Position numbers and translations under genes: made by a program. Source: Natrinema ejinorense (lineage in GTDB: Archaea; Halobacteriota; Halobacteria; Halobacteriales; Natrialbaceae). From it: DNA of 64,000 nt. The stretch's first letter is position 1; each line of letters starts with the position of its first letter. Below the pieces are notes generated by a model. It made no database searches, was not told where the DNA came from, and saw nothing but the letters and a program-made list of their open reading frames with translations. Below, piece after piece: positions 1 through 64,000 of this stretch. The stretch covers positions 372,001 to 436,000 of the forward strand of contig NZ_NXNI01000001.1 of the NCBI RefSeq assembly GCF_002494345.1, given 5' to 3'.

Positions 1-153
1 GAGCCGCGACTCGCCGTGTGCATATCTCGAGACGATCGGTCGTTTGAATCACTGTTTGTCTCCGAATGAGTGATACGTTCCGCCGATTGTGGGCCGAAAT
101 GGGCCGTTCAGTGAGTCGAAAAAACTAGGATTTCGGGGGTCGTGTGTACGAGC

Positions 154-408
154 ATGCGAATCAGAACCGACGGCGACTATGCGTATCGACGGGATGCGAT
201 CGAACGCGCAGCTGACTTCTACGACTGTAACAAGACGAAGGCAGTCGTCAGCGCCTGTGACGACGTGCCGAAGTTCGTCCAGGCCATCCGCCAGGTCCTC
301 GAGCGCGACGACCTTACGCTTGAGCAACGCCGGGAGATCGCCGAGACACTATCGACTCGAGCAGTGACGTTCACTGTTGAGACCGAGATCACTGTTACCA
401 CTGATTGA
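154..408 (+). CDS. small haloarchaeal protein, DUF7692-like
   Basis: An 84-residue acidic protein. I start it at the internal ATG giving MRIRTDGDYAYRRDAI, because this opening resembles small haloarchaeal proteins I know as DUF7692; the ORF can extend four codons upstream. The pattern is a short beta/alpha start, then a helical segment with a stretch (KTKAVVSACDDV) like the recognition part of a ribbon-helix-helix or wHTH protein. DNA binding is an inference. It stands alone on the plus strand. Confidence 0.6.
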   Translation: MRIRTDGDYAYRRDAIERAADFYDCNKTKAVVSACDDVPKFVQAIRQVLERDDLTLEQRREIAETLSTRAVTFTVETEITVTTD

Positions 409-562
409 CTCTATCTATTTATTCGACATTCTGGGAGGTGAAATAGCCGTTAGGTGGGTATGCTTACTGAGCGACTGCCACAAGCTGTCTCTCACTTAAT
501 CAAAAACCGGAGTGGTGTGAAAATCTGTAGTGTTAATCCGTATTCGAGACATCAATTCTACT

Positions 563-751
563 ATGCCCAACGGAGAGATTGAACGAACACTCGCTGCATG
601 TCGCACCTGCGATTCCGTCTACGCGTCTCGAAAATGGAGCGACGGGACAATTCAACCGATCGGGAGGCCTGGCTGTCAATGTGGATCAACACAGTTTCGA
701 ACAATCAAAAATACGGGTACACCCGTCATCCCAGAGAAGAAAATTAAATGA
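563..751 (+). CDS. zinc-ribbon microprotein
   Basis: A 62-residue ORF starting at ATG (MPNGEIERTLAACRTC). It has two Cys pairs, CRTC and CQC, about 25 residues apart, the spacing of a small treble-clef or zinc ribbon, and ends in a lysine-rich tail. Such microproteins are common in haloarchaea and their partners are mostly unknown. It is lower in GC than the blocks around it and has no operon partner. Confidence 0.55.
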   Translation: MPNGEIERTLAACRTCDSVYASRKWSDGTIQPIGRPGCQCGSTQFRTIKNTGTPVIPEKKIK

Positions 752-920
752 TCGCTATTGGTTAAACCTGAGCATCGTCTGAATCTACCTGCTGTGTTCC
801 ACATGCCGTTCTTAATACAGACTCAGTAGGTTACAATCCGTATCATTACATCCTTCACCTATACTTATCAATTCTGTCGAGCACAAGCTATGACCAGAAA
901 AGGGCTCTTTGCGACCCTGA
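752..920. other. intergenic, AT-rich
   Basis: No convincing gene. It separates plus-strand microproteins from the convergent minus-strand virus-like block, so it probably holds terminators for both. I saw no clear hairpin. Confidence 0.3.
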
Positions 921-1319
921 TTAGAAAATCGAATCGATCGAAACCTTCGCCTGTTCGGTTCCGCGGTGATCACCACCACCGTGCCAGCGCATCAACGGGA
1001 GCTCACTCGAGCGGACCATCTTGTCATTGAGGATCGTACAGCCGCTTCGTCCGTGGGGTCGATAGACGACGAAACAGTACCAGCCGTCGTGCCGCCGGAG
1101 TTTCTCGTGATACTGGCGATAGACCTTCCAGTTCCCCGGCTGCCCATCACTGTGCTCGAGCATCGTACTCTTGATTTCGACCGGCGTTCCGTTCCCGAAT
1201 CTCGCGTCGTGCCAACTCGAGCGCTCGAGATCGAAGCGGCGTTTCTTCGCCATCCGCTTTTCGCAGATCGTCCCGAAGTGGTTGGCTCGCTGTGAGCGAT
1301 TCACGCGGACCACGCGCAT
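921..1319 (-). CDS. PD-(D/E)XK nuclease-like protein
   Basis: A 132-residue basic protein. The segment GTPVEIKSTM (about residues 43-52) fits the D/E-x-K strand of the PD-(D/E)XK fold, and WYCFVVY fits the following beta strand. The start, with an N-terminal EKRMAKKRR, resembles Holliday-junction-resolvase-like haloarchaeal proteins. It lies downstream of the VP8-like ATPase of the leftward virus-like module. The protein at 15737-16246 shares the same GTPVEIKS signature. The nuclease activity and DNA-processing role are inferred. Confidence 0.55.
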   Translation of the reverse strand: MRVVRVNRSQRANHFGTICEKRMAKKRRFDLERSSWHDARFGNGTPVEIKSTMLEHSDGQPGNWKVYRQYHEKLRRHDGWYCFVVYRPHGRSGCTILNDKMVRSSELPLMRWHGGGDHRGTEQAKVSIDSIF

Positions 1320-1479
1320 CGCGCGCCGATATATATACTTCTCCGCTGGTGTCTCGCCGCGATCGCGAGCGATGGGCGAAGATTGTGAGTAATTGAGCGT
1401 GAGTGAGCGCTGGGCGTTGGGCCTGCGATCCCCCTAAACGGGGGTCGATTCCGGTTTACAGGTTTCCACCCCGACGCTC

Positions 1480-2280
1480 TCATGCGATCACCTGTTCGAC
1501 CGTGTTAACCCAATCGGCCTTTTCGCCGCCCTCATCGATGTCGTTCCACCAGTTCGAGACGGTAGCGTGGCTGTAGGGAACGTACTCGGCGGTTTCGCGC
1601 GCCGACATTCCCTGTTGTCTGCAGGTTTCCATCGTCCAGGCAGCGACTCGCTTGACCTCGCTTTCGGCGATTTCCGGCCCGCTGTCGTCGCTCGCGGGAG
1701 CGGACCAGGACCAGTCCGCTTCGTCGTTCGTGTGAGGTTCGAAATCGGCTGGCGGAATACCTTTCAGTGGCCGCGGATCGACGTCTTTCAGCTTCCCGCC
1801 AGCGATCCGCTCGGCGATCAGGGCTTTCCCCTTGTTGTTCCGGTCGGGCTTCTTGAGAATCGTACCGACGCGCCACAGGAGCGGATGGATCGAACTCTCG
1901 TCATGACCGATATAGACGAGTGCGCCGTTGTACTTGCGGATTTTGAACACGAGCGGCCCCATCAACTTCCGGACCTTCTGGCCGTCTTTTCCGGTGCCGC
2001 TCCCGTTCGTACTGAACTCGTCGCCGATGAACAGCTTCGGCTGTTGGGGGTTCGTGACCGGGTCACCGTCCTGGCCGACCCATTCCTCGAGGAGCGGGTA
2101 GTTGGGAATCCAGCCGTCCTCAATGGAACCATCGTCGCGAGTCCAGTCGTCATTGCGATCCAGCGTTCGGATGTTACTCGCGACGCGGAGATCGCCGTCG
2201 ACCCAGCGGTCACGCAACTGCGTGACGAGACACGCGAGGTTCGTTTTGCCAGCTCCCATTTCGCCGAGGATCACGATCAC
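1480..2280 (-). CDS. VP8-like P-loop ATPase, C-terminal part
   Basis: Read from the first canonical start (GTG 2280) this gives 266 residues. Walker A is GEMGAGKTN right at the N-terminus and Walker B is LFIGDEF near residue 87; the last 60 residues contain an HTH-like stretch (MSARETAEYVPYSHATVSNWW). A P-loop at residue 6 leaves no room for the first beta strand. In-frame coding continues upstream to a TGA at 2488-2490 (for example KNRDILQAEGSATARQALDN), so the real protein is longer. In pleolipoviruses an ATPase-like VP8 ends the structural block, as here. It could act in genome handling or assembly. Confidence 0.6.
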   Translation of the reverse strand: MIVILGEMGAGKTNLACLVTQLRDRWVDGDLRVASNIRTLDRNDDWTRDDGSIEDGWIPNYPLLEEWVGQDGDPVTNPQQPKLFIGDEFSTNGSGTGKDGQKVRKLMGPLVFKIRKYNGALVYIGHDESSIHPLLWRVGTILKKPDRNNKGKALIAERIAGGKLKDVDPRPLKGIPPADFEPHTNDEADWSWSAPASDDSGPEIAESEVKRVAAWTMETCRQQGMSARETAEYVPYSHATVSNWWNDIDEGGEKADWVNTVEQVIA

Positions 2281-2487
2281 CGGCGCGGGTCCCGCGACGA
2301 TCTGCCGGAGCCGAGAGATCGCTTTGATACCGGAGAGGTCTGCCTCTTGGCTCGGATCGCCGATGTAGTGTTTCAGCGTCAGCGTGTCGCCGTTGTCGAG
2401 CGCTTGGCGGGCCGTCGCGCTTCCCTCTGCTTGCAGGATGTCTCGGTTCTTCCCGACGCTTAGATAGTCCGCGGCGGCCTTCCCCTC
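2281..2487 (-). pseudogene. open in-frame stretch between TGA and GTG of the ATPase
   Basis: 69 codons in the same frame as both flanking ORFs with no ATG, GTG or TTG start. The translation looks like ordinary haloarchaeal protein (GKAAADYLSVGKNRDIL near the 5' end, RLRQIVAGPAPVIVILGEMG at the 3' end). It joins 2488-2655 and 1480-2280 into one 391-codon reading frame broken only by the TGA at 2488-2490. This could be a nonsense mutation (CGA to TGA), a sequencing error, recoding, or initiation at a CTG. Confidence 0.55.
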
Positions 2488-2655
2488 TCAGCGGTCCGGG
2501 TCGTGATGAATCGCCCGCATCGACATCTGGCGGTCGATTTGCTCGTCTCTCACGAACCCGGAGTGGGGAAGCACCTCGTCGGGATCGCGCTCGAGGTTGT
2601 TAGCTTGGAACTCTCGGAAGCCGCCGACCGTGTAGTTATCTTGCTCGTCACTCAT
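2488..2655 (-). CDS. N-terminal piece of the VP8-like ATPase, or a 55-aa protein
   Basis: ATG 2655 (MSDEQDNYTVGGFREFQA) overlaps the end of the upstream gene (stop at 2648), as expected for translational coupling. The 55-residue product ends at a TGA and lies in the same frame as the ATPase downstream. It is either an independent small protein or the N-terminus of a split ATPase. The frame identity and lack of a downstream start favour the split. Confidence 0.6.
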   Translation of the reverse strand: MSDEQDNYTVGGFREFQANNLERDPDEVLPHSGFVRDEQIDRQMSMRAIHHDPDR

Positions 2656-3478
2656 CGTGACCACCGTCCGCTCGAGCGGGTGAGTCGATCCCGTCGACGG
2701 TATCGTACAGTCGGTTCGGACGGGGTCGCGGCGCGTGCTCGCCGTGCCTGCGGATGTACTCGTCTTCGTAGCCGTCGATGTCTTCGATGTCTTCGCGAGC
2801 CTTGTCCTCGACATCGGATTTGGCCGCGTCGAAGCGGTCCTTGACCGTCGTTTTCGGGTTCATCAGGCCGCGCTCGTCGGCTTCCGCTTCTTGATTGATC
2901 ACGTCGCTCTGGATCTCGAGCCCCATTTTGGAGATACGTCCACGGAGTCGATTCAACTCGAGGAACGCGTCGACGAGGTCGCCGTGCACGTCCTCGAGCA
3001 TGGCCTTACTCGTGACGAGTTTCGAGTCGGCCATCTGACTCATGTAGCAGCCGGTCACTCGGAGTTCGTCCATGTCTTCGAAGCGCTCGAACTCGCGCAC
3101 CTCGTAGGCATCGCCGTCGTTGACGACGTACGGGCTCGGTCCGTCAACGGTCTTTTGCTCCCACAGTTCCGGTGCGACGTAGTACTTTTCGCGGGTATCT
3201 GTCACGCCGTTGATGTGGTACACTGTTTCTCTGTGCCGGTTGCGGAGCTTCTCGGCACCGACCGCGAACAGGCCGAACAGCGGCGGCCCGAGTAGCATCA
3301 ACGCAACAGCGATCCCGACGGCGATCGGCGGCACGCCAGGGACCGACGGACGGACCAACAGCAACAGGATACCGATCGAGATCGCGATACCGATCACGAG
3401 CAACTGTGCCTCTGCAACGATGTACGTGAGTCGGTCTTTCCAACTGCCGAACGTCGTACTCAGGTTCCGGTCACTCAT
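2648..3478 (-). CDS. membrane protein with long cytoplasmic domain, pleolipovirus ORF7-like position
   Basis: 276 residues. Two hydrophobic segments lie at about 20-45 (LLVIGIAISIGILLLLV) and 50-75 (IAVGIAVALMLLGPPLFGLF), followed by a 200-residue acidic, helical domain. It overlaps the genes on both sides by 4-8 bp (ATGA-type junctions), so it belongs to the same operon as the spike and the ATPase. Pleolipovirus genomes have membrane proteins of unknown role between spike and ATPase. The order matches, but I cannot show homology from sequence alone. Confidence 0.6.
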   Translation of the reverse strand: MSDRNLSTTFGSWKDRLTYIVAEAQLLVIGIAISIGILLLLVRPSVPGVPPIAVGIAVALMLLGPPLFGLFAVGAEKLRNRHRETVYHINGVTDTREKYYVAPELWEQKTVDGPSPYVVNDGDAYEVREFERFEDMDELRVTGCYMSQMADSKLVTSKAMLEDVHGDLVDAFLELNRLRGRISKMGLEIQSDVINQEAEADERGLMNPKTTVKDRFDAAKSDVEDKAREDIEDIDGYEDEYIRRHGEHAPRPRPNRLYDTVDGIDSPARADGGHDE

Positions 3479-4050
3479 GCTTTCTCGACCCCTTTCGATT
3501 CGGTTTTGACGACGTAGAACGCCGCCAGCGCGGCGAGTCCGACCGTCATTATCACGCCCGTGAACAGTCCCGTTGCCCCGCCGAACGCTTCGAACGGATC
3601 ATTGCTTCCCGACATGCCGCTTGAGAGTCGGACGGTGCCGCCGCGAGTCGAGACGGACACCGCTGAGTCGCCATTGATCGACGCGACGGACAGGGAGATC
3701 TCGTTGCGTCCCTCGCTCAGTTGGTATTCTTTCTCGGGGACTTTGGTCGCACCCTCCTGTTCGATCCCCGCGAGCGCGTCGCTCACGATCATTGGCTGTG
3801 GCTCCTCGCTTTCGATCACCATCTGAGCGTCACCGTCGCCGACTTCGAACTCGACAACCCGCGTTTGATCATCGATCGCGATCTGCTCGAGGGCGGTCTG
3901 GTTGCTCTCGTTGGCTGGAGCGCTCTGGTTTCCCCCGTCTTGTGCGCTCACAGGCCCAACGCCCATGCCCATGCCCATGCCCATCACCGCGATTGCGACG
4001 ACCGCGAGCGCCAGCACTACTCGCACACTTGAAAACGCAACACGAGACAT
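3475..4050 (-). CDS. secreted, C-terminally anchored membrane protein
   Basis: 191 residues from ATG 4050 (MSRVAFSSVRVVLALAVV). It has a Sec-type signal peptide ending near GVGPVSAQ, an acidic extracellular domain with several N-glycosylation sequons, and a C-terminal TM (GVIMTVGLAALAAFYVV) with a short basic tail. The start sits 2 bp after the spike stop. The signal peptide carries an in-frame CCCATG repeat on the plus strand (Met-Gly repeats). By position it may be a second envelope protein of the virus-like element. Confidence 0.65.
   Translation of the reverse strand: MSRVAFSSVRVVLALAVVAIAVMGMGMGMGVGPVSAQDGGNQSAPANESNQTALEQIAIDDQTRVVEFEVGDGDAQMVIESEEPQPMIVSDALAGIEQEGATKVPEKEYQLSEGRNEISLSVASINGDSAVSVSTRGGTVRLSSGMSGSNDPFEAFGGATGLFTGVIMTVGLAALAAFYVVKTESKGVEKA
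3962..3984. repeat. hexanucleotide tandem repeat (CCCATG) x ~4
   Basis: Four near-perfect copies of CCCATG lie in the signal-peptide region of the 3475-4050 gene and encode alternating Met-Gly. A 6-bp unit keeps frame, so length changes would only lengthen the hydrophobic core. Confidence 0.7.
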
Positions 4051-4052
4051 GG

Positions 4053-5675
4053 TTAGGGCCCCAATTCTCCCGCGAGGTTGGTTACTGCCGATGCAACGAT
4101 CGCGATGATCGCGATGAGGAATGCAGCTGCGAGCCACATGTCGCCGCTCCCGTTCTCGGGGAGCCAGCCGCCGGCCCCGCCGAGGATTCCGTCACCGGAG
4201 CCATCATACGTTGATGTGATCGCGGACCGCTCGGAGTCGGCTTTATCCGTCACACGCTGATACTCAGTGGCGTTGAAGGTTCCGTAATCGGGTTTATCAG
4301 TGATATCAGTCTGATTTACCTCGTTTCCGTCACCGTCTGTCATCTTCGTGATCGTCATATTCCCACGGTAAAACACCACGTCTGAGGTGTTTCCGTCGGC
4401 CCCTCCGGTGACCATCCTTTGGGTGCCGTTGAGGTTCGACACGTCGTAGGTCATGCCCGTCTCGAACCCGCCAGCGGGTGTTTCGTCAGTGAACAGCACG
4501 CCCTCGTAGGATTTGTTAACGCTATTGTACTCGTACGTCACTGCTCCCGTGCTATTATTGACCATCCGAGTCCGCTCGGTTGCACCCTCGAAATCGACAA
4601 ACATGGTCGAATTGAGCGAGGTCCGATCCATGTCCATCACGCTCCGCAGCGCGTACTGGTAGCGTTGGTCGGTCACATTCCCATCGCCGCTTAGATAGCG
4701 GACCATGCCCTCCGCGCCACGCAGATCGTTGGTCTCTATCTCGCCGCTGTCCAGCGCGGTGTAGAACTCTTGTGCCGTCCCAGAGTCATAGTTTGCGACG
4801 ACCGTGTCCGATTGATTAGCAATCTCATTGAAGCGGTCTTGAGTGAGGCGGAAATCGTAGATCGTCTTCGCCTCGAGGGAGCCGGTATTCAAGAGGTGAA
4901 CACTACCGTCGAGATATCCCCAGGAACTTCCGATGTCAGACACCCTGTAGCTATTCGGATGTTCGTGGTCCTCAGACTCACGCTCCATTTCAATGAGGTT
5001 AGGCGACTTCGCAGCAGTTGATCCGTCCGCAGCGGTGACCTGGAACTCAGGCAACGTCACATTGTGAACACTACCATTTGCCAGAGTCACCTCATGTTCG
5101 GTGGTATTCCCGGTTAGTGGTGCGGAATCGTACCCAGCAGCACCGTACACGAAACCATCCAAGATTTCAGCCTCTTTTTTCGAGGTATTCGCGTAGGCAG
5201 CCATCTGGGTGCTGTGAGACGATGTATCTTCGAGTAACTGAATCTGTTTTGTTGCGTAATAGTTGTTGATGGCCTCCTGAGCCATCGTGTCGGCAACTGC
5301 AGGGTCCGTCTCATTTTCGTACGCGCTTGCGAGCGTATTCCGCGCTTCCATCGACGCGATCGAACCAGTATCTTCCAGATAATTCTGAATGACCTGATCT
5401 GTCTGATCTTGGGACGACTTGATGCCAGACCCTCCGATATGGATGTCTTTCTCAATCTCCGACGCCGCTTGGTCGGCATCGACCGTTTGCGGGTTCTCAT
5501 CAGTACAGTCGAAAATCCACCAGTTGACCGCATCATACATGCACTCATTTTCGGGTGAGTCGGTCTGAGCCGCGACCGTCCCCGTCGCCGCGATCGGAGC
5601 GAGCAGCGAGCCGACCAGGAGCACCGCGAGCATGGCCGCAAACACGCGGTGGGCTATGGGCCGATGGGCCGACAT
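4053..5675 (-). CDS. pleolipovirus VP4-like spike protein
   Basis: 540 residues with a clear signal peptide (VFAAMLAVLLVGSLLAPIAA, cleavage probably after VAAQ), a large extracellular domain rich in N-x-S/T sequons, and one C-terminal TM (AAAFLIAIIAIVASAVTNLA) with almost no cytoplasmic tail. Size, topology and position between a small multi-TM protein and two membrane proteins plus an ATPase match the spike genes of haloarchaeal pleomorphic viruses. It would mediate attachment and fusion. The N-terminal half (about 4750-5550) is more AT-rich than the rest, as often seen in receptor-binding regions. An S-layer-like host surface protein is the alternative. Confidence 0.6.
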   Translation of the reverse strand: MSAHRPIAHRVFAAMLAVLLVGSLLAPIAATGTVAAQTDSPENECMYDAVNWWIFDCTDENPQTVDADQAASEIEKDIHIGGSGIKSSQDQTDQVIQNYLEDTGSIASMEARNTLASAYENETDPAVADTMAQEAINNYYATKQIQLLEDTSSHSTQMAAYANTSKKEAEILDGFVYGAAGYDSAPLTGNTTEHEVTLANGSVHNVTLPEFQVTAADGSTAAKSPNLIEMERESEDHEHPNSYRVSDIGSSWGYLDGSVHLLNTGSLEAKTIYDFRLTQDRFNEIANQSDTVVANYDSGTAQEFYTALDSGEIETNDLRGAEGMVRYLSGDGNVTDQRYQYALRSVMDMDRTSLNSTMFVDFEGATERTRMVNNSTGAVTYEYNSVNKSYEGVLFTDETPAGGFETGMTYDVSNLNGTQRMVTGGADGNTSDVVFYRGNMTITKMTDGDGNEVNQTDITDKPDYGTFNATEYQRVTDKADSERSAITSTYDGSGDGILGGAGGWLPENGSGDMWLAAAFLIAIIAIVASAVTNLAGELGP

Positions 5676-5676
5676 T

Positions 5677-5820
5677 TCAGAGACCCCCCGTCGCGAGCAG
5701 GTGCGCGAGCATCGCCAGCTCGTACAGCGCGATCGCGACGATCGCCGCGACCGCGATGGTCAGGGTTGCCGACGCGATCCGATTCACGATCGAGGTATCG
5801 GTTTTGATTGAATCCGTCAT
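5677..5820 (-). CDS. 47-aa single-TM protein
   Basis: Starts at ATG 5820 (MTDSIKTDTSIVNRIASA) and consists of a short polar N-terminus and one TM helix (IAVAAIVAIALYELAMLAHLL). It sits 5 bp after the VP3-like gene and 1 bp before the spike start, so it is clearly part of the operon. Probably a minor envelope protein; function unknown. Confidence 0.6.
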   Translation of the reverse strand: MTDSIKTDTSIVNRIASATLTIAVAAIVAIALYELAMLAHLLATGGL

Positions 5821-5825
5821 CGTGA

Positions 5826-6218
5826 TCACTCCGTGTAGGAAATCCAGCCGGTTACGAACGTGACCAGGACCGTGCCGCCGATCAAGAACCAGTCGTTGCT
5901 CGAGAGCAACTGATTGAACGCGGGGACGAACTCGAAGACGACTGGGAATAGGAGCGTCCCGACGATCGACCATTTCTCCATGTCCGAGTAGTTCGAGCCG
6001 TCGAACTCGTTGGTCCAGAGGATCCACAGGACGGATGTGGTCGCCCCAATCAGGGGAACCGAGAAGTTCACACCACCGGCGCTGTAGAACGCCGAGTTGA
6101 AATTGTAGCCACCCAGGACCTCGAGGTTCCACGACCAGACCCCGAAGACCATCGATGCAAATGTGGGGTAGACCCACAGCGCCGCGTAGTCAATTTTGTC
6201 GATAACGTCTCTTGCCAT
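5826..6218 (-). CDS. VP3-like four-TM membrane protein
   Basis: 130 residues from ATG 6218 (MARDVIDKIDYAALWVYP). Four hydrophobic segments, among them FASMVFGVW, VPLIGATTSVLWILW, IVGTLLFPVVFEFV and LIGGTVLVTFVTGWI. Pleolipovirus VP3 is a small internal membrane protein with four TMs encoded directly before the spike, the same size and order as here. It is the first gene of the leftward operon; the intergenic stretch up to 6313 should hold its promoter and that of the divergent gene. Confidence 0.6.
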   Translation of the reverse strand: MARDVIDKIDYAALWVYPTFASMVFGVWSWNLEVLGGYNFNSAFYSAGGVNFSVPLIGATTSVLWILWTNEFDGSNYSDMEKWSIVGTLLFPVVFEFVPAFNQLLSSNDWFLIGGTVLVTFVTGWISYTE

Positions 6219-6313
6219 TGTGCAACGGTGAAGCGGATTACCGCTCTCGCCGAAAATGTCAGCTAATCCTAGGTTCAGCAACCTTTATGCCAAGGCGGGT
6301 TGCCGCCCGTTCC

Positions 6314-6499
6314 ATGGCGTTGAACAAACTCAGAGAGTTAGACCAGAACTCGGCAGGCGTGACCCTTCCGAAAGACGACCTCCGCCTTGAGGGACTACTC
6401 GACGAAGACGGAGAGATCGACGGTGAGCATCACGTCCATATCCGTCACGTCGACGACGGCCAGTGGTCGCTCAAGCTCGTCGAAGAGATCGACGCGTAA
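6314..6499 (+). CDS. AbrB/SpoVT-like small regulator
   Basis: 61 residues from ATG 6314 (MALNKLRELDQNSAGVTLPK). The run SAGVTLPKDDLRLEGLLDED resembles the swapped-hairpin AbrB fold of haloarchaeal DUF8053-type proteins. It is divergent from the virus-like operon, so autoregulation or control of that operon is a reasonable inference. Confidence 0.6.
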   Translation: MALNKLRELDQNSAGVTLPKDDLRLEGLLDEDGEIDGEHHVHIRHVDDGQWSLKLVEEIDA

Positions 6500-6597
6500 C
6501 AGAGTCACGATACCCTCCTTCCTTGCTGATTTAGGTTGGAATCACATCTATTTGAGTGGTGATCGCTACCGAAAAATTTGAAAATCAAATTACAGCG

Positions 6598-7116
6598 TTA
6601 GCTGTAGTCGAAGTCGAATTCTTCGCTTGCAACTTGGGTCTGTGTATCGTCCTCCGCGATGACAGCAATAGCGGTTACGGTTCCGCTAATTTCTGTGTCC
6701 GTAGCACCCGAGTCAGCAGCAGCGAAGTGGACATCAGCACCATCATTACCATCACCAATAGTGACAGAATCCCCAACTGTTAGCTCTTTCATCTCGTCTA
6801 CTTGATCATCTTTCGATGTACCGTCTGGGTGTGCTGCTAGGTTGCTTTTAACTGCAGCACCAGATAGGTTTACATGGTCTGCGTTCCCAAGCGACGTAAT
6901 TTCCACTTGGATCTCCTGGGTACTATCATCGACTTCCATCGTCACACCTGCCTGTGCTTCCTGGCCCACGCTCCCACCAAGGTCAAGCACGAAGGCAGCA
7001 ATCACAGCTGCGAGAATGACCGTGATAGCAACCATTAGTATCACTCCGATCACAGGTGATACTGCCCGTTCTTGGTCACCCCCAATCAAACGACTTCTGT
7101 ATTTTTTAAGATCCAT
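6598..7116 (-). CDS. type IV pilin (PilA-like)
   Basis: 172 residues. A short basic leader ([18 protein letters not shown]) precedes the conserved haloarchaeal pilin H-domain ([20 protein letters not shown]), the class III signal cleaved by prepilin peptidase PibD. The exposed C-terminal domain is acidic and beta-rich. It lies 19 bp after the other pilin and is probably cotranscribed with it. Its inverted counterpart is 60084-60605. Role: adhesion or biofilm pilus subunit. Confidence 0.85.
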
Positions 7117-7135
7117 ATATTACTCCGAGATGATC

Positions 7136-7579
7136 TTAGCTGAAGTCCCACTCTTCGCTGCCAACCTGCGTTTGCGTCTCGCTCTCGTTGATTACGGCAA
7201 CAGCGGACATTTGTCCGCTTTCAGCGATATCGCCACTACCGCCATCGTACGCATAGGTGACAGCATCGCCGACCTTCATATATTCTGCAGAACTTGGCGC
7301 AGAACTACCAGACCAGTCACTCGACGTGAGGTTCACGTGGTCTGAATTCCCGAGTGACGTGACTTCGACCTGCACTTCATTAGCAGAACTGTCGACCTCC
7401 ATCGACACACCTGCCTGAGCTTCTTGCCCGACACTCCCACCAAGGTCGAGCACGAAGGCGGCGATGACTGCAGCGAGAATAACCGTAATCGCCACCATTA
7501 GAATAACCCCAATAACAGGTGAGACTGCGCGTTCGTCGTCCGATCCTATCAACTTCGGTTTGAGCGCTTTCAAATCCAT
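7136..7579 (-). CDS. type IV pilin (PilA-like)
   Basis: 147 residues from ATG 7579 ([18 protein letters not shown]); the ORF can extend upstream but this start matches the other pilins. Leader, PibD site and H-domain are as in its neighbour. The C-terminal part differs from its inverted counterpart at 59617-60063 mainly in a short loop (SGSSAPSS versus NTGSGAPSS). It is the first gene of the pilin pair; a TATA-like GGATAAGCTTTCTTA lies about 30 bp upstream. Confidence 0.85.
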
Positions 7580-7742
7580 AGTGTTCTCACGCATCGTGCA
7601 AACGGTAAGAAAGCTTATCCGCCCCCTCCCCAAACGGCGAGGTGCGGATTAGGGGATTTGGGAACCAACCTTGCGTCCCCGCTTTCTTGGACGTTGCCAC
7701 CGATGCTAATTCGTTGGAGGTTACCGGATACATATATATTTA

Positions 7743-7755
7743 CCTGATAGTCAGG
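7743..7755. promoter_or_regulatory. palindrome CCTGATAGTCAGG beside a TATA-like run
   Basis: A perfect 5-bp inverted repeat around TAG lies next to ACATATATATTTA, in the region between the pilins and the divergent gene at 7903. The same palindrome and TATA-like run are conserved at 59443-59455 although much of the surroundings has drifted. A regulator-binding site is inferred. Confidence 0.5.
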
Positions 7756-7902
7756 ATTGTTCTAGAAACAATGACTTTCAAAACTGAGAATCAGCCCCAA
7801 CTGGAAAACTCACAGTGGTGGCTTGAAGCTTCGTTGTCTGGCGATTTCGCCATCATATAACAAACCGGCACAGATTTGCCAGCCTGGACATATAAACGAC
7901 TC

Positions 7903-8691
7903 ATGAACGATCCAGATACGCTTGTCACTGAACGAGCCTTTGCGCGCACCTACGACGGTGGCGACTACGACAATACGTGGAGTGCGGTCAAACAGTATCG
8001 TCGCGCGGTCACGTTCAGCGTTGATAACCCAGAGACGAGTATTGGTGACATTGCCTCTGCGGCGGATGCACCGACCGAGCGGATCCGGCCATGGATTGAC
8101 GAGGGGGCAGTACCGCCTGTCATTCAAGGACTGTACAGCTCACATTCCCATGACTGGATCGGTGTCACGTACGATAATTTGACGCCACTGAACGTGCTCG
8201 TCGCGAACGTCTATTCAGGTGGAACAATTCATACCAATCACACACCGAAGTTTACTCTCAATGACGACGGACACGACGCAACCGTTATTAAAGCCCTTGA
8301 ACTGGCCGGTACTGGCTACCGGACGGAAGAATCAGGAACGAGTCAGGCAGTTGTCCCCGGCGAGGATGCGATCGCGCTTGGCCGTGTGCTGACTGTTCTC
8401 GGCGCACCGATGGGAAGAAAAACAGAGATCGAAGGGCTATCGCTGCCATGGTATCTCGACGACTCTCCGGAATCGGTCCGCAAGCGGTTCGTCGACTCCT
8501 ATCTCGAAAACCGGGCACTGACTGACCCGACGACCGATTCGATCCAAATCATGGAAGACCGGTCACAGTCTTATCGCGAGGAACTGGCCGAGTTGATCGA
8601 ATCTGTCACCGGAGAAAGGGTGACGGTCGGTGACGAGTCTGTGACGCTGTCCGCCGAAGCATCGCGGGCGCTTGGCTACGAACGCGCGTAG
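7903..8691 (+). CDS. unknown protein with HTH-like N-terminus, possibly homing-endonuclease-like
   Basis: 262 residues from ATG 7903 (MNDPDTLVTERAFARTYDGG). An N-terminal stretch (TSIGDIASAADAPTERIRPW) looks like a helix-turn-helix. The C-terminal part (LSLPWYLDDSPESVRKRFVD) recalls LAGLIDADG-type homing-endonuclease-like proteins of haloarchaea, but I see no clear catalytic motif. It is divergent from the pilin pair, and a decayed copy accompanies the inverted pilin pair near 59.1-59.3 kb. A pilin-linked regulator is an alternative. Confidence 0.55.
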   Translation: MNDPDTLVTERAFARTYDGGDYDNTWSAVKQYRRAVTFSVDNPETSIGDIASAADAPTERIRPWIDEGAVPPVIQGLYSSHSHDWIGVTYDNLTPLNVLVANVYSGGTIHTNHTPKFTLNDDGHDATVIKALELAGTGYRTEESGTSQAVVPGEDAIALGRVLTVLGAPMGRKTEIEGLSLPWYLDDSPESVRKRFVDSYLENRALTDPTTDSIQIMEDRSQSYREELAELIESVTGERVTVGDESVTLSAEASRALGYERA

Positions 8692-8805
8692 ATTGCTTGA
8701 TGGATTAGATAAGGGAATAATCAAATCAGATTCTACTGTTTTGATCATCTTTCAAGGTAGATCTCACTCGTCAGAAATTAATAGGTAGTACAGTAACTAC
8801 CGATC

Positions 8806-9816
8806 ATGATTTCGGACGCTCGAGCCCTCCGCCCTTCTCATATCCCGAGTGACCTCTACCATCGGGATGCGAAAATTGAACAGTTGGCCGACGCACTCCG
8901 GCCCATTGCGGACGGAGACACCGGAGAGAACGTGATCATCTTCGGTCCGAGCGGGACGGGGAAGACGACTCTCTCGAGGTTCGTCGTTCGCGAACTCGAG
9001 CACGAGACGCTCGATTTCCGCTGGGGCTACCATAACTGTATCTCCGGTTCATCAAAAGCCGAAGTTCTCTATGGAGTCATGCGCGATGCGGATTTGGGGG
9101 CGGATCTCAAAAAGATTGGATCACCGACGAGCGCATTTATAGATCGACTCCGTGAGAGCGACAAGCGAATCGTCGCGATTGTCGACGAGGTCGACGTGAT
9201 CGAGGACGATACGACGCTACAGGCACTCATCGATATTCCGAATGTGACGATCGTTGCGATCACGATTGACGAGGACGACCTCTTTGCCCACTTCGACTCT
9301 CGCGTTCGCAGTCGACTCCGGAGCGCAGAGACGATCACGCTGGATCGGTTCACCCACGCGCAACTGGTTGATATCCTTCAGGCGCGGATCCAAGCCGGAT
9401 TGCGCCCTGGGACGATCTCGAGCGACGCGATCGACAGTATCGCTGATATCGCTGCGGGAGACGCTCGTGAAGCCATCGGGATACTCCGGAGTGCAGCGCG
9501 AGCTATCTCGAGAGATGGCGATCGATCCCAGATCACTGTCGAGGTCGTCGACGATAACCGGACAGCGGCTCTCGAGGAGATCCACCTCGAACGTGTCGAG
9601 GATCTCGGCACACACAAGCGCCTGCTATACGATATCATCGAAGCCTCGGGGAAGGTTCCTAGTACAGAGCTGCACGATGCCTACGAACAGCGGGCACAGA
9701 ATACGAAGGCGAAGAGCACCCGACGACGGTACCTTACGAACCTTGAGGAAAAGTACGGACTAATCGAATCGAACGGAAACGGGAAAGGGAAGGTCTACGC
9801 TGTCCCCGACTTCTGA
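8806..9816 (+). CDS. orc1/cdc6: Orc1/Cdc6 replication initiator (replicon A)
   Basis: 336 residues. AAA+ ATPase: Walker A FGPSGTGKTT (about 45-54), Walker B IVDEVDV (about 125), sensor region around ITIDEDDLFAHF, then a lid and a C-terminal winged helix (SGKVPSTELHDAYEQRA). It is shorter than chromosomal Orc1 proteins and typical of plasmid or provirus initiators. Start ATG 8806 with DARALRPSHIPSDLYHRD is standard for the family. A close paralogue lies at 49042-50052 in the same orientation. It should bind repeats next to itself and load MCM. Confidence 0.9.
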   Translation: MISDARALRPSHIPSDLYHRDAKIEQLADALRPIADGDTGENVIIFGPSGTGKTTLSRFVVRELEHETLDFRWGYHNCISGSSKAEVLYGVMRDADLGADLKKIGSPTSAFIDRLRESDKRIVAIVDEVDVIEDDTTLQALIDIPNVTIVAITIDEDDLFAHFDSRVRSRLRSAETITLDRFTHAQLVDILQARIQAGLRPGTISSDAIDSIADIAAGDAREAIGILRSAARAISRDGDRSQITVEVVDDNRTAALEEIHLERVEDLGTHKRLLYDIIEASGKVPSTELHDAYEQRAQNTKAKSTRRRYLTNLEEKYGLIESNGNGKGKVYAVPDF

Positions 9817-9957
9817 GCTTTCCGTTCGTTCCGTTCGTTTTCCGTTCACTGGTGTAGAGGCTCTGCCTCTCCAGTTATTGGCTTCGAGAGCTATTTTCGC
9901 CCATTTTCCGTTCACCTCCGCTCTGGACTTATCTACGGCTGTGATCTTCATTCGCTC
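9817..9957. promoter_or_regulatory. CCGTTC-repeat region, possible origin iterons
   Basis: Directly after orc lie repeated TTCCGTTC/CCGTTCGT units (9822-9851) and another TTTTCCGTTC at about 9904-9913, then CTTATC some 30 bp before the next ATG (leaderless-type promoter). The same units recur around 53854-53876 and 53939-53950 in replicon B. A role as Orc-binding origin or as promoter element is inferred. Confidence 0.4.
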
Positions 9958-10239
9958 ATGTCTGTCCAAGCAGACCGTTCAAGGTCGAGTGAATCACGAT
10001 TGAGTAGGAAACTCGAGGATGGCCGAGTCGTCGACATCGAGATCACTGGATCGCCGGAGAACAAGAAGCGGATCGATGTTCGCGTCGAGCGTGGGCGGCA
10101 CTGGGTATTTGCAGTCCAGAATCAAACCGCTGGGCTGATAATGACGCTGAACGCGGACGGGCAGCGCGTTGATGACGAGATTCCCAGCTGGCTCGAGCCG
10201 TTACTCCGACAGATCGGACTCGAGGGGGTCGAGAAATGA
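9958..10239 (+). CDS. conserved partner gene downstream of orc
   Basis: 93 residues with no domain I recognise. It has a beta-rich core (RVVDIEITGSPENKKRIDVR, then RHWVFAVQNQTAGLI) and a C-terminal helix (PSWLEPLLRQIGLEGVE). The paralogue at 53992-54264 keeps the same core and the same position after orc, so the pair is probably a replication or maintenance unit of this element family. Confidence 0.7.
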   Translation: MSVQADRSRSSESRLSRKLEDGRVVDIEITGSPENKKRIDVRVERGRHWVFAVQNQTAGLIMTLNADGQRVDDEIPSWLEPLLRQIGLEGVEK

Positions 10240-10241
10240 GC

Positions 10242-10493
10242 CTACCTGTTATTGTCGATCCACTCGCACCAGGCACGGAAGTCCTCTGCACCGCATTGAT
10301 TAGCAATCGATCGCATCGTCCCGGTCGGGATCTTGTCTTCGGAATGCATCGGAACAGTGACGGTCCGTACCTCGTCGGTTTCGGGGTGTTCGTATCGGAG
10401 CTTCAGGTGGCTTCCCGTTCGGTCGATTGGACGGAACCCGTGATCCTGAAGAACCTTCGCGATTTCCCGTCCGGAAAACGTCGTCCGAACCAT
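10242..10493 (-). CDS. hicA: HicA toxin (mRNA interferase)
   Basis: 83 residues with the dsRBD-like HicA fold: FSGREIAKVLQDHGF, then GSHLKLRY containing the catalytic His, then TVPMHSEDKIPTGTMRSI. HicA toxins cleave mRNA and are neutralised by HicB. It directly follows hicB with the ORFs abutting (antitoxin first, as usual in archaea). It probably stabilises replicon A; replicon B lacks it and has another small minus-strand gene at this place. Confidence 0.85.
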   Translation of the reverse strand: MVRTTFSGREIAKVLQDHGFRPIDRTGSHLKLRYEHPETDEVRTVTVPMHSEDKIPTGTMRSIANQCGAEDFRAWCEWIDNNR

Positions 10494-10751
10494 CTACTGC
10501 ATGAACTCGGGGAGTTCCTTGTCACCGGTAGCGTCGGGATCGAGCCCCCATTCTTCGAGATCTGCGTCTGTGACCGGCTCACCGCCGCCCTCGTGCAGTT
10601 CGAGGGCTTCCGCGAGCATCGACAGTGCTTCGGCCTTGGAGTCGCCGAACGATGCAACACCGGTCTCGAGATCGACGGCGGTAATACTCCCGTTGTCTTC
10701 GTGGACGAACTCGACGCCCTCGTTTCGGTCACGTCGTGTCGCACTCGCCAT
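10494..10751 (-). CDS. hicB: HicB antitoxin
   Basis: 85 residues from ATG 10751 (MASATRRDRNEGVEFVHED). The partial RNase H-like HicB core is visible (GSITAVDLETGVASFGDSKAEALSML). The ORF can extend to 10814, but the internal start fits the family better. Paired with hicA. Confidence 0.8.
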   Translation of the reverse strand: MASATRRDRNEGVEFVHEDNGSITAVDLETGVASFGDSKAEALSMLAEALELHEGGGEPVTDADLEEWGLDPDATGDKELPEFMQ

Positions 10752-10817
10752 ATACCGCCACGTAGGAGAAAGACGCTGATAAGCGTTCGCTCCGCACCGA
10801 CGAGACCCGGACACCGA

Positions 10818-11087
10818 TCACTCGGTATCCGGCTCGAGGTCGTCCGCGTCGAGATCTCCCTCGAGATAAGCTTCACCTTCTGGAGTGATTCGATAGTAAC
10901 CAGCGTCGTCGACCTTTTCGATGAGCCCGTACTCGACAAGCACGGGAAGCCGTTCCTGAACGGTTGTTCTTGCCTTTCCGATATTGTGTGCGATAGTCGA
11001 CGGTTTAAGATCCAATCCGGTGGTGAGGGCTTCCAGAATCTGGTTATCAGTTGGAAGTTGCATCCAGCCACCGGGTTGCTTCATCAA
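10818..11087 (-). CDS. winged-helix repressor (PhiH1-like)
   Basis: 89 residues: a winged helix (TDNQILEALTTGLDLKPSTI, then KARTTVQERLPVLVEYGLI with wing YYRITPEGEAYLEG), like the phage PhiH1 repressor-type regulators of haloarchaeal mobile elements. It is divergent from the 11319 operon and separated from it by a palindrome at 11160-11173, so it probably represses that operon and itself. The counterpart in replicon B is 54541-54816. Confidence 0.75.
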   Translation of the reverse strand: MMKQPGGWMQLPTDNQILEALTTGLDLKPSTIAHNIGKARTTVQERLPVLVEYGLIEKVDDAGYYRITPEGEAYLEGDLDADDLEPDTE

Positions 11088-11159
11088 TTGTCAATCACAG
11101 ACTGTGCTTTTGAAAGAATCGCATGGCCACTATCTTCAGACTATATAGTTCGAAAAGGC

Positions 11160-11173
11160 GTACTATCTAGTAC
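11160..11173. promoter_or_regulatory. operator-like palindrome GTACTATCTAGTAC
   Basis: A perfect 6-bp inverted repeat with a 2-bp spacer in the divergent region between the winged-helix gene and the 11319 operon; a TATA-like CTATATAG lies just before it (about 11140-11147). A likely site for the divergent repressor. Confidence 0.5.
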
Positions 11174-11210
11174 GAGTTTTTATTGTGCTGGAGTTAAGAC
11201 TGGTTGGATA

Positions 11211-11300
11211 ACGCGAGTTTCACGTGGACCCGACTGTCCGTTGGGTCCGCTCGGAAAATGCGGGCCGGTGATGGTGACACCGGGTCCGCGCGGCTCGCGT
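11211..11300 (+). ncRNA. conserved three-stem leader RNA, copy A
   Basis: A 90-nt element before the PadR-like gene, matching 54942-55031 at 83 of 90 positions. Stem P1 pairs ACGCGAG (11211-11217) with CTCGCGT (11294-11300). Hairpin P2 pairs GGACCC (11226-11231) with GGGTCC (11243-11248). P3 pairs GCGG/CCGC and CCGGTG/CACCGG (11260-11270 with 11278-11289). The one change in P1 between copies (C-G to A-T) is compensatory. ATG follows 18 nt after P1. It could be a regulatory leader, a small RNA or a DNA structure; its function is unknown. Confidence 0.6.
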
Positions 11301-11318
11301 AGATGTGGTACGCAAGCC

Positions 11319-11747
11319 ATGTACGACGACACTTCGCGGGGTCTTGAAAGCCCCGACACGACAGACGCATCGACCCTTTCTGACCAGCGACTCGTGGCCG
11401 ACGGCGGCACGACGTGGGGTAATCTCACTGGGTTCCAGCGCGACGCCCTGGAAGCGATCGCTCGTCTCGAGCGCGATGACGAGACCTGCTACGGACTCGC
11501 GATTAAGAATCAGCTCGAGCCCAAGTATGGTGAAGTGAATCACGGACGGCTGTACTCGAACCTCGATGCGCTCGTCGAGCGCGGACTCGTCGAGAAGTCG
11601 GCCCTCGACAAGCGCACGAACGAATACGTTCTCACCAGCGATGGGCGTGGGCTGCTACGCCAGCATCTCGAGCGGCTCGCGGACGCTTGTGGACTCGAGA
11701 TCGCCGCGACCGACGGTTCCGGAGATGGTGATCACGATGGGGAGTGA
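11319..11747 (+). CDS. PadR-like winged-helix regulator
   Basis: 142 residues from ATG 11319 just after the structured leader; the upstream in-frame extension to 10236 is antisense to hicBA and is not used. N-terminal RGLESPDTT is shared with the otherwise unrelated gene at 55050. Residues about 35-125 are PadR-like (GFQRDALEAIARLERDDETC, then GRLYSNLDALVERGLVEKSA). The same domain ends the 55469-56395 protein of replicon B. Probably an element regulator. Confidence 0.75.
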   Translation: MYDDTSRGLESPDTTDASTLSDQRLVADGGTTWGNLTGFQRDALEAIARLERDDETCYGLAIKNQLEPKYGEVNHGRLYSNLDALVERGLVEKSALDKRTNEYVLTSDGRGLLRQHLERLADACGLEIAATDGSGDGDHDGE

Positions 11748-12075
11748 TGAGTTCCTCGCCCTCGAGGCGCAACTCGAGGTGTTCGAGCGCCAGGCCGACG
11801 CGATGGAACGACAGACCGCGGCCCTCGAGGCGATCGCCACGGAACTCCGCTATCAGAACGCGGCGCTGGTCGAGATGATCGCGTGTCTCGACGATCTATC
11901 GGCTCGCGTCGACGACCATCATATGCCGGACCACCCGCCACACGATCGGTCCGGACCCGCGTTGCAGACGTGGCTGCAGGATCGGCTGTTCGAACGCGAC
12001 GAACTCGAGGACGATCACCCGCGATTCCGCTGGGGCAGTCCGGAGAACTGGTCCGGTGGTGATCGGGATGAGTGA
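11737..12075 (+). CDS. small coiled-coil protein
   Basis: 112 residues from ATG 11737. An N-terminal coiled coil (LEVFERQADAMERQTAALEA) is followed by a conserved tail (RFRWGSPENWSGGDRDE). The paralogue at 57248-57541 shares coiled coil and tail and also directly precedes the integrase region. It overlaps neighbours on both sides. Possibly an accessory or recombination directionality factor; inferred from position only. Confidence 0.65.
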   Translation: MGSDEFLALEAQLEVFERQADAMERQTAALEAIATELRYQNAALVEMIACLDDLSARVDDHHMPDHPPHDRSGPALQTWLQDRLFERDELEDDHPRFRWGSPENWSGGDRDE

Positions 12076-13156
12076 TGATCTCGAGCCGATCGCACCGCGC
12101 GAGGCGGTAGACATGTGGCTCGATCGGCTACAGTCCACGCGGGCCGATGAAACACTCAAGAGCTATCGTTACCGACTGAAGCCGTTCGTTCAGTGGTGCA
12201 GTGAACAGGGGATTGACAACCTGAACCTACTCACGAGTCGCGATATCTTCCAGTACGACTCGAGTCGTCGAGCGAAGGGGCTGAAGGTGTCGACACTGAA
12301 TAACCAGATCGGGACGCTCAAGCAGTTCATTCAGTTCTGCGCGCGGATCGACGCGGTAGACCAGGACCTTCCTGCGAAGATAGAGGTTCCATCCGTTGAC
12401 CTTGCCGATCGCGTCAACGAGGAACTGCTAACTGCCGAGCGTGCGGAGACGATTCGTGAGAATCTCCGCCGGTACGAACGCGCGTCGCGACGCCACGTGA
12501 TATTCGAACTGATGTGGCACACTGGGTGTCGACTCGGTGGGCTCTGCTCGCTTGACCTCGGGGATTGTTTCTTCGAGGAATCCGACCTTGAGCGGCTCCA
12601 ACATCAGGATGATATCGATTCGGAGGCCCTCGAGTCAGTCGAGTTGCCGTTCGTGTACTTCCGTCACCGCGAGACGACACCGCTGAAGAACAAGCGGGAA
12701 GGCGAGCGCCCGGTCGCGCTTGCGGAAGACGTCGCGGAGTATGTTCGCGAGTACATTCGTATCAATCGCGTTGAGCGTGCTGATGTCGACGAGCGACGGC
12801 CGCTCCTGACGACGGAGAAGGGGAAACATCCCCGAATATCGAAGTCCCATATCCGGCTGGAGATTTACACTATGACTCAGCCCTGTCAGTGGGGTGGGTG
12901 TCCCCACGACCGGGATACCATGAACTGCGAGGCCTTGGAGCATGGACAGCAGGCACGGTGTCCCTCGAGTCGGTCTCCCCATCCGATCCGAACGGGTGCG
13001 ATCACGAACATGCGAGACCGGGGCTGGCCGCCCGAAGTCGTCGCGGAGCGAGTGAACGCCACTCCCGAGGTGATTAGGGAACACTACGACCACCCCGACC
13101 CGATTCGGCGGATGCAGTCTCGTCGCGAGTTTCTGAATCGAGGTGATTCCGAATGA
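12068..13156 (+). CDS. tyrosine recombinase/integrase (replicon A)
   Basis: 362 residues from ATG 12068. SAM-like N-terminal core-binding domain (SYRYRLKPFVQWCSEQGI), catalytic domain with the first Arg in WHTGCRLGG, the box HPIRTG (HxxR) and the nucleophile Tyr in REHYDHPD. A Cys-rich insertion (CQWGGCPHDRDTMNC) before HxxR resembles zinc-finger insertions of haloarchaeal integrases. The paralogue is 57665-58849. It integrates or excises the element; I could not identify its att sites. Confidence 0.88.
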   Translation: MSDDLEPIAPREAVDMWLDRLQSTRADETLKSYRYRLKPFVQWCSEQGIDNLNLLTSRDIFQYDSSRRAKGLKVSTLNNQIGTLKQFIQFCARIDAVDQDLPAKIEVPSVDLADRVNEELLTAERAETIRENLRRYERASRRHVIFELMWHTGCRLGGLCSLDLGDCFFEESDLERLQHQDDIDSEALESVELPFVYFRHRETTPLKNKREGERPVALAEDVAEYVREYIRINRVERADVDERRPLLTTEKGKHPRISKSHIRLEIYTMTQPCQWGGCPHDRDTMNCEALEHGQQARCPSSRSPHPIRTGAITNMRDRGWPPEVVAERVNATPEVIREHYDHPDPIRRMQSRREFLNRGDSE

Positions 13157-13236
13157 ATTCCGATAACAGCCGGTACAGCGTTCGAAATGGTGGTATCGAC
13201 CACCTCGGCGGTCCCATTCAACGTTTTGTTGGATGA
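13153..13236 (+). CDS. 27-aa ORF coupled to the integrase
   Basis: ATG overlaps the integrase stop (ATGA) and encodes MNSDNSRYSVRNGGIDHLGG plus seven residues. A related but frame-disrupted stretch follows the replicon B integrase near 58900-58945 (CCTCGGCGGTCCCA shared). It may be a real microprotein or part of the attachment region. Confidence 0.35.
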   Translation: MNSDNSRYSVRNGGIDHLGGPIQRFVG

Positions 13237-13327
13237 AAATTACTACAGGGAGAGCACCCTGTAGTTCCAACGTTCACTGCAGATCACCGTGGGATAAACA
13301 CCTCTCTTTAAGTGCGAGGTGGTCGGC

Positions 13328-13447
13328 GTGAGCTCCGATACTGAGGAACTTCCGCCAGCGGTGCATGTGTGCCGATTCTGTGGCTTTGAGATCAGTGAGT
13401 CCGGCCAGGAGTGCGTCGCGAAAGATGAGGGGGTGTGCCAGCCATGA
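13328..13447 (+). CDS. 39-aa zinc-finger microprotein
   Basis: GTG start, product MSSDTEELPPAVHVCRFCGF followed by two more Cys (about 10 and 17 residues after the CRFC pair). Stop and next ATG overlap (ATGATG at 13444), so it is coupled to the next zinc protein. Confidence 0.5.
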   Translation: MSSDTEELPPAVHVCRFCGFEISESGQECVAKDEGVCQP

Positions 13448-13734
13448 TGCGCCTCAGTGTTGGGACGGAACCCGGCCGCTGCCTCTGCTGTGGCTCGCAT
13501 GTCACGCCGCAGTTCCGACGCGGGTACGGCGATGAGGACGACCGTGCCCATCGCTGCCGCCGATGTGATGTCGACGAGCGGCTTTCGGCTGGTAGCGCTG
13601 CTGGGAAAGATGTCCCGAAGCCAGACCCGCTCGAGGATCCGTCTCGGTTCCAGCCTGCTTTCGAGGACCTTCCCGAGAACGTGAAGGCAGTGTGTCAGCC
13701 CGTCGCAACTGATGGGGGTGAGGTCGATGGGTGA
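13444..13734 (+). CDS. zinc-ribbon protein, DUF7563-like
   Basis: 96 residues from ATG 13444. The N-terminal zinc ribbon CLCCGSHVTPQF ... CRRC closely resembles the small haloarchaeal DUF7563 type. The C-terminal half is disordered and acidic. It overlaps the next gene by 8 bp. Probably DNA- or protein-binding within the element operon. Confidence 0.65.
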   Translation: MMRLSVGTEPGRCLCCGSHVTPQFRRGYGDEDDRAHRCRRCDVDERLSAGSAAGKDVPKPDPLEDPSRFQPAFEDLPENVKAVCQPVATDGGEVDG

Positions 13735-14428
13735 CTCGACGAAGAATCCGAATCACGCCGACGGCGTGTACGGCATCGTCCAGCAGGCCTACAACAAGGT
13801 GTTGCGGCCACGCCTGCCGCGGACGATCGGGACTCTCGCGGGCGTCGAAGCCCGCGCTCCGCGGCTGCTCGACGTGAACAAAGATCGGCCGGGCTACAAG
13901 CGTGGCATGGTCGACGCGATTCGAGCGCACGTCGAGCCAGGGATGATCGTCGACGAGATCGGCACCGGTCGCGGCGTTCTGACGGTTCACTGTCTGCGCG
14001 AGGGGGCGAGTCACGTTCGTGGCTACGAGGCCGCAGAGGAGATGCTCGAGATCGCCCAGGAGACGCTGACCCGTAACGTCGGTCCGAGTTGGAGTGTCGA
14101 CGTTGGTCTCCATCACGCGATCGTCGGTGAACCCGGCAACGTCTACGGTGAGGCCGCAGAGACGGTCGTTCCCGCACACGACCTCTCCTGTGCCGACGTG
14201 TTGATCATGGACGTTGAAGGGGCGGAGCAGCCGATCCTGCGTGAATTGGGAGTCGCTCCCGAGACGGTTATCGTCGAGACGCATCCCGAACGCGGTGCGC
14301 CGCCATCGGAGACGCGCGAGTTGCTCGAGGACATCGGCTACGAGATCGACCGTCGGCAGTACGAGCCGGGTGTCGATATCGAAGTCAAACCTGTCCTGGT
14401 CGGATCGCTGGAGGGTCACGATGACTGA
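13727..14428 (+). CDS. FkbM-like SAM-dependent methyltransferase
   Basis: 233 residues from ATG 13727 (MGDSTKNPNHADGVYGIV). Rossmann-type methyltransferase: motif I VDEIGTGRGVLTV, acidic motif II GYEAAEEM, and LIMDVEGAE, the typical FkbM motif. The substrate is unknown; FkbM enzymes O-methylate sugars or small molecules, and virus-borne ones may modify capsid glycans. It overlaps the DNA methylase start (ATGACTGA). Confidence 0.65.
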   Translation: MGDSTKNPNHADGVYGIVQQAYNKVLRPRLPRTIGTLAGVEARAPRLLDVNKDRPGYKRGMVDAIRAHVEPGMIVDEIGTGRGVLTVHCLREGASHVRGYEAAEEMLEIAQETLTRNVGPSWSVDVGLHHAIVGEPGNVYGEAAETVVPAHDLSCADVLIMDVEGAEQPILRELGVAPETVIVETHPERGAPPSETRELLEDIGYEIDRRQYEPGVDIEVKPVLVGSLEGHDD

Positions 14429-15740
14429 CGAGAGCGTCACATCCCCGATCGGGATTGACCGGTGGGTAAATGATATCCACCAGGGAGATGCTACTGACAC
14501 TCTTTCCGAACTCCCCGAATCGTCGGTTCACTGCGTGATGACTTCACCACCATACTTCGGACTTCGCGACTACGGCGTCGAGGGTCAGATCGGTCTCGAG
14601 GAGTCACTTGACGAGTATATCGACGCGCTGCTCGAGGTTGCCGCCGAACTCCGACGCGTCCTTCGCGATGATGCCAGCTGGTGGCTCAACCTCGGGGATA
14701 CGTTCGCCAACAAATCGAAGATGCTCGTTCCGCATCGTGTTGCGATCGCGCTTGAGGACGCCGGCTGGGTCGTCCGTGCTGACGCAGTCTGGCACAAACC
14801 CAGCGGGATGCCCAGTTCAGCGCATGACCGCCTGAACGAGACCAAAGAGTTCCTCTTTCACCTGACGCCGAAACCGGAGTACTGGTTCAATCTGGACGCG
14901 ATCCGCGAGCCCCACGATCCCGTGTCGATAGAGCGCAGCACCAGATCAGACACCCGTCACCAACACTCGCAGCGACAGAGCGTCGCGAGCGAGGAGACGT
15001 TGAACCCGAGGCAGTTCACCCATCCAAACGGGAAGAATCCGGGCGATGTCTTTGAGATCAACCCTGCGCAGTTCCCAGACACGCACTTCGCAGTCTATCC
15101 CGAGGTACTGTGCGAAGCACCGATCAAATCCTCATGTCCGCCAAAGGTTTGTGCGGTGTGCGGGACGCCCTATGAGCGCGGGGTTGAGAAGATTGATCCG
15201 TGGGAAGTCGAGGATCCCGACCGCGAGCAACTTCGGCGCGCGATCAACATCTACGAATCCTCGGACCTTACCGAAGAGCATCTCGAGGCGGTCCGTGCTT
15301 TCGGTTTCGCGGACACAGCGGCCGGGAAAGAACAGATTCGGTCAGGACTGAACACCGACGACGTCGAGAAACTCGCACTCGAGGCCAAGGAGGTCCTCCA
15401 GGGCTACTTCCGCGAGTTCACGACCACGTTCGAACGAACACTTGGCTGGAAGCAGGCCTGCGACTGTCCGACGGTCGGGGAGTACACCGAACCGGGGATC
15501 GTCCTCGACCCCTTCGGCGGCGCAGGGACGACTGCACTTGTCGCAAAGCGTCTCGGGCGCCGATTCATCGGGATCGACCTGAATCCGGAGTACGTCGCGA
15601 TGGCGCAGAAGCGTGTCGGGCTGACTGTTGACCAACCGGAGTACCTGCTCGACGAGGTCGAAACGTCTCTGACAGCATACACGGATGGAGGCGATCAGCA
15701 ACTAAGCGCGGGCAGTGATCGATCGGAGGGGTCGCGATGA
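14421..15740 (+). CDS. DNA methyltransferase (N4-cytosine/N6-adenine, beta class)
   Basis: 439 residues from ATG 14421. Catalytic motif IV TSPPYFGLRDYG is N-terminal (about residue 37) and SAM-binding motif I DPFGGAGTTALVAKRLGRRF is near the C-terminus, the permuted beta order. A Cys-containing insertion (CPPKVCAVCGTPYERG, with a later CDC) suggests a zinc element. TSPPY fits N4-cytosine enzymes. There is no restriction enzyme beside it, so it is probably an orphan methylase protecting the element. Confidence 0.85.
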   Translation: MTDESVTSPIGIDRWVNDIHQGDATDTLSELPESSVHCVMTSPPYFGLRDYGVEGQIGLEESLDEYIDALLEVAAELRRVLRDDASWWLNLGDTFANKSKMLVPHRVAIALEDAGWVVRADAVWHKPSGMPSSAHDRLNETKEFLFHLTPKPEYWFNLDAIREPHDPVSIERSTRSDTRHQHSQRQSVASEETLNPRQFTHPNGKNPGDVFEINPAQFPDTHFAVYPEVLCEAPIKSSCPPKVCAVCGTPYERGVEKIDPWEVEDPDREQLRRAINIYESSDLTEEHLEAVRAFGFADTAAGKEQIRSGLNTDDVEKLALEAKEVLQGYFREFTTTFERTLGWKQACDCPTVGEYTEPGIVLDPFGGAGTTALVAKRLGRRFIGIDLNPEYVAMAQKRVGLTVDQPEYLLDEVETSLTAYTDGGDQQLSAGSDRSEGSR

Positions 15741-16246
15741 GTCTTCCCAAGCAGTCTCAGCTTGCTGCCTCGAGGCAGGCAGGCGATCGATCCGAGACGG
15801 TCGTCCTCGAGCGGGTTCCCGAGCTGCGCTACGTCCCCGACACGGAGTCCCAACACTACGACGCGATCGCCGAGGCTCTCGTCGAGCCCAGCGCCGAGTT
15901 GCCGTTCGTCGGGATCGTCGTTCTCGAGTCTGGCACACCGGTCGAGATCAAGAGCGTTGCCGTCGTCTACGGCGAAGGACAACGCCGCGGACGCTTCCAG
16001 CCACGTCGCGAGCAACACGAGGCGTTGCTCGAGGCCGGAGGCGTCTACCTGTTTGCCGTCTGTGCTCCCCACAATCGGGAGTTGATCGCAGCGAAGATCG
16101 TTCCGGCTACGCAGATCGATCATCTGATCGATGTCGTTACCGACGGATGGCGATCAGCCGGCGAGGATCGGAGCGAGGAGTACGTCCAGTTCAGCTGGGC
16201 GCGCATCTTCGAACCCGATGAGATCCAGGACGGTGGTTCGCCATGA
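15737..16246 (+). CDS. PD-(D/E)XK nuclease-like protein
   Basis: 169 residues. LESGTPVEIKSVAVVY (about 64-79) fits the catalytic strand with E-x-K, followed by a helix (RREQHEALLEAGGVYLFAVC) as in Holliday-junction resolvase-like or RecB-like folds. It shares GTPVEIKS with the protein at 921-1319. It overlaps the methylase by 4 bp (ATGA). Role in DNA processing inferred. Confidence 0.55.
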   Translation: MSLPKQSQLAASRQAGDRSETVVLERVPELRYVPDTESQHYDAIAEALVEPSAELPFVGIVVLESGTPVEIKSVAVVYGEGQRRGRFQPRREQHEALLEAGGVYLFAVCAPHNRELIAAKIVPATQIDHLIDVVTDGWRSAGEDRSEEYVQFSWARIFEPDEIQDGGSP

Positions 16247-16539
16247 GTGTCGATCGGGACGATCGCGACCTCGAGGCTGAGCTCGCGAGTGATGCTGCAG
16301 GTCAGCGCGGAATCCCATTCGATGCGATCTGTACTGGCTGCCAGCGAACGCGTGTGAAACGTGCTCAGCCCGAGGATGTCGGCCAGCATCCACAGATCGA
16401 TCCGATGTCGCTCGATGCATCCGAGTGCACGTCGTTCAAGCACGTCTGTCACCGCTGTCAGAAAGCGACGTTTTGGAACCCGCTGGCAGTGCTCTCCGGG
16501 CTGAGCGCAAGTGAAGACGGTGGTGACGATGACACGTGA
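16243..16539 (+). CDS. zinc-finger small protein
   Basis: 98 residues with two CxxC pairs (CTGC and CHRC) about 45 apart. It overlaps both neighbours (ATGA at 16243 and 11 bp at 16529), so it is part of the replicon A operon. Function unknown. Confidence 0.6.
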   Translation: MSVDRDDRDLEAELASDAAGQRGIPFDAICTGCQRTRVKRAQPEDVGQHPQIDPMSLDASECTSFKHVCHRCQKATFWNPLAVLSGLSASEDGGDDDT

Positions 16540-18541
16540 GGATCGCGACGACCTCGAGGAGGCTGCTGATGAAGCGTTCGATCTGCTCGATGCTGGCCGT
16601 CCGGTCGACGGTGCCGACGACGAGATCGAGACGGCGATCGAGCAAGACGAGATGCCGACAGCCGGCGGCGACGATGCCGACGGTGGCGTCGAACTCGAGT
16701 ATGACGAAGAGCGCCAGGTCGACGACGACGCACGATCGGCGTGTCGGTTCTGCCAGACCGAGTTTGGAACCGTCGTCGCTGAACGGCGGCACCACTCCGA
16801 GGATCGGTGTGACGAAGGATCGCCGATGTTCCGACCTGATGGCCGACCGCTGATCGATCCACAGGTCCACGAGCTTCGGGCGAACTTCCTCTTCGAGCCG
16901 AAAGATGAGGATCTCCACCCGAGTCAGGATGGGCTCGCGCCATACTTCGCCGTCGTCAGTCAGTGGGACCGCTGTCTCCAAGACGAGACTGGCCAGGACG
17001 ATGTCGGGACGCTCGAGGCAGCCGATGATATCTGGATGCTCAACCACGAAGAGAACAAGATCAGTTACCGCGACGAAGAGGCGAAGATCAAGACCCGACC
17101 GAGTGACAGCGGTGACTCGTACAACGAGTACGTGATCGGCGTCGTCGCGTGCGATGAGGTTCGCGAGAGGAAGGTTACCTTTCAGTTCCGCCCATCGCTT
17201 CCGAACGCGAAACACTGCGAGACCGGCGATCGCATCAAGTCGATGCCGGAGGACCTCCCGCTCGGGATCCGCGTCGAAGCCCAGTCATCGAACGTCGAGA
17301 TCGACGAGGTTCTCGAGGTGCTGCGAACGCTGATGGACGAACTCGATATCGACACGCGCTATTTCAAAGACGAGTGTATCCACGACCACTCACGTATCTG
17401 GGGACTGGGACTGTACGCTCGGATCCAGCGTGAACTCTCCGAAGAGCGCTTTGTCGACAAGAACGGCGTGATGGATCGGCTCGCACAGTTCACGAGTATC
17501 CGTCGCGGTCGCGGGGAGTACAAGTGGGACAACGAAGAGATCATCGGGCATCGCCACGCGGTCGCGATGAACGAAACCTCGCTCGAGAAGCTCTACGGCG
17601 ATCACAACGTCGGGAAGTTACTGAAGAGCTACCTCCCGAAGCAGCCCGAGAAGCATCCGTCGGGAGCGTCGACGCACCATCCGAAGATCGAGGTTCAGTT
17701 CAACACCAGCCACAGCGACTACCTTGACGGGAATGCTGTTCCCTACGAGTCCAACGATGAGTTCGACTACCAGGACCTGAAAAGCGAGCTCGACGAATAT
17801 CTACTGTTTGCGCTGAATGCTGCTGGCCTCCCGTTACACGCTGATCCGAGTGTCTATGTTCCCGACGAGTACTGGGATGCCGACGAGCGGGCGCACGATG
17901 TACCGATTCACTCCGATCCGACCGAGGAGCTTCGCGAGGCGGAGGAAGATCTCACGCGAGCTCAGCTGGCGCGCGAGGATCTGTCCCCGACTGATCGGGC
18001 TGTCGTGAAGGCGCTGGCCGATGGCGGCCAGATGCACTACGAGCAGATCGTCGAGGAGACCGAGACCTCGAGCAGCAGTGTCTACCGCGCGATCGAGAAG
18101 TGGGGCAGCCTCGTCGATAAGGTTGGTCGCGGAACCTACGATCTGGCTGACGATGTCGTCCGCAACAAGATCGAGGATGTCTTCGCCGCCCTCGAGGACG
18201 TGACCGAATGGGTCGAGAACGGCATCGATGCGATCGTCGATGGCAACGACGAGATCGCCGACGACTCGCCGCTCGCGAAGTGGGCCCGCCGGCACGGCGC
18301 GATCCTCCAGGAGAACTACGACGAGTTCGATGTCGAGTTGACCGGACACCACAGCAAGCGCGAGCTCCGACACGTCCTCCGGTCAGGCCTCGAGGCCGCT
18401 CGCAACACTGGCTCGAGTGTCGCCGCCCGTTTCATCGACAGCAGCTTCACCTACCGGCTCAACGGTGATCGCCGAGCTGGGCAATATCCGTTCACGACAT
18501 CTGGCGGTGCCGTTCTGATTCTCGGAACGGCCATGGCGTGA
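16529..18541 (+). CDS. large DNA-binding-type protein, DUF7845-like, with zinc finger and winged helix
   Basis: 670 residues from ATG 16529 (MTREDRDDLEEAADEAF). An acidic N-terminus is followed by a Zn finger (CRFCQTEFG ... RRHHSEDRC), a large conserved middle that I recall as DUF7845 of haloarchaeal plasmids and viruses, then a winged helix (LSPTDRAVVKALADGGQMHY, then SSSSVYRAIEKWGSLVDKVG). Last and largest gene of the rightward operon. A replication or partition role is plausible but unproven. Confidence 0.6.
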   Translation: MTREDRDDLEEAADEAFDLLDAGRPVDGADDEIETAIEQDEMPTAGGDDADGGVELEYDEERQVDDDARSACRFCQTEFGTVVAERRHHSEDRCDEGSPMFRPDGRPLIDPQVHELRANFLFEPKDEDLHPSQDGLAPYFAVVSQWDRCLQDETGQDDVGTLEAADDIWMLNHEENKISYRDEEAKIKTRPSDSGDSYNEYVIGVVACDEVRERKVTFQFRPSLPNAKHCETGDRIKSMPEDLPLGIRVEAQSSNVEIDEVLEVLRTLMDELDIDTRYFKDECIHDHSRIWGLGLYARIQRELSEERFVDKNGVMDRLAQFTSIRRGRGEYKWDNEEIIGHRHAVAMNETSLEKLYGDHNVGKLLKSYLPKQPEKHPSGASTHHPKIEVQFNTSHSDYLDGNAVPYESNDEFDYQDLKSELDEYLLFALNAAGLPLHADPSVYVPDEYWDADERAHDVPIHSDPTEELREAEEDLTRAQLAREDLSPTDRAVVKALADGGQMHYEQIVEETETSSSSVYRAIEKWGSLVDKVGRGTYDLADDVVRNKIEDVFAALEDVTEWVENGIDAIVDGNDEIADDSPLAKWARRHGAILQENYDEFDVELTGHHSKRELRHVLRSGLEAARNTGSSVAARFIDSSFTYRLNGDRRAGQYPFTTSGGAVLILGTAMA

Positions 18542-18718
18542 CGACCGCTGAGTGGCAACGCTGTTCGGCACCTACTTTTCTGAAAGTTGATTTTCGCTCA
18601 CAGCTGAGTTTCACAACCTCAGTTGTATCCAGTCCCTCGAGAGACATCGACCGGGTAGCTACAGCCACTATCAAATATGTTTTACTTCCCGCGTCGTGGG
18701 CAGGGGGGCTTACCGCGT

Positions 18719-18732
18719 GTACCTAACGGTAC
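18719..18732. other. short inverted repeat GTACC-TAAC-GGTAC
   Basis: Perfect 5-bp stem 180 bp after the end of the rightward operon. A possible regulator site or hairpin. Confidence 0.3.
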
Positions 18733-18790
18733 ATACTCTAAAAAACCGCGGCAGCTGTTCGGCTGGCTGTTCCAGTTGATCCAGAAGAAA

Positions 18791-18816
18791 CGCACCCCCG
18801 CCCGAAGGGCGGTGCG
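18791..18816. terminator. strong hairpin between convergent genes
   Basis: CGCAC/GTGCG plus CGCCC/GGGCG stems with a GAA loop and a small C bulge, placed between the end of the rightward operon and the stop of the convergent gene at 18823. No long T run follows, so termination is inferred from position. Confidence 0.45.
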
Positions 18817-18822
18817 CGAAAA

Positions 18823-18963
18823 TTAGGCCTCGAGGACGGTCGCTATGCTTGGATGGAGGGCACGCTTGTGCGTCTCGAGTGCTTCAGTCACGCTCTCGTG
18901 ATCCGTCGCAACGGGGATGCGATCACCACAGACCGGGCACTCGATGTAGAGCCAGCAGGACAT
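18823..18963 (-). CDS. 46-aa C2H2-type zinc microprotein
   Basis: From ATG 18963 (MSCWLYIECPVCGDRIPVAT). CPVC followed by H-x(n)-H (THKRALH) makes a compact zinc finger. It is alone on the minus strand with a hairpin at its 3' end. Confidence 0.6.
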   Translation of the reverse strand: MSCWLYIECPVCGDRIPVATDHESVTEALETHKRALHPSIATVLEA

Positions 18964-19191
18964 ACTCGATTGATCTTCAGAGCCGAATTGGATTGTATTC
19001 CGCATAACTTCAGTATGAACGTGTCGAACTCTCCTGTCTGGTATGAAAGGTCACGGAAAGATGTGTATCTGATGCTCTACCCCGCCATTTCTCATCCAGA
19101 CGGTACGACGATCGCCCAACGGCACTTTGTCAGATGCAGGACAGTCTTCTCCCCCGCAAAAACTAGGGTTCTGGAAATAGTGTGTTGAGGT

Positions 19192-19587
19192 ATGGCAAGG
19201 AGAAGAACCCGAATAAAGGAGACGCGGGAAGACGTTTTCAAGGATATGAAAACGGGGGAGCTTGACGACCCAGGCCTCTCGTTCCAAGAGTTCAGTGACA
19301 GAGTTGATGAACAACGTGAAAGACTTCCAGTGGACGACGAAGGGGCAGCCCTCTCTGTACTTCAGGGTGCAGATTCGTCTTCGCCAGTAGAGCGAGAATT
19401 TGAAACAACGACAGACGACCTGTACAACGCTCGGCAGGTTCACGAGTCACGGTCTGAAAGAGCGCAAGCTATTGACGAGTCCCAAAAAGCGCCAATAACG
19501 ACGGACTTCGACGAGTGGGCTGACAATCCAGACGAACTCGATTTCCCCGGAATAGATTCGACCAAGGACATCGGGCCGACATTCTAA
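19192..19587 (+). CDS. acidic protein of unknown function
   Basis: 131 residues, highly charged, predicted mostly helical or disordered, no recognised domain. It lies convergent to the leftward virion-like operon, with 130 bp between. Upstream TTTAAA-like promoter motifs are not obvious. Confidence 0.5.
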   Translation: MARRRTRIKETREDVFKDMKTGELDDPGLSFQEFSDRVDEQRERLPVDDEGAALSVLQGADSSSPVEREFETTTDDLYNARQVHESRSERAQAIDESQKAPITTDFDEWADNPDELDFPGIDSTKDIGPTF

Positions 19588-19718
19588 TTGGTCTCGAGAG
19601 CACCTTTCTTAACGATCGCGGAACAGAGAGCGGTACCGTTATCGTCTCTATGAGCGCGTAAGGCACACGGATTGTCGGACTCTCCTGTCGTCTCTGCCAC
19701 TAAAAACCAGAAACGAAA

Positions 19719-20036
19719 TCAAAGGACGTAGCGACGCCAGACTTCCATCGCGCCTGCAACTCCACCGATGATCATGAAGCCGATCCCGGCCTGCTGGAGA
19801 TCGCCCGGCACCATCGTCATCAGGACGCTGCCAAGCAGCAGTGAGATTACGGTCGGCATCGCGAGATCGTCGTTGTAGAGATAGAAGGAAACCACGAGCA
19901 CGCCAGCAGCGACCATCCCCACGACGGGCTCGCCGAGAAGCGACGTATACGGATCGAGGATCGTATCCATCCACGTGCAGTCCTCCCGATAAAGGCAGTC
20001 CAGTTCTCCGGAGTCAGAGATGTTGCCGTCCGTCAT
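19719..20036 (-). CDS. small multi-TM protein
   Basis: 105 residues from ATG 20036 (MTDGNISDSGELDCLYREDC). Three hydrophobic segments follow a Cys-containing N-terminus: VVGMVAAGVLVVSFYLY, AMPTVISLLLGSVLM, GIGFMIIGGVAGAMEVW. The small-core-with-TM layout resembles pilus or pore subunits. Last gene of the leftward operon; overlaps the upstream gene by 4 bp. Confidence 0.6.
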   Translation of the reverse strand: MTDGNISDSGELDCLYREDCTWMDTILDPYTSLLGEPVVGMVAAGVLVVSFYLYNDDLAMPTVISLLLGSVLMTMVPGDLQQAGIGFMIIGGVAGAMEVWRRYVL

Positions 20037-20401
20037 CGGATCGCATCCCCCAGCCAGGCATTGGCTAACGTCACTCCGATCACGATCTGTGCGCCGTGGC
20101 CGGCAGCTCGAGCGAAGGGCCACGGGAAGCCGATCGAGGCAAGCGTCGACGGCAGGAAGACGACCAGGTGGAGAATCCCAGCGACCTCGCGAACCGCGCT
20201 GACCGTGAAACTGATGAATCCACCTTCTCCAGCCTCGTTGGGATCGATCTGTGATTCGTTCTGTTCTTCTGCCGTCGACGCGACTTCGTCTTCAACCTGT
20301 GTCTGGGGTCCGTTGAACATGTCCGTCACACCGAGCGCTCCGAACATCCCCAAGACCAAGCCGAACGATACGACGAGCGCGATAATGGGCATTCCTCTCA
20401 T
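20033..20401 (-). CDS. membrane protein with external acidic loop
   Basis: 122 residues. N-terminal TM or signal anchor (IIALVVSFGLVLGMFGAL), acidic Asn/Gln-rich loop, and further hydrophobic segments (GILHLVVFLPSTLASIGF, IVIGVTLANAWLG). Coupled by ATGA overlaps on both sides to the 1022-aa surface protein and the 105-aa membrane protein. Confidence 0.6.
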   Translation of the reverse strand: MRGMPIIALVVSFGLVLGMFGALGVTDMFNGPQTQVEDEVASTAEEQNESQIDPNEAGEGGFISFTVSAVREVAGILHLVVFLPSTLASIGFPWPFARAAGHGAQIVIGVTLANAWLGDAIR

Positions 20402-23400
20402 GATGGGTACCCCGAGTCTCCGACTTTGAACATGATCGCGACGATGCCGGCAGTCACCAACAGCGGGTAGGGGATCGCGACGAGTCCCAGGATGCGCATC
20501 GCCCAGGCCGCCACGACGATTACGACCGCTCCCGTGCGTGACATCCGTCCGCCGAAGAGCCCGCCCAGCAGGATGATCCCGCTGAACCCGAGCGAGTGCA
20601 ACAGGAGATCAGAGACTGGCGGGTTGAGTTGTCCGACCGTTCCAACTGGAACAGTGCCACCGATCTCTTCACCGGCCCGCTGGGCCTTCCAGGTGACCTC
20701 GAGCGTCTGGTTTTCGGACTCAGGAATATCCAGCACTGCCGAATACTCAGAGACATCCTCAACGGTCACAATCTCGTTGATGACATCTTTGTCGTTGCCA
20801 GCGGCGTGCACGTAATAGGTAAGTCGGTCCGTCTGATTGGCGTCGTCGACGTACGTCACTCTCACCTTGTTTTTGCCATACTCGTCTTCGTTGGCCATCC
20901 GCGCGTTGAACGCCGCCCCGCCATCCTCTGGCTGTACAATCCTAATCTCCCCGATCATGAGCTCGACCGTCTCGGATTGAGTTGCGGTAAATCCGCCGAG
21001 GCCGCGCATCTGACCGTCGTCGTTCTCGACGGTCAGCCGGTAGCGCTCGTCTTTGTTCATGATCACGTCGACGCGGTTGACCGTCCCAAACCGCTCACTG
21101 TGGATCTCCGCCTGTGTTTGGTTGGTCGTTCCGTTGACCGTCTCGTTGGTCGATCCATTGACTGCTACGGTCCCGTTGACTCGCAAGACGGTCTCCTCTG
21201 GAGGGAACTCGCTAGTACGATCGGAGACCGTGAACCGGACGGTGACCTTGCTGTCGTCTTGCTCGGGGTCCGGAGAGTCGGTGGGATCGTCATTGGTTGG
21301 ATCCGACTCCCAGTTGGGACCACGCTCGAGGTAGACATCCTGATCGCTGGTGATCGACCGGATCTCGATCGTCCGCGAGTAGTAGTCCTTCGCCTGGATT
21401 TCGATCCGTCGCGTGTCTTCCCATTGGGATAGTTGCGAGAGATCGAAGCGGCCGCTACTGACGATCTCCTCGAGGTTCTCTCCCGTCGACGTGACCTCGA
21501 CCGAGACGTTCCGATCAGTGATTCGGTCGCCGGTTTCGGCGTCGCGGATTGCAATTTCTCCCGCAACATCGAACGAATAGACCGCCGATGTCGACGAGTG
21601 CCCGTAACTGTCCTCGGCGTAGACGTACCACTGGCGTTGATTTGCGTCCTTGTACCAGGTCGTACTGACGGTGCCATTGGAGTCCAGCGTCTCTTCGTGA
21701 ATCAGATCATCAGCGTCTGGATCACCCGAAGAGTACTCGAGCAGCCGCACGGTGACGTTGTCTTCGGGGAAGTCGTGGTCATCGACATCGACGGAGAGAT
21801 CGACGGTCTCGCTGTCCACGATCTCGTCATGCGGGTCTGCTGATCCACCGTCGATGACTGGCGCGCTGGTCGAGACCTCGAAGGTCTGAACCTCGCTGAT
21901 CGTGTCGTTCGTGCTGTTATACTGATCGCTCGCGACCGCGTACCAATCATATGCCCCGAGATCGCTGACGTTGTTCCACGTCGTCGACGCGGTGACCGTT
22001 CCGCCGTTCTCCGAACTGGCCACAGTGTCCGAGCCGATCAGCACGTCGTTCGCTTCGGTCCCGTCGATGTATTCGTAGAACTCGACAGAGACCTCGTCAC
22101 TCGGGAAGTCATCGTCAGTTACGTCGACCGAGAGATTCGCGCCATCGGCGTTGGAGCCGATCGAGGAGCTGCCAGAGGGAGATGCGTTCGTGATCTCGGG
22201 ATCACGCATCTCGATCGTGATGTTATAGCCCTCGTTATTGGGCAGCTCCCAGTTATTGTCCCAGCGGACTTCGCCACCGACAGAGACTTCGACGTTGTAG
22301 GTCTGCGTCTCATCGTCGGTCGAGATGGTGTCGATGGTATACTGCCCGTTCTGGTTTGTCGTCGTTTCTTCAATGAGCGCATTGTCGAACTCCCTTCGGA
22401 CCTCGACCGTCGCGTTCGGGACCAGGGAGCCGGTTTGGTCTTCAACAGTACCGATAATTTGTTTGGTCTGTGGGACAGGAGTCGCTATTGATTGGACATC
22501 AGTACTTGTCGCAAAATCCCACTCGTTAGATCCGCTTGATGAATTATATTTTCCAGACCATGAGTCATACCCACCAGCATAGATACCACCATCAACACCG
22601 ACGTTGACTGTATAAACCGATCCGGGAGTTGCCGATACTAATTCAGAATTTCCAGAATGATCAATAGCTGTTATTTCATCAGAGTTTGATCCAATGTAGA
22701 TGGTTCCGTTTCCATTAGACTGAATGGTGTTTGCGGAAACAGACAGTTCATTCCAGACAACTTCTAGAGATCCGGTGTCAATTTTCGTAACACCAGCACC
22801 GTTCGTATTAGAAGCGTAGAGATTCCCATCGGAACCAGTTACCAAACCAGTCGCTGGTTCCGTGAGTGTTAGCCTGTCTATCTCATCGCCGGTCTCAGCA
22901 TCTAATTCGACCACATCATCCGAGTTGGCAATATATACAGACCCCTCATGATGAGTAGTAGCGCGTATTTCACCTGATTGGAGACTAACGTTCCATTCGG
23001 CCTCCCCTGTTTCGGTTTTGATTTTGGTCAGATTGTTATTATCATTATCAGCAGAATAGACATGCGAGTCATCAAATGCGAACGCTCTTGATGGATTACC
23101 AGAGTACACCCAATCAGCTTCACCAGTTCCTGGGTTTATTTTGTGCAGCCCTCCATCAACGGAATTGTCGCCCACGTATAGATATCCATCATGGTATTTG
23201 GATACCTCAGTTGATCCAATAGATCCGCTGTAGTCCCATGTTATCTGTTCTCCCGTTTCTCTATCAATCTTGTAGATATTTCCATTCCCGTCACTGACAA
23301 ACACGTAGTCAATCACGTCACCGGAACTCTGGGCAGCGGCGGTTCCACTATTTCCAAACCCAGTGAACGCCAGTGGCATCGCAATGACACTGGCAGCGAA

Positions 23401-23466
23401 CAATATCGCAAGCGAGACCGCCCGGAACTGACCACGGCTGATAGGCGGCATAAATCGGTTTCTCAT
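20398..23466 (-). CDS. large surface protein: beta-propeller, Ig-like repeats, C-terminal TMs
   Basis: 1022 residues. Signal peptide about 15-45 (ending TAAAQSSGD). PQQ/WD-like beta-propeller about 50-340 with repeated xxYxxDxxTG blade motifs. Carboxypeptidase-regulatory-like domain about 345-400 (GTVEDQTGSLVPNATVEVRR). Two Ig-like repeats with the shared DDHDFP/DDDFP motif. A further beta domain, then three C-terminal TMs (SLGFSGIILLGGLFGG and following). It suits an attachment or coat protein of a virus-like or vesicle-forming element. DNA for the propeller (about 22480-23400) is clearly more AT-rich than the rest. Confidence 0.7.
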   Translation of the reverse strand: MRNRFMPPISRGQFRAVSLAILFAASVIAMPLAFTGFGNSGTAAAQSSGDVIDYVFVSDGNGNIYKIDRETGEQITWDYSGSIGSTEVSKYHDGYLYVGDNSVDGGLHKINPGTGEADWVYSGNPSRAFAFDDSHVYSADNDNNNLTKIKTETGEAEWNVSLQSGEIRATTHHEGSVYIANSDDVVELDAETGDEIDRLTLTEPATGLVTGSDGNLYASNTNGAGVTKIDTGSLEVVWNELSVSANTIQSNGNGTIYIGSNSDEITAIDHSGNSELVSATPGSVYTVNVGVDGGIYAGGYDSWSGKYNSSSGSNEWDFATSTDVQSIATPVPQTKQIIGTVEDQTGSLVPNATVEVRREFDNALIEETTTNQNGQYTIDTISTDDETQTYNVEVSVGGEVRWDNNWELPNNEGYNITIEMRDPEITNASPSGSSSIGSNADGANLSVDVTDDDFPSDEVSVEFYEYIDGTEANDVLIGSDTVASSENGGTVTASTTWNNVSDLGAYDWYAVASDQYNSTNDTISEVQTFEVSTSAPVIDGGSADPHDEIVDSETVDLSVDVDDHDFPEDNVTVRLLEYSSGDPDADDLIHEETLDSNGTVSTTWYKDANQRQWYVYAEDSYGHSSTSAVYSFDVAGEIAIRDAETGDRITDRNVSVEVTSTGENLEEIVSSGRFDLSQLSQWEDTRRIEIQAKDYYSRTIEIRSITSDQDVYLERGPNWESDPTNDDPTDSPDPEQDDSKVTVRFTVSDRTSEFPPEETVLRVNGTVAVNGSTNETVNGTTNQTQAEIHSERFGTVNRVDVIMNKDERYRLTVENDDGQMRGLGGFTATQSETVELMIGEIRIVQPEDGGAAFNARMANEDEYGKNKVRVTYVDDANQTDRLTYYVHAAGNDKDVINEIVTVEDVSEYSAVLDIPESENQTLEVTWKAQRAGEEIGGTVPVGTVGQLNPPVSDLLLHSLGFSGIILLGGLFGGRMSRTGAVVIVVAAWAMRILGLVAIPYPLLVTAGIVAIMFKVGDSGYPS

Positions 23467-23576
23467 CTCCCTCCCTCCGTGATCTGTGCTCGAGCAGCCA
23501 GCCGCAGCGCTGAGGCTGTCCGCTGTCCTTGAGCGATTTCCTCGAGTTGGATGCGGCGGAGATCGTCGACGCTCAT
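23463..23576 (-). CDS. 37-aa microprotein, translationally coupled
   Basis: ATG 23576 overlaps the stop of the upstream gene (ATGA), and its own TGA overlaps the ATG of the 1022-aa gene. Product begins MSVDDLRRIQLEEIAQGQRT, an amphipathic helix. The double 4-bp overlap argues that it is translated. Confidence 0.55.
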   Translation of the reverse strand: MSVDDLRRIQLEEIAQGQRTASALRLAARAQITEGGR

Positions 23577-23848
23577 GGCAACCTCCGCATCTGTTCTTCT
23601 CGGCGTTCTTCGCGCACGGGACTCCAGAGCATCCAGATCGTGATTCCGAGCAGCAGGAACGGGACGATCACCCAGACGAGGTTCTCGGTTAGTGAGAGGA
23701 CGGGCTCCCAGGGCCCCTGGTGAACGTCGTAGTCGTACGCGAGATCGATCAGTTCTCCACCAGCGGAGTCCATCACTAACCCGAGGACCATCACCGCGAA
23801 CATCGACATAATGCCGATCGCGAAGCGCTGGATCCCACGGAAGACCAT
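23573..23848 (-). CDS. two-TM membrane protein
   Basis: 91 residues from ATG 23848 (MVFRGIQRFAIGIMSMFAVM). TMs near 10-30 and 58-78 (LVWVIVPFLLLGITIWML), then a basic C-terminus (REERREEQMRR). Start overlaps the previous stop by one base (TAATG). Confidence 0.6.
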   Translation of the reverse strand: MVFRGIQRFAIGIMSMFAVMVLGLVMDSAGGELIDLAYDYDVHQGPWEPVLSLTENLVWVIVPFLLLGITIWMLWSPVREERREEQMRRLP

Positions 23849-24081
23849 TATACCTGCCTCCGTGCGACCGCGCCAGCGAGTACTTTGATTGCGATTGATC
23901 CGAAGACGATCGCAGGGAGCCACGTCAGGAACTGCTCAGCCCAGTAGGCGTTGCGCGAGTTGGGGTGCATTGTGTGATCGGCCATCGTCGTCAGGACAGG
24001 GTCCGCGGCGATCGTCGCGACGAGGACGATAAAGCCGCCCGCGGCGGCAAGGATCAACGCGCGGAAGAGAACCCAGAACAT
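23848..24081 (-). CDS. two-TM small membrane protein
   Basis: 77 residues: N-terminal TM (ALILAAAGGFIVLVATIA), short His/Asp loop and second TM (WLPAIVFGSIAIKVLAGAV). Directly follows the 789-aa gene. Confidence 0.6.
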   Translation of the reverse strand: MFWVLFRALILAAAGGFIVLVATIAADPVLTTMADHTMHPNSRNAYWAEQFLTWLPAIVFGSIAIKVLAGAVARRQV

Positions 24082-26451
24082 CTACCCCCACCACCCTGTA
24101 TCCGTGTCGTCGTCGAAGACGTCCTCCGGCTGGAGGAAGCCAGTCTCCCAACTCGTGTCCTTGAGGGCGAAAGATCCGGAGTTGTCGTCAGGCCATCCCT
24201 CGGAGTCAGATAGGTCAGGGCCTCTGAACCGGGCCCGGATGTCAAGGTCGCGAGTCACTGGCGTTGCCTCCCGCACCATCCGACTGGTTTCCATTGCCTC
24301 TGATCCCGAATCAGCCTGAAGCGACGCAATAACAGAACTATCTGCAACTGCTTCTAGGTCCGTTCGAATTGCTTCTTCCGATTGCAACCCGGACTGGAAT
24401 CCTTCATCGAGGCCAGTGGCCATCTCAGACCCCATCACTTCTTGCGATGCCAACCTGGACTGCAGATCCTCGTCGAGATATGTCGTAGTATCTGACTCCT
24501 GTCCGAACACATCTCCCGCTGCAGCCGCAGTTAGCTCGTCTGGCTCTGGATTGGCTTCAACCTCAGCCTCAGCCGATCCGTCTCCAGGATCCTGCGTAGA
24601 GGTTATCGCAGTCTGCTCGAAGGACCCATCTGGATCGAGATCCAGAGCCGCTTCTTCCATCCCACCACCGGGATCCTGACCAGTTGCTACGGCAGTCTCC
24701 TCGAGAGGATCATCTGGATCCACATCCAGAGTCGCTTCCTCCAATCCCCCACCGGGATCTTGCCCAGCAACAATGAGATCATCGGATGGGCGATCTGGCT
24801 CAGAGTCCAGTACGGCTTCAGCCGTCTCGTCTCCAGCCCCCGCAGTATTGGATGCCTCGGATGCTTCTACGGCTGTCTCCGATGCCTCTTCATTACCAGA
24901 GGGAGTTTCCTCGCGTGCGTCCTCATACGCCCGTCGGTAAGCATCCTCAGACTCGAAACGGTCTCGGCTGGGGATCCGCTGACGCGCCTGTTGAGCGCTT
25001 GGATCTCCGATGCGGATGTTCTCTTCCTCGGCGATTCGATCAGCCATCATCTCGCGCTCGCGTCTGAACTCCTCCGGAGACGAGAACTGGTCTCGTGAGG
25101 GGAGCTCGTCTTCTGCGCGCTCTGTCAAGATCGCCCGTTGGCGCTCTCGTTGGAATTCGGCTTCAGAAGAGAAGCTCTCTCGCGACGGGAGATTTTGTTC
25201 TGCACGTTGCTCGGGCGAGAGATCGTCGACGGTCCGAGATGACTGTGGCCTCTCCCTTGTTATCGTCAGCTCCATCTGGCCACGATCACTGCTCCGGATC
25301 ATCTGCCGAGTTCGGGCTCCCCGAGTTGGTGCTGCCCTAAGCAGCCGATTGCCAGCCGTCGCTGCCCCAGACGGCACGACGACGGAGCCCACACCGACAC
25401 CAGCACCTTTTGCGATAGTGAGTCCAGGATCCTCTCCGAGAGACTCTCCGGAGGCCCTCAGACTGCGCATCGCAACATCGGATCCTTCCTCGACACCGAC
25501 TTGTGCTCGGTCCGATGTGTGTTGAAGAGGGACGGTGCCGCCTGCTTCAGCCCCGAGAGTAAGAGCCTCTCGAGGGTCCTCTATGACACCTCGTGGCCCA
25601 AGCTCACCGAGTTTCCTTGTTGCCTCGAGGCGAGCATTGACTGCTTTTGCTGCTTCGTTCTCTGCCCATTTGGCTGCATCTCCTGCCGCCAGAGCGCCGG
25701 CAGCAGGATCAACAGCTTTGATCCCGCTCTCGGTTCCTTGTCCGACTACCTCATCAATTGGTGGAGTTTCGACAGCTACGCCCGGAACGGTCGTCACGTA
25801 GTATGTCGATTCAGGGGCGACTGATTCGGCAGCGTCACCGATTTTTGACGCACCTTTCTGCCAGGCACCGGAGGCATTCTCCAATGCCCGGCCCACCTTC
25901 GAATCCCGTTGTTCATCGATTTCAGCCTGGATCTCCCCATCTTCTCGAGTAACCTCGATATCTGCATTAGGATGCTCTTCCTCGAGTTGTTCTCGGGCCA
26001 GACGCATCTCTGCCTCTGGGTCGACATCGACATTGACATCCTCTCCATCGTCACCGAACTCCACATTGATGTCGTCCGCCTCGAGGTCCTCGTTCTCCGC
26101 AGCGACCTGCTCTCGGACGCGATCGCGACGAGCCTCTTCGGTTAGTTCGAAACTGGTCTCTTCTTCGCCTAGCTCGACGCGGTCGATGTCTCCAGGCTCG
26201 AGATCGTCTCGCTGCTCGGCGATCTGCTCGCGTGCCTGCTCGCGACGTGCTTCCTCGGTGACTTCTGCCTGAATCTCGCTGTTCTCGACAGAGACGTCGA
26301 TGTCTTCTGGGTCATAGCGATCGTCTTCTGCTGCGATCTCCCGAGCGGTCTCGCGCTCGACCTCGCGGCGGCGCTCGTCACGAACATCCAGCCGCTGGAC
26401 TTCTTTCCTGTCTCGAGGGGCATCGAGGCGATCGCGGACATCATCTGCCAT
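24082..26451 (-). CDS. large repeat-containing protein of the virion-like operon
   Basis: 789 residues. N-terminal three to four tandem repeats of about 45 aa (EEARREQAREQIAEQRDDLE, then EEARRDRVREQVAAENEDLE), each with an acidic beta motif. A small-residue-rich middle (about 230-330), Arg/Glu repeats with R(I/L)PSRDxFxSE-type motifs, then tandem GQDPGGGxEEAxLDxDPD repeats near 590-660. No clear TM. A scaffold, tape-measure-like or internal structural protein is plausible; no homology is recognised. Confidence 0.55.
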   Translation of the reverse strand: MADDVRDRLDAPRDRKEVQRLDVRDERRREVERETAREIAAEDDRYDPEDIDVSVENSEIQAEVTEEARREQAREQIAEQRDDLEPGDIDRVELGEEETSFELTEEARRDRVREQVAAENEDLEADDINVEFGDDGEDVNVDVDPEAEMRLAREQLEEEHPNADIEVTREDGEIQAEIDEQRDSKVGRALENASGAWQKGASKIGDAAESVAPESTYYVTTVPGVAVETPPIDEVVGQGTESGIKAVDPAAGALAAGDAAKWAENEAAKAVNARLEATRKLGELGPRGVIEDPREALTLGAEAGGTVPLQHTSDRAQVGVEEGSDVAMRSLRASGESLGEDPGLTIAKGAGVGVGSVVVPSGAATAGNRLLRAAPTRGARTRQMIRSSDRGQMELTITRERPQSSRTVDDLSPEQRAEQNLPSRESFSSEAEFQRERQRAILTERAEDELPSRDQFSSPEEFRREREMMADRIAEEENIRIGDPSAQQARQRIPSRDRFESEDAYRRAYEDAREETPSGNEEASETAVEASEASNTAGAGDETAEAVLDSEPDRPSDDLIVAGQDPGGGLEEATLDVDPDDPLEETAVATGQDPGGGMEEAALDLDPDGSFEQTAITSTQDPGDGSAEAEVEANPEPDELTAAAAGDVFGQESDTTTYLDEDLQSRLASQEVMGSEMATGLDEGFQSGLQSEEAIRTDLEAVADSSVIASLQADSGSEAMETSRMVREATPVTRDLDIRARFRGPDLSDSEGWPDDNSGSFALKDTSWETGFLQPEDVFDDDTDTGWWG

Positions 26452-27381
26452 TTAGATCACCCCGAGCGACGTGACGAGGTTGATCATGATCGGGATCGCC
26501 GACCCGCCGCCATCAGATGCTGCAGTGCCTGCGATCCGCGAGGCGAGCGCTGGTCCGAGCAATCCCAGCGCGAAGCAGCCGATCGCAATGATGACCATCC
26601 GGATCGCGCGACCGCGATGGGCCTCCGGATCCATCTCTGCCAGCCGTCCGCGCGTCTCCTGCATTTTCATTTCCTCGCTCGAGGACTGCGACCAGTGGAG
26701 TTCGTACGCCTTGTCCATGCTCACGATCCAGCCGGCAGTGCTCTGTAGTGGGTTCCGAGCGTCGACCCACACGTCGTCGAACGGCTCGCGGAGGCCGCTC
26801 TCGCCGCCATCAGCGACTGTTGTCTGTGGATCGGTGTACTCTGTTGGCGAGATGCCGTCTGCAGTCTCCTGCACTGTCTTGACTCGCCGCCAGTCCGAGT
26901 CGACTGCCTCGGCGACTCGAGCGGCTACCGGAGACGCGAGCTCGTGATCGTCCGCAACTCCAAAGGCGACTGGCGCTTTGCCGATTCGGACGGTCGAGAT
27001 ATCCGTGAGCGTCCACTCTTCGCCGTTGGCCGTCTCGACTTTGCCTTCGTCACTGTTGACCTGCGCGGGTCGAGGGACGGCGACACCGTCGCCGTAGATC
27101 GTCATGACGATCAGATTCGCATCGGTTGTTTTCCACAGCCCCTCGATGCCCGACTTGATCAGCCCCTTCTGGATACGGGACCGTCCGGGGATTCGGCGGC
27201 TGATCCCGATGATCAGCTTCGCAAAGAACGCGAGCAGTAACTTGATCGGGAAGTACAGAACCGCTGCGACGGAGTCGCCTGCTGTTTCTGCTGCTTCGAT
27301 TTTCTGTGCCTCGGTATCCTCGTCGTCCCACGAGAACTCGTCGTCGAAAATGTCGTTGTCCGTGTTGTCGTTGTCAGTCAT
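26452..27381 (-). CDS. membrane protein with TMs at both ends
   Basis: 309 residues. Acidic N-terminus, hydrophobic region about 38-62 (AVLYFPIKLLLAFFAKLIIG), soluble beta-rich domain, and C-terminal hydrophobic stretches (VIIAIGCFALGLLGPALA, IMINLVTSLGVI). Overlaps the upstream stop by one base. Structural or assembly role inferred from the operon. Confidence 0.55.
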   Translation of the reverse strand: MTDNDNTDNDIFDDEFSWDDEDTEAQKIEAAETAGDSVAAVLYFPIKLLLAFFAKLIIGISRRIPGRSRIQKGLIKSGIEGLWKTTDANLIVMTIYGDGVAVPRPAQVNSDEGKVETANGEEWTLTDISTVRIGKAPVAFGVADDHELASPVAARVAEAVDSDWRRVKTVQETADGISPTEYTDPQTTVADGGESGLREPFDDVWVDARNPLQSTAGWIVSMDKAYELHWSQSSSEEMKMQETRGRLAEMDPEAHRGRAIRMVIIAIGCFALGLLGPALASRIAGTAASDGGGSAIPIMINLVTSLGVI

Positions 27382-27950
27382 CAGTCGAACACCTTGTTGA
27401 GTGCACCGCGAATGCGACCGCTCGAGCCGCTATCCCCTTCGTCAGTCTTCTCGAGTCTGCTCGTGTGCACGGCCTCGGTAACCGATCGAAGACCGCGAGC
27501 CTCGATCCCGAGACTCTGCATCGCCGTTTTGGCAGTCTCTGCCTCGCGAACGTGCCGTCGCTCCTGATCGGTCTGGCCGATGCGGGGTGCCTGATCGGGA
27601 CGATCGTGGACTCCCTGAGCCAGCTCGAGCAGCGGACCACGACAGAGTCGGCCGGGGTCGTGCTCGCTGACGATCCGCTCTGCCCGGTTCTCGTTGAGCC
27701 ACCGATGCCGACGGTAGTCTTCGCGACTCTCGTTGGCGATCGGGAACATCTGAGAGAGCTCTGGACCGAGCTCTTCCTCGATCCAGTCGGCCATATCGGC
27801 GTCGCGAAACTCTTCCAGGAACTCTTGGCTCTGCGTTTCCTCGACCAGTTGCTCCGCCTGCCGCGAGGCCTGTTTCGAGGATGCTGACCGCTCCTGCAGT
27901 TCTTCTCGCTGTCTTTGCTGTTGCTCTCGTGCCTGTTTCTCTGAGGTCAT
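27381..27950 (-). CDS. charged helical protein
   Basis: 189 residues. A Gln/Arg/Glu-rich coiled coil occupies the first 50 residues (KQAREQQQRQREELQERSAS), followed by a helical region without a recognised domain. Overlaps neighbours by 1 and 4 bp. Confidence 0.55.
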   Translation of the reverse strand: MTSEKQAREQQQRQREELQERSASSKQASRQAEQLVEETQSQEFLEEFRDADMADWIEEELGPELSQMFPIANESREDYRRHRWLNENRAERIVSEHDPGRLCRGPLLELAQGVHDRPDQAPRIGQTDQERRHVREAETAKTAMQSLGIEARGLRSVTEAVHTSRLEKTDEGDSGSSGRIRGALNKVFD

Positions 27951-28252
27951 GATATCGAATCTCGCTGGGTATCGATGTCTGGTTCAGCTGGGAAGACGCC
28001 CAGCAGCGCGCCGATCAGTGCGATCGCGGATAAGAGAGCAAGGCCGGTGAAGATCCAGCGGATGGGGCCGATCTGAACCGGCACCTTGCTGCCGTTGGAG
28101 ATCACAACGACTTCCGGGATGAACGCGAGCAGCAACCACGTCGTCGTCGCGATCGCCGTCGAGAAGACGACGGCTTCCTCGAGGACCCCGTAGATAACGG
28201 TGAACAGTGTCGCGATCGCGATGGTCGCGAAGAATACGCCAGACCACGTCAC
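27947..28252 (-). CDS. three-TM membrane protein
   Basis: 101 residues from GTG 28252, which overlaps the upstream stop (GTGA); the ORF upstream of it is antisense-like. Hydrophobic segments: GVFFATIAIATLFTVIYGVL, TTTWLLLAFIPEVVVI, WIFTGLALLSAIALIGALLG. Confidence 0.6.
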   Translation of the reverse strand: MTWSGVFFATIAIATLFTVIYGVLEEAVVFSTAIATTTWLLLAFIPEVVVISNGSKVPVQIGPIRWIFTGLALLSAIALIGALLGVFPAEPDIDTQRDSIS

Positions 28253-28713
28253 CAGGACCCACCTCCGCTGGGAAGCCGCGCGATCCAGAGGAGGATCGTC
28301 CCAACCCCCGCGATCAGGGCAGTCCACGCGATCGGCACTGCCAGCGGCTCGACGACAGCCGCGATCGACTCTGTCTGGTCATCGGTTGTCGTGTACTCGT
28401 AATCGATAGAGACGGTCGCGCCGTCGTACTCCGTTGATGACGTAATCTCGCCACTTTCGTTATCGAGGAAGTAATCGGTACCTCGCTCAAGTTGCTCGCC
28501 GGTCGCGTTGCTCTCGACAACATCGCTGCCCTCGACGAAGTGATACCAGTCGTCGCTGGCCTCGAGGACGATCGGCTCGGTCTCGTTGAGCGTGTGCAGT
28601 TCGTCTGTAACGTTCTCCGTGACCGTCGCACTCTCGTGTTGCGTGCTGACGCCGAGAAACAGCACGCCCGCTAAAACCACGACTATCGCAACGGTCCAGA
28701 TATTCCCATTCAT
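28249..28713 (-). CDS. secreted-type membrane protein anchored at both ends
   Basis: 154 residues. N-terminal TM or signal (IWTVAIVVVLAGVLFLGV), a 90-residue extracellular beta domain with N-glycosylation sequons (NVTDELHTLNETE), and a C-terminal TM (VPIAWTALIAGVGTILLWIA). Confidence 0.6.
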   Translation of the reverse strand: MNGNIWTVAIVVVLAGVLFLGVSTQHESATVTENVTDELHTLNETEPIVLEASDDWYHFVEGSDVVESNATGEQLERGTDYFLDNESGEITSSTEYDGATVSIDYEYTTTDDQTESIAAVVEPLAVPIAWTALIAGVGTILLWIARLPSGGGSW

Positions 28714-28744
28714 TGGTTGCTAAAAACGCGGATTTGGGTGGACC

Positions 28745-29071
28745 TCAACGGGATCCGAAGCCACCGCCGAAGTAGCGCATGATGGCGCTTGCTGCGACGA
28801 TCAGGAGGCCGACGACCAGCAGCGACAGTGCTGCAACGCCGGTCGTCTCGAGATCGGTGACGATCTCGGCGAAGGGGCCACTATCGACTGCTACAGCTCC
28901 GTGGACTTCGGTAAGTACGAGGGCCAATATCAGGATCGTGATTAGTGCCCCGCCGATGAGTTGAGCCTCCTGCATGACCCCGCGACTGTCCATGTCCAGC
29001 CGATCGTTGACGACCGACTGGGCCGCGTCTCGATTCTTCTCGACTTTTTCGCTTTTGAGTTTGTCTAACAT
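28745..29071 (-). CDS. capsid-like two-TM protein (tandem paralogue 2)
   Basis: 108 residues from ATG 29071 (a GTG at 29077 overlapping the upstream stop is the alternative). Charged N-terminus, TM1 (GGALITILILALVLTEVHGA), short polar turn, TM2 (AALSLLVVGLLIVAASAIMR) and the tail YFGGGFGSR. It shares the frame ETTGVAA/xSLLVVGLL with its neighbour at 29074. Two hydrophobic helices joined by a short polar turn in tandem paralogues is the layout of spindle-shaped virus major capsid proteins (SSV1 VP1/VP3, His1). Confidence 0.55.
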   Translation of the reverse strand: MLDKLKSEKVEKNRDAAQSVVNDRLDMDSRGVMQEAQLIGGALITILILALVLTEVHGAVAVDSGPFAEIVTDLETTGVAALSLLVVGLLIVAASAIMRYFGGGFGSR

Positions 29072-29073
29072 TG

Positions 29074-29421
29074 TCACCTGTTGCCGCCGAATCCGCCACC
29101 GAAGTAGCGCATGATCGCGCTTGCTGCAACTACCAGTAGTCCGACAACGAGCAGACTCATGGCAGCGACGCCAGTTGTTTCGAGGTCGCTCACGACCGAC
29201 CCGAACGGGCTGTCATAGGTCCCATTCGTCTGTGAGAAGTCAACCGCGTTGTACACCTCCGTGAGTACCAACGCGATTATCAGGATAGTGACCATTGACC
29301 CGCCGATCATTCGAACCTCGCCTAAAATCGCCCGGTCATCCTCATCCAGCGATCGTGAGGATCGGAGCATTTCGCCCCCGATCTTCAGTGTCTGGGTAAT
29401 TTGGTCTCTTTTCGATCCCAT
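29074..29421 (-). CDS. capsid-like two-TM protein (tandem paralogue 1)
   Basis: 115 residues: TM1 GGSMVTILIIALVLTEVYNA, turn containing NGTYDSPFGSV, TM2 AAMSLLVVGLLVVAASAIMR, tail YFGGGFGGNR. First gene of the leftward operon, as expected for an abundant structural protein. The spindle-virus capsid assignment is an inference from topology and duplication; a pilin-like or pore subunit is possible. Confidence 0.55.
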   Translation of the reverse strand: MGSKRDQITQTLKIGGEMLRSSRSLDEDDRAILGEVRMIGGSMVTILIIALVLTEVYNAVDFSQTNGTYDSPFGSVVSDLETTGVAAMSLLVVGLLVVAASAIMRYFGGGFGGNR

Positions 29422-29457
29422 CGCTAAATCGGCCGGCAGTCAATCAGTTAAAAATCC

Positions 29458-29467
29458 GTAATATTAC
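29458..29467. promoter_or_regulatory. palindrome GTAATATTAC in the divergent promoter
   Basis: Perfect 10-bp palindrome between the two divergent operons, with a partial copy GTAATAT at 29493-29499 and a TATA-like ATATATGG between them. It could be the operator for the AbrB-like protein at 29555. Confidence 0.45.
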
Positions 29468-29554
29468 AGATATATGGTATGCTAGTCAGACAGTAATATG
29501 ATTCAACTATGACGGTAACCGGATTATAAGTCAACAAATCGCTATGGCCGAGAT

Positions 29555-29824
29555 ATGGCACAGTCATCAAGCCATCGAACAGCCTCGGATGACGGGGTCG
29601 AGACGGCTGATATGGATGTCCTCATGCGAGAGGCAGAACCGAGGACGATTCAAGAGAACAATACGGGCTCGCTGTCCAGTACGCTAAATAGAGACTTCTG
29701 TGAACACATCGGGATTCATGGAAGTTCCGCGGTCCAGTTGTTAGTTCACAGCGGTGCGGTCCCCGTCCTCGTCGACGAACAGTGTATTATCATCCGACCG
29801 CATCCGGAGGGGTCCGATGAGTAA
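29555..29824 (+). CDS. AbrB-like small protein
   Basis: 89 residues. The C-terminal part (SLSSTLNRDFCEHIGIHGSS, then AVPVLVDEQCIIIRP) resembles a single AbrB-type beta hairpin unit; the N-terminus is disordered. First gene of the rightward half of the divergent pair, so it may regulate both. Confidence 0.5.
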   Translation: MAQSSSHRTASDDGVETADMDVLMREAEPRTIQENNTGSLSSTLNRDFCEHIGIHGSSAVQLLVHSGAVPVLVDEQCIIIRPHPEGSDE

Positions 29825-30326
29825 CGACGATATCCCCCAGCGGTCGCGACGGCCGACCCAGATGGTCAACGACGCCCTCGAGGAGATGCATCGTCGCCGG
29901 GCCGAATACCGGCGCGCAAAGGCTGTTGGGGCCGTTACCAAGCAGCTACAGGCCAGTTTTCAGAGTGCCGTCGTTAGCGTCTACGACGAGTTGCTTCCCC
30001 ATCGCGACCGCGTTGAGGAGACGTGGGAGGATTACAACCTCGATCAAGTCCACACGCTGGCAAACGCCAAAATCACGAATCAGAAGGTGGACACGACAGG
30101 CGGTCGGATCAAGCAGATCAGTGAGAGCAAGCCCTACCGGATCCCGTGTCAGAAGCTCCTCGAGTGGTCCCACCAGTTCGACGAGATCGCTGGGGAACTC
30201 GGATTCTCGTCATCGGTCAAAGACCGGGTAGCGAGGAACGATCCCGATAAAAGCGATCTGCGGGGTCTGCTCCGAGATCGTGGCCAGTTCGAAGCTGCCG
30301 AGCAACTGCCGGGTGGTGACGAATGA
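29817..30326 (+). CDS. basic helical protein
   Basis: 169 residues from ATG 29817, overlapping its neighbours by 8 and 4 bp. Helical, with a coiled-coil-like start (ALEEMHRRRAEYRRAK) and a conserved-looking block RIPCQKLLEWSHQFDEIAGE. It is directly coupled to the ATPase gene, so probably its partner. Confidence 0.55.
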   Translation: MSNDDIPQRSRRPTQMVNDALEEMHRRRAEYRRAKAVGAVTKQLQASFQSAVVSVYDELLPHRDRVEETWEDYNLDQVHTLANAKITNQKVDTTGGRIKQISESKPYRIPCQKLLEWSHQFDEIAGELGFSSSVKDRVARNDPDKSDLRGLLRDRGQFEAAEQLPGGDE

Positions 30327-31162
30327 GTACTGTCGATTCTGGGGGCCCGGAAGTCCGGGAGCCGGATCACGACATCCCAGTTGATAAGGACTTCAGCGGC
30401 CCGTTCTTTCAAGAGATCGGTCGCCGGAAGCTCGAGGGTCGAGACGCGAAGATTCTCGTTACGGCAGACGACGCGCAGACTGGCGTTGGAAAATCGAACC
30501 TCTGTGACTTTCTGGGCTACGTTCTCGATACGACCGAGGACGGGTTCTCGCCGGACAAGATCGCGATCGACCCGCCGGAGTTCTTCCAACTCTACGGCGT
30601 CGTCGAACCGGAATCGGCGATCGTCCTCGAGGAGGGAGAGCAACTGGACTCCCGTCGATCGATGAGTCACGAGAACGTCGATGCCAGCCAGACCTGGGCG
30701 ATGGAGCGCGTTCGAGAGATCATCGCGCTGATGAACTTGCCGAGTCCGGAGATGATCGACGGGCGTCTCGAGATGCTGGCCGACTACTGGGTCAACGTCG
30801 AGATCCGTGGTCGGGCCAGGATCTACAAAAAGAAGATCAACCGGATCAAGCGCGTCGTCTACTACGAGACCCTGCAGGTTCTCGAGTGGCCGAACATGGA
30901 TGGCTCCGAGACGTTCCGGACGATGCAGGACCTCAAGCTTGATCGCTTGGACGACAAGGAATCATCGGACAACTGGATTCGGCAGTCCGACCACGAACAG
31001 CAACTCGAGAAGGCGCGCAAAGAAGCCGATCGGAAACGGCGAGACGAGTTACTCGCGTCGATCTATGAAGAGAGTGAACTGTCCGCGAACGACATCGCGA
31101 GATGCTCTGCCGTCGAAATCTCTGATGGACGTATCAGACAAATCGCCAATGATCAGGGCTAA
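30323..31162 (+). CDS. P-loop ATPase of the virion-like module
   Basis: 279 residues. Walker A DDAQTGVGKSNL (about 50-61), Walker B AIVLEEGEQLD with the catalytic Glu, and a C-terminal HTH-like segment (ELSANDIARCSAVEISDGRI). The domain order (P-loop then HTH) resembles packaging or DnaA/Zot-type ATPases found beside viral structural genes. It could power genome packaging or extrusion. Coupled by ATGA to the gene before. Confidence 0.65.
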   Translation: MSTVDSGGPEVREPDHDIPVDKDFSGPFFQEIGRRKLEGRDAKILVTADDAQTGVGKSNLCDFLGYVLDTTEDGFSPDKIAIDPPEFFQLYGVVEPESAIVLEEGEQLDSRRSMSHENVDASQTWAMERVREIIALMNLPSPEMIDGRLEMLADYWVNVEIRGRARIYKKKINRIKRVVYYETLQVLEWPNMDGSETFRTMQDLKLDRLDDKESSDNWIRQSDHEQQLEKARKEADRKRRDELLASIYEESELSANDIARCSAVEISDGRIRQIANDQG

Positions 31163-31403
31163 CGATTCGATACCAGAAACCGCAAGACGGCGATGTGGGT
31201 TTGCGCTGTTAGTAGCTCCGACAGCACTATACATACTGTTGCACGCCCAAAGCCAGTTGACGGACAGGATTGGTAAACTCGGAGGCAGGGGGTGCGGGGA
31301 CGATCGTGATCCCGAGTTGTGGAGATCGCGATCGAGATCGGCGTCGACGTCAAGTTCGATCTGGATGTCGCGACCAGTGGATCACGATGGAGGTCGGCGA
31401 TGA
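31149..31403 (+). CDS. possible 84-aa membrane ORF
   Basis: ATG 31149 overlaps the ATPase end by 14 bp and its TGA overlaps the next ATG (31400). One hydrophobic segment (CGFALLVAPTALYILLHA), then an Arg/Ser-rich tail that looks less like real coding. The stretch 31319-31400 reads more naturally in the frame of the next gene. Low confidence. Confidence 0.3.
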   Translation: MIRANDSIPETARRRCGFALLVAPTALYILLHAQSQLTDRIGKLGGRGCGDDRDPELWRSRSRSASTSSSIWMSRPVDHDGGRR

Positions 31404-31840
31404 GACGGCAGCTCGTTCAGGAGTGGATCGTCCAGGACCGGTGTGCGTGTGACGACTGTTCGGTCGAGAACTTCGTCCGGTTGCGAGCGCTGGCTGTTTG
31501 CGTTGCTCCAGCGATCGCGCTGCTGGTTGCACTCCACGTGATCGGCGTGCCGGCTCCAGTGTTCGTGGCAGTTCCCTTCGTCGTGGTACTCGGCACTGTC
31601 GAGTGGATCGGTCCGGCGATCAAGGAAGCCGTACCGTCAGAGTGTCAGGCTGGGGAGATGGGCCAAGATGCCCCGATGAGTGGTGTGGAGTTCACTGCGT
31701 TTCTTACTGCGATCGTGTTCCTCATCGCTGTACAGCAAGGGTCATCTCAGATCTTCCTTGCCTCGGCGATCGCGTTCGTCACGTTCATGATCGAGGCCTC
31801 GGGGCTCCTTGAGGAAGAGACGAGCGGAGTGGACGCATGA
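31400..31840 (+). CDS. multi-TM membrane protein
   Basis: 146 residues from ATG 31400 (MRRQLVQEWIVQDRCACDDC); GTG 31319 would add 27 acidic residues and is possible. About four TMs (AVCVAPAIALLVALHVIG, VFVAVPFVVVLGTVEW, FTAFLTAIVFLIAV, IFLASAIAFVTFMIEA). Overlaps the next gene by 4 bp. Confidence 0.55.
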   Translation: MRRQLVQEWIVQDRCACDDCSVENFVRLRALAVCVAPAIALLVALHVIGVPAPVFVAVPFVVVLGTVEWIGPAIKEAVPSECQAGEMGQDAPMSGVEFTAFLTAIVFLIAVQQGSSQIFLASAIAFVTFMIEASGLLEEETSGVDA

Positions 31841-32103
31841 GTCTTCTCGAGAAGTTCCATGAGGAATACGAGTGCGACGGAGATCTCGTGTTGTTCCGCT
31901 GCACGGAGTGTAGTCGTACGTCGTTGAGTCTCGGCTCGATACATGCGCATTGCGAGAAGCATCGCGGATACACCCAGTTCAACCACCAGCTGCCGTTCAC
32001 GAAAACCTCGATGGTAGACTTCGATGCCCTGATAGAGTATACCGAGGTCCTTTGTGTCAAGCAGACTCATGAAATCAGCTTGAACGAGGTCGAAGGCATG
32101 TGA
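31837..32103 (+). CDS. C2H2-type zinc-finger protein
   Basis: 88 residues with FRCTECSRTSLSLGSIHAHC containing a CxxC and a following H-x-C-x3-H: a single C2H2-like finger in the middle of the protein. Coupled at both ends (ATGA-type). Confidence 0.6.
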   Translation: MSLLEKFHEEYECDGDLVLFRCTECSRTSLSLGSIHAHCEKHRGYTQFNHQLPFTKTSMVDFDALIEYTEVLCVKQTHEISLNEVEGM

Positions 32104-32282
32104 GTCTATTCGATGAGACTGCGTTCTACGGACTCGGTGGCACAGGGAATCTGCCGCGACCATCCGATGCATTCCCAATCGATCCGGCGATAGTCGCCAC
32201 GCTCTGTTTCCTCCCGATGGCCGTCGAGATCGTGAAGGAAACCCTTGTCCGAGAACCCCGTCTTCGAGAACGATTCTATTAG
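32100..32282 (+). CDS. 60-aa protein with one hydrophobic segment
   Basis: Starts at ATG 32100 overlapping the previous stop. One possible TM (AIVATLCFLPMAVEIV). Its 3' end (TTGTCCGAGAACCCCGTCTT) is similar to the start of the dispersed 110-bp repeats at 32941, 41348 and 43045. Confidence 0.45.
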   Translation: MSLFDETAFYGLGGTGNLPRPSDAFPIDPAIVATLCFLPMAVEIVKETLVREPRLRERFY

Positions 32283-32359
32283 ATCATTCCAACACCTGAA
32301 CGCCGACTATCTCAGTAATTGACGACAAATTCATTGCTGTAGGATAGTAATCAAACCTG

Positions 32360-32935
32360 ATGACTGAGGATGACGATGATAGCAAACTGCCCGACAGGCG
32401 GAGCGTTATCACTCACATTGTAGCCGTTATTTTTGGTTGGATTTTAGGTGCCTTTCTTGACCCGTTTAGACGGTTTGTGAATAGCCTGATTGCTAGTACT
32501 CCCCTAGGAAGGAAAGCCGAGATCGCCTTTGGATATTCATCAAGCTCAGAAATAGAGGGTAAGGGGTACATGATTCGTATACGTAATACTGGAGAAGAGA
32601 CTGCTGAAAACCTGGCTTTCCATATTGGTTTTGAAGAGAAAATAACGGCTGTAAAGGGCGAGGATTGGATAAACACACCTCCAGCGCCTGATCTTGATAT
32701 CGCTATCACTGATGGAGGTATCGCTAGAATTGATGTTGCTGCAGTTAGACGGGATTTCCAAGAGCATTGGAATCCTCTAGAAATCCATTTTTCTGTTGAG
32801 GAAGGATCTCAGAGCGACTTCGCTCATAGAATAGATGATGACGAAACAGTCTTCATGGCTTATAGATATTCTTGGACGTTTCTGGGAGAACAATATTACG
32901 AGTCTACAGAACATCACTTAGCAAAAACGAATTAG
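32360..32935 (+). CDS. membrane-anchored beta-domain protein
   Basis: 191 residues. One N-terminal TM (HIVAVIFGWILGAFLDPF), a basic linker, then a beta-rich domain containing IRNTGEETAENLAFHIGF, an Ig/LEA-like edge motif. Much more AT-rich than the operon before it: the start of the accessory island. Similar in architecture to 43270-43923 and 44142-44828. Confidence 0.5.
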   Translation: MTEDDDDSKLPDRRSVITHIVAVIFGWILGAFLDPFRRFVNSLIASTPLGRKAEIAFGYSSSSEIEGKGYMIRIRNTGEETAENLAFHIGFEEKITAVKGEDWINTPPAPDLDIAITDGGIARIDVAAVRRDFQEHWNPLEIHFSVEEGSQSDFAHRIDDDETVFMAYRYSWTFLGEQYYESTEHHLAKTN

Positions 32936-32940
32936 TTCCA

Positions 32941-33050
32941 TGTCCGCGAAGCCGGTCTTCGAGGATAACTTGCCCCGAGATCGAGGCTGATTGCTGTACT
33001 GACAACCCAATCCATCATGGTTTGTCGGGGAAAACTGAGGATTGAGGACA
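32941..33050. repeat. dispersed repeat, copy 1 (about 110 bp)
   Basis: Begins TGTCCGCGAAGCCGGTCTTC and ends near GATTGAGGACA. Same start and overall pattern as 41348-41457 and 43045-43152, with partial copies at 32247 and 42721. All lie between gene cassettes of the island. Confidence 0.5.
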
Positions 33051-33053
33051 GCG

Positions 33054-33408
33054 ATGAGACTCAAGTCGTTCACACAACGTGAGGGGAAGCGCATGTGGTT
33101 AAGTGAAGTTGATCTGCAGGTGTGGACTGCGCCGCTGCGAGGTGCAGATCACATCTGCTGATATCGTAGAGACACCAACGGAGACACACCTGCACGTCTG
33201 GGAGAACGTTCCAAAACAGAAACACTACCATGAGCTGCCGGTTCGCAATCGACTAACAACGTACATCGTCGCCCGCACCGACGCGGCCGGGATCGCACCG
33301 GCAAGCCGATTTTCGCCGTTACCAACAAGATGGTCTACCACTGGATGCAGTGAGCTGCCGAACGACTGCAGGCCGCATATTCGCAAAACCCTTTACAATA
33401 GCTTGTAA
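33054..33408 (+). pseudogene. degenerate tyrosine integrase
   Basis: Frame 1 from ATG 33054 reads MRLKSFTQREGKRMWLSEVD, matching the start of the intact integrase at 45032 (QQHEKRDDMKVWLSQPEVD). After a frameshift or deletion, frame 2 reads CGLRRCEVQITSADIVETPT and ENVPKQKHYHELPV, matching CGLRSHEVLDVAPDDVV and the following strand. The C-terminal HxxR/Tyr part is lost. It lies just before the methylase of the defence island. Confidence 0.65.
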
Positions 33409-33418
33409 TGGGCACCGT

Positions 33419-35770
33419 ATGTCGAACTCACGGGAGTCAGAGTCTGGTAGATATCTTCCAGAATACCACCACTCTCAGATTCTCCTATCAATTTCTCTAG
33501 AAGGTGCCGAGCGTACACGCGATATCGAAGACCACCTCGGCTGTTCGAACAAAACAGCCCTTAACAAACTCCATGAACTCCACAATGCAAATGTCCTCAC
33601 TGCTACTAAATGGGGAACCGCATACCGCTGGCAACTCAATACAAACCAACCGACACCTCCTGACTCACCCACCGACCTCACTGGTCTTCAACTCCCACAA
33701 CTACTTACGCAAGTCATAGAGCAACTCACTGAACACTATCTCACCCACTACAAACCACTTACACTCACAGACAATGTCTCCGACTGGCTCGACAAACGCG
33801 TAAATACTGACCGCGTTAATCCAGGCCACTACGCAACCAATAGTGCCCTATTCAATCGATTCCTCAAAGCCACTCTCTATGCACTCTACCAACCAGAAGC
33901 CAACTCCCTCGAAGCTTTGAGCCCGGGTGCCGACTGGAATTCCCAGTTCGAAGCCGCGGCCAACATAACTGACAACCACGCCTTCACCTCCTCTATAGAT
34001 ACACACCTCCCAGAGCATCCACAGCCAATTGACTCACTCTTGCTTGCGCTCCGCCACCTCGTCGTCCAGACCACCAACCCCTCCGAGGTTCTTGCAGACG
34101 TGTACGAGCAACTCATCTCACAGGCCGCCCGCCGAGACCTCGGCCAATTTGCCACTCCGAATCATGTCAGCCAGTTTATGGCATCTTGGGCAATCACCGA
34201 CCCAGATGATACCATTCTTGACCCCGGCATCGGCGCTGGGCAACTCGCCTATCAAGCCCTCCGCTGCAAGATGGATCAGGGCTGTCAAACTCCGATGCCA
34301 GATATCACCGGTATCGACGTCGACGAGATCGCGATTACCATGGCTGCCACCGCACTAAAGCTCGCCGACGGTCCAGGGTCTCCAAACCTCTACCAAGACG
34401 ATTTCATCCACTTCAGTCCCGTCTACTCAGGCACTCAATCACAATTCAAGGCCTACGATGTGATCATCGGTAACCCTCCTTACTCACGTCATCAGGCTGT
34501 CGACAACCAATCAAAAAACAACCTCAATACCATTATCTCAGAAGAAACCGGCCAGAACTTCTCACGACGCACCCCACTTTATGGATATTTCCTGATTCAT
34601 GCCGCCCAATTCCTCCGGGAAGGTGGCCGTGCTGCTTTCATCATGCCATCACAGTTCATGGCCACTGACTTCGGCATCGACATGAAATCATATCTACTTG
34701 AACATTTTACCATCCATGCAATCATTCAGCTTGATGATAGCGTCGACATCTTCGACGGCGTAAAAACAACTCCCAGTATCCTCCTTCTCGAAGCCGGTAC
34801 CCCCACAGATACCCACGAAATATCGTTCCTTAAACTCTCATACTGGCCCACCGACATCCCAGTCGCGACTCTTCTCGACCAACCCAGTCAGCGAGACTCC
34901 CATCAGGCAGTCGCCTTCCACGCTACGGTCGCACAACAAGTTCTCACCACCACCGAACGCTGGACACATTACTTCCATGAAACCGACATCCAAGATCATC
35001 CAGAACTCGTCGAATTCGACACCCTCGCTACCGTCAAACGTGGTATCGCCACCGGCAACAACAGTTTCTTTTGTCTCTCGCAAGCAGACATCGACGCCCA
35101 CAACATCCCTCCCGAGTATCGAGAGCGAATCCTGAAAACTGCTCGCGGACTTGATAAACTCAACATCACTACCGAAGATTGGAAGCAATGGCGAGATAAC
35201 GGCGATGATGTCTGGATGCTGTACTGCTACGATGACGACGGTAATATCCAACAGAGTGATGACATCGAAAGCCAAGCCGTCAAGGATTATCTGAACCATG
35301 GCCGCAAAACCGGGGTCACCGAAGGAACACTTGTGTCTCGGCGCAATCCCTGGTATCGCGTCGACAGACGCGACCCTCCGGACATCTTAGGCAAGTACAT
35401 GAATCGGAATGGGTTTCAATTCTACCGGAACGACGCCGATCTACTCACCACCAACAATACTCACACCATCTACCTCAACGACGAGGACACACTCAACGTG
35501 TTCCTTGCTTACCTCAACAGCAACTTCATCCGCGGGATCCTCTCCAAACGCAGCCGGAACTACAGCGGCCTCCAAAAACTCGAAATCAGCGACCTTGAAG
35601 CCGCCCCTGTCCTCGACGTTGCATCCATCCCTCAATCTCTCAAATCGCATCTCAGCACACTCTTCAACGACCTCTGCGACGCCCGCCGCGACCCAAACGC
35701 CGACGATACACAAATTCTCCAGCAAATCGATGAAGCTATCGAAGCCCACCTCGAATTCGACGCCTCCTAA
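33419..35770 (+). CDS. N6-adenine DNA methylase, PglX/type IIG-like, with N-terminal winged helix
   Basis: 783 residues from ATG 33419. The N-terminal winged helix (RTRDIEDHLGCSNKTALNKL) is unusual for the family. SAM motif I TILDPGIGAGQLAY (about 265), motif IV IIGNPPYSRHQ (about 350), and a C-terminal target-recognition region ending in coiled coil. No nuclease motif is obvious. The sense strand is strikingly C-rich and G-poor. It stands 183 bp before the dual-GHKL gene, same strand; methylase plus regulator or effector of one defence system is the inference. An orphan type IIG remnant is the alternative. Confidence 0.7.
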   Translation: MSNSRESESGRYLPEYHHSQILLSISLEGAERTRDIEDHLGCSNKTALNKLHELHNANVLTATKWGTAYRWQLNTNQPTPPDSPTDLTGLQLPQLLTQVIEQLTEHYLTHYKPLTLTDNVSDWLDKRVNTDRVNPGHYATNSALFNRFLKATLYALYQPEANSLEALSPGADWNSQFEAAANITDNHAFTSSIDTHLPEHPQPIDSLLLALRHLVVQTTNPSEVLADVYEQLISQAARRDLGQFATPNHVSQFMASWAITDPDDTILDPGIGAGQLAYQALRCKMDQGCQTPMPDITGIDVDEIAITMAATALKLADGPGSPNLYQDDFIHFSPVYSGTQSQFKAYDVIIGNPPYSRHQAVDNQSKNNLNTIISEETGQNFSRRTPLYGYFLIHAAQFLREGGRAAFIMPSQFMATDFGIDMKSYLLEHFTIHAIIQLDDSVDIFDGVKTTPSILLLEAGTPTDTHEISFLKLSYWPTDIPVATLLDQPSQRDSHQAVAFHATVAQQVLTTTERWTHYFHETDIQDHPELVEFDTLATVKRGIATGNNSFFCLSQADIDAHNIPPEYRERILKTARGLDKLNITTEDWKQWRDNGDDVWMLYCYDDDGNIQQSDDIESQAVKDYLNHGRKTGVTEGTLVSRRNPWYRVDRRDPPDILGKYMNRNGFQFYRNDADLLTTNNTHTIYLNDEDTLNVFLAYLNSNFIRGILSKRSRNYSGLQKLEISDLEAAPVLDVASIPQSLKSHLSTLFNDLCDARRDPNADDTQILQQIDEAIEAHLEFDAS

Positions 35771-35953
35771 TCCAACCCGAGTCCCTCAATCTACTTCTCT
35801 CCGTGACCACACCGCGGGTTGTACTCCAAACTATCGCATCCTTTCAGCGAAGAGTTTGGGAGTGATGGCTTGAGGTCCGTTTCTCCGTCTCCTCGGGAAG
35901 CGAGTGTCGTTCAAGAGGGGAGTTTAACACGGTTGAGGCTAGAAACTAGGCCA

Positions 35954-38530
35954 ATGTCTCAGCAGGACACCCCCGAGGTTCTCAAGACGGATGCAGTCTC
36001 TTTCTCTAGCGACAGTAAACTATTATCTGAAATCGGCGAACGACTGATCGCCACCTCTGAAATCGCACTCTCAGAACTCATCAAGAACGCTTACGATGCC
36101 GACGCCACAAAATGTAATATCTGGCTCTCCGACGACGAGCTAATCGTTAAAGATGACGGACACGGCATGACAGAGACCGAGTTCCGAAACTACTGGATGA
36201 CGATCGCCACTACAAGCCGACTCCAACAGGAAACCTCCCGTCGATATAATCGCGAATTGACCGGTGCCAAAGGTGTTGGGCGATTCGCTGTCCGCAACCT
36301 TGGTCTCGAGTTGGACCTCGACACTGTCGCCTACTATCCCGAGGTTGATGCTTATCGACGGCTGGTGGCGACCTTCCGCTGGGGTGACTTCGAAAGCGGC
36401 GAAACACTCCAACATGAAGATGTCGAATATCGAATCGAGGAAGCAACCGAAGAGGAAAGGGGCACCGAACTCCGGATAGGTGCGCTCCAAGACGACTGGA
36501 CCCAGAGCGACCTCGAAGAAGTCTCCGGCGAAGTCTTAGATATCATCTCCGCTCCCTACCAAGACGTCCGATCCGAACTCGATACAACTGAAGAACCGAC
36601 AACGGACAGGGAGGGTATGGACCCTGGTTTCAGAGTCTATTTTGCACCGCCAGGGGAGGGCTCGCCAACAAAGAGTGCAGCCCAAGAAATTTATGAACGA
36701 TATGTCGGTGAAGTCGAAATCACAGTCGATGGTTCAACACTCACCTATCACTGTGAGTACCCGTACGGATATGATGATGGTGAAGCAGAACACCGTGAAT
36801 ATCGATTCACTCTCGATGAAAATCTCGTGGGAGACATAGACGGTCAAATCCGGTATTTCAACCAAAATTATGCCGGAGTATTCCGAGGAATGGATACCAT
36901 CGATGGTCGCTCCGCTCCGAAGTGGTTGCGGGATAACGGTGGGATCCGGGTCATTGATAAGCATTTCCGTGTGCCACCGTATGGTGACCAAGGTAATGAT
37001 TGGCTAAATATTTCAGAATCACGCGCACGACGTGAGCGAAGATGGCGGTCGTCGTTTGTTTCGGAGCTTTTCCCTGGTGACGAAGAAAACGAAGAGAAGG
37101 TTCGAAACTCGCAGTTGAATCTTCCAGCGAAAAATCAGGTTCTTGGGGCGGTGAATGTGTCGAGTTACCGGCCCGGTGAAGATGAGACTGATAGTGAGAC
37201 AGACCGCCCGAATCGATTGGTGCCAGCGATGGATCGCCAGGGATTCGTCGAAAATGCGGCTATGGAGCAATTGATCGATATCACGCGGGGGGCCATGGAG
37301 ATTATTGCAGTCTTGGATTATGAAGAGACGCTCCGGCGTGAGCAGGAGGAAGTAGAGGAATCTGCGTCGGACCTCAAAGAGGAGATTCAAGAGCAAAAAA
37401 AGGCGCTTGAGGAGGAAGTCGACAATTTTGTCAACGGATTAACCGAGTCAGAGACAGCTGATTTATCATCAAACACCGCGAGTACAACGGGGTCGAGTGA
37501 CGATGGTCAATTCACTTTCGACGACTTAAGAGGTGAGTCCAGTAGCGCTGGATCTAGCTCGAACGCCGATGACGACGTGGCGACGGAGTCGGAAAATCTT
37601 GGAGAATCAGCGTCGTCTGAGCCATCGTCTTCAGTTGGGAGTGAAGTATCTACGGAGTCGCCATCGGTTTCCGAGTCGTCGACGAGTAGCGCGGGTGAGC
37701 CGACGGATGTCCGAGATAGATTTCGGACGGAGTTGAAGCCACAGATTCGAGAGTCCTACACAGAGTTGCAAGAGAAGGTCGAGAAATACGAGCAGGCACG
37801 TGAGGAGTTGCGTGGGTCCGTGGAGTCGATGTACTTGATGAGTGCAGTAGCGGCTTTCATGACGCATGAGACAAGTGAGTTACTTCGGTGTGCGGATGAG
37901 ATGATTGAGGTCTGGGAAGACGTGCCAGAGTCGGAGCGGTCGCCTGAGTTAGAGGAGCGGTTAGCAGTGACGCGGGAGGCCCGTGAGAAGTTCGAGAAGC
38001 AACTTGGGTACGCCAAGCGGTTCATGTCTGGGTTAGAGGAGAACACGCAGAGTGAACTGTATGTGCATGGGAAAGTGGATGAAGTCGTTGAACAGTTCGA
38101 CCACTATACCGACAGGAAGAATATTGAGGTAGAGTATGCGTTCGAGAAGCGCCTCAAAACGCCGAAATTGAATCCGAGCATTTATACTGGTGTGCTGATG
38201 AATCTGTTTACGAATGCGATGAAGGCAACCCTTGATGTTGCGCCCGAAGAACGCGGGCGACACATCAGATTTAACGCCGAGAACACGGAAGGGTGGCATA
38301 AACTTCGCGTAGCGGACACAGGGAGCGGGATTCCGGAGGGTGTCGAAGAGAGGATTTTCGATCCACTCTTTTCGACGACAGATACGCGCGAAGATGATCC
38401 ACTCGGCGGTGGCGTCGGCCTCGGCTTATATGTGGTACAGCGAGTTGTTGAGAGTTCAGGTGGCGAAATCGAAGTTGTAGAAGCACCCGACGGATTCGAA
38501 ACGTGTTTTGAAGTGCGGTTCGAGCGATAA
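35954..38530 (+). CDS. dual-GHKL ATPase/histidine-kinase-like protein
   Basis: 858 residues from ATG 35954. N-terminal Hsp90/MORC-type GHKL domain: ELIKNAYDADA (N45, D48), DDGHGM (67-72), GAKGVGRFA (104-112). A middle transducer-like region follows, then coiled coil (about 455-500), a Ser-rich linker (about 500-590), a second coiled coil, a HisKA-like helix with AAFMTHETSELL (His638 followed by Glu, as in kinase H-boxes), and a C-terminal HATPase_c (NLFTNAMKATLD, ADTGSGIP, GGGVGLGLYVV). Two nucleotide-binding GHKL domains in one chain is uncommon. Followed after 8 bp by a receiver-like gene. Confidence 0.75.
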   Translation: MSQQDTPEVLKTDAVSFSSDSKLLSEIGERLIATSEIALSELIKNAYDADATKCNIWLSDDELIVKDDGHGMTETEFRNYWMTIATTSRLQQETSRRYNRELTGAKGVGRFAVRNLGLELDLDTVAYYPEVDAYRRLVATFRWGDFESGETLQHEDVEYRIEEATEEERGTELRIGALQDDWTQSDLEEVSGEVLDIISAPYQDVRSELDTTEEPTTDREGMDPGFRVYFAPPGEGSPTKSAAQEIYERYVGEVEITVDGSTLTYHCEYPYGYDDGEAEHREYRFTLDENLVGDIDGQIRYFNQNYAGVFRGMDTIDGRSAPKWLRDNGGIRVIDKHFRVPPYGDQGNDWLNISESRARRERRWRSSFVSELFPGDEENEEKVRNSQLNLPAKNQVLGAVNVSSYRPGEDETDSETDRPNRLVPAMDRQGFVENAAMEQLIDITRGAMEIIAVLDYEETLRREQEEVEESASDLKEEIQEQKKALEEEVDNFVNGLTESETADLSSNTASTTGSSDDGQFTFDDLRGESSSAGSSSNADDDVATESENLGESASSEPSSSVGSEVSTESPSVSESSTSSAGEPTDVRDRFRTELKPQIRESYTELQEKVEKYEQAREELRGSVESMYLMSAVAAFMTHETSELLRCADEMIEVWEDVPESERSPELEERLAVTREAREKFEKQLGYAKRFMSGLEENTQSELYVHGKVDEVVEQFDHYTDRKNIEVEYAFEKRLKTPKLNPSIYTGVLMNLFTNAMKATLDVAPEERGRHIRFNAENTEGWHKLRVADTGSGIPEGVEERIFDPLFSTTDTREDDPLGGGVGLGLYVVQRVVESSGGEIEVVEAPDGFETCFEVRFER

Positions 38531-38538
38531 CCACGCCC

Positions 38539-39633
38539 ATGACATATCAGATCTTGGTCTTCGAAGACAATGACTCGAACTACGAATCACTCAAACAGCC
38601 ATTGCTCGAGGATCTGGATACGGAGATGTATACCATCGACCACTTTGAAGGAGATACGACCGCTGCAGATGGTGAGGACGACGCATCGTTTGTAAAACGG
38701 CTTCTTGAAGAGACGGGGGAACCCGGGTACCCGTTGGTGGTGATTCTCGACGCAGAATTGAACGAATATACGTTAAGTACAGTGCGGCGGCCGGATGTAC
38801 GTGATGCTTGTGGTGATCTTGGAATTCCGCTTTGCGTATATCACCGGGATGAGGGTGAGTATGCAAATCCCGAGAGTGTGAAAGACTCGGACGATCAGAT
38901 TATTCAGTTACGGCCGGTTGACGGGGGCCATCGTGGGATGGCCGCCGAGTGTGCTGGAATTATCGAGGGGTTCCGATCTATCCGTGAACACTTGGTGGCA
39001 CGCATGGAGGATGCCGATGCTAAGGAGTTGCTAGAGCGACCGTCGGAGTTCTTGACCGATATGGCAGATGTGCCTGTGAGTGCGAAGCCTAATTTGGACA
39101 AGTACTCGTGGGGCCAATCTGAAAGTCTATCAGTACTCACTGAAGACGAAATGAAGGAGGATGCGATTCGACGGAAGGGAACAATTCTGGGATATTGGAT
39201 GTATAATCAGGTACTGGAATATCCCGGAGTGCTAGTAAACTCGGTTGCGGCAGCATCGTATTTGGATGTCGATGTTAAGATGTTCTGTGAGTCTGATGAA
39301 ATTCAGGCCTTGTTCAGTCAGGCAGCGTATGAGGGCCCGTTTTCAGGGGTACAGCAATGGTGGTGGACTGCTGAGTTAGATAGTGTTTTGACGAGAAATA
39401 CGACAGTCGATGATGAAGGGACAATCAGTGCAAGAGAGTTTATCAAGCGTGAAGAATTTGATATTGATCCTGTAGAGTGCCTAGAGGGCCACAAGGATGC
39501 AGGTTATTATTGTGTATTGAGCAAGGAACCTGTCTGTGAGGAACATTCAGTCAGTCCTGAGGCATGGATTCCGGCTGGGGCGTCGCTCACACGGATTTCT
39601 GAGGAGGAGTACATGAAGCTGAGTGGGTGGTGA
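38539..39633 (+). CDS. receiver-like protein with C-terminal zinc-binding segment
   Basis: 364 residues. First 130 residues look like a response-regulator receiver: acidic pair E9/D10 in LVFEDND, candidate phospho-acceptor D71 in VVILDAEL, and strand 5 IIQLRPVD where the usual Lys is replaced by Arg. The middle is unknown (about 180-290). The C-terminus has C-x3-H-x6-C-x7-C-x2-H (ECLEGHKDAGYYCVLSKEP ...), probably a zinc site. It lies between the GHKL kinase-like gene (8 bp) and the 39643 gene (9 bp), so it probably receives the signal. Confidence 0.65.
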   Translation: MTYQILVFEDNDSNYESLKQPLLEDLDTEMYTIDHFEGDTTAADGEDDASFVKRLLEETGEPGYPLVVILDAELNEYTLSTVRRPDVRDACGDLGIPLCVYHRDEGEYANPESVKDSDDQIIQLRPVDGGHRGMAAECAGIIEGFRSIREHLVARMEDADAKELLERPSEFLTDMADVPVSAKPNLDKYSWGQSESLSVLTEDEMKEDAIRRKGTILGYWMYNQVLEYPGVLVNSVAAASYLDVDVKMFCESDEIQALFSQAAYEGPFSGVQQWWWTAELDSVLTRNTTVDDEGTISAREFIKREEFDIDPVECLEGHKDAGYYCVLSKEPVCEEHSVSPEAWIPAGASLTRISEEEYMKLSGW

Positions 39634-39642
39634 ATTTTATAA

Positions 39643-40437
39643 ATGACCTGGGAACGAGTGGACGGCCGTGACGTGGATAAGATAGAGGCAGCGTTTGCTA
39701 CGTTTTTGAATAATTTGTCGCGAGAAACAGAATCTGATGGGGCTGCATCTGCCAAGTTCGAAGCCGATTTTGTGGACAGCAAGACGATCTCTGTGGAGAC
39801 GTTTGAGGGAGAGGCGGTGAGGCTCGGCCCCGTACCATATGAACCCGGTGATAGGAGTGTTACCGTTGAGGTGTATATTCAGTTTGGGCTGACTGTACGG
39901 AAACGTCGGGCTGACGAGGGTCCCGAGTACCTTATCACCAAGTCGTCTACTGAGATGGTGTATCTACAGGTTACCGAGGATGACGGATCAGAATCTCGAG
40001 AACGCGTGCAAGGCCTGCATTTTGATTTTGATCTACATGCTGAGCAGGCGAACGGTGAGAATGGCGACCATGATGCGAACCATCCGGTGTTTCATGCACA
40101 GTATAATCCAAATTGTATTGATACAGTTGCATTTGAGCATTGGGAACCGCCAGCGCATGAGCAAACGTACCCCGACTATCCCCGAATTCCCTGTGCACCA
40201 TTCGATGTCGTTGCTGTCGGCTATATGGTTCTCAATGACCATCTCCCCGAACAGGTCATTGCGAACCAGGGTTGGCCGAGCGACGAGTTCCTTGCCGACA
40301 ACTTGCCTCAGTTCCCCGAAGAAGCATTCAACAGTCCAATGCCTGGGAGATTACATTCCGAAGCGTGGTATGTACATCACTGTACACCGACCGACGGCCG
40401 GCCCCTTGTTGACCCGAACAATCATCGGCGCGTCTAA
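39643..40437 (+). CDS. unknown third protein of the GHKL/receiver operon
   Basis: 264 residues, no recognised domain. Predicted beta-rich N-terminal half (EVYIQFGLTVRKRRADEGPE) and a conserved-looking His/Pro/Trp-rich C-terminal half (EAWYVHHCTPTDGRPL, HWEPPAHEQTYPDYPRIPC). It starts 9 bp after the receiver gene. Effector or sensor of the operon is inference only. A short repeat follows at 40511. Confidence 0.5.
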   Translation: MTWERVDGRDVDKIEAAFATFLNNLSRETESDGAASAKFEADFVDSKTISVETFEGEAVRLGPVPYEPGDRSVTVEVYIQFGLTVRKRRADEGPEYLITKSSTEMVYLQVTEDDGSESRERVQGLHFDFDLHAEQANGENGDHDANHPVFHAQYNPNCIDTVAFEHWEPPAHEQTYPDYPRIPCAPFDVVAVGYMVLNDHLPEQVIANQGWPSDEFLADNLPQFPEEAFNSPMPGRLHSEAWYVHHCTPTDGRPLVDPNNHRRV

Positions 40438-40510
40438 GAAAGTCTCTGGAGAGGTCCGGGAATTGTTGAAGTAGTCATCTTATCACAATATCCACACCTC
40501 ATTGAGTCTG

Positions 40511-40538
40511 TGTCCGAGATTTCCTCCAAAGTCGGATA
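40511..40538. repeat. TGTCCGA...TCGGA hairpin repeat, copy 1
   Basis: TGTCCGAGATTTCCTCCAAA followed by GTCGGATA: 5-6 bp inverted ends around a 14-nt loop. Other copies at 41315-41342, 44012-44039 and 44921-44948. CTGTACTTA follows at 40561, like the ends of the 77-bp element at 43991. Confidence 0.55.
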
Positions 40539-40571
40539 GCGACCCCGTTCAATACAGAGCCTGTACTTATT

Positions 40572-41192
40572 TTATGGCAAGAATTGCGAAGCAGTTAGCC
40601 AGGATAGTATAAACAGGATTGTCGCCGTCCATTTGTTGATGCGAACGCCAAGGGTATCTCCCATTATTTTTCTTGTATACGGCGATCCGATGATACCCCC
40701 AAGTAGCAGCAGTACGCCGACCGCAATATTACTTGATATCAAATGTAAGACTCCGAGCAACAGCGCGATTCCACCGAAGAGATATGCTACTCCTTTCAGT
40801 AGTAGACCGCCCAGCTCAGGGTTTTCATCATCTTCAGGTGTGCTTGCAGTATCACCTTCTACTACTGCTTGTGCGTCGTCAATAATCCCGCTCAAATCAT
40901 TCACTACAAAGAGTTCGCTCTGGCCATTTTTGCGCTTAATGCACAGACGGTCTCGTAACCCACCTCCTCTTAAAGTATCTTGCAATCCATTGCTGAACTT
41001 TTCTTCCACACCTACGCTCTCAATATCTTCTACTGGAATGCGCAGATCACTCCTGCTAGTTAGTTCATCTATTTTATTCGGTGAGAATTTGATTGCTTCA
41101 GGTGTGATTGTGAGTCTACCACCAATAGCCCGGTCTTCGGACTGCGTGTAGTTCGCATTAATTTCTCTCACTATTGTTCCCTCATTGCTCAT
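40572..41192 (-). CDS. GRAM/PH-like membrane protein
   Basis: 206 residues from ATG 41192 (two residues earlier also possible). The N-terminal about 100 residues are beta-rich with LTITPEAIKFSPN and RIPVEDIESVGVEE, typical of GRAM or bacterial-PH-like domains. Then an acidic linker and three TMs (LLLKGVAYLFGGIALLLGVL and following). Its role in the island is unknown; lower GC than the core elements. Confidence 0.55.
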   Translation of the reverse strand: MSNEGTIVREINANYTQSEDRAIGGRLTITPEAIKFSPNKIDELTSRSDLRIPVEDIESVGVEEKFSNGLQDTLRGGGLRDRLCIKRKNGQSELFVVNDLSGIIDDAQAVVEGDTASTPEDDENPELGGLLLKGVAYLFGGIALLLGVLHLISSNIAVGVLLLLGGIIGSPYTRKIMGDTLGVRINKWTATILFILSWLTASQFLP

Positions 41193-41314
41193 TTTCACCC
41201 TGCTTCAAACTCTCACTACTTAGTATTGATTCTGTAAACCATATTATGGGTGTTTGTCAATAATTTCGCACACGTGGGTAACACCACTTTCGAAACCAAA
41301 CTTGGTGAAATCAT

Positions 41315-41342
41315 CGTCCGAGAGATCTTCCAAAGTCGGACA
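41315..41342. repeat. TGTCCGA...TCGGACA hairpin repeat, copy 2
   Basis: CGTCCGAGAGATCTTCCAAA then GTCGGACA. Same layout as the other copies. Confidence 0.55.
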
Positions 41343-41347
41343 AGAGG

Positions 41348-41457
41348 TGTCCGTGAATCCACTCCTCGAGGACATCTTGAACCGAGAGACGGCTAGTACG
41401 TGCGCCCTCTGTCCGACCCTTCATGTTCTGTAGACTCAAAACTGGAGATCGAGGACA
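41348..41457. repeat. dispersed repeat, copy 2 (about 110 bp)
   Basis: Begins TGTCCGTGAATCCACTCCTC and contains TGTTCTGTAGACTCAAAACT followed by GGAGATCGAGGACA. Aligns with copies at 32941 and 43045. Confidence 0.55.
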
Positions 41458-41485
41458 CTCGAATCCAGTTCAGTACAGTGGTAGC

Positions 41486-42637
41486 TCAGCTCGACTCCTT
41501 GATTTCGCTAACAATCTCGTCACTGAGACGGTGACTTTCGACAAGATCGGTTTGGAGAAGCAACTCAACTAAATCAGCAGCTGCGAACAACCGAACCGGA
41601 TAGGTGGTCGAGTTCTCTTTTTGGGCACTGTGAGTGAAGTGGGATGTAGTAAAAAACAATCCAATCTCACCGTCATCGATTCTAGAGGCCAATCTGCTGA
41701 GTTCTTTCCCAGAAATACTGCTGGCCGTATTTTTTGCCTGGGCCTTGAAATCGACTGTTGTTGCAGTTCCACTCAGATGAGTATCTGTGAGGAGATCGAT
41801 ACTGCCTGTGAGATCTACGCCCCTGTCACCGCTTGGGGGAGTCAACTCTACATTAGTGAATGTGGGTAGTTGTTCGAGAAGAAATCTGAGGAGATACTCG
41901 AGTTGGACTCCCTTATTCGGACCGTCGAGACGGTTCCGGATATCATCGAGCAGTTCTTTCTCGTGTCCGTCTGGGTATTGAGTCTCCTTTGCGCGGATGC
42001 TGTCTTTGTATATGGAGTACCGTTGTATCCGTCCGTCCGACACCCACTGATTCCAAGCGTCAGGCCCGCCGGTATCGACACCAGTCCGGGCTTTTCGATG
42101 AATCCATTCCAGACTAACGGCATCGGCATCGAGAATCGCAAGCTCGATTAGATAGTTGACAGCGGTTTCGCCCTCATCTTTGTGACGTTCGATTCGGAGA
42201 TCAGTAATCACGCACACTCCACGGAAGGTGACTTCACCTGACTCTGGCTGTTCGAATAACAACACTGGTGGCGCGTCTGCACGCTTGCCCTGAGCGTAGG
42301 TTTCCGTATAGTCTGTTTTGACCCAGCCATTACCCTTGGGTGCGTCTGGATCGGGACGATGTTTTGCTTTAGCGTCGCCCCAGTAATGGGCAATCCCATC
42401 AGACATATTGATGACGTCTTCCCACGGGTTTTGAGTCTGAGAGGAACTGGAATCGGAGTAGAAGACTAAGAACTCGCGTTCACCGGTATTCGGGTTCTTA
42501 ATCGAACGGATGCCACCTGAATTTCTTATTCCGGTGTCGATTGGTCCGTTCAGCCATGTCTGGAACTCATCAATCGCTGGATCCACCGAACTCCGGTATG
42601 TCTCATTAACGACGTACTTGTCGCCATAACTGGTCAT
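41486..42637 (-). CDS. MspJI/Mrr-like restriction endonuclease
   Basis: 383 residues. The C-terminal nuclease region has GVDLTGSID (about 275) and VDFKAQAK (about 300): a D-x(n)-Q-A-K catalytic pattern like the modification-dependent MspJI family and Mrr. The N-terminal about 200 residues (FLVFYSDSSSSQTQNPWEDV) resemble a target-recognition module. It would cleave modified, probably methylated, foreign DNA. It stands alone as a cassette between repeats. Exact family is uncertain. Confidence 0.65.
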   Translation of the reverse strand: MTSYGDKYVVNETYRSSVDPAIDEFQTWLNGPIDTGIRNSGGIRSIKNPNTGEREFLVFYSDSSSSQTQNPWEDVINMSDGIAHYWGDAKAKHRPDPDAPKGNGWVKTDYTETYAQGKRADAPPVLLFEQPESGEVTFRGVCVITDLRIERHKDEGETAVNYLIELAILDADAVSLEWIHRKARTGVDTGGPDAWNQWVSDGRIQRYSIYKDSIRAKETQYPDGHEKELLDDIRNRLDGPNKGVQLEYLLRFLLEQLPTFTNVELTPPSGDRGVDLTGSIDLLTDTHLSGTATTVDFKAQAKNTASSISGKELSRLASRIDDGEIGLFFTTSHFTHSAQKENSTTYPVRLFAAADLVELLLQTDLVESHRLSDEIVSEIKESS

Positions 42638-42746
42638 AGAACATAGATTCTACTAGGGGTGTTTTGCTTTTATCACTCATCGACTGCTACTCGGTTGTCG
42701 ACCCCACTACCCGAGTACTGTGTCCGCGAAGCCGGTCGTCACGGAC

Positions 42747-43022
42747 ATGCTGAAGACTACTGGAATGATGGGACAGCAAAAATTAAAATCAACCGTGTAC
42801 GACTATCTGTGGCAAATGGTAGTTACTTACGAAGAAATCCGCGAGTACGTTAAGGAACAGCACGGGTTCCATGCGAAAAATTGTTGGATAGCAGATGTAA
42901 AAGAGGACTATGGGCTAACATCTGGACCGGCCTCTAATAGACAGAAGCCGAGAGCAAACCCGTGCCCATCGCATCGACGAGAAGCAATTGAAGATGCATT
43001 AAAAAGATTTGACATTATTTAG
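42747..43022 (+). CDS. small basic protein
   Basis: 91 residues from ATG 42747; a GTG at 42720 would read through a partial 110-bp repeat and is less likely. Helical, with AKNCWIADVKEDYGLTSG and NPCPSHRREAIEDALKRF giving a possible Cys/His site. AT-rich. Might be a DNA-binding accessory of the adjacent nuclease (divergent, 110 bp apart); not recognised. Confidence 0.45.
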   Translation: MLKTTGMMGQQKLKSTVYDYLWQMVVTYEEIREYVKEQHGFHAKNCWIADVKEDYGLTSGPASNRQKPRANPCPSHRREAIEDALKRFDII

Positions 43023-43044
43023 GTGCCCGAAGATTGGTTTCTCC

Positions 43045-43152
43045 TGTCCGAGAACCCACTCCTTGAGGACACTCGAGTCGAGATTAAGGCTGATTTTTGT
43101 ACCGATAGCGCGGTTCCACATATTCTGTAGGGTCAAATACGCAGATCAAGGA
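43045..43152. repeat. dispersed repeat, copy 3 (about 110 bp)
   Basis: Begins TGTCCGAGAACCCACTCCTT and contains TATTCTGTAGGGTCAAATAC. Same register as copies 1 and 2, in the gap between two convergent island genes. Confidence 0.55.
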
Positions 43153-43269
43153 TACCACAGTCCGCTAAGTATAGGTCAAGCAGTTATCGCAGTAACTACT
43201 ATTTCCAATATAATCTATGAATCTAGAATTGCTAGATTCTGTCCTCGAAAACGAGGGTATGTAGAATAC

Positions 43270-43923
43270 TTATGGTTTCTGGTTGCTGACTCTCTTCCAT
43301 GTCGTCTCATTCATCGGGATCGCGTAGGAGGTCTCTGTCTCAAGATGCCACTCTTCGGTAGGAACCTGTGCATCAAACTGTTTATTGATTTGAATTGTTT
43401 TGAGTTTCTTCTTCCAACCCAGCTGTGAGGTCAAGATAGGTAACGTCACAAGCGGACTTACGTCGATCTCAATATATCCCTCAAGATACGGTTCGTTATC
43501 ACGAGTAGTATCGCGTATAGCGCGCCATGGTATCGGACAGTGGAAGTTCTGTCTGCGTTTACTGTGTGCTTCTATGTCGCGTAATTGAAAGCGTGAATCT
43601 TCTCTTGTATCTATGTGGTCGTGTTCGCCCAAGAACTCATATTTGACTTCCATACGGTCTATCACAAGATCAAAATATGTGTCATTCTGAATGTCCACAC
43701 CGCAACTGAGTCGAAGCCGTTGTTCTTGGCGACCTGATCCCACTGAGAGAGACAAAATACGGAGGTTGTGGACATCCAGTTGGATACCATCATGAAGCCC
43801 AGTGAGAGATCTAATAAGATCGGTCGTCTTACGACCTACCAACCACAGAACGACGTAGACGAAGAGGACTATTCCTGCAAGTGGTCGAAGTAAGAATTGA
43901 ATTGCTTCTTGGATACTGACCAT
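43270..43923 (-). CDS. membrane-anchored beta-domain protein
   Basis: 217 residues. N-terminal TM (PLAGIVLFVYVVLWLVG), then a domain containing CGVDIQNDTYFDLVIDRMEV, reminiscent of LEA14/Ig-like folds. It shares the one-anchor plus beta-domain plan with 32360-32935 and 44142-44828. Confidence 0.5.
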   Translation of the reverse strand: MVSIQEAIQFLLRPLAGIVLFVYVVLWLVGRKTTDLIRSLTGLHDGIQLDVHNLRILSLSVGSGRQEQRLRLSCGVDIQNDTYFDLVIDRMEVKYEFLGEHDHIDTREDSRFQLRDIEAHSKRRQNFHCPIPWRAIRDTTRDNEPYLEGYIEIDVSPLVTLPILTSQLGWKKKLKTIQINKQFDAQVPTEEWHLETETSYAIPMNETTWKRVSNQKP

Positions 43924-43990
43924 GATTGGATTCCGTTTAGACTTGGCTGCTGGCTCTCTGTAGTGTCCCGTGTGTTAAATATATAAACAT

Positions 43991-44067
43991 CTGTACTTAC
44001 CGCGAGTTTTGTGTCCGAGAAGTTCCCTGAAGTCGGACAGGAGATAGTGAATAAGCGGTAAGTACAG
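43991..44067. repeat. 77-bp MITE-like palindromic element
   Basis: Perfect 13-bp terminal inverted repeats CTGTACTTACCGC (43991-44003) and GCGGTAAGTACAG (44055-44067) enclose the TGTCCGA...TCGGACA hairpin (44012-44039). Half copies lie at 44903-44948 and 40511-40570. Nested inverted repeats suggest a small mobile or recombination element. Confidence 0.65.
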
Positions 44068-44141
44068 GACGTACACGTCGCGATTGCTTGACCTGATATT
44101 TAAAAAGAAAGTAGTATAATAGATGAACTGTATCCCCAAAT

Positions 44142-44828
44142 GTGAGGCAGTTGAACTGGAGATTTGATCACGGAAAGCCTGTAATCATTGCCACTCTCCT
44201 CTTCCTCGTCACAGTCATCGTTTATCTGGAAAGTGACCTCTTTACTGCGGATGAAGCAGTAGCATTTGGAACCTTGTTTTTAGCTCTTATTACCGCAATA
44301 ACGGTCTACAACACTCAGAGGCAGACAGAGTATATGCGGAAGGAGGTGGAGTTCATGCGGCGACCTCGGTTGTCGTTGCATCATGAGACGATTGATGGGG
44401 GAGCCGGGCATCTCGTATTTGAGAATACGGGTCAAGTTCCAATCGAGGCTACTATCCGATTGTCGCTTGCCCCAGTAAGAGACACAGGTTCTGATGACCC
44501 TATTCTTGATGATGAAATACCGTATGAGGACTTACCCGATAGTATAAAAGTCTACAAAGGAGGGGCAGGGGACTGGCGCAAGCACACGGAGTTCTTAGAG
44601 CCTGGACAGAAAAAGAAGTATATTATCGGTATGCTCGGGCATGAAATAGCTGCTCGGGATGATGGCTACGAGTTGGAGGAGTTCCACTGGCTACGTGTAG
44701 ATGGTGAGTTAACATCGAACCTCTACGAAGGTGATACGCGCCAACTGCAACGGTTGTATCACTACTCTATAGAGGACTCTGATGTGATTTTTTCATCGTA
44801 CTCCTTCTCGGAAGCACAAAGTCGCTAA
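44142..44828 (+). CDS. two-TM protein with beta domain
   Basis: 228 residues. TM1 VIIATLLFLVTVIVYLESD, TM2 AVAFGTLFLALITAITVY, helical stalk (TQRQTEYMRKEVEFMRRPRL), then a beta domain with FENTGQVPIEATIRLSLA. The stalk plus NTG-type beta domain resembles membrane proteins found in defence islands. Function unknown. Confidence 0.5.
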   Translation: MRQLNWRFDHGKPVIIATLLFLVTVIVYLESDLFTADEAVAFGTLFLALITAITVYNTQRQTEYMRKEVEFMRRPRLSLHHETIDGGAGHLVFENTGQVPIEATIRLSLAPVRDTGSDDPILDDEIPYEDLPDSIKVYKGGAGDWRKHTEFLEPGQKKKYIIGMLGHEIAARDDGYELEEFHWLRVDGELTSNLYEGDTRQLQRLYHYSIEDSDVIFSSYSFSEAQSR

Positions 44829-44920
44829 ATCGTTCTACTGGCCCTACCAAAATTCGGTTCTTTATGAATCCCGTAAGTGAAAATATGTCTAATAAGCGTG
44901 TACACTTACCGCTTGGACCG

Positions 44921-44948
44921 TGTCCGAGAACTCCTCCGAAGTCGGACG
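44921..44948. repeat. TGTCCGA...TCGGACG hairpin repeat, copy 4
   Basis: Preceded by TACACTTACCGCTT, so it is the left half of the 77-bp element. It falls in the 5' extension of the integrase ORF, which is why I place the integrase start at 45032. Confidence 0.55.
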
Positions 44949-45031
44949 AAATCGATGTCGATCTCCCCTCTGAACCACCGAAACAACTACCATCTCCCCT
45001 CGAAACTGGCCGGTTAGCGCGCATTCCGGAC

Positions 45032-45619
45032 ATGAATCTACAACAGCACGAGAAACGAGACGATATGAAGGTCTGGCTCAGTCAGCCCGAGGTCGACCAG
45101 TTCCTCGAGGCCGCCGCCGATACCCAACAGCGGATCGCATTCGCGCTCGGAGCTCGCTGTGGGCTCCGCTCGCACGAAGTGCTCGATGTCGCTCCAGACG
45201 ATGTCGTCGACACCGACGCTGGGACGATGCTCCGAGTGTGGCACGGGAAAGGTGACAAGTTCCGCGAGACGCCAGTCCCGCGAGATCTCGCAACGACCAT
45301 CGACACGATCGACGACTATCGCGACGCGGACGCGAGTTCACCGCTCGTCGAGATCTCGAGTACGCGCTCGCTGCGGCGCTGGGTTCGATCGGCAGCAGAT
45401 GAGCTGCACGATGAAACCGGTGACGCCGGCTGGGACCATCTCGGGTTCCACGATCTCCGTCGGACCTGGGCAACTGCGCTCGCTTCGGCAGATGTTGATC
45501 CGCTCTTGGTGTGTGATTGGGGCGGGTGGAACGACCTCGAGACGTTCCTGGAACACTACCGTGGGACGTTCAGCCCGGAAGCCCAGCAGCGGGAACGTGG
45601 AAAGGTGAACTGGTTATGA
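45032..45619 (+). CDS. short tyrosine recombinase (catalytic domain only)
   Basis: 195 residues from ATG 45032 (MNLQQHEKRDDMKVWLSQPE). Catalytic residues: Arg in ARCGLRSHE, HDLRRTWAT (HxxR), and the Tyr in LEHYRGTF. It lacks the core-binding N-terminal domain of classical integrases; short haloarchaeal versions of about this size occur. GC-rich unlike the surrounding island. A broken homologue lies at 33054-33408, so integrase genes bracket the methylase/GHKL/nuclease segment. Confidence 0.75.
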   Translation: MNLQQHEKRDDMKVWLSQPEVDQFLEAAADTQQRIAFALGARCGLRSHEVLDVAPDDVVDTDAGTMLRVWHGKGDKFRETPVPRDLATTIDTIDDYRDADASSPLVEISSTRSLRRWVRSAADELHDETGDAGWDHLGFHDLRRTWATALASADVDPLLVCDWGGWNDLETFLEHYRGTFSPEAQQRERGKVNWL

Positions 45620-45741
45620 CTGATAATGAGAGAGGTTAGATCTGTCGCTGGGCGACGCTTTGAATTCTCAAGGTAGAATCAGACGGATCTACTAGAGATC
45701 AGAGGACAGATCTTTCTCATTCACATACTGATACTCAAATT

Positions 45742-46686
45742 GTGCCAACGCTAAATAAGCGGCAATCGGAGCCAGAAAACGACCAGAGCAACTGGTATAT
45801 AATAACTTCTGGTCCAAATCACCCATTCACGTTTCAGTTGGAACCAGAAGGATACAAATGGTTGCTCGCTGCCGGATTGGGACACAAGAGCGATATTGAT
45901 TGGGATGTGTTTGGGACACTTCGCTCGCTGGACTTGCTCTATACTCGCAATTCTCCGTATACCCCCGCGGATGCACCAATCCCAGATGATTTGTCGTTTG
46001 AAGAAATCCCCGACAAGGAAAGGATCCGGCTTGGTGAGGGTCTACTTGCCAAGTATAGCGCTGCCGACTTGAGTGCTCAGGAGGGGACACTCCAGTTTCT
46101 TCTCTCAATCGGTGATCTTAACTGGGAGCTCCAGCAACCAGTCTTGGAAACGATCCTCTCTGGAACGCCATTTGACGCCCTAGTTGTATCTGATTATCGT
46201 GAGGCACTTGATGTATACAGTGAACATCTTGACAGATCTTCTTCGGAGTACAATCCAGTTCTCTTGGCGCTGGTACTCAGTATTGCATACGATGCTATTG
46301 AACCGGTGGACGACGTAGAGATGATTAATGAAGGCGACCCAGTATGGACCTATGATGGCTGGATCGTTTGTGTAGGTACTGAGTTGATATTCTACGCAGT
46401 CAACGATGCAGTTACTGATGCGTTGCCAGACCTGCTTCATACTGAGATTACTGAGACCGCAGACTCGATAGACAATGTTGAACACTTCTATCCATTCTTT
46501 GAACAAGAATTTGCTGCCCTTTCCGAGTTCCAATTCATCATGCGTGCCCAAGATCAGAATCCATGGCTCGGAAGTATCATTGCTGACGGTCTGGAAGCCG
46601 GATATCGAAATAGTGTCTTGATTCTCCCTGGAGCCGATACGGAGACAAATTGCCCATTTGAAGCTAGCGATGAACCTGGCTTATGA
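45742..46686 (+). CDS. unknown acidic protein
   Basis: 314 residues from GTG 45742 (PTLNKRQSEPENDQSNWYII). No recognised domain; mostly helical, no TM. AT-rich codon use like other island cassettes. No partner gene. Confidence 0.5.
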   Translation: MPTLNKRQSEPENDQSNWYIITSGPNHPFTFQLEPEGYKWLLAAGLGHKSDIDWDVFGTLRSLDLLYTRNSPYTPADAPIPDDLSFEEIPDKERIRLGEGLLAKYSAADLSAQEGTLQFLLSIGDLNWELQQPVLETILSGTPFDALVVSDYREALDVYSEHLDRSSSEYNPVLLALVLSIAYDAIEPVDDVEMINEGDPVWTYDGWIVCVGTELIFYAVNDAVTDALPDLLHTEITETADSIDNVEHFYPFFEQEFAALSEFQFIMRAQDQNPWLGSIIADGLEAGYRNSVLILPGADTETNCPFEASDEPGL

Positions 46687-46839
46687 ATCGCCCGCTCCCT
46701 TGTGTCCTCCCCTAGTGTATTTTAATAGAATCACTTTCCACTAGCTTTAGTCATCACCGTGCAAGACTTACAATTCTATTCATCACATTTCTCTAATTTA
46801 TTCTATTCCTGATTTGATTATAGCGTTCAGTTCGTTCCG

Positions 46840-47113
46840 TCAACATTGTTCAGCAAGGCTCGGCAGTACTGCACACAGCAGTGCGATGACTGGTATATTC
46901 TCTCAGCGAAGCACCTTGCTTGAGCCGGACAGCCCACCGATTGAACCGTACAACGAGACCCTGCGCATGAGTCGGGAGAAAATGGGAATGGTCGAAAGAA
47001 GCGTTCTATCAGCTCAGGTTGGTCGGGTTGCTGAAGTCGGAGACTGTTATCGTGCTCATGCGGAAAATCGCACATATGAAAAACTCTTGCTCATACTTGA
47101 AGACCCGAGGTGA
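46840..47113 (+). pseudogene. decayed DUF6884-like gene
   Basis: One frame reads STLFSKARQYCTQQCDDWYI then LSAKHL before a stop. After a frameshift the other frame reads LLEPDSPPIEPYNETL. Joined, these match the hallmark of DUF6884 proteins (W-x-LSAK-x-GLL-xPD ... PY-xxTL). The 5' and 3' parts are missing or eroded. Confidence 0.6.
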
Positions 47114-47159
47114 CGGTTCAATCCCCAGTGGAGGGTTTAATGATTGGCGAGTGACTTAG

Positions 47160-48068
47160 ATGGTACAACGAGCGAATATGAACGAAACCGGTTTCTATGG
47201 CGACGACTGGTTAGGAATTGAGTGGAGCCCGTGGCTCTCCCTCGCTCGGGCGGACGGAGACTTAGGGACGATCTCGAGTGATCCGGGACTGTACCGAGTG
47301 CGTCATCAGGAACGGGATGGACTCGAGTACATCGGCGAAACTGGGCGGAGTACACGCGGGCGAGTAGGCTCGCTCGCTCGAGGAACGTACGCGGAAGAGA
47401 TGCCGTATCGAGATCCCCATACAGCTGCACCGTGTCTATGGGCTGTCCATGACCGATACGGACCGGAGTTCGAGGTTTCATACGCGGTTCCGTCAGAGGC
47501 GAAAGACAAGCAGGAGCGGAAAGCGATCGAAGCCGCTTTGATCGCCGTTGCTCGCCGAGAGATGGGCGAAAGTCCGACAGCGAACTTCGGCCGGATAATC
47601 GACGGCTACAAGCAGTCGAGTTACAGTAAGGACGAGATCGTCGGTGGGCCGCTGTCGGAAGACGAGACTGAATCAAACACCGAGAATGGGCGCGGGCCAG
47701 TCCCTTGGGAGAACGTTAACGAAGTAACTGGCTCCAACTGGATGGGTCTCGAATGGTCCGAACCCTACTTCCTCAAGAATCGGCTCGCTGTAGATCCACC
47801 AGATAACGGGCTGTACCGTATCTGGTATGGATCAAACTCACCGCCACTCGCATACATTGGAGAGTCTAGCAATATTTCGTCACGGCTCTATAACCACGAA
47901 AAGACGTTTGGCGGCGATGCGCTCTTTTCCTACGTCAATCGGCCAGAACTTGATGCAGCTCATAAGCGTCAGGAGATCGAGACTGATCTAATAGGAGTAC
48001 ATTATCTGGAAAATGGAGAAGCTCCAATTGCTCAGTTTGGGTACGAGGAACAGCTTCAAGAAATCTAG
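47160..48068 (+). CDS. tandem double GIY-YIG nuclease-like protein
   Basis: 302 residues with two related halves. Half 1: GLYRVRHQ ... LEYIGETG then RVGSL, with ERKAIEAALIAVARREMGES and PTANFG. Half 2: GLYRIWYG ... LAYIGESS then SSRLYNH, with KRQEIETDLIGVHYLENGEA and PIAQFG. Each keeps the GLY-YIG pair, the Arg and a helix Glu; the final Asn is replaced by Gln in half 2. GIY-YIG enzymes usually carry one domain and dimerise; here two are fused. Role inferred: DNA cleavage, perhaps restriction. Confidence 0.65.
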   Translation: MVQRANMNETGFYGDDWLGIEWSPWLSLARADGDLGTISSDPGLYRVRHQERDGLEYIGETGRSTRGRVGSLARGTYAEEMPYRDPHTAAPCLWAVHDRYGPEFEVSYAVPSEAKDKQERKAIEAALIAVARREMGESPTANFGRIIDGYKQSSYSKDEIVGGPLSEDETESNTENGRGPVPWENVNEVTGSNWMGLEWSEPYFLKNRLAVDPPDNGLYRIWYGSNSPPLAYIGESSNISSRLYNHEKTFGGDALFSYVNRPELDAAHKRQEIETDLIGVHYLENGEAPIAQFGYEEQLQEI

Positions 48069-48206
48069 CTCTTATTGTTCTTGATATTATATATATATAT
48101 ATATTATGGTACAGTATCAAATCGCTATCGAACTAATCTGTTCGAGTTCCCTCTTGGGAGTGCGTCTCCACAGTTTGATCATATTGGTCCTGTCGGGAAT
48201 TTTTTG

Positions 48207-48950
48207 TCAATGGTCTTCCCACAACTTCTTTAATTTCCTGCATCTAGTCCCCAAAATATCCATGGCGTGTATAAAAATAGAGAACCCAAATATAATCATG
48301 GCTGGATAGGTAAATTCTTCTAATAATATAATTGAATTGTTTATTAGAGTGGGTAGACTTTCTATAACATTATTTGCTTCTTCCAACTGTTGTAGTGTAT
48401 ATCTCCTCTTCAACCATGCCCGGATATTTGGAAATAGATAGTGGGATATACTTGACACCAAGAAAACAGAAATCAATTTCTGCAACAATTGATCCGCTAT
48501 TACAGGAGACAGACGATTTTTGATAAAGTCATATCCCTCATAAAGTGCCATCAGTAGTAGGGTTATCACGAAAAAACTCCAAATGATAGAAACTTCTTGC
48601 GGATCCTTAATTACGATTCTAGATAAAGAGTATAGCAGGAATAGGAACGATATTAAGAACAAGGTTATAAGAGCGTTATTAAGGCGAAAGATCTCCTCTG
48701 GGTTTATTATATCAGATAGTGATTTCATTATCCCTAAAGCAACTAATCCTGTTATCAAAAGGGAAGAAACAAGACCTAGTTGAATATAGGATTCATCAAC
48801 TGTTTCTGAGGGTAAACGGGATATGTAAACAGAAAGTGCAGCGAAAACACCCATGACTGTAAATAAATCACTGTTCTCGCTTATAAATGATCGAAACCGT
48901 ATATCCTCTCGGTTCCTTTGATGAGGATTATCGTCAGCCTTAGACTTCAT
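48207..48950 (-). CDS. multi-TM membrane protein
   Basis: 247 residues, five to six TMs (TVMGVFAALSVYISRL, LGLVSSLLITGLVALGI, LITLFLISFLFLLYSLS, SIIWSFFVITLLLMALY, FTYPAMIIFGFSIFIHAM). Very AT-rich, clearly foreign. No recognised family. Confidence 0.55.
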   Translation of the reverse strand: MKSKADDNPHQRNREDIRFRSFISENSDLFTVMGVFAALSVYISRLPSETVDESYIQLGLVSSLLITGLVALGIMKSLSDIINPEEIFRLNNALITLFLISFLFLLYSLSRIVIKDPQEVSIIWSFFVITLLLMALYEGYDFIKNRLSPVIADQLLQKLISVFLVSSISHYLFPNIRAWLKRRYTLQQLEEANNVIESLPTLINNSIILLEEFTYPAMIIFGFSIFIHAMDILGTRCRKLKKLWEDH

Positions 48951-49041
48951 CTTTAATAGAACGAGTGTAGTTCTATTTGAAATACATATCCTTACTTGTC
49001 CCGAGTACTGGTTTTATTATCTGACAATAGATTGTCTACAT

Positions 49042-50052
49042 ATGATTGCTAACGCTCGAGCCCTCCGCCCGTCCCACATCCCGAGTGATCTCTACCACCG
49101 GGATGCGAAGATCAGGCAGTTGGCTGACGCCCTCGAGCCGATCGCAGATGGGGATACCGGCGAGAACACACTCATTTTCGGCCCGAGCGGGACAGGGAAA
49201 ACAACGCTCGCTCGCTTCGTCGTGCGCGAGTTCGAGCGGGAGACGCTCGACCTCCGCTGGGGCTATCACAACTGCATCTCCGGCTCGTCGAAGTCCGAAG
49301 TTCTATTCGGCATCATGCGCGACGCCGGTCTCGGAGCGGATCTTCGGAAAACCGGTTCGCCGACGAGTTCGTTTCTCGATCGGCTCCGCGAGAGTGACAG
49401 GCGCGTCGTCGTGATCATCGACGAGGTCGATGTCCTCGAGGATGACACGACACTCCAGGCGCTCTACGAGATTCCGAACGTGACAATTGTCGCGATTACG
49501 ATCGACGAAGACGATCTCTTCGCACATCTCGACAGTCGAGTTCAAAGTCGATTCCGCAGCGCCGAGACGATCCACCTCGAGCGGTTCACGCACAACCAGC
49601 TTGTCGACATCCTCCAAGCTCGCATCCGCGCGGGGCTTCGACCGGGGACGATCTCGAGCGACGCGATCGACTACATCGCCGATGTCGCTGCAGGAGACGC
49701 ACGTGAGGCGATCGGCATTCTCCGGAGTGGTGCGCGGGCCGTCTCGAAGGATGACGATCTCTCCAAGATCACGGTCGAAGTCGTCGACGACAACCGGACG
49801 GCGGCTCGCGAGGAGATCCACCTCGAGCGGGTCGAAGATCTCGGAACGCACAAGCGTCTGCTGTACGATATCATCGAAGCTGCGGGCGAAGTGCCTGGGA
49901 CGGAACTCCACGGGACCTACGAGCAGCGCTCTCAGAACCCGAAAGCTAAATCGACTCGGCGGAAGTATCTCAAGAACCTCGAGGAGAAGTATGGTCTGAT
50001 CGAATCGAACGGCAACGGTCGAGCGAAGGTCTACGCTGTCCCCGGCTTCTGA
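49042..50052 (+). CDS. orc1/cdc6: Orc1/Cdc6 replication initiator (replicon B)
   Basis: 336 residues, same length as and very similar to 8806-9816. Walker A FGPSGTGKTT, Walker B IIDEVDVLE, ITIDEDDLFAHL, and the C-terminal winged helix (AGEVPGTELHGTYEQRS). Downstream in replicon A lie CCGTTC repeats and the partner gene; here that region is interrupted by 50068-53600. Confidence 0.9.
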   Translation: MIANARALRPSHIPSDLYHRDAKIRQLADALEPIADGDTGENTLIFGPSGTGKTTLARFVVREFERETLDLRWGYHNCISGSSKSEVLFGIMRDAGLGADLRKTGSPTSSFLDRLRESDRRVVVIIDEVDVLEDDTTLQALYEIPNVTIVAITIDEDDLFAHLDSRVQSRFRSAETIHLERFTHNQLVDILQARIRAGLRPGTISSDAIDYIADVAAGDAREAIGILRSGARAVSKDDDLSKITVEVVDDNRTAAREEIHLERVEDLGTHKRLLYDIIEAAGEVPGTELHGTYEQRSQNPKAKSTRRKYLKNLEEKYGLIESNGNGRAKVYAVPGF

Positions 50053-50067
50053 ATTTCCCGCTCGTTC

Positions 50068-50386
50068 GGCTTTGTTGAAAACATCACTAAATGACAGTTT
50101 CGACACCCTCAGCGGCAAGTACAGGAGAAGACGTTACCAAAGCGGTGATCTATAACTTTGATATCTGACATAAGCAGTATGGTTAATATAGAGAATGAAT
50201 GCAGTAAACCGATGCCGTTTCTTCCAAATAATCTGTGCAAAATCAACAGATCAATAGAGTTGCGAAACCATTTTTTGCCGAGGAGGGTTTCCTCGCTCCC
50301 TCGACGGATGCTCCGGTGCTATCTCTGGCCTACACTAACTACTAACAGGCCAGAATGTGGCAAACATTTAGTACTTCAACAAAACC
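50068..50386. mobile_element. 319-bp MITE-like element
   Basis: Ends GGCTTTGTTGAA (50068-50079) and TTCAACAAAACC (50375-50386) are inverted with one mismatch; similarity continues inward (ACTAAATG on the left, CATTTAGT on the right). No transposase inside. It begins within the CCGTTC-like sequence right after orc. Typical of a non-autonomous derivative of a haloarchaeal insertion sequence; parent family not determined. Confidence 0.65.
50261..50322. repeat. direct repeat, left copy, flanking the two-gene cassette
   Basis: TGCGAAACCATTTTTTGCCG, then AGGAGGGTTTCCTCGCTC. A diverged copy lies at 53609-53667 after the cassette. The GGAGG...CCTC part can form a hairpin. Confidence 0.55.
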
Positions 50387-50398
50387 ATCATTCTTTAA

Positions 50399-51565
50399 TT
50401 GATGGGTGGTAATATCGATCTAAGAAGAATGGCTTCTCTCAGACAACCTTCTATCTCAAGTTTACGGTTATTGAGTTCCTTTGTAATCGGATTCGGTACT
50501 CTCATTCTAATTGTCTCCCTTCTGCTGATCACGCTAAACCAGGTTTTCGCCGTCAATTGGCAGATTATTTTACTGTTTGTTGCTGCTTCCGCCATTCTTG
50601 TATTAGGAATACTCTGGTACGGAGGTATTTTCATATCTCCTTGGTCACTACGATTAAGAACGGTATACAGGAAATACAGACATTTTGGGGCTTTATCTCT
50701 ACTTAGTGTAATTAAATCCCGTAGACGTCGAAGTATGGAATTTATGAAAGGTATTTTATTGGTTATCACAGTGCTCATCGCAGGGATCTTCATCGGCTTC
50801 ATTCACTCATCTCTTTCAGAAGAGGTTCCATTCAATATCTCTGGTAGTGTACTCGGAACTACATGGCAGGTACACGCAGTTATCATCGGATTCAGCTTCG
50901 TTGCTCTAACTTTCGTCTGGGAAGAGATCTACGGCAACTCACTTAACAATGAACTCACAAGATTATTTGTAGAAGATATCGGTTCTATCTGGACAGTCAC
51001 CTTCGTCTTCGGCGCTAACCTAGTAATCGGAGCTATCGCCTTCACACACTCTTCAGTTGAAACCGCAGAGTTCCTACCAATCTACACTACTGCAGTACTA
51101 TTCACGGCATCAATATTGACTGTGGCAAAACGGTTCTTAGACGCATTGGATCTCTTGTTCTACACCGATTTAGATGGAAAAGTCAAGAACTTTGCAAAGG
51201 AAGATTTAGAGAAAGAGATCATAAGCACCTCTTCGACTCCAAACCAGGTTCTCGCGGAGTCTGTACCCGGATTTGATCAAGTCTCGATGCGTCTCCCCAA
51301 TTTCGGCTTAGAGAGGATCATTGTTTCCTCAAAAGATATCGATAAGAGAGGGACTGTGTCCGACATCAACTTGCGGAGGATGTACAAAATCTCAGAGATC
51401 GTTAATCAGGATGCCACGGCCAGTATCGATCAAAATCCAACTATAGATATGACACTGGCTGAAGATACCACTGTGATCTCTCTGGACGGCGATCTATCCA
51501 AAGAGCAACTTGAACAGATTGAAAGACAACTACGCCGGGGAATCCGGACACGAGGTGGGAACTGA
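50399..51565 (+). CDS. six-TM membrane protein of a two-gene cassette
   Basis: 388 residues (ATG 50402 also possible). TMs: FVIGFGTLILIVSLLLIT, IILLFVAASAILVLGILW, ILLVITVLIAGIFIGFI, AVIIGFSFVALTFVWEE, TVTFVFGANLVIGAIAF, LPIYTTAVLFTASILTV. A cytoplasmic C-terminal domain of about 140 residues follows. Its stop overlaps the next ATG by one base. AT-rich. Membrane sensor or pore coupled to the 656-aa partner is the inference; the topology recalls DUF2254-like proteins, but I am not sure. Confidence 0.6.
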   Translation: MMGGNIDLRRMASLRQPSISSLRLLSSFVIGFGTLILIVSLLLITLNQVFAVNWQIILLFVAASAILVLGILWYGGIFISPWSLRLRTVYRKYRHFGALSLLSVIKSRRRRSMEFMKGILLVITVLIAGIFIGFIHSSLSEEVPFNISGSVLGTTWQVHAVIIGFSFVALTFVWEEIYGNSLNNELTRLFVEDIGSIWTVTFVFGANLVIGAIAFTHSSVETAEFLPIYTTAVLFTASILTVAKRFLDALDLLFYTDLDGKVKNFAKEDLEKEIISTSSTPNQVLAESVPGFDQVSMRLPNFGLERIIVSSKDIDKRGTVSDINLRRMYKISEIVNQDATASIDQNPTIDMTLAEDTTVISLDGDLSKEQLEQIERQLRRGIRTRGGN

Positions 51566-53535
51566 TGCCGAACTATGAAGACTACCTCGAACACTTCTTC
51601 GAGAAAGCAGAGACCTCTATCCGAGAAGGAAAAGGTCAGGAACTCACCGATAACCTCTCTCACCTCGCAGAATTGATCCAAAAATTGATTGACAAGGAGA
51701 CGGTTTTAGAAGGACAATTCAGGGCGGACTATAGATTCTGCAAACGTCGATACATCCGACTATATAACAACATCCTTGACAATGGTGCTGATGAAGACCT
51801 GAGAGAAACCGTCATTAACTCAATCTCAGCCGAGGCCAATTACGCCCGGCAAGCAAACGATCGAGACGCCTTTGATCAACTGCTTAACGCTCTTACCAGT
51901 TGCTACGTAAGCTCATACCCTAAACCAGGGTTTGACGACGCAATCGAGCAGTTTTTTGAGAGATACAACACCCTCCAATATGGAATAGCGCAGAACTTCC
52001 AGGATGCCGACAATGTAGAACAATTAGCAAAGAGTAGAGAGATCATCGAAACTCTCCTTGAATACTACCGTGAGATTTGGCGGTACTCTGTTGAATACGA
52101 ATGTAAGGACTCAATCAAGAGGCTGCATAACAATCTGACCGACGTACGAGCCTTCGAAAGATTTCGATACTCACATACAGGCGTCCCCTCAGATGGAAAC
52201 GCTCAGGATATCCTGGCTGTAAAGCAAAAGCTCGCTAACACATTCCGGAAGTGTATTCAAATCCAGAAATTTGCTGCATATTCTTGGGCATATAAACTCT
52301 ACGCAGAAGACGTTTACTCCGACAAAAACTTCATTCAAACCCTATACCGGGATTACGCGGAGAAGAATTTCTCATCCATCAAATCCCTATCAGAGACCTA
52401 TTTCGAGATCGGATCCGTCTTAGACCAAGACCCTTACTGGGAAAACTGGGAGACCAGCAGACAGCTCCAAAATGCAGTCGGTCCTATTATGACTTCTATG
52501 GGAACCAATACATGGGTTCCAAAATTCTACCTAGCCTTCTCACTCTACCTATTTGATGAAAATACTCAGGACCGCTTTTCAAATTCTACACCCGAAGAAG
52601 TGCCTATTCCAGCCGGAAGACAATACCGTAGAGATCTCAATAGCCTCCACGACAAGGTGCAGGAATTTAAAGACGACTACCTGCTGGACTTTCTTTTAGA
52701 TAGCCATGTAGATCTCGATAAGCGGGTAGAGATCCTCTCTAAAACCTTTGATCAAGCACACTCACACGCAGAAAAGCAGGCAATAATGCGGGTACGTAAC
52801 CATCAAATTGAACCAGAGTATCTCGACTCTTGGGAAGAGCAAATAAACGATCAGTTCGATAGTTCCTCCCTGTTGAGACAGGGACTCAAAGAAGCCGGCT
52901 TACTTCGCGAGAAGCCTTTTCCTCCGAATATTGATGGAATTAGGGTGTCAGCAATCTATCCACCAAAACGGATGTTTGTACCAGAGGAAGGGGTGAGTAA
53001 ACCGATCACAACCACTTTTCGTGGAGTCTTCGATAGGTACAATGAATACGTTTTGAGGAGGCTGACCTTAGAAGAACATAACGTCGACAGTATTGATGAG
53101 TTGCTCAACGAAATAGAGGATCAAGTCCGAAAGCGAGATGCGTCAGTAATCCTCCTGCAAACGGGCGAACATCGGAGAAGGCTTTTAGATGACGACAGGT
53201 TCGCACACGACGGAGATATCTCCCATTCCCACCACTCATTTTTGGATATACCCATCCTCACTGAACCCACAGACACCTACACCGCACTCCTGCTCTTAGA
53301 GAATGAAAGCCGGGGTGTAGAGTTCGTAGACGGGGACGGGCAAGCACTGGACGTAAAAGCCGCCCCCGGAGAAGAAACAGCTGTACTCGATATGTCGAAC
53401 GAACCTCTAGAATCTATTCCATACAAGCAAGCGCCTCATGACTACGTAGAACTTGATATACGGCTTCGAGGATTCATACAGAGCAAGGAACTTGACGGGG
53501 TGCTTTTCCATCTAGATCCTGAAGCGCACGATTAG
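51565..53535 (+). CDS. 656-aa helical cytosolic protein of a two-gene cassette
   Basis: No TM. Residues 1-400 are almost entirely helical (EDYLEHFFEKAETSIREGKG, then YRFCKRRYIRLYNN). The C-terminal about 200 residues are mixed alpha/beta (GIRVSAIYPPKRMFVPEEGV, VLLQTGEHRR-like). No enzyme motif recognised. One-base overlap with the membrane protein implies coexpression. Both genes lie inside an insertion in the orc-downstream region of replicon B. Confidence 0.55.
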   Translation: MPNYEDYLEHFFEKAETSIREGKGQELTDNLSHLAELIQKLIDKETVLEGQFRADYRFCKRRYIRLYNNILDNGADEDLRETVINSISAEANYARQANDRDAFDQLLNALTSCYVSSYPKPGFDDAIEQFFERYNTLQYGIAQNFQDADNVEQLAKSREIIETLLEYYREIWRYSVEYECKDSIKRLHNNLTDVRAFERFRYSHTGVPSDGNAQDILAVKQKLANTFRKCIQIQKFAAYSWAYKLYAEDVYSDKNFIQTLYRDYAEKNFSSIKSLSETYFEIGSVLDQDPYWENWETSRQLQNAVGPIMTSMGTNTWVPKFYLAFSLYLFDENTQDRFSNSTPEEVPIPAGRQYRRDLNSLHDKVQEFKDDYLLDFLLDSHVDLDKRVEILSKTFDQAHSHAEKQAIMRVRNHQIEPEYLDSWEEQINDQFDSSSLLRQGLKEAGLLREKPFPPNIDGIRVSAIYPPKRMFVPEEGVSKPITTTFRGVFDRYNEYVLRRLTLEEHNVDSIDELLNEIEDQVRKRDASVILLQTGEHRRRLLDDDRFAHDGDISHSHHSFLDIPILTEPTDTYTALLLLENESRGVEFVDGDGQALDVKAAPGEETAVLDMSNEPLESIPYKQAPHDYVELDIRLRGFIQSKELDGVLFHLDPEAHD

Positions 53536-53608
53536 TGCTCATCAGATCTGTTGTACCCAGAAACGCCAGTCACACCTCAGAAATAATCACATACCAACGT
53601 GTGTACGC

Positions 53609-53667
53609 TGCGAAACCATTTTTGCCAGGAAGTTCCTCGCTCGCACGGTGGATTCCCCGGGCTATCT
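53609..53667. repeat. direct repeat, right copy, flanking the two-gene cassette
   Basis: TGCGAAACCATTTTTGCCAG then GAAGTTCCTCGCTCGCACGG. Same orientation as 50261-50322. Confidence 0.55.
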
Positions 53668-53853
53668 TATTAGCCCGCATCGAGTGATCCGGTTGCTTCA
53701 GTATGAACTCAGCCCTGTGCGAGATGCGCCCTCTATTCAGTACTGTTCGCCGGAAGTCATCTGAAATTGGCAGGTTCCTCAGTGGTCAATTCGCATCCCT
53801 CAGCGACCAACTGTTTTGTACAAGGACTTATTTGATGAGTAAGATTTCAATAG

Positions 53854-53953
53854 AACCGTTCGTTCCGTTCGCTTTCCGCTATCCACAGTAGAGCGTTTGT
53901 AGCGTCCGATATTATACGCAAGAGTCGATATTGGTGATTTTCCGTTCGTCTCC
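53854..53953. promoter_or_regulatory. CCGTTC-repeat region of replicon B
   Basis: Repeats of CCGTTCGTT/TTTCCGTTCG matching 9822-9913 of replicon A. Here they are about 3.8 kb from orc because of the insertion. Origin or promoter function inferred. Confidence 0.4.
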
Positions 53954-53991
53954 GCCCTTCACTTATCGCAAACTGTGACCTTCTCTCGCTC

Positions 53992-54264
53992 ATGTCCATT
54001 CGACAACTCGACTCGAATGCAGATGAGCCCCGGTTGCAGACCGATCTCGAGGATGGGCGGACCGTCGATGTCGAGATTACGGGCTCGCCGAGCAACAAGA
54101 AGCGGATCGACGTGTGCGTCGAAGGTGGCCCGCGCTGGGTCTTTGCCGTGGAGGATCGAACTGCCGGCCTGATCGAACTCCACGGCGAAGGGTACACCGA
54201 CGAGATCCCGACCTGGCTCGAGCCGATGCTGCAGCGGATCGGACTGGAGGGGATCGAGGCGTGA
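53992..54264 (+). CDS. conserved partner gene of orc (replicon B)
   Basis: 90 residues, paralogue of 9958-10239: shared RTVDVEITGSPSNKKRIDV core, WVFAVEDRTAGLI and the C-terminal PTWLEPMLQRIGLEGIE helix. Its leaderless-type promoter (CACTTATC) is retained. Confidence 0.7.
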   Translation: MSIRQLDSNADEPRLQTDLEDGRTVDVEITGSPSNKKRIDVCVEGGPRWVFAVEDRTAGLIELHGEGYTDEIPTWLEPMLQRIGLEGIEA

Positions 54265-54278
54265 GCGTTGCGTCTTCG

Positions 54279-54473
54279 TCATTCGGGGTAGGTCTCCCGG
54301 TCGATCTGCCGCTGCAGCTCGCAGAGGCGGAGTCCGTGCGTGGAGATGATCTCGGACGCGAGGTCGTTCGCCCTGTTCGCTCTGGCGGGGTCGGTGTCCT
54401 CGAGTCGGTAGGACTCGCGAAGCAGTGCGTCAGCGATCAACAGGTCGTCCTGCGGATGATCTGTCGAGAGCAC
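54279..54473 (-). CDS. small helical protein
   Basis: 64 residues from GTG 54473; an ATG at 54575 would overlap the next gene by 35 bp. Helical, acidic (LIADALLRESYRLEDTDPAR). It occupies the position held by hicBA in replicon A. Confidence 0.5.
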   Translation of the reverse strand: MLSTDHPQDDLLIADALLRESYRLEDTDPARANRANDLASEIISTHGLRLCELQRQIDRETYPE

Positions 54474-54540
54474 ACCGCTGTTGGCCGCGGCTTCCGGTTT
54501 AAATTCTCGGAGGGATCTACGACGGGTACGGTAAGCGTGG

Positions 54541-54816
54541 CTATTCTTCGAGGTGGTCGGGTGATATTTCCCCACGGAGATAGTCCCGACCTCGGTTCGT
54601 CAGTTGGTGGATCGAGCGATCTTCATCGTAATACTCGACGAGACCGTGATCACGGAGTTCCATCAGATGGCTACGAACGGTACTCCTTGACCAGTCTGTA
54701 TTCTCCGCTATCAAACCGGGCGTTAGCACCAATTCACGATCAGCGCCCTCGTTTTCTAACAACTCCAGGATGTCTCTATCAGCAGGAGTCATCCATTCTG
54801 CTAACTTCGGGCGCAT
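54541..54816 (-). CDS. winged-helix repressor (PhiH1-like), replicon B
   Basis: 91 residues from ATG 54816 (MRPKLAEWMTPADRDILELL). Winged helix with WSRSTVRSHLMELRDHGLVE and wing YDEDRSIHQLTNRGRDYLRG. Divergent from the 55050 operon, as in replicon A. Candidate operator at 54900-54930. Confidence 0.75.
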   Translation of the reverse strand: MRPKLAEWMTPADRDILELLENEGADRELVLTPGLIAENTDWSRSTVRSHLMELRDHGLVEYYDEDRSIHQLTNRGRDYLRGEISPDHLEE

Positions 54817-54899
54817 TACCCCGCCCAAGGGACGATTCTGTTTTTACTATTTTCATACCCATCTGTATTAGCACAGTACTCGGCCAAATAGGAACAGAA

Positions 54900-54930
54900 T
54901 TGTGCATAACAGTTAAGTATCAATGCACAA
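54900..54930. promoter_or_regulatory. operator-like inverted repeat TTGTGCAT...ATGCACAA
   Basis: Perfect 8-bp inverted repeat with a 15-bp spacer containing AAGTAT, followed by a third half-site TTGTGC (about 54933-54938). Located in the divergent region just before the structured leader. Confidence 0.55.
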
Positions 54931-54941
54931 GATTGTGCTTC

Positions 54942-55031
54942 ACGAGAGTTTCACGTGGACCCGACTGTCCGTTGGGTCCGTACGAAAATTGCGGGCCGGT
55001 GCTGGTGACACCGGGTCCGCGCGGCTCTCGT
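54942..55031 (+). ncRNA. conserved three-stem leader RNA, copy B
   Basis: 83 of 90 positions match 11211-11300. P1 pairs ACGAGAG (54942-54948) with CTCTCGT (55025-55031), P2 GGACCC (54957-54962) with GGGTCC (54974-54979), P3 GCGG/CCGC and CCGGTG/CACCGG. Differences fall in the linker, the P3 loop and one compensating P1 pair. ATG 55050 follows 18 nt after P1, as in copy A. Confidence 0.6.
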
Positions 55032-55049
55032 AGTTACAGTACGAAAGCC

Positions 55050-55469
55050 ATGTCCGACAACGAAACGCGGGGTATTGAAAGCCCCGACACGACAGCACTG
55101 ACTTCGAAACCGATCAGCAACCCGACCGAAGGGTTTGACGTTCGCTTCGATCCGACGTACGGCGCGCCGCGGAAAATCGCGTTCGAACCGGCTGGATGCG
55201 GCGATTGGTTGCGCATCGACTACGAGTGGACCGGCTGCACCTGGCGCGAGCGCGGCTTCGAGCGTTGTGATCGCGTCGGCTTCGAGGTCGCCGACCAGAT
55301 CCCGCCGACGGTCACCCGCGTCGTCCTCGCGGAACTGTTCTCGACGGCGCTGTCCGGATCCGGTGTCTCCGATCTGGACGTGTTGAACGCGCTCGCACGC
55401 GAGGCGTTCGACGACGAGACCGTCGCCGAGGCGAAGCATCGTGTCCGCCGGAACCGAGGTGAGGCCTGA
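55050..55469 (+). CDS. unknown protein behind the structured leader
   Basis: 139 residues from ATG 55050. RGIESPDTT at the N-terminus is shared with the PadR-like gene at 11319; the rest is unrelated (FDVRFDPTYGAPRKIAFEPA, then ADQIPPTVTRVVLAELFSTA). No domain recognised. Abuts the next gene by one base. Confidence 0.6.
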   Translation: MSDNETRGIESPDTTALTSKPISNPTEGFDVRFDPTYGAPRKIAFEPAGCGDWLRIDYEWTGCTWRERGFERCDRVGFEVADQIPPTVTRVVLAELFSTALSGSGVSDLDVLNALAREAFDDETVAEAKHRVRRNRGEA

Positions 55470-56395
55470 TGCCGTGTTCGTACTGCGGCGTCGGTGGCCA
55501 CGAGATCGATATCTGTCCCGAGCGCCTCGAGGACAAGTTCGGAAACTCAGCTGAGGATGACGAGGGGAACGATCGCGAGATGCTGTGCGATGGCGACGGC
55601 AGAGAACTGGTCATCCTCGGCTGTCCAGAGTGTACCTACGAGACGGTCACCAGCCCACACGTCCAGTCGATCACGAACTGTCCCGACTGTCACGTCGGCC
55701 TCGAGATCGACCGCGAGCGCATTCCCCACGAGTGTCCCGAAACGCCGGACGTGAATCACGTGATCGTCCGCAATGGGCGGCGGTGTCCGTTCTGTAAGAG
55801 CGAGCAGCGGCCGGTCGCGGCCGACGGTGGGACGGACTCGAGTGGTACTGTCCTTTGCTGGGATCACGAGGACTGTCCACGCGACGAGTGTGACGGCGAA
55901 CTCCAGCAGCAAGATCAGTATAACGTGATGTGCCTAACTTGTGAGAGGGTCTGGGGTCATTTGAAAGACGACCTCCATCACGCTCTCGTCGATGAGAACG
56001 CTGAGATCGTCACCAGAAAACCACAGCCGGACGATGATCACGAAGATGTCTGCTGTGATGGCGGCATAGTCTGGGGAGACCTCTCCGGGTTCCAGCGCGA
56101 CTGCCTCGAGGAGATCCAGCGGCTCGATCGCGACGGCGAGACCTCCTACGGGCTCGCAATCAAGCACCGACTCGAGACACAGTACGACGAGGTGACCCAC
56201 GGGCGACTCTATTCGAACCTGGACGACCTCGCAGATCGTGGCCTTGTCGAGAAGTCCGAACTCGATCGGCGAACGAACGAGTACACGTTGACCGACGAAG
56301 GACGCGCACTGTTGATCCAGCGTGTCGAACGGCTCGCGGATGCGTGTGAAATGGCGGTCGCGACCGCTGACGGAAGGGAGGTCGGTCGCGAATGA
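55469..56395 (+). CDS. multi-zinc-finger PadR-like regulator
   Basis: 308 residues. The N-terminal half has several Cys pairs: CSYCGVGGHEIDIC, CPECTYE ... CPDCH, CPFCKSE and CLTCERVW. The C-terminal about 100 residues are PadR-like (GFQRDCLEEIQRLDRDGETS, GRLYSNLDDLADRGLVEKSE), nearly the same as in 11319-11747. Replicon A thus carries a PadR form without the zinc fingers. Overlaps the next ORF by 4 bp. Confidence 0.7.
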   Translation: MPCSYCGVGGHEIDICPERLEDKFGNSAEDDEGNDREMLCDGDGRELVILGCPECTYETVTSPHVQSITNCPDCHVGLEIDRERIPHECPETPDVNHVIVRNGRRCPFCKSEQRPVAADGGTDSSGTVLCWDHEDCPRDECDGELQQQDQYNVMCLTCERVWGHLKDDLHHALVDENAEIVTRKPQPDDDHEDVCCDGGIVWGDLSGFQRDCLEEIQRLDRDGETSYGLAIKHRLETQYDEVTHGRLYSNLDDLADRGLVEKSELDRRTNEYTLTDEGRALLIQRVERLADACEMAVATADGREVGRE

Positions 56396-56481
56396 ACTGG
56401 ATCAGCGAGCCCGAGACGGTCTGGTGTCCTGAGTGCCAGCGCCGGCGGATCTCCTGTGCCCATCTCGGCGGTGATCAGTGA
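56392..56481 (+). CDS. 29-aa zinc microprotein
   Basis: ATG 56392 overlaps the previous stop (ATGA) and its TGA shares a base with the next ATG. CPEC plus CAHLGGD gives a C-x2-C/C-x-H set in 29 residues. Tight coupling supports translation. Confidence 0.5.
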   Translation: MNWISEPETVWCPECQRRRISCAHLGGDQ

Positions 56482-57053
56482 TGATCCCTGACTGGCCGGC
56501 AGCGACCAAGCGGACGCCGCCAAGCGAACGCAAGTCGAAGAGTCGGTTCAGTGCGACCCTCGGCTCGACGACGAAAGAGCTCGCCCAGGAGATGGATCGA
56601 CTCGATCCCGACGACTGGCGGGCGGCGATCGGAAACCAGCATACGAAGTCGAGCGGCCTCCCGCGCCACAACGCGAATCCGGACGATCCGGGGTTTGTTC
56701 TCCGGTGGTCGAAGGACGGCGAACAATTCGCTGTGGCCTGTGACGATTACGAACAGCTTCGCGACAACGTTCGGGAAGTCCTCAAGTGGGTCCACGAAAC
56801 GCGGCTTCGGTCGGATCGTCCGGTCAAAACAGCGGATGCGGAGTTCGCTGCCGCTCGTCTTCCGAGCGCGGACGGCGCGGTCGTGGCAGAAGAACCACCG
56901 CACGAGGTTCTCGACATCGCACCTGACGCTGACGACGATGTCGTCGAAGCCGCGGCTCGAGCGAAGAAGAAAGAGTATCATCCCGACTCGGGTGGCAGCA
57001 CTGAGCAGTTTCAACGCGTCGTCGAAGCAGAAGAGGCGATGCTCGATGAGTAG
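56481..57053 (+). CDS. J-domain (DnaJ-like) protein
   Basis: 190 residues from ATG 56481. The C-terminal about 55 residues form a J domain: HEVLDIAPDADDDVVEAAAR, then KKKEYHPDSGG with the HPD motif that stimulates DnaK. The N-terminal part includes a segment binding-like WSKDGEQFAVACDDY, unknown. Element-borne J proteins may recruit host DnaK to replication initiators; that role is inferred. No equivalent in replicon A. Confidence 0.75.
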   Translation: MIPDWPAATKRTPPSERKSKSRFSATLGSTTKELAQEMDRLDPDDWRAAIGNQHTKSSGLPRHNANPDDPGFVLRWSKDGEQFAVACDDYEQLRDNVREVLKWVHETRLRSDRPVKTADAEFAAARLPSADGAVVAEEPPHEVLDIAPDADDDVVEAAARAKKKEYHPDSGGSTEQFQRVVEAEEAMLDE

Positions 57054-57255
57054 CCACGCTTCGCTCGGTCAGAGAACGGCGAACCCGGTCGTCCGGACAT
57101 CCCGCGAGTTCGTCTGTGACACCTGCAAGTCGCGGTGCACTCGCGGGAATAGCGGTGTCGAATATGGGCATAAGATCGGCTGTCCCGAGCGGCCCGATCA
57201 CCTCCCCAAGAGTGGCTCGGGAAAAACGTACTACGACAGTGATTCCGATGAATGA
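57046..57255 (+). CDS. zinc-finger small protein
   Basis: 69 residues from ATG 57046, overlapping its neighbours by 8 bp each. CDTCKSRCTRG ... HKIGC gives a CxxC-x3-C/C-type zinc site. Confidence 0.55.
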   Translation: MSSHASLGQRTANPVVRTSREFVCDTCKSRCTRGNSGVEYGHKIGCPERPDHLPKSGSGKTYYDSDSDE

Positions 57256-57541
57256 CGATACCTTCGCGCTCGAGCGACAGGCAGAGGCCCTCGAGGCGAT
57301 CGCTACGGAGCTTCGCTACCAGAATGCTGTGTTCTGTGAACTGCTTGAGTCGATGGATGATCTCGCCGCGCGGGTGGATGATCACCACCACGCGGAGCAC
57401 GAGCCACGCAATCGGTCCGGCCGCGCACTCCAGAGGGATATTCAGGACCGGCTGTTCGAACGCGATCGCGTCGACGACGAGCATCCCCAGTTCCGGTGGG
57501 GCAGTCCCGAAAACTGGCAGGATGGTGATCGCGATGAGTGA
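57248..57541 (+). CDS. small coiled-coil protein (replicon B)
   Basis: 97 residues from ATG 57248. Paralogue of 11737-12075: LERQAEALEAIATELRYQNA coiled coil and the RWGSPENWQDGDRDE tail. Confidence 0.65.
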   Translation: MNDDTFALERQAEALEAIATELRYQNAVFCELLESMDDLAARVDDHHHAEHEPRNRSGRALQRDIQDRLFERDRVDDEHPQFRWGSPENWQDGDRDE

Positions 57542-57668
57542 CCGTTGCTCGATCGCTCGCGAGCACGTCCTGGGCGCGACGGTGTGGGCCTACGGCGGCG
57601 GCGCGGTGAACGTCCGGCCTTGGACGACGCGAGACCACTTCTCGCGGTTCTGGAGGATTGTCCAATGA
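57534..57668 (+). CDS. 44-aa microprotein before the integrase
   Basis: ATG 57534 overlaps the coiled-coil gene end, and its TGA overlaps the integrase ATG (ATGA at 57665). Begins MSDRCSIAREHVLGATVWAY. Coupled translation is likely; replicon A has no copy. Confidence 0.5.
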   Translation: MSDRCSIAREHVLGATVWAYGGGAVNVRPWTTRDHFSRFWRIVQ

Positions 57669-58849
57669 GTGATGACGATCGCATCGACGATCTCGTCGAC
57701 GAGATCGGGCGGCTGTCCGACCAGATCGATGACGAGGAAGATCTCGAGCCGACCGATCCTCGAGAGGCGTTCGACCTTTGGATGCAGCAACTCGATCGCG
57801 CCGACTCGACGTTGCAGACCTACGAGTACCGACTCGAGTCGTTCCTCGAGTTCTGCGACGAGAACGTGACGACGCTCGACGAACTCTCCTCGAGAATGAT
57901 CAAGGAATTCGAAGCCGAGCGCCGCGCGGAAGGACTCCAAAAGCAGACGATCAACAACCAGTTTGGGACGCTCAAGCAGTTCTTGAATTACTGTGAAGAT
58001 ATTGAGGCGGTCAGCGAGGACGTCGTCGTGGCGTTGGACGTTCCGGATTTGACGAAAGAGGATCGCGTCAACACGGAGAAGCTGGTCGCCGAGCGTGCCC
58101 AGACGATCCTCGAGAAGATGGGGCGGTTCCAGTACGCCTCGCGCGAGCACGTGTTGTTCCTCCTGCTTTGGCGGACCACCGCGCGGATTGGGACGATCTA
58201 CGCGCTCGACCTCGAGGATGTCTACCTGGACGACGATGATCGTGATCGCTTGCGCGTGTACCTAAGGGAAGGTGGATTCTCAGCTGATGTCGTTGACGAG
58301 ATTCTCGAGGGAGCAGCGCTCCCGTTCATCTTCCCTCGGAATCGGCCCGAGACGGGAACACGACTGAAGAACGGCGATCTCGGTGAGCGAGTGGTCAACG
58401 TCGCTGACTGGGTGGGCGAAACGATCCAGGACTACATCGATGTCAACCGCCCTGACCGGACCGACGAGCATGGTCGGAAGCCGCTGCTGACATCGCGAAA
58501 GGGCGATGGTCGGCTCTCGAAGTCCTCGATGCGGAACTGGATCTACATCTACACGCAGCCCTGTGAGTTCGGCGGTGAGTGTCCGCATGATAGGGACCCA
58601 GAGACGTGCGAGGCTCGCGAGCACGGTCACGGTTCGAAGTGTCCGAGTTCGAGAAGTCCCCACAAGCTCCGGACCGGGTCGATCACATGGCACCGCGACC
58701 AGGGCTGGCCGATCTCCGATCTCTCGGACAAGGCCAACGCTGGCGAGGAACTTATCAGAAGCGTCTACGACCAGCCCGAGAAGTTGGTCCGCGGTGCTGG
58801 GAGACGGAAGCATCTCGAAAAACTCGACAACGGAAGGGGTTCAGAATGA
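57665..58849 (+). CDS. tyrosine recombinase/integrase (replicon B)
   Basis: 394 residues from ATG 57665. Paralogue of 12068-13156: core-binding domain (TYEYRLESFLEFCDENVTTL), catalytic Arg in RTTARIGT, HKLRTG (HxxR), Tyr in RSVYDQPE, with the Cys-rich insertion CEFGGECPHDRDPETC. Confidence 0.88.
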   Translation: MSDDDRIDDLVDEIGRLSDQIDDEEDLEPTDPREAFDLWMQQLDRADSTLQTYEYRLESFLEFCDENVTTLDELSSRMIKEFEAERRAEGLQKQTINNQFGTLKQFLNYCEDIEAVSEDVVVALDVPDLTKEDRVNTEKLVAERAQTILEKMGRFQYASREHVLFLLLWRTTARIGTIYALDLEDVYLDDDDRDRLRVYLREGGFSADVVDEILEGAALPFIFPRNRPETGTRLKNGDLGERVVNVADWVGETIQDYIDVNRPDRTDEHGRKPLLTSRKGDGRLSKSSMRNWIYIYTQPCEFGGECPHDRDPETCEAREHGHGSKCPSSRSPHKLRTGSITWHRDQGWPISDLSDKANAGEELIRSVYDQPEKLVRGAGRRKHLEKLDNGRGSE

Positions 58850-59075
58850 TAATCAAACAGATAAGAAATCAATCGAACGCAACGCAGTACAGCACAATGT
58901 GTATGGTCGGCTTGCCGAGAGAACCTCGGCGGTCCCACTCGAAATTATCTACGTGTTCAACTCCTAGCGGCTCGTACCCTCGAGACGGCCGAAAATCCAA
59001 TTCTCGGTTTCGTATATTACGACGTAGTCGACAGACCGCATGGTGGTGGTTGGCGTGGCGGTCGTGCCCTGGCCG
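58850..59075. other. post-integrase region without a gene
   Basis: Holds a frame-disrupted relative of the 27-aa ORF of replicon A (CCTCGGCGGTCCCA at about 58927-58940). No intact coding sequence seen. Confidence 0.45.
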
Positions 59076-59297
59076 TCAGTCGACAACTCGAGGTGCGAAC
59101 ACTGTGGGGATCACGTCACCGATCGGTTCCGCCGTGTCTTCGGTGACGACGATCTGACCGACCGCTGTGGTGATGCCGGCTCGCGTAGACCAGCACGCGA
59201 CGGTCTCCCTCGACCGTGTCGGCGGGGTCGGTATACGGGGATTGTAGGTGCATGCGAGCGCACGCTCTGCGACTAGTGGGTCGGTATCACGCAGAAG
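59076..59297 (-). pseudogene. decayed copy of the 7903 gene
   Basis: The minus-strand frame reads RDTDPLVAERALACTY, matching NDPDTLVTERAFARTY at the start of 7903-8691, and further on IGDVIPTVFAP against IGDIASAADAP. The middle and C-terminus are lost. It lies divergent to the inverted pilin pair, as the intact gene does on the left. Confidence 0.65.
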
Positions 59298-59442
59298 GAG
59301 AGAACGGAGTTGAACGATCAAATTCGTCCGGCTTTGAGAGATGGTGGTGAAATCGCTCGACGGGACGGCTTCAAGAGGGTGCTGTAGTGCTTCCAGGGGG
59401 CGCTGTTTATCATTTCTGAAAGCCTTTGTTCCGAGAACGAAT

Positions 59443-59455
59443 CCTGACTATCAGG
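59443..59455. promoter_or_regulatory. palindrome CCTGACTATCAGG beside TTATATATG
   Basis: Reverse complement of 7743-7755, with the adjacent TATA-like run also kept. Conservation in both arms suggests a regulator site shared by both pilin loci. Confidence 0.5.
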
Positions 59456-59616
59456 TATGTTTATATATGTCCGGTATCGCGACTCTGTTAGCATCGGTAA
59501 GGTGTGGTCGAGAAAGCGGGGACGTGGTGGATTCCTAACCCCCTGTCCGCAGTCCTCGGTTTGACGAGGACGCTGATAAGCTTTCTCACCGTTCACGCAC
59601 CGGTGTGTGAGAACAC

Positions 59617-60063
59617 ATGGATTTGAAAGAATATCGCGCGAAGCTGATTGGTGGAAACGACGAACGAGCAGTATCGCCAGTGATTGGAGTGATACTGATG
59701 GTTGCGATTACAGTGATTTTGGCTGCTGTGATCGCTGCATTCGTGCTCGACCTCGGCGGGAGTGTCGGGCAGGAAGCTCAGGCCGGTGTGTCGATGGAAG
59801 TCGACAGTGCTGCTAATGAAGTGCAAGTGGAAGTCACATCTCTTGGGAACTCAGATCACGTGAACCTCACGTCGAGTGATTGGAATACTGGTTCCGGTGC
59901 ACCGAGTTCTGCAGAATATATGAAAGTCGGCGATGCTGTCACCTATGCGTATAATGGTGGTAGTGGCGATATCGCTGAAACTGGCCAAATGTCTGCTGTT
60001 GCTGTCATCAACGAGAGCGAGACAGAAACACAGGTTGGCAGCGAAGAGTGGGACTTCAGCTAA
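59617..60063 (+). CDS. type IV pilin (PilA-like)
   Basis: 148 residues: leader [18 protein letters not shown], then the conserved [21 protein letters not shown]-domain. Counterpart of 7136-7579 in inverted orientation; differs mainly in the leader and a short loop near residue 90. First gene of the pair. Confidence 0.85.
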
Positions 60064-60083
60064 GATCATATCGGAATAAATAT

Positions 60084-60605
60084 ATGGACTTTAAAAAATA
60101 TAGAAGTCGTCTGATTGGGGACGACCGACAACGTGCAGTCTCACCCGTTATCGGAGTGATACTGATGGTTGCGATTACGGTCATTCTCGCTGCTGTTATT
60201 GCAGCCTTCGTACTTGACCTTGGCGGGAGTGTGGGTCAGGAAGCACAGGCTGGTGTGTCGATAGAAGTCGACGACAAGGCACAAGAAGTGCAGGTCGAGA
60301 TCACGTCACTTGGAAACTCCGATCATGTGAACCTGTCGGGTGCTGCTACTGAAAGTAATTTAGACACCCATCCAGATACAGGTGATTCAGCAAGCGATCA
60401 AGTTGACGATCTAAAAGAGTTGAAAGTTGGGGACACAGTTACAATTGGAGATGGTAGCGAGGGTGCCGATGTGCACTTTGCTGCCGCTAGTTCCGGTGCT
60501 TCTGACACAGAAATTAGCGGGACAGTAACCGCTATTGCTGTCATCGAAGAGGACGATACGCAGACACAAGTCGCAAGTGAAGACTTCGACTTCGACTACA
60601 GCTAA
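60084..60605 (+). CDS. type IV pilin (PilA-like)
   Basis: 173 residues from ATG 60084 ([18 protein letters not shown]); the ORF upstream of it is the tail of the other pilin. Same H-domain. Counterpart of 6598-7116; the C-terminal domains differ around residues 80-100. Confidence 0.85.
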
Positions 60606-60751
60606 TACTGTAGTTCGCTTTTCACATTTTTCGGCGAGTGCTCAGATACCGAATAGAGATCTATTCAGTCTACCGAGTCTCTTAGCCGCTTTCGGAACAG
60701 TCGGAATCCGTCCCCTCCGAAATTATAGCCCGGTCAACCGAACAGTCAGAT

Positions 60752-60950
60752 ATGACTACTAATTGTGAAGTTCTCCAAACCGACATCCGGCCCGATCGGG
60801 AGGTGGTCACGCAACGTGATGTTGAGACCGACCATCTCACGTCGGTCCGTGCCGACGGATGACCTGGCCGCCGCGATCGAGCGAGCCGTCGACGGGCCGA
60901 CGGTTATCGTCTTGGACGAAGCCGACCAACATGTCGTCTCACTGAACTAA
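60752..60950 (+). pseudogene. Orc1/Cdc6-like AAA ATPase remnant
   Basis: Frame 1 from ATG 60752 reads EVLQTDIRPDREVVTQRDVE then TDHLTSV, like an Orc1/Cdc6 N-terminus (REVVHRDAEVNHLSSV type). After a deletion, frame 2 reads DDLAAAIERAVDGPTVIVLD then EADQ, like the Walker B region. Walker A is gone. A third, dead initiator beside the chromosome junction. Confidence 0.55.
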
Positions 60951-61035
60951 ATACTGCCGATCGACCCGTTTCTCGAGTTCTGCACCGAAAACGTGACGAT
61001 CCTCGAGCAGCCCGATTTCGTGTCGGCCGTCGGTC

Positions 61036-61395
61036 TCAGTCATCGTTCGCGTCGTTCGATCGCTCGGGGCGCTCGACTGCGTCGGGATCGGGCCAGGTGA
61101 CGCTTCCGAGGAAGGGGATCCCGATCCGTTCGGCGGCACGGGCGATCATGTGTGAACCGGTCGGAACGGTCAGGAAGAGGAAGGCGATTCCGATGAGCGC
61201 GGTCAGCCCTTCCTCGCCGGGGCCGAAGTGGACGAATCCGGCCAGGAAGATCGCGGCAGTCCCGAGCGTCGTGGGCTTGCTCGTGGCGTGCATTCGGTTG
61301 TAGACGTTTGGCAGACGAAGCAGGCCGATCGTCCCGACGGTCAGGAAGAACGTGCCGACGACGAGCAACGCGATGACGACGATCGCGTGGATCAT
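61036..61395 (-). CDS. mrpG: Na+/H+ antiporter subunit MrpG/MnhG
   Basis: 119 residues from ATG 61395, with MnhG signatures: FFLTVGTIGLLRLPNVYNRM, HATSKPTTLGT and LFLTVPTGSHMIARAA. Last gene of the antiporter operon; overlaps mrpF (ATGA). Confidence 0.9.
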   Translation of the reverse strand: MIHAIVVIALLVVGTFFLTVGTIGLLRLPNVYNRMHATSKPTTLGTAAIFLAGFVHFGPGEEGLTALIGIAFLFLTVPTGSHMIARAAERIGIPFLGSVTWPDPDAVERPERSNDANDD

Positions 61396-61682
61396 TCGAT
61401 CACCTCGCCGTCGGTGACGAACTTGGCGACGGCGACCGTCGCTATAAATCCGATAATAGTGAGCACGAGGCTCACGGTGATAAAGAGGCCGCGATCGGTC
61501 AGCAGCGCGAACAGGACCGCGATCGCGACGACGTTCGTCGCGATGGTGTCCAGTGCGACCACACGGTCCGGGTTCGTCGGCCCGCGAATCACGCGATACC
61601 CACACAGGACACAGAGCCCGCTGACGAGGACCAGCGCGGCCCGGATCGCTGTCTCGAGGACGGCGGGATCGGCGTCAGTCAT
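61392..61682 (-). CDS. mrpF: Na+/H+ antiporter subunit MrpF/MnhF
   Basis: 96 residues from ATG 61682. MnhF pattern: CGYRVIRGPTNPDRVVALDT with the conserved GP-PDRVVALD, three TMs. Overlaps mrpE by 8 bp. Confidence 0.9.
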   Translation of the reverse strand: MTDADPAVLETAIRAALVLVSGLCVLCGYRVIRGPTNPDRVVALDTIATNVVAIAVLFALLTDRGLFITVSLVLTIIGFIATVAVAKFVTDGEVIE

Positions 61683-62280
61683 CGTCGACACCTCCACCTT
61701 GGCGATCCCGTCGCCTGTCTCTTTCGCCACCCGAGACGACGATTTCGGGTGCCGGATCCGATGGAGAGGCGCCTTCGTCGAAGAGTTCGAGGGCGTAGTC
61801 CTCCCAGGTTCGGATCGGTTCGGCGATGGCCTCGGGATTGCGGCCGTTGACGCCGTGGACATACAGGGCGTTGGTCTCGTCGTCGTAGTCCAGCGTCACC
61901 GTGCCGGGCGTGATCGTGATGCTGTTCGCGATGACGGTGATCGCGATGTCGGACTCGACCCGGAGCGGCACCAGGATCACTTCGGGCTCGATCGGCATGC
62001 CCGGCGAGAGGACGCGGTAGGCGACGTCGAGGTTCGCCCGCAGCAGTTCCCAGGTAAACGCGCCGAGGTAGCGTCCGGCGTAGGGAAGCACGCGAACGCC
62101 CCGCCCGAGATCGACGTGTTTGCCGTACAGCCGCCGGAAAACGAAGGCGACCGGCAGCCCGACGAGCAGTCCCGCCAGGAGCCCCCGGACGAGCGAGATG
62201 GGTGTGAGGGGGAACCCGCGGACGAACACCCACAGGACGGCGAAGACGATGCCAATGACCGGCCAGGTTCGAACTCGCAT
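61675..62280 (-). CDS. mrpE: Na+/H+ antiporter subunit MrpE/MnhE
   Basis: 201 residues. Two N-terminal TMs, then the conserved LRANLDVAYRVL and ANSITITPGTVTLDY motif of MnhE, and a charged haloarchaeal tail. Abuts mrpD with a one-base overlap. Confidence 0.9.
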   Translation of the reverse strand: MRVRTWPVIGIVFAVLWVFVRGFPLTPISLVRGLLAGLLVGLPVAFVFRRLYGKHVDLGRGVRVLPYAGRYLGAFTWELLRANLDVAYRVLSPGMPIEPEVILVPLRVESDIAITVIANSITITPGTVTLDYDDETNALYVHGVNGRNPEAIAEPIRTWEDYALELFDEGASPSDPAPEIVVSGGERDRRRDRQGGGVDDD

Positions 62281-63944
62281 CAGTGTTCACCTCCACTCGA
62301 GGGTACCAGTTCGCTCGGGTCCGTGGGATCGACGGCGTCGACGTATCCCTCGGTATCGAGCGCGGCTTCGGCGGCAGTTTCGGCGAACTCGTAGACTGGA
62401 TCGAAGCCGACGCCGACCGTGACGATGGCCGCCGCGAGGACCGCGAGGACGATCACCTGTACGGAATCGACGGTCGCCGTCTCGACGGCGTCAGTCTCGG
62501 CCCCCCAGAAGCTCTGATTCCACAGCCGGGTCGTGTAGGCGATCGTCAACAGGGAGCCGACGAGCAAGAGGACGATCACGGGACCGGCCCTCGCTCGAGC
62601 CGCGGCGTCGAAGACGAGGAACTTGCCGAAAAAGCCCGACAGCGGCGGGATCCCGACGAGCGCGAGCGAGCCGACGAACACGGCGATCGCCAGCGGGGGC
62701 GACCGCTTCGCCATCCCGCCGAGATCGTCAAAGCGACTCGTCCCCGTGGCGGCTCTGACCGTCCCGACTGCGAGGAAGAGCAGTCCCTTCGCCAGCGTGT
62801 GGTTGAGCGCGTAGACCAGCGCCGCGACGATGGCGAACTGGCGCAGCGTCGGATCGATCGTCGTCGCCGCGATCGCGACCGGGATCGCGATGAACCCGAC
62901 CTGCCCGATGCTCGAGTACGCGAAGACGCCCTCCATGGAGTCGCGGCCGACGGCTCCGATCCCGCCCACGAGGATGCTGGCGGCGGCCATGAGGAACAGC
63001 GCCGTGCCGACGAACGGGAGCGGGGACTCCCCCGCGATCGCCGCGTTCAGGACCGGCAGCTGCAGGTCGACGGCGACCTCCGCGCCGGCGAAGACGGTAA
63101 AGGAGAGCCGGATGATGGCGTAGATGCCGACTTTCTTCGTCGCGCCGGCCAGCAGCGCCGTTATCTGTGGCGGTGCGGCCCGGTAGGCGGTCGGGATCCA
63201 GAACTGGAAGGGGACGAGGCCGGCTTTGATCGCGAACACCGAGAGGAGCAGTCCGAGGAGGCCGACGACGGGGACGGGCTCGAGGCCGTAGGCCGCCGGC
63301 TCGGCGAGCCGTTGGGCGAGATCGGCCATGTTGAGCGTTCCGGTCGTCGCGTAGATCCCGCCGACGCCGAGCAGGAACACGGCGCTGGCAAGTAGGTTGA
63401 GCGTGACGTACCAGAACGCGGCCCTGGTGTGCTGGGGGCCGCCGCTGTAGGCGACGAAGACGTAACTGGCCATCAGCATGACCTCGAACCAGACGAAGAG
63501 GTTGAACAGGTCGCCGGTGAGGAAGGCCCCGGTCACGCCCAGCGCGAGGAAGTGAAAGAGCGGGAAGTAGTAACTGCGCCCCTCTCCGCCGGGGAGATGT
63601 CTGGTCGAAAAGACCAGCGATGCGACTCCCAGCACGGCCACCATGGTTAGCATGAACGCCGAGAGGCCGTCGGCGACCAGCGTGATGCCGAGGGGGGCCG
63701 GCCAGTCGCCGACCTGGTAGGTCGCGATTCCCGGCGCGTCCGGCGCGAGAACGATATACCAGTCGATAGCTGCCACCGCGACCGCGTAGGCGGCGCCGGC
63801 GGCGAGGCTCACGGCCGCTCGAGTCCGTGGGTGTCGGCCCAGCAGGAGCGAGCCGACGGCCGCGGCCAGGACGATCAGCATCGGCGCGATCACGAGCTGC
63901 GATTCGGTCCCGACTGGCATCGTCGTCATCGTCGTCATCATCAT
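62280..63944 (-). CDS. mrpD: Na+/H+ antiporter subunit MrpD/MnhD
   Basis: 554 residues, 12-14 TMs, proton_antipo_M family (related to complex I subunits NuoM/N): FNLFVWFEVMLMASYVFVA, TALLAGATKKVGIYAIIRL with the conserved Lys, YALNHTLAKGLLFLAVG. Several clustered Met codons; I chose ATG 63944 because it overlaps the mrpC stop (ATGA). Chromosomal housekeeping gene with high GC. Confidence 0.92.
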   Translation of the reverse strand: MMMTTMTTMPVGTESQLVIAPMLIVLAAAVGSLLLGRHPRTRAAVSLAAGAAYAVAVAAIDWYIVLAPDAPGIATYQVGDWPAPLGITLVADGLSAFMLTMVAVLGVASLVFSTRHLPGGEGRSYYFPLFHFLALGVTGAFLTGDLFNLFVWFEVMLMASYVFVAYSGGPQHTRAAFWYVTLNLLASAVFLLGVGGIYATTGTLNMADLAQRLAEPAAYGLEPVPVVGLLGLLLSVFAIKAGLVPFQFWIPTAYRAAPPQITALLAGATKKVGIYAIIRLSFTVFAGAEVAVDLQLPVLNAAIAGESPLPFVGTALFLMAAASILVGGIGAVGRDSMEGVFAYSSIGQVGFIAIPVAIAATTIDPTLRQFAIVAALVYALNHTLAKGLLFLAVGTVRAATGTSRFDDLGGMAKRSPPLAIAVFVGSLALVGIPPLSGFFGKFLVFDAAARARAGPVIVLLLVGSLLTIAYTTRLWNQSFWGAETDAVETATVDSVQVIVLAVLAAAIVTVGVGFDPVYEFAETAAEAALDTEGYVDAVDPTDPSELVPSSGGEH

Positions 63945-64000
63945 TCACGATCACCGAGTTCCGTGACGTCTAACGTATCGTGTTCCTCGTAGACGCGATA
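63941..64000 (-). CDS. mrpC: Na+/H+ antiporter subunit MrpC, C-terminal end (partial)
   Basis: Only the last 19 residues are in the window (YRVYEEHDTLDVTELGDRE). Assigned by position before mrpD and by the charged MnhC-like tail. The gene runs off the right edge. Confidence 0.7.
   Translation of the reverse strand, partial: YRVYEEHDTLDVTELGDRE

Follow-up and report, generated by a model that had tools for sequence, protein, structure and literature searches.

The 90-nt leader that occurs twice in the window, a stretch of 64,000 nt from the Natrinema ejinorense genome, is the front part of a conserved RNA structure of about 160 nt. This structure comprises stems P1, P2 and P3, a segment termed C, the AUG start codon of the first gene, and a hairpin P5 within the coding region. 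The secondary structure is conserved with compensatory changes in P1 to P5, as expected for a structured leader RNA. Two of its helices, P1 and P4, are both conserved and mutually exclusive, sharing strand B.

Two copies of the element in the window

The leaders at 11211–11300 and 54942–55031 are identical at 83 of 90 positions; the recount at the same coordinates confirms the figure given in an earlier note that was made from the sequence alone. The seven differences fall at positions 4 and 87, which form one P1 pair, at positions 40, 41, 44 and 48 in the linker, and at position 61 in the P3 loop. Two further claims were upheld, namely that the only difference within a stem is a compensatory change in P1 (C–G to A–T, with both strands changed and pairing kept) while the others lie in the linker and one loop, and that conservation of the leader exceeds that of the orc genes (92% vs 78% nucleotide identity, the latter with 84% amino acid identity). 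Identity between the two copies is 50% for the divergent Orf4-like genes, 50% for the 110 nt upstream of the leader, and 52% at the nucleotide level for the first gene after its N-terminal tag. The leader was correctly placed 18 nt before the start codon, which is at 11319, but the claim that the element ends at 11300 failed, as it runs to about 11372. Viewing the pair of copies as the whole picture understated what proved to be a large family. The extension through the start codon, helix P4, the hundreds of copies on mobile elements and the SNJ2-type excision/integration operon downstream had all been missed.

Folding of the single sequences gave, for both copies, a better result than all of 200 shuffles (z −3.5 to −4.2). 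The opposite strand of the leaders reaches a comparable score (z −4.0 to −4.2), and the unconstrained minimum free energy structure of a single copy departs from the three-stem fold within P1. The three-stem fold therefore rests on comparative evidence. The features are listed below, with scores from two covariance models, R1, built with P1, P2, P3 and P5, and R2, built from 102 diverse copies.

11211..11372, + strand: whole element, copy 1 (R2 161.4 bits, E 1.1e-35 in the window; R1 187.3 bits)
54942..55100, + strand: whole element, copy 2 (R2 146.6 bits, E 2.9e-32)
11211..11217, + strand: 5' strand of P1, segment A (ACGCGAG), pairs with 11294–11300
11226..11248, + strand: P2 hairpin, with compensatory double events
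11249..11259, + strand: linker between P2 and P3 with a conserved AAA, its A's near-invariant in the alignments
11260..11289, + strand: P3 hairpin with a bulged G and compensatory double events
11294..11300, + strand: segment B (CTCGCGT), 3' strand of P1; within 11292–11301 also the 5' strand of P4
11309..11318, + strand: segment C (TACGCAAGCC), 3' strand of the alternative helix P4, abutting the AUG
11319..11321, + strand: start codon of the first gene (tag ORF)
11337..11355, + strand: P5 hairpin in the coding region, codons 7–13 (RGLESPD)
11367..11372, + strand: conserved 3' box GNATCG, codons 17–18
11177..11184, + strand: TATA-box-like TTTTTATT, 27–34 nt before P1
11160..11173, strand not applicable: palindrome GTACTATCTAGTAC beside the TATA box, candidate repressor operator
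10818..11087, − strand: divergent Orf4-like winged-helix repressor gene (Pfam HVO_A0261_N/HTH_IclR, weak)
11319..11747, + strand: first gene, SNJ2 orf3 homologue, PadR-like, with the tag at its start (PF03551, E 6e-11)
11737..12075, + strand: SNJ2 orf2 homologue, collinear with SNJ2 gp2
12056..13156, + strand: SNJ2-type tyrosine integrase (PF02899, PF00589)
55023..55049, + strand: P4 of copy 2 (GGCTCTCGTA / TACGAAAGCC), followed by the start codon at 55050
55068..55086, + strand: P5 hairpin of copy 2
54541..54828, − strand: divergent winged-helix regulator gene of copy 2 (HTH_IclR, E 7e-7)
55050..55469, + strand: first gene of copy 2, same tag, rest of the protein unrelated to copy 1 (no Pfam match)

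Covariation of the stems

Compensatory changes were counted on a sequence tree, with a null in which the substitutions of each column were re-placed at random on the branches. Two alignments, A3 and A4, were fitted to P1, P2, P3 and P5, and P4 was absent from the alignment model. P1 showed 20 and 14 compensatory double substitutions in A3 and A4, respectively (null means 1.2 and 0.8), with corresponding values of 23 and 36 for P2 (null 3.7 and 3.4), 21 and 21 for P3 (null 1.1 and 1.2), 7 and 17 for P5 (null 0.8 and 2.0), and 11 and 9 for P4 (null 0.5 and 0.4). Shuffled and slid controls agree with the tree-based result. Collection of homologues followed by a covariation test of P1–P3 had been proposed as a check in the earlier note, and this check was passed against a null of about 1 to 4 events.

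The sequence of P2 has been turned over almost entirely with its pairs retained. In A3 and A4 together, G·U appositions outnumber A·C appositions in P2 (155 vs 40) and in P5 (84 vs 16), which RNA transcribed from this strand should show, whereas A·C exceeds G·U in P1 (69 vs 19) and P4 (132 vs 6). The use of this comparison as an argument about the strand is thus clean for P2 and P5 only. The excess in P1 and P4 stems from a few columns that tolerate an A·C apposition and remains a loose end; P4 also retains a conserved C·A mismatch.

The alternative helix P4

Segment C is a second version of segment A, the 5' strand of P1, and the two compete for pairing with segment B. Pairing of B with C gives the hairpin P4, which ends at the AUG. 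The central position of the three segments covaries as a triplet: A/B/C reads G-C-G in 70 cases, C-G-C in 16 and A-T-A in 6 in A3, and in 35, 12 and 12 cases in A4. Copy 2 of the window is an example, since the C–G to A–T change of its P1 recurs in segment C and P4 pairing is kept. The outermost pair of P4 (columns 138–146) lies outside P1 and covaries independently, with three double events in each of A3 and A4 (p 0.0025 each). Energies of the two forced states differed by a median of −0.4 kcal/mol, over a wide range from −15.8 to +13.0 kcal/mol; P1 was the more stable state in 89 of 167 copies and P4 in 75. These values were computed at 37 °C with standard parameters and not for molar KCl.

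Promoter, start codon and coding tag

Comparison of 132 distinct upstream regions places a TATA box peak with 86–99% AT at −31 to −27 relative to P1. This is the usual distance of a TATA box to an archaeal transcription start. The element lies between the transcription start and the start codon, in the orientation of the transcript, although direct mapping of the start is available only for the distant relative phiH1. Transcription starting downstream of 11300, which the earlier note would have taken as a refutation, is disfavoured by the TATA phasing and by the recorded T4 start of phiH1. No Shine-Dalgarno sequence was seen in segment C.

All 132 distinct tags examined begin with ATG and have a frame that is open for 18 codons; one copy (L185) has ACG at the place of the start codon. 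The tag has the consensus M-x5-RGLESPDR-x-DAS, in which the five leading codons vary. Its third codon positions are frozen, with Leu as CTT in 85/85 cases, Glu as GAA in 98/98 and Pro as CCC in 112/117, and the codons of the 3' box behave likewise (Ala GCA 67/68, Glu GAA 30/30, Val GTA 19/19). Since third positions are frozen despite the open frame, selection in the tag acts also at the RNA level. For the GNATCG box, at 11367–11372 and in other copies, the third position is conserved and no pairing partner was identified. A separate upstream ORF within P3 (ATG at 11258, stop at 11300–11302) was considered and rejected, as it is broken by indels in the P3 loop and by copies with TTG, ACG or ATA.

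Two other explanations can be considered in view of these data. Leader-peptide control would make the tag functional as a stalling peptide or a protein signal. The frame that stays open in every distinct tag and the occurrence of tag ORFs of at most 40 codons in 22 of 142 copies are in agreement with it. However, this reading does not account for the conservation at third codon positions (CTT, GAA, CCC, GNA), for the residues that change along with P5 pairing (GGG-AC/GU-CCC), for the variable leading codons or for P1–P4, and we regard it as very improbable.

The second explanation is that the repeats are double-stranded DNA sites, such as a repressor operator or arm sites of the integrase or excisionase, with the RNA fold being incidental. 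In its favour, A, B and C are inverted and direct repeats near the promoter and an integrase operon, the opposite strand gives an equally good fold (z about −4), and A·C is in excess in P1 and P4. Yet sequence-specific DNA binding leaves unexplained that nearly all bases of P2 were replaced with pairing kept, and the large surplus of G·U over A·C in P2 and P5 is on the transcribed strand. The element is moreover phased to the TATA box and the AUG and extends into codons. The separate palindrome at 11160..11173, to which other copies have comparable palindromes, is, judged from sequence alone, the better candidate for the operator. There is very little to recommend the DNA-site explanation as a whole.

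Distribution of the family

With blastn the leader was detected in 80 of the 392 genomes of the order Halobacteriales, and an alignment of 33 copies showed that conservation does not stop at the start codon but reaches about codon 18. Full-length matches to the covariance models were found in 178/392 (R1) and 202/392 (R2) of these genomes. The large searches of the order scored at most seven candidates per genome, which means that copy numbers are floors, and the E-values are rough because of a short calibration. The genome of N. ejinorense has 10 strong copies in the R1 search. In 295 genomes sampled across the phylum, every reported match belonged to this order.

Virus SNJ2 carries the element at 90.5% identity, further pleolipoviruses have it too, and the model also matches HRPV-9, plasmid pHK2, Halfgib1 and Humcor2, as well as HHPV-4 (E 3e-5) and, weakly, Harhisp1 (E 8e-3). 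No model match was obtained for LSV-48N and plasmid PL23, which both have an SNJ2-type integrase; in LSV-48N the expected place straddles the end of the record. An exact-pattern scan of viral contigs gave no match, the pattern probably being too strict.

Rfam 15 has no family over the element at the gathering score, for the window and seven further loci, and relaxing the threshold to E values up to 5 produced one hit at chance level only. No description of the RNA was found in the literature searched, though an earlier mention in the main SNJ2 papers of 2018 and 2023 is not excluded. The RNA family thus appears to be undescribed.

A compact and stable element present in many copies, as in N. 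ejinorense, could also be a trans-acting small RNA that is processed from the leader. Against this, an in-frame start codon follows, P5 and the 3' box are in the coding region, and there is no evidence for a target or for processing; this possibility is hardly credible.

Gene neighbourhood

A divergent small gene of the Orf4 winged-helix type is located upstream at 120 of 164 unique elements, and an SNJ2-type integrase downstream at 52/164 within the stretch examined around each; one or both adjoin 144 of the 164. Genes around the loci were called with a simple script. The order in SNJ2 is orf4 (divergent), leader, orf3, orf2 and integrase, where gp3 is annotated as 'recombination accessory protein'. 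The genes orf3-orf2-int (orf1-3) are reported to be co-transcribed in the provirus (PMC13107129). What follows the tag varies: some proteins are PadR-like, others are TnpB-like and have a Cas12f1-like TNB domain, one family has no Pfam match, and there are also short ORFs.

Copy 1 is part of an SNJ2-like provirus at 937–13156, which shows about 90% nucleotide identity to the pleolipovirus SNJ2 over 6872–12248 and 82–86% over most of 1310–4814. The identity of 82–90% spans most structural and regulatory genes of the provirus. Copy 2 is carried by a second SNJ2-related element at 49042–60593. In the latter, a PadR-like domain is found at the end of the second gene (55469–56395) and not in the first gene; the PadR domain moved between genes and the leader stayed put. 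Several overlapping inverted matches to SNJ2 10.7–11.6 kb occur at 59391–60593 and also at 6857–7562, so that this repeat-rich stretch is common to both elements.

At 12 loci (L055, L081, L082 and related ones) the proteins directly behind the leader are TnpB relatives with a Cas12f1-like TNB domain, and in some copies they are fused directly to the tag. They are possibly domesticated TnpB regulators on mobile elements.

Comparison with phiH1 and phiCh1

Model R2 weakly matches phiH1 (E 7e-4) and phiCh1 (E 4e-3). In phiH1 the GenBank record places the T4 early-lytic start at 34556, and the model match runs from 34557 on the same strand. The rep–T4 region of these phages resembles the element in its divergent winged-helix repressor, the early lytic operon, the match over P1 and P3, and the A/B/C layout. 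It differs in that P1 is longer, the match is weak, and both P5 and an AUG after segment C are absent. Start-codon gating therefore cannot be the mechanism in phiH1 and phiCh1. The T4/ORF49 leaders of phiH1 (34556–34720, L218) and phiCh1 (34040–34200, L220) have very stable folds (z −7.3 in phiH1) and an extra long hairpin downstream.

The antisense-controlled T1 leader of phiH was considered as the closest case and rejected: the PadR-like gene fits, but it is the T4 leader and not T1 that matches the model. In phiH1 (L218) this T1 leader (38582–38732) covers 151 nt before a PadR-like gene, is itself covered by the antisense T(ant), and has a divergent imm gene. It may be a further diverged or an analogous leader. 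The T1 mRNA of phiH is reportedly processed through its antisense RNA.

Possible mechanisms

The earlier note had left open whether the leader is a cis-regulatory RNA, a small RNA or a protein-binding DNA or RNA structure, and the evidence supports the first. We favour, by a modest margin, a cis-acting leader RNA that would gate translation of the first excision or early gene by exchange of P1 and P4. In this mechanism transcription would begin at or beside the first base of P1, which would close a three-way junction with P2 and P3. With P1 formed, the region before the AUG would be open and the first gene translatable; with B paired to C in P4, this region would be closed. A signal acting on the P1–P2–P3 junction, which could be a host-wide ligand, an RNA-binding protein or the ribosome, would decide between the two states. 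A signal common to many hosts is proposed because the RNA stays the same in front of different first genes. Control at the promoter would fall to the Orf4-type repressor, with the RNA as a second layer that checks production of the excision proteins; Orf4 is reported to repress the integrase genes (2023 paper).

The conserved fold, selection on both helices, the position relative to promoter and start codon, and the gene context are shown. Translational control, its direction and the signal are inferred, without expression or probing data in N. ejinorense and without a known ligand or binding protein.

Alternatively, the structured RNA may not gate the AUG but serve as a protein target, in antisense or RNase processing, or in mRNA stability, in which case the P1/P4 exchange would be a by-product or would set processing. 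The phiH1 and phiCh1 T4-type leaders, without P5 and without an AUG after C, are in line with this. However, segment C abuts the AUG in the distinct tags examined and P4 covaries, and for the antisense variant the phiH T1 leader is itself not a model match. We consider the non-gating explanation unlikely. A role as replication origin was rejected, since the origin described for SNJ2 is a separate hairpin downstream of orf19 that differs from the leader element.

Relation to known systems

Riboswitches and RNA–protein attenuators share with the element a position in the 5' leader, a three-way junction closed by P1, an alternative helix that uses one P1 strand, proximity to the start codon, and occurrence before different genes. 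Unlike them, the leader RNA has no known ligand, no Rfam match and no visible Shine-Dalgarno sequence in C, extends about 50 nt into the coding region and, in the samples searched, occurs only on mobile elements of Halobacteriales. It resembles these systems, but membership of the riboswitches cannot be claimed, as ligand binding and a change in expression are hypothetical. The SNJ2 orf3-orf2-int operon with its Orf4 repressor has the element, the same operon and the same divergent regulator, but an RNA leader is not described in the relevant sections of PMC13107129. A haloarchaeal theophylline riboswitch shows that 5' leader RNA can control translation even where a Shine-Dalgarno sequence is not strictly required (PMC8241225); that system, unlike the leader RNA, is synthetic.

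A bolder reading, which we consider less likely than not, sees the leader as a natural RNA of the riboswitch type that is widespread in haloarchaea and would tell many mobile elements, from a shared host signal, when to leave lysogeny. It would act below the repressor and would have spread via pleolipoviruses, plasmids and, more remotely, the phiH group of head-tailed phages, with a metabolite, an ion or the translational state as signal.

Archaea have so far yielded few structured regulatory RNAs, and one paper counts the fluoride riboswitch as the sole natural archaeal riboswitch backed by experiment (PMC8241225). Roughly half of the haloarchaeal genomes sampled carry the leader RNA, frequently as multiple copies, at the point that controls whether viruses and plasmids stay dormant or excise. 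The leader RNA may also provide an RNA context for the early work on phiH, which reportedly saw regulation beyond promoters. The form that spans the start codon and the two conserved folds lend themselves to mutational tests in laboratory strains, such as SNJ2 in Natrinema sp. J7. Whether archaeal proviruses have an RNA sensor besides the repressor is thereby a question that can now be tested.

Follow-up and report, generated by a model that had tools for sequence, protein, structure and literature searches.

An undescribed mobile family of membrane-anchored proteins in haloarchaea, represented by an AT-rich gene pair beside an orc gene of Natrinema ejinorense

Two adjoining AT-rich genes lie between an orc1/cdc6-type initiator gene and its small partner gene in Natrinema ejinorense. 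What are they, how did they come to this site, and what may they do for the DNA that carries them? We analysed the 64,000-nucleotide stretch that contains them (hereafter the window; G000:C1:372001-436000, on the 4.0-Mb first contig). A sequence-only reading had proposed an undescribed defence or competition module, made of a membrane sensor or pore and a large cytosolic partner. The features are collected in Table 1.

Table 1. Features of the window (positions in its own numbering) and of related loci (L numbers)
Feature	Position or locus	Strand	Basis
Membrane protein gene, six TM segments and ~130-aa C-terminal soluble domain	50429..51565	+	ORF, hydropathy, conserved start Met, Ka/Ks 0.11-0.21
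Gene of 656-aa protein without TM segments	51565..53535	+	hmmsearch with profile A2; colinear with last ~660 residues of fused relatives; Ka/Ks 0.10-0.22
TGATG stop-start overlap	51563..51567	+	TGA/ATG junction the same in 6/6 close pairs
Promoter-like TCATTCTTTAA, ~30 nt before start codon	50388..50398	+	Common to L072, L073, L011; looser in L012, L070
Left target-site duplication GCTCGTTC	50060..50067	.	7/8 vs 53858-53865
Left terminal inverted repeat GGCTTTGTTGAAAA	50068..50081	+	10/14 vs right end; exactly at replicon A homology break
Right terminal inverted repeat ATTTCAATAGAACC	53844..53857	-	10/14 vs left end
Right target-site duplication GTTCGTTC	53858..53865	.	7/8 vs 50060-50067
MITE-like segment GGCTTTGTTGAA ... 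TTCAACAAAACC, inner inverted copy TTCAACAAAACC at 50377-50388	50068..50388	.	Sequence and motif scan
Diverged 64-bp direct repeat, left copy	50261..50324	+	81% vs 53609-53667
Diverged direct repeat, right copy	53609..53667	+	81% vs 50261-50324
orc1/cdc6-type initiator, host gene left of insertion, outside cassette	49042..50052	+	TIGR02928 2e-50; 84% identical paralogue at 8806-9816
90-aa orc partner gene, right of insertion, outside cassette	53992..54264	+	66% identical paralogue at 10012-10233
Other AT-rich insertion in orc-partner gap, 759 bp	L117:1054-1811
Other AT-rich insertion in orc-partner gap, 1.18 kb	L120:321-1503
Split pairs	Window, L011, L012, L070, L072, L073, L020, L048, L082, L083
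Pairs split ~90 residues further along	L019, L078
Fused chains, ~1015-1105 aa	L021, L023, L024, L026, L071, L074, L075, L043, L081
Fused, middle soluble domain missing, ~850 aa	L076, L077, L079
Chains of ~750 aa without final ~250 residues	L027, L084, L085, L086, L088/L106
Neighbour: type III restriction-modification	L021
Neighbour: HmaB-like methylase (MTase)	L012
Neighbour: OLD/GajA-like	L072
Neighbour: HKD-Snf2	L073
Neighbours: Dcm and BrxH-like (BrxH/Drm-like)	L027
Neighbours: MkoA- and TmtA-like	L085
Neighbours: Mrr-like	L074, L079
Neighbour: ZacB, weak match	L081

We compared the window with itself and found that 8806-9831 aligned with 49042-50067, and 9822-10241 with 53856-54266. From the breaks in this comparison at the paralogous orc-partner unit (replicon A, 8.8-10.2 kb), the extra DNA in replicon B spans about 50068-53857 (~3.8 kb). 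The orc-partner gap was 141 bp in the clear cases among replicon A-type sibling loci of other genomes. The insert was absent from all 5 closest orc loci (82-84% identity), and the same-species genome G199 had replicon A only, the pair not being found there. Replicon A has a single CCGTTCGTTC run, and replicon B has one on either side of the insert. The insert has a GC content of 45%, compared with 60% for orc and likewise for the DNA past the insert. These results confirm the earlier description of an AT-rich pair that interrupts a 141-bp stretch and splits the replicon A repeats to either side, and the comparison with the empty site placed the break at 50067/53856.

The orc regions of haloarchaea are known for their mobility, with transposases or integrases flanking them (PMC3528665), which fits the insertion of a cassette beside orc. 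The same orc-partner gap held other AT-rich (45% GC) insertions at two more distant orc loci, each in another genome, so it may tolerate insertions. In the window, a divergent gene for a 247-aa AT-rich (~36% GC) multi-TM protein flanks orc opposite the cassette (48207-48950, minus strand); the protein had near-zero relatives in the plasmid collection, with a single weak partial match of 44% on pHLAC01. A 302-aa GIY-YIG-like protein is encoded at 47160-48068 (plus strand). Haloarchaeal plasmids carry relatives of it, as do plasmids of the cyanobacteria Tolypothrix and Microchaete and of Salinibacter at 26-37% identity; judging from these relatives, this is a cross-domain mobile gene.

The insert ends in terminal inverted repeats flanked by an 8-bp duplication, and replicon A has one run like GCTCGTTC/GTTCGTTC at the insertion point. 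Among 300,000 random boundary pairs, none equalled both scores. The duplication alone would be weak, because the iteron-like CGTTC repeats of the site could cause part of the similarity between the flanks; the ends are credible since it coincides with the inverted repeats and the homology break. The direct repeats that had been thought to bracket the pair do exist, with no third copy in the genome; they were dropped as element ends in favour of the boundaries at 50068 and 53857. Likewise, a MITE-like unit is present on the left as proposed, and it is single-copy in the genome. A similar inverted repeat brackets a 4.4-kb unit in L020 (G044), with a ACCTGATT/ACCTAATT duplication (7/8). The ends resemble what we take to be IS6-type termini by the look of their repeats and duplication. 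Thus the inverted repeats and duplication of an IS/MITE-type unit were present at the insertion, and its own transposase was absent: only the two genes were found between the ends. The best explanation is that the insert is a non-autonomous transposon-like cassette with its own promoter and one operon. Separately, a ~50-nt element TATTCAGCACG...TTGAGGGTTTCAACARAGCC recurred near members L020, L024, L073, L081 and L086 and in the same islands, and none of the 20 control regions had it. It is probably an IS/MITE terminus.

The two open reading frames bear out the earlier description of a six-TM protein and a 656-aa protein overlapping by one base. The six hydrophobic segments of the first agree with six TM helices in the hydropathy analysis. 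Its longest frame has 388 aa from TTG 50399, and the start is probably Met 50429, because close relatives begin there and have TCATTCTTTAA in common upstream. This motif is kept in relatives although the wider flanks differ. The TGATG overlap suggests translational coupling, and other split pairs have a stop-start overlap of 1 or 4 nt. Both genes are under purifying selection, with Ka/Ks of 0.10-0.22 in all four comparisons. Together with the conserved junction and promoter, this indicates that the proteins are kept for function. A recent frameshift as the cause of the split was ruled out by the conserved overlaps and the purifying selection in close pairs. A barrel-sandwich-type domain closing the membrane protein was set aside as unproven, its PDB match being weak (thymidine phosphorylase, E 0.58). 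An HK97-capsid-like C-terminal region, suggested by eye, was rejected: it reached 0.1% with hhalign against 26 haloviral MCPs and had no PDB match.

Neither protein had a match above cut-off in Pfam or NCBIfam, a PADLOC component model at E ≤ 1, or a match in the PDB sequence search. Our genome search initially gave distant partial matches, and plasmids yielded the close full pairs. With the profile of the second protein we found matches in 29 Halobacteriales genomes out of 392, spread over 21 of 95 genera, and a phylum-wide search with the membrane profile gave nothing convincing beyond Halobacteriales. Viral-contig and phage collections contained no relatives except one provirus contig. The closest pairs are those of Haloarcula sp. 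SYNS111 plasmid NZ_CP119795.1 (WP_276278776 / WP_276278777) and Halorubrum lacusprofundi pHLAC01 (WP_012660087 / WP_012660086). Both have the two genes and the same TGATG junction, with 58-69% full-length identity to the window pair; however, their flanks are unrelated, and they are annotated only as hypothetical proteins. The AAA ATPase adjoining the H. lacusprofundi pair was ruled out as a third component, because the transferred unit in common with L070 stops before it.

Many relatives are single chains. A 1049-aa relative on Natronosalvus amylolyticus plasmid NZ_CP101159.1 has the order of the window pair, from TM region through soluble domain to long C-terminal region, but it is one gene with ~16-19% identity to the window proteins and adjoins a type III R-M system. 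On the tree, members must have changed between the split and the fused form at least two to three times, and the different split site of L019 and L078 is an additional independent event. Because fused, split and truncated forms of one colinear chain exist, the two halves form one functional unit. Our sequence comparisons thus show that both products belong to a single colinear family of membrane-anchored proteins, each being one half. The supposed sensor or pore with a partner is indeed a membrane protein with a large cytosolic partner; given the many fused relatives, it is better regarded as one membrane-anchored protein split in two. A toxin-antitoxin operon, with small toxin and small neutraliser as separate units, does not describe 388 and 656 aa that form one chain in many relatives.

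Does the cassette move by itself? L072 and L073, from different taxonomic families, have exactly 3,608 bp in common at 94%, comprising the pair only. L012 and L070 have 3.56 kb in common, and L023 and L024 have 4.3 kb, namely the fused gene with a convergent integrase. The taxonomic family label changed 16 times on the 28-row tree against 15.6 for shuffled labels, so the tree ignores taxonomy. At the level of DNA comparison, these results show that the cassette moves alone, between haloarchaeal families. The two proteins were found together mainly on plasmids, in islands and beside integrases rather than in conserved chromosomal settings, and siblings of the replicon lacked the pair rather than having it as core genes. 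PLSDB scored the plasmid members as non-mobilizable. One member was in a tailed provirus: the IMG/VR contig with this truncated-type protein of ~740 aa also carries baseplate and clamp-loader genes, and is therefore real. In this provirus (L106; 4329-5264, 6001-8226), a gene for a subtilisin-like protease lies upstream of the family member. A 1274-aa ATP-binding protein with near-identical starts was observed at L011:16468-20292 and L168:1083-4907, on plasmids of Haloarcula SYNS111 and Halorubrum hochsteinianum. It adjoins an annotated VirB4 in L011, and the L168 copy matched mad8 of PADLOC weakly. The family is real, undescribed and mobile, and is without a name or model.

To learn what the family may do, we inspected its neighbours. 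Restriction- or nuclease-type genes lay within ~10 kb at 9 of 27 loci, a count without a matched control. A control was available for the largest neighbour: from each of 20 regions picked arbitrarily in the same genomes we took the largest plausible ORF, and, with T4SS/HerA-type ATPases and a TnpB set aside in the tally, one was a clear defence match (GajB-like) and another a marginal one (SMC-like), hence 1-2 of 20. By the same rule, at least 6 of 27 family loci had a defence-like match, and the excess was not significant. The H. lacusprofundi copy is carried by the megaplasmid pHLAC01, which has several defence systems, and strain ACAM34_UNSW, which lost pHLAC01, is virus-sensitive (PMC10544981). 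Since that strain also lost its sole CRISPR locus and further systems (PMC10544981), this is only consistent with the defence idea. Against a defence role we counted the lack of any PADLOC, Pfam, NCBIfam or PDB match and of catalytic-looking conserved residues or an enzyme motif in the family. Thus, of the module proposed earlier, the inserted, undescribed membrane and cytosolic pair stands; its function in defence or competition gained neither a database match nor a significant neighbour excess. Our best guess from these patterns is a role against viruses or mobile elements as a membrane-acting conflict module, which could equally well prove right or wrong. Everything past a mobile, selected family of two halves of one membrane protein is inference.

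The module may instead serve the carrying plasmid, integrative element or provirus and not the cell, for example by excluding related conjugative elements or superinfecting viruses at entry or at the surface. We consider such competition between elements unlikely. T4SS-type genes adjoin the pair in L011 (VirB4) and L020 (TraD/VirB4-like ATPases), with homologues adjoining L075, and the provirus member and the integrase-only units of L023 and L024 agree with it. However, no T4SS was found near most loci, the cytosolic half of 650 aa is big for an exclusion protein, and the PLSDB scores count against it.

The membrane core offers a further clue. We aligned the fused-family profile with haloarchaeal DUF2254-like proteins, and the two match colinearly across the TM core and into part of the soluble region, with an hhalign probability of 94.7%. 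The reversed profile gave 0.9%, column shuffles ≤0.1%, and 25 other multi-TM neighbours ≤6.7%. PF10011 (DUF2254) itself matched neither the window proteins (E ≤ 1) nor the relatives (E ≤ 5). Since single-sequence comparisons are weak, the link is one of remote kinship and not of membership; compared with PF10011 and the haloarchaeal DUF2254-like proteins (~480-730 aa), the family has its own soluble domain and a region of ~650 aa. We know of no function on record for DUF2254, a widespread uncharacterised membrane family. In L089-L105, haloarchaeal PF10011 matches cover no more than roughly the first 170 of the 368 profile positions, followed by long soluble regions of their own; these DUF2254-like proteins are a separate uncharacterised family whose layout resembles that of the present one.

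This kinship, to proteins not known as defence proteins, would suit a sensor- or channel-like membrane protein for osmotic or envelope stress that is on mobile DNA by chance. The empty defence-library search and the ordinary purifying selection would suit it as well. However, a very patchy distribution, complete mixing of families and recurrent restriction or nuclease neighbours are unusual for housekeeping, and we regard such a role in membrane physiology as rather improbable. That an IS-like element acquired a pair useless to its host would accord with the IS-like ends and the missing transposase, but is very improbable given the Ka/Ks values in 4/4 comparisons and the conserved junction and promoter.

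We return to the defence role and how it might work. The coupled genes would give a 1:1 complex. The first protein, with six TM helices, cytosolic N and C termini, a remotely DUF2254-like core and a short soluble domain, would anchor the second protein, which is long and probably consists largely of helices, to the inner face of the membrane. As cargo of plasmids, integrative elements and proviruses, the module would act against viruses or mobile elements: the cytosolic half may detect an intruder or intracellular damage. The membrane half might then disturb the membrane in an abortive response, which is somewhat unlikely, or block further DNA entry by exclusion, which seems less likely still. 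Zorya and membrane-acting abortive systems are alike by analogy only, having a membrane part and a large cytosolic part and lying in islands. However, there was no PADLOC sequence match, and no nuclease, ATPase or peptidoglycan-binding domain turned up in the family.

Tentatively, and with the chances somewhat against it, the family may be a new haloarchaeal immune family, in which a DUF2254-like membrane core is permanently coupled to a large cytosolic sensor, fused or split. It would spread in the form of a minimal cassette, of transposon or integrase type, and act at the membrane. Annotated defence systems are mostly from bacteria and archaeal-specific ones are few; if this is true, the family would be among the few archaeal-specific membrane immune systems. 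It is present in ~7% of sampled Halobacteriales genomes, yet nameless and without a model. The fused and split forms imply that the two proteins work jointly as a single machine, and the DUF2254 link would offer that uncharacterised membrane family a testable role. Because the moving cassette is near-minimal, it can be cloned and tested in a single step.
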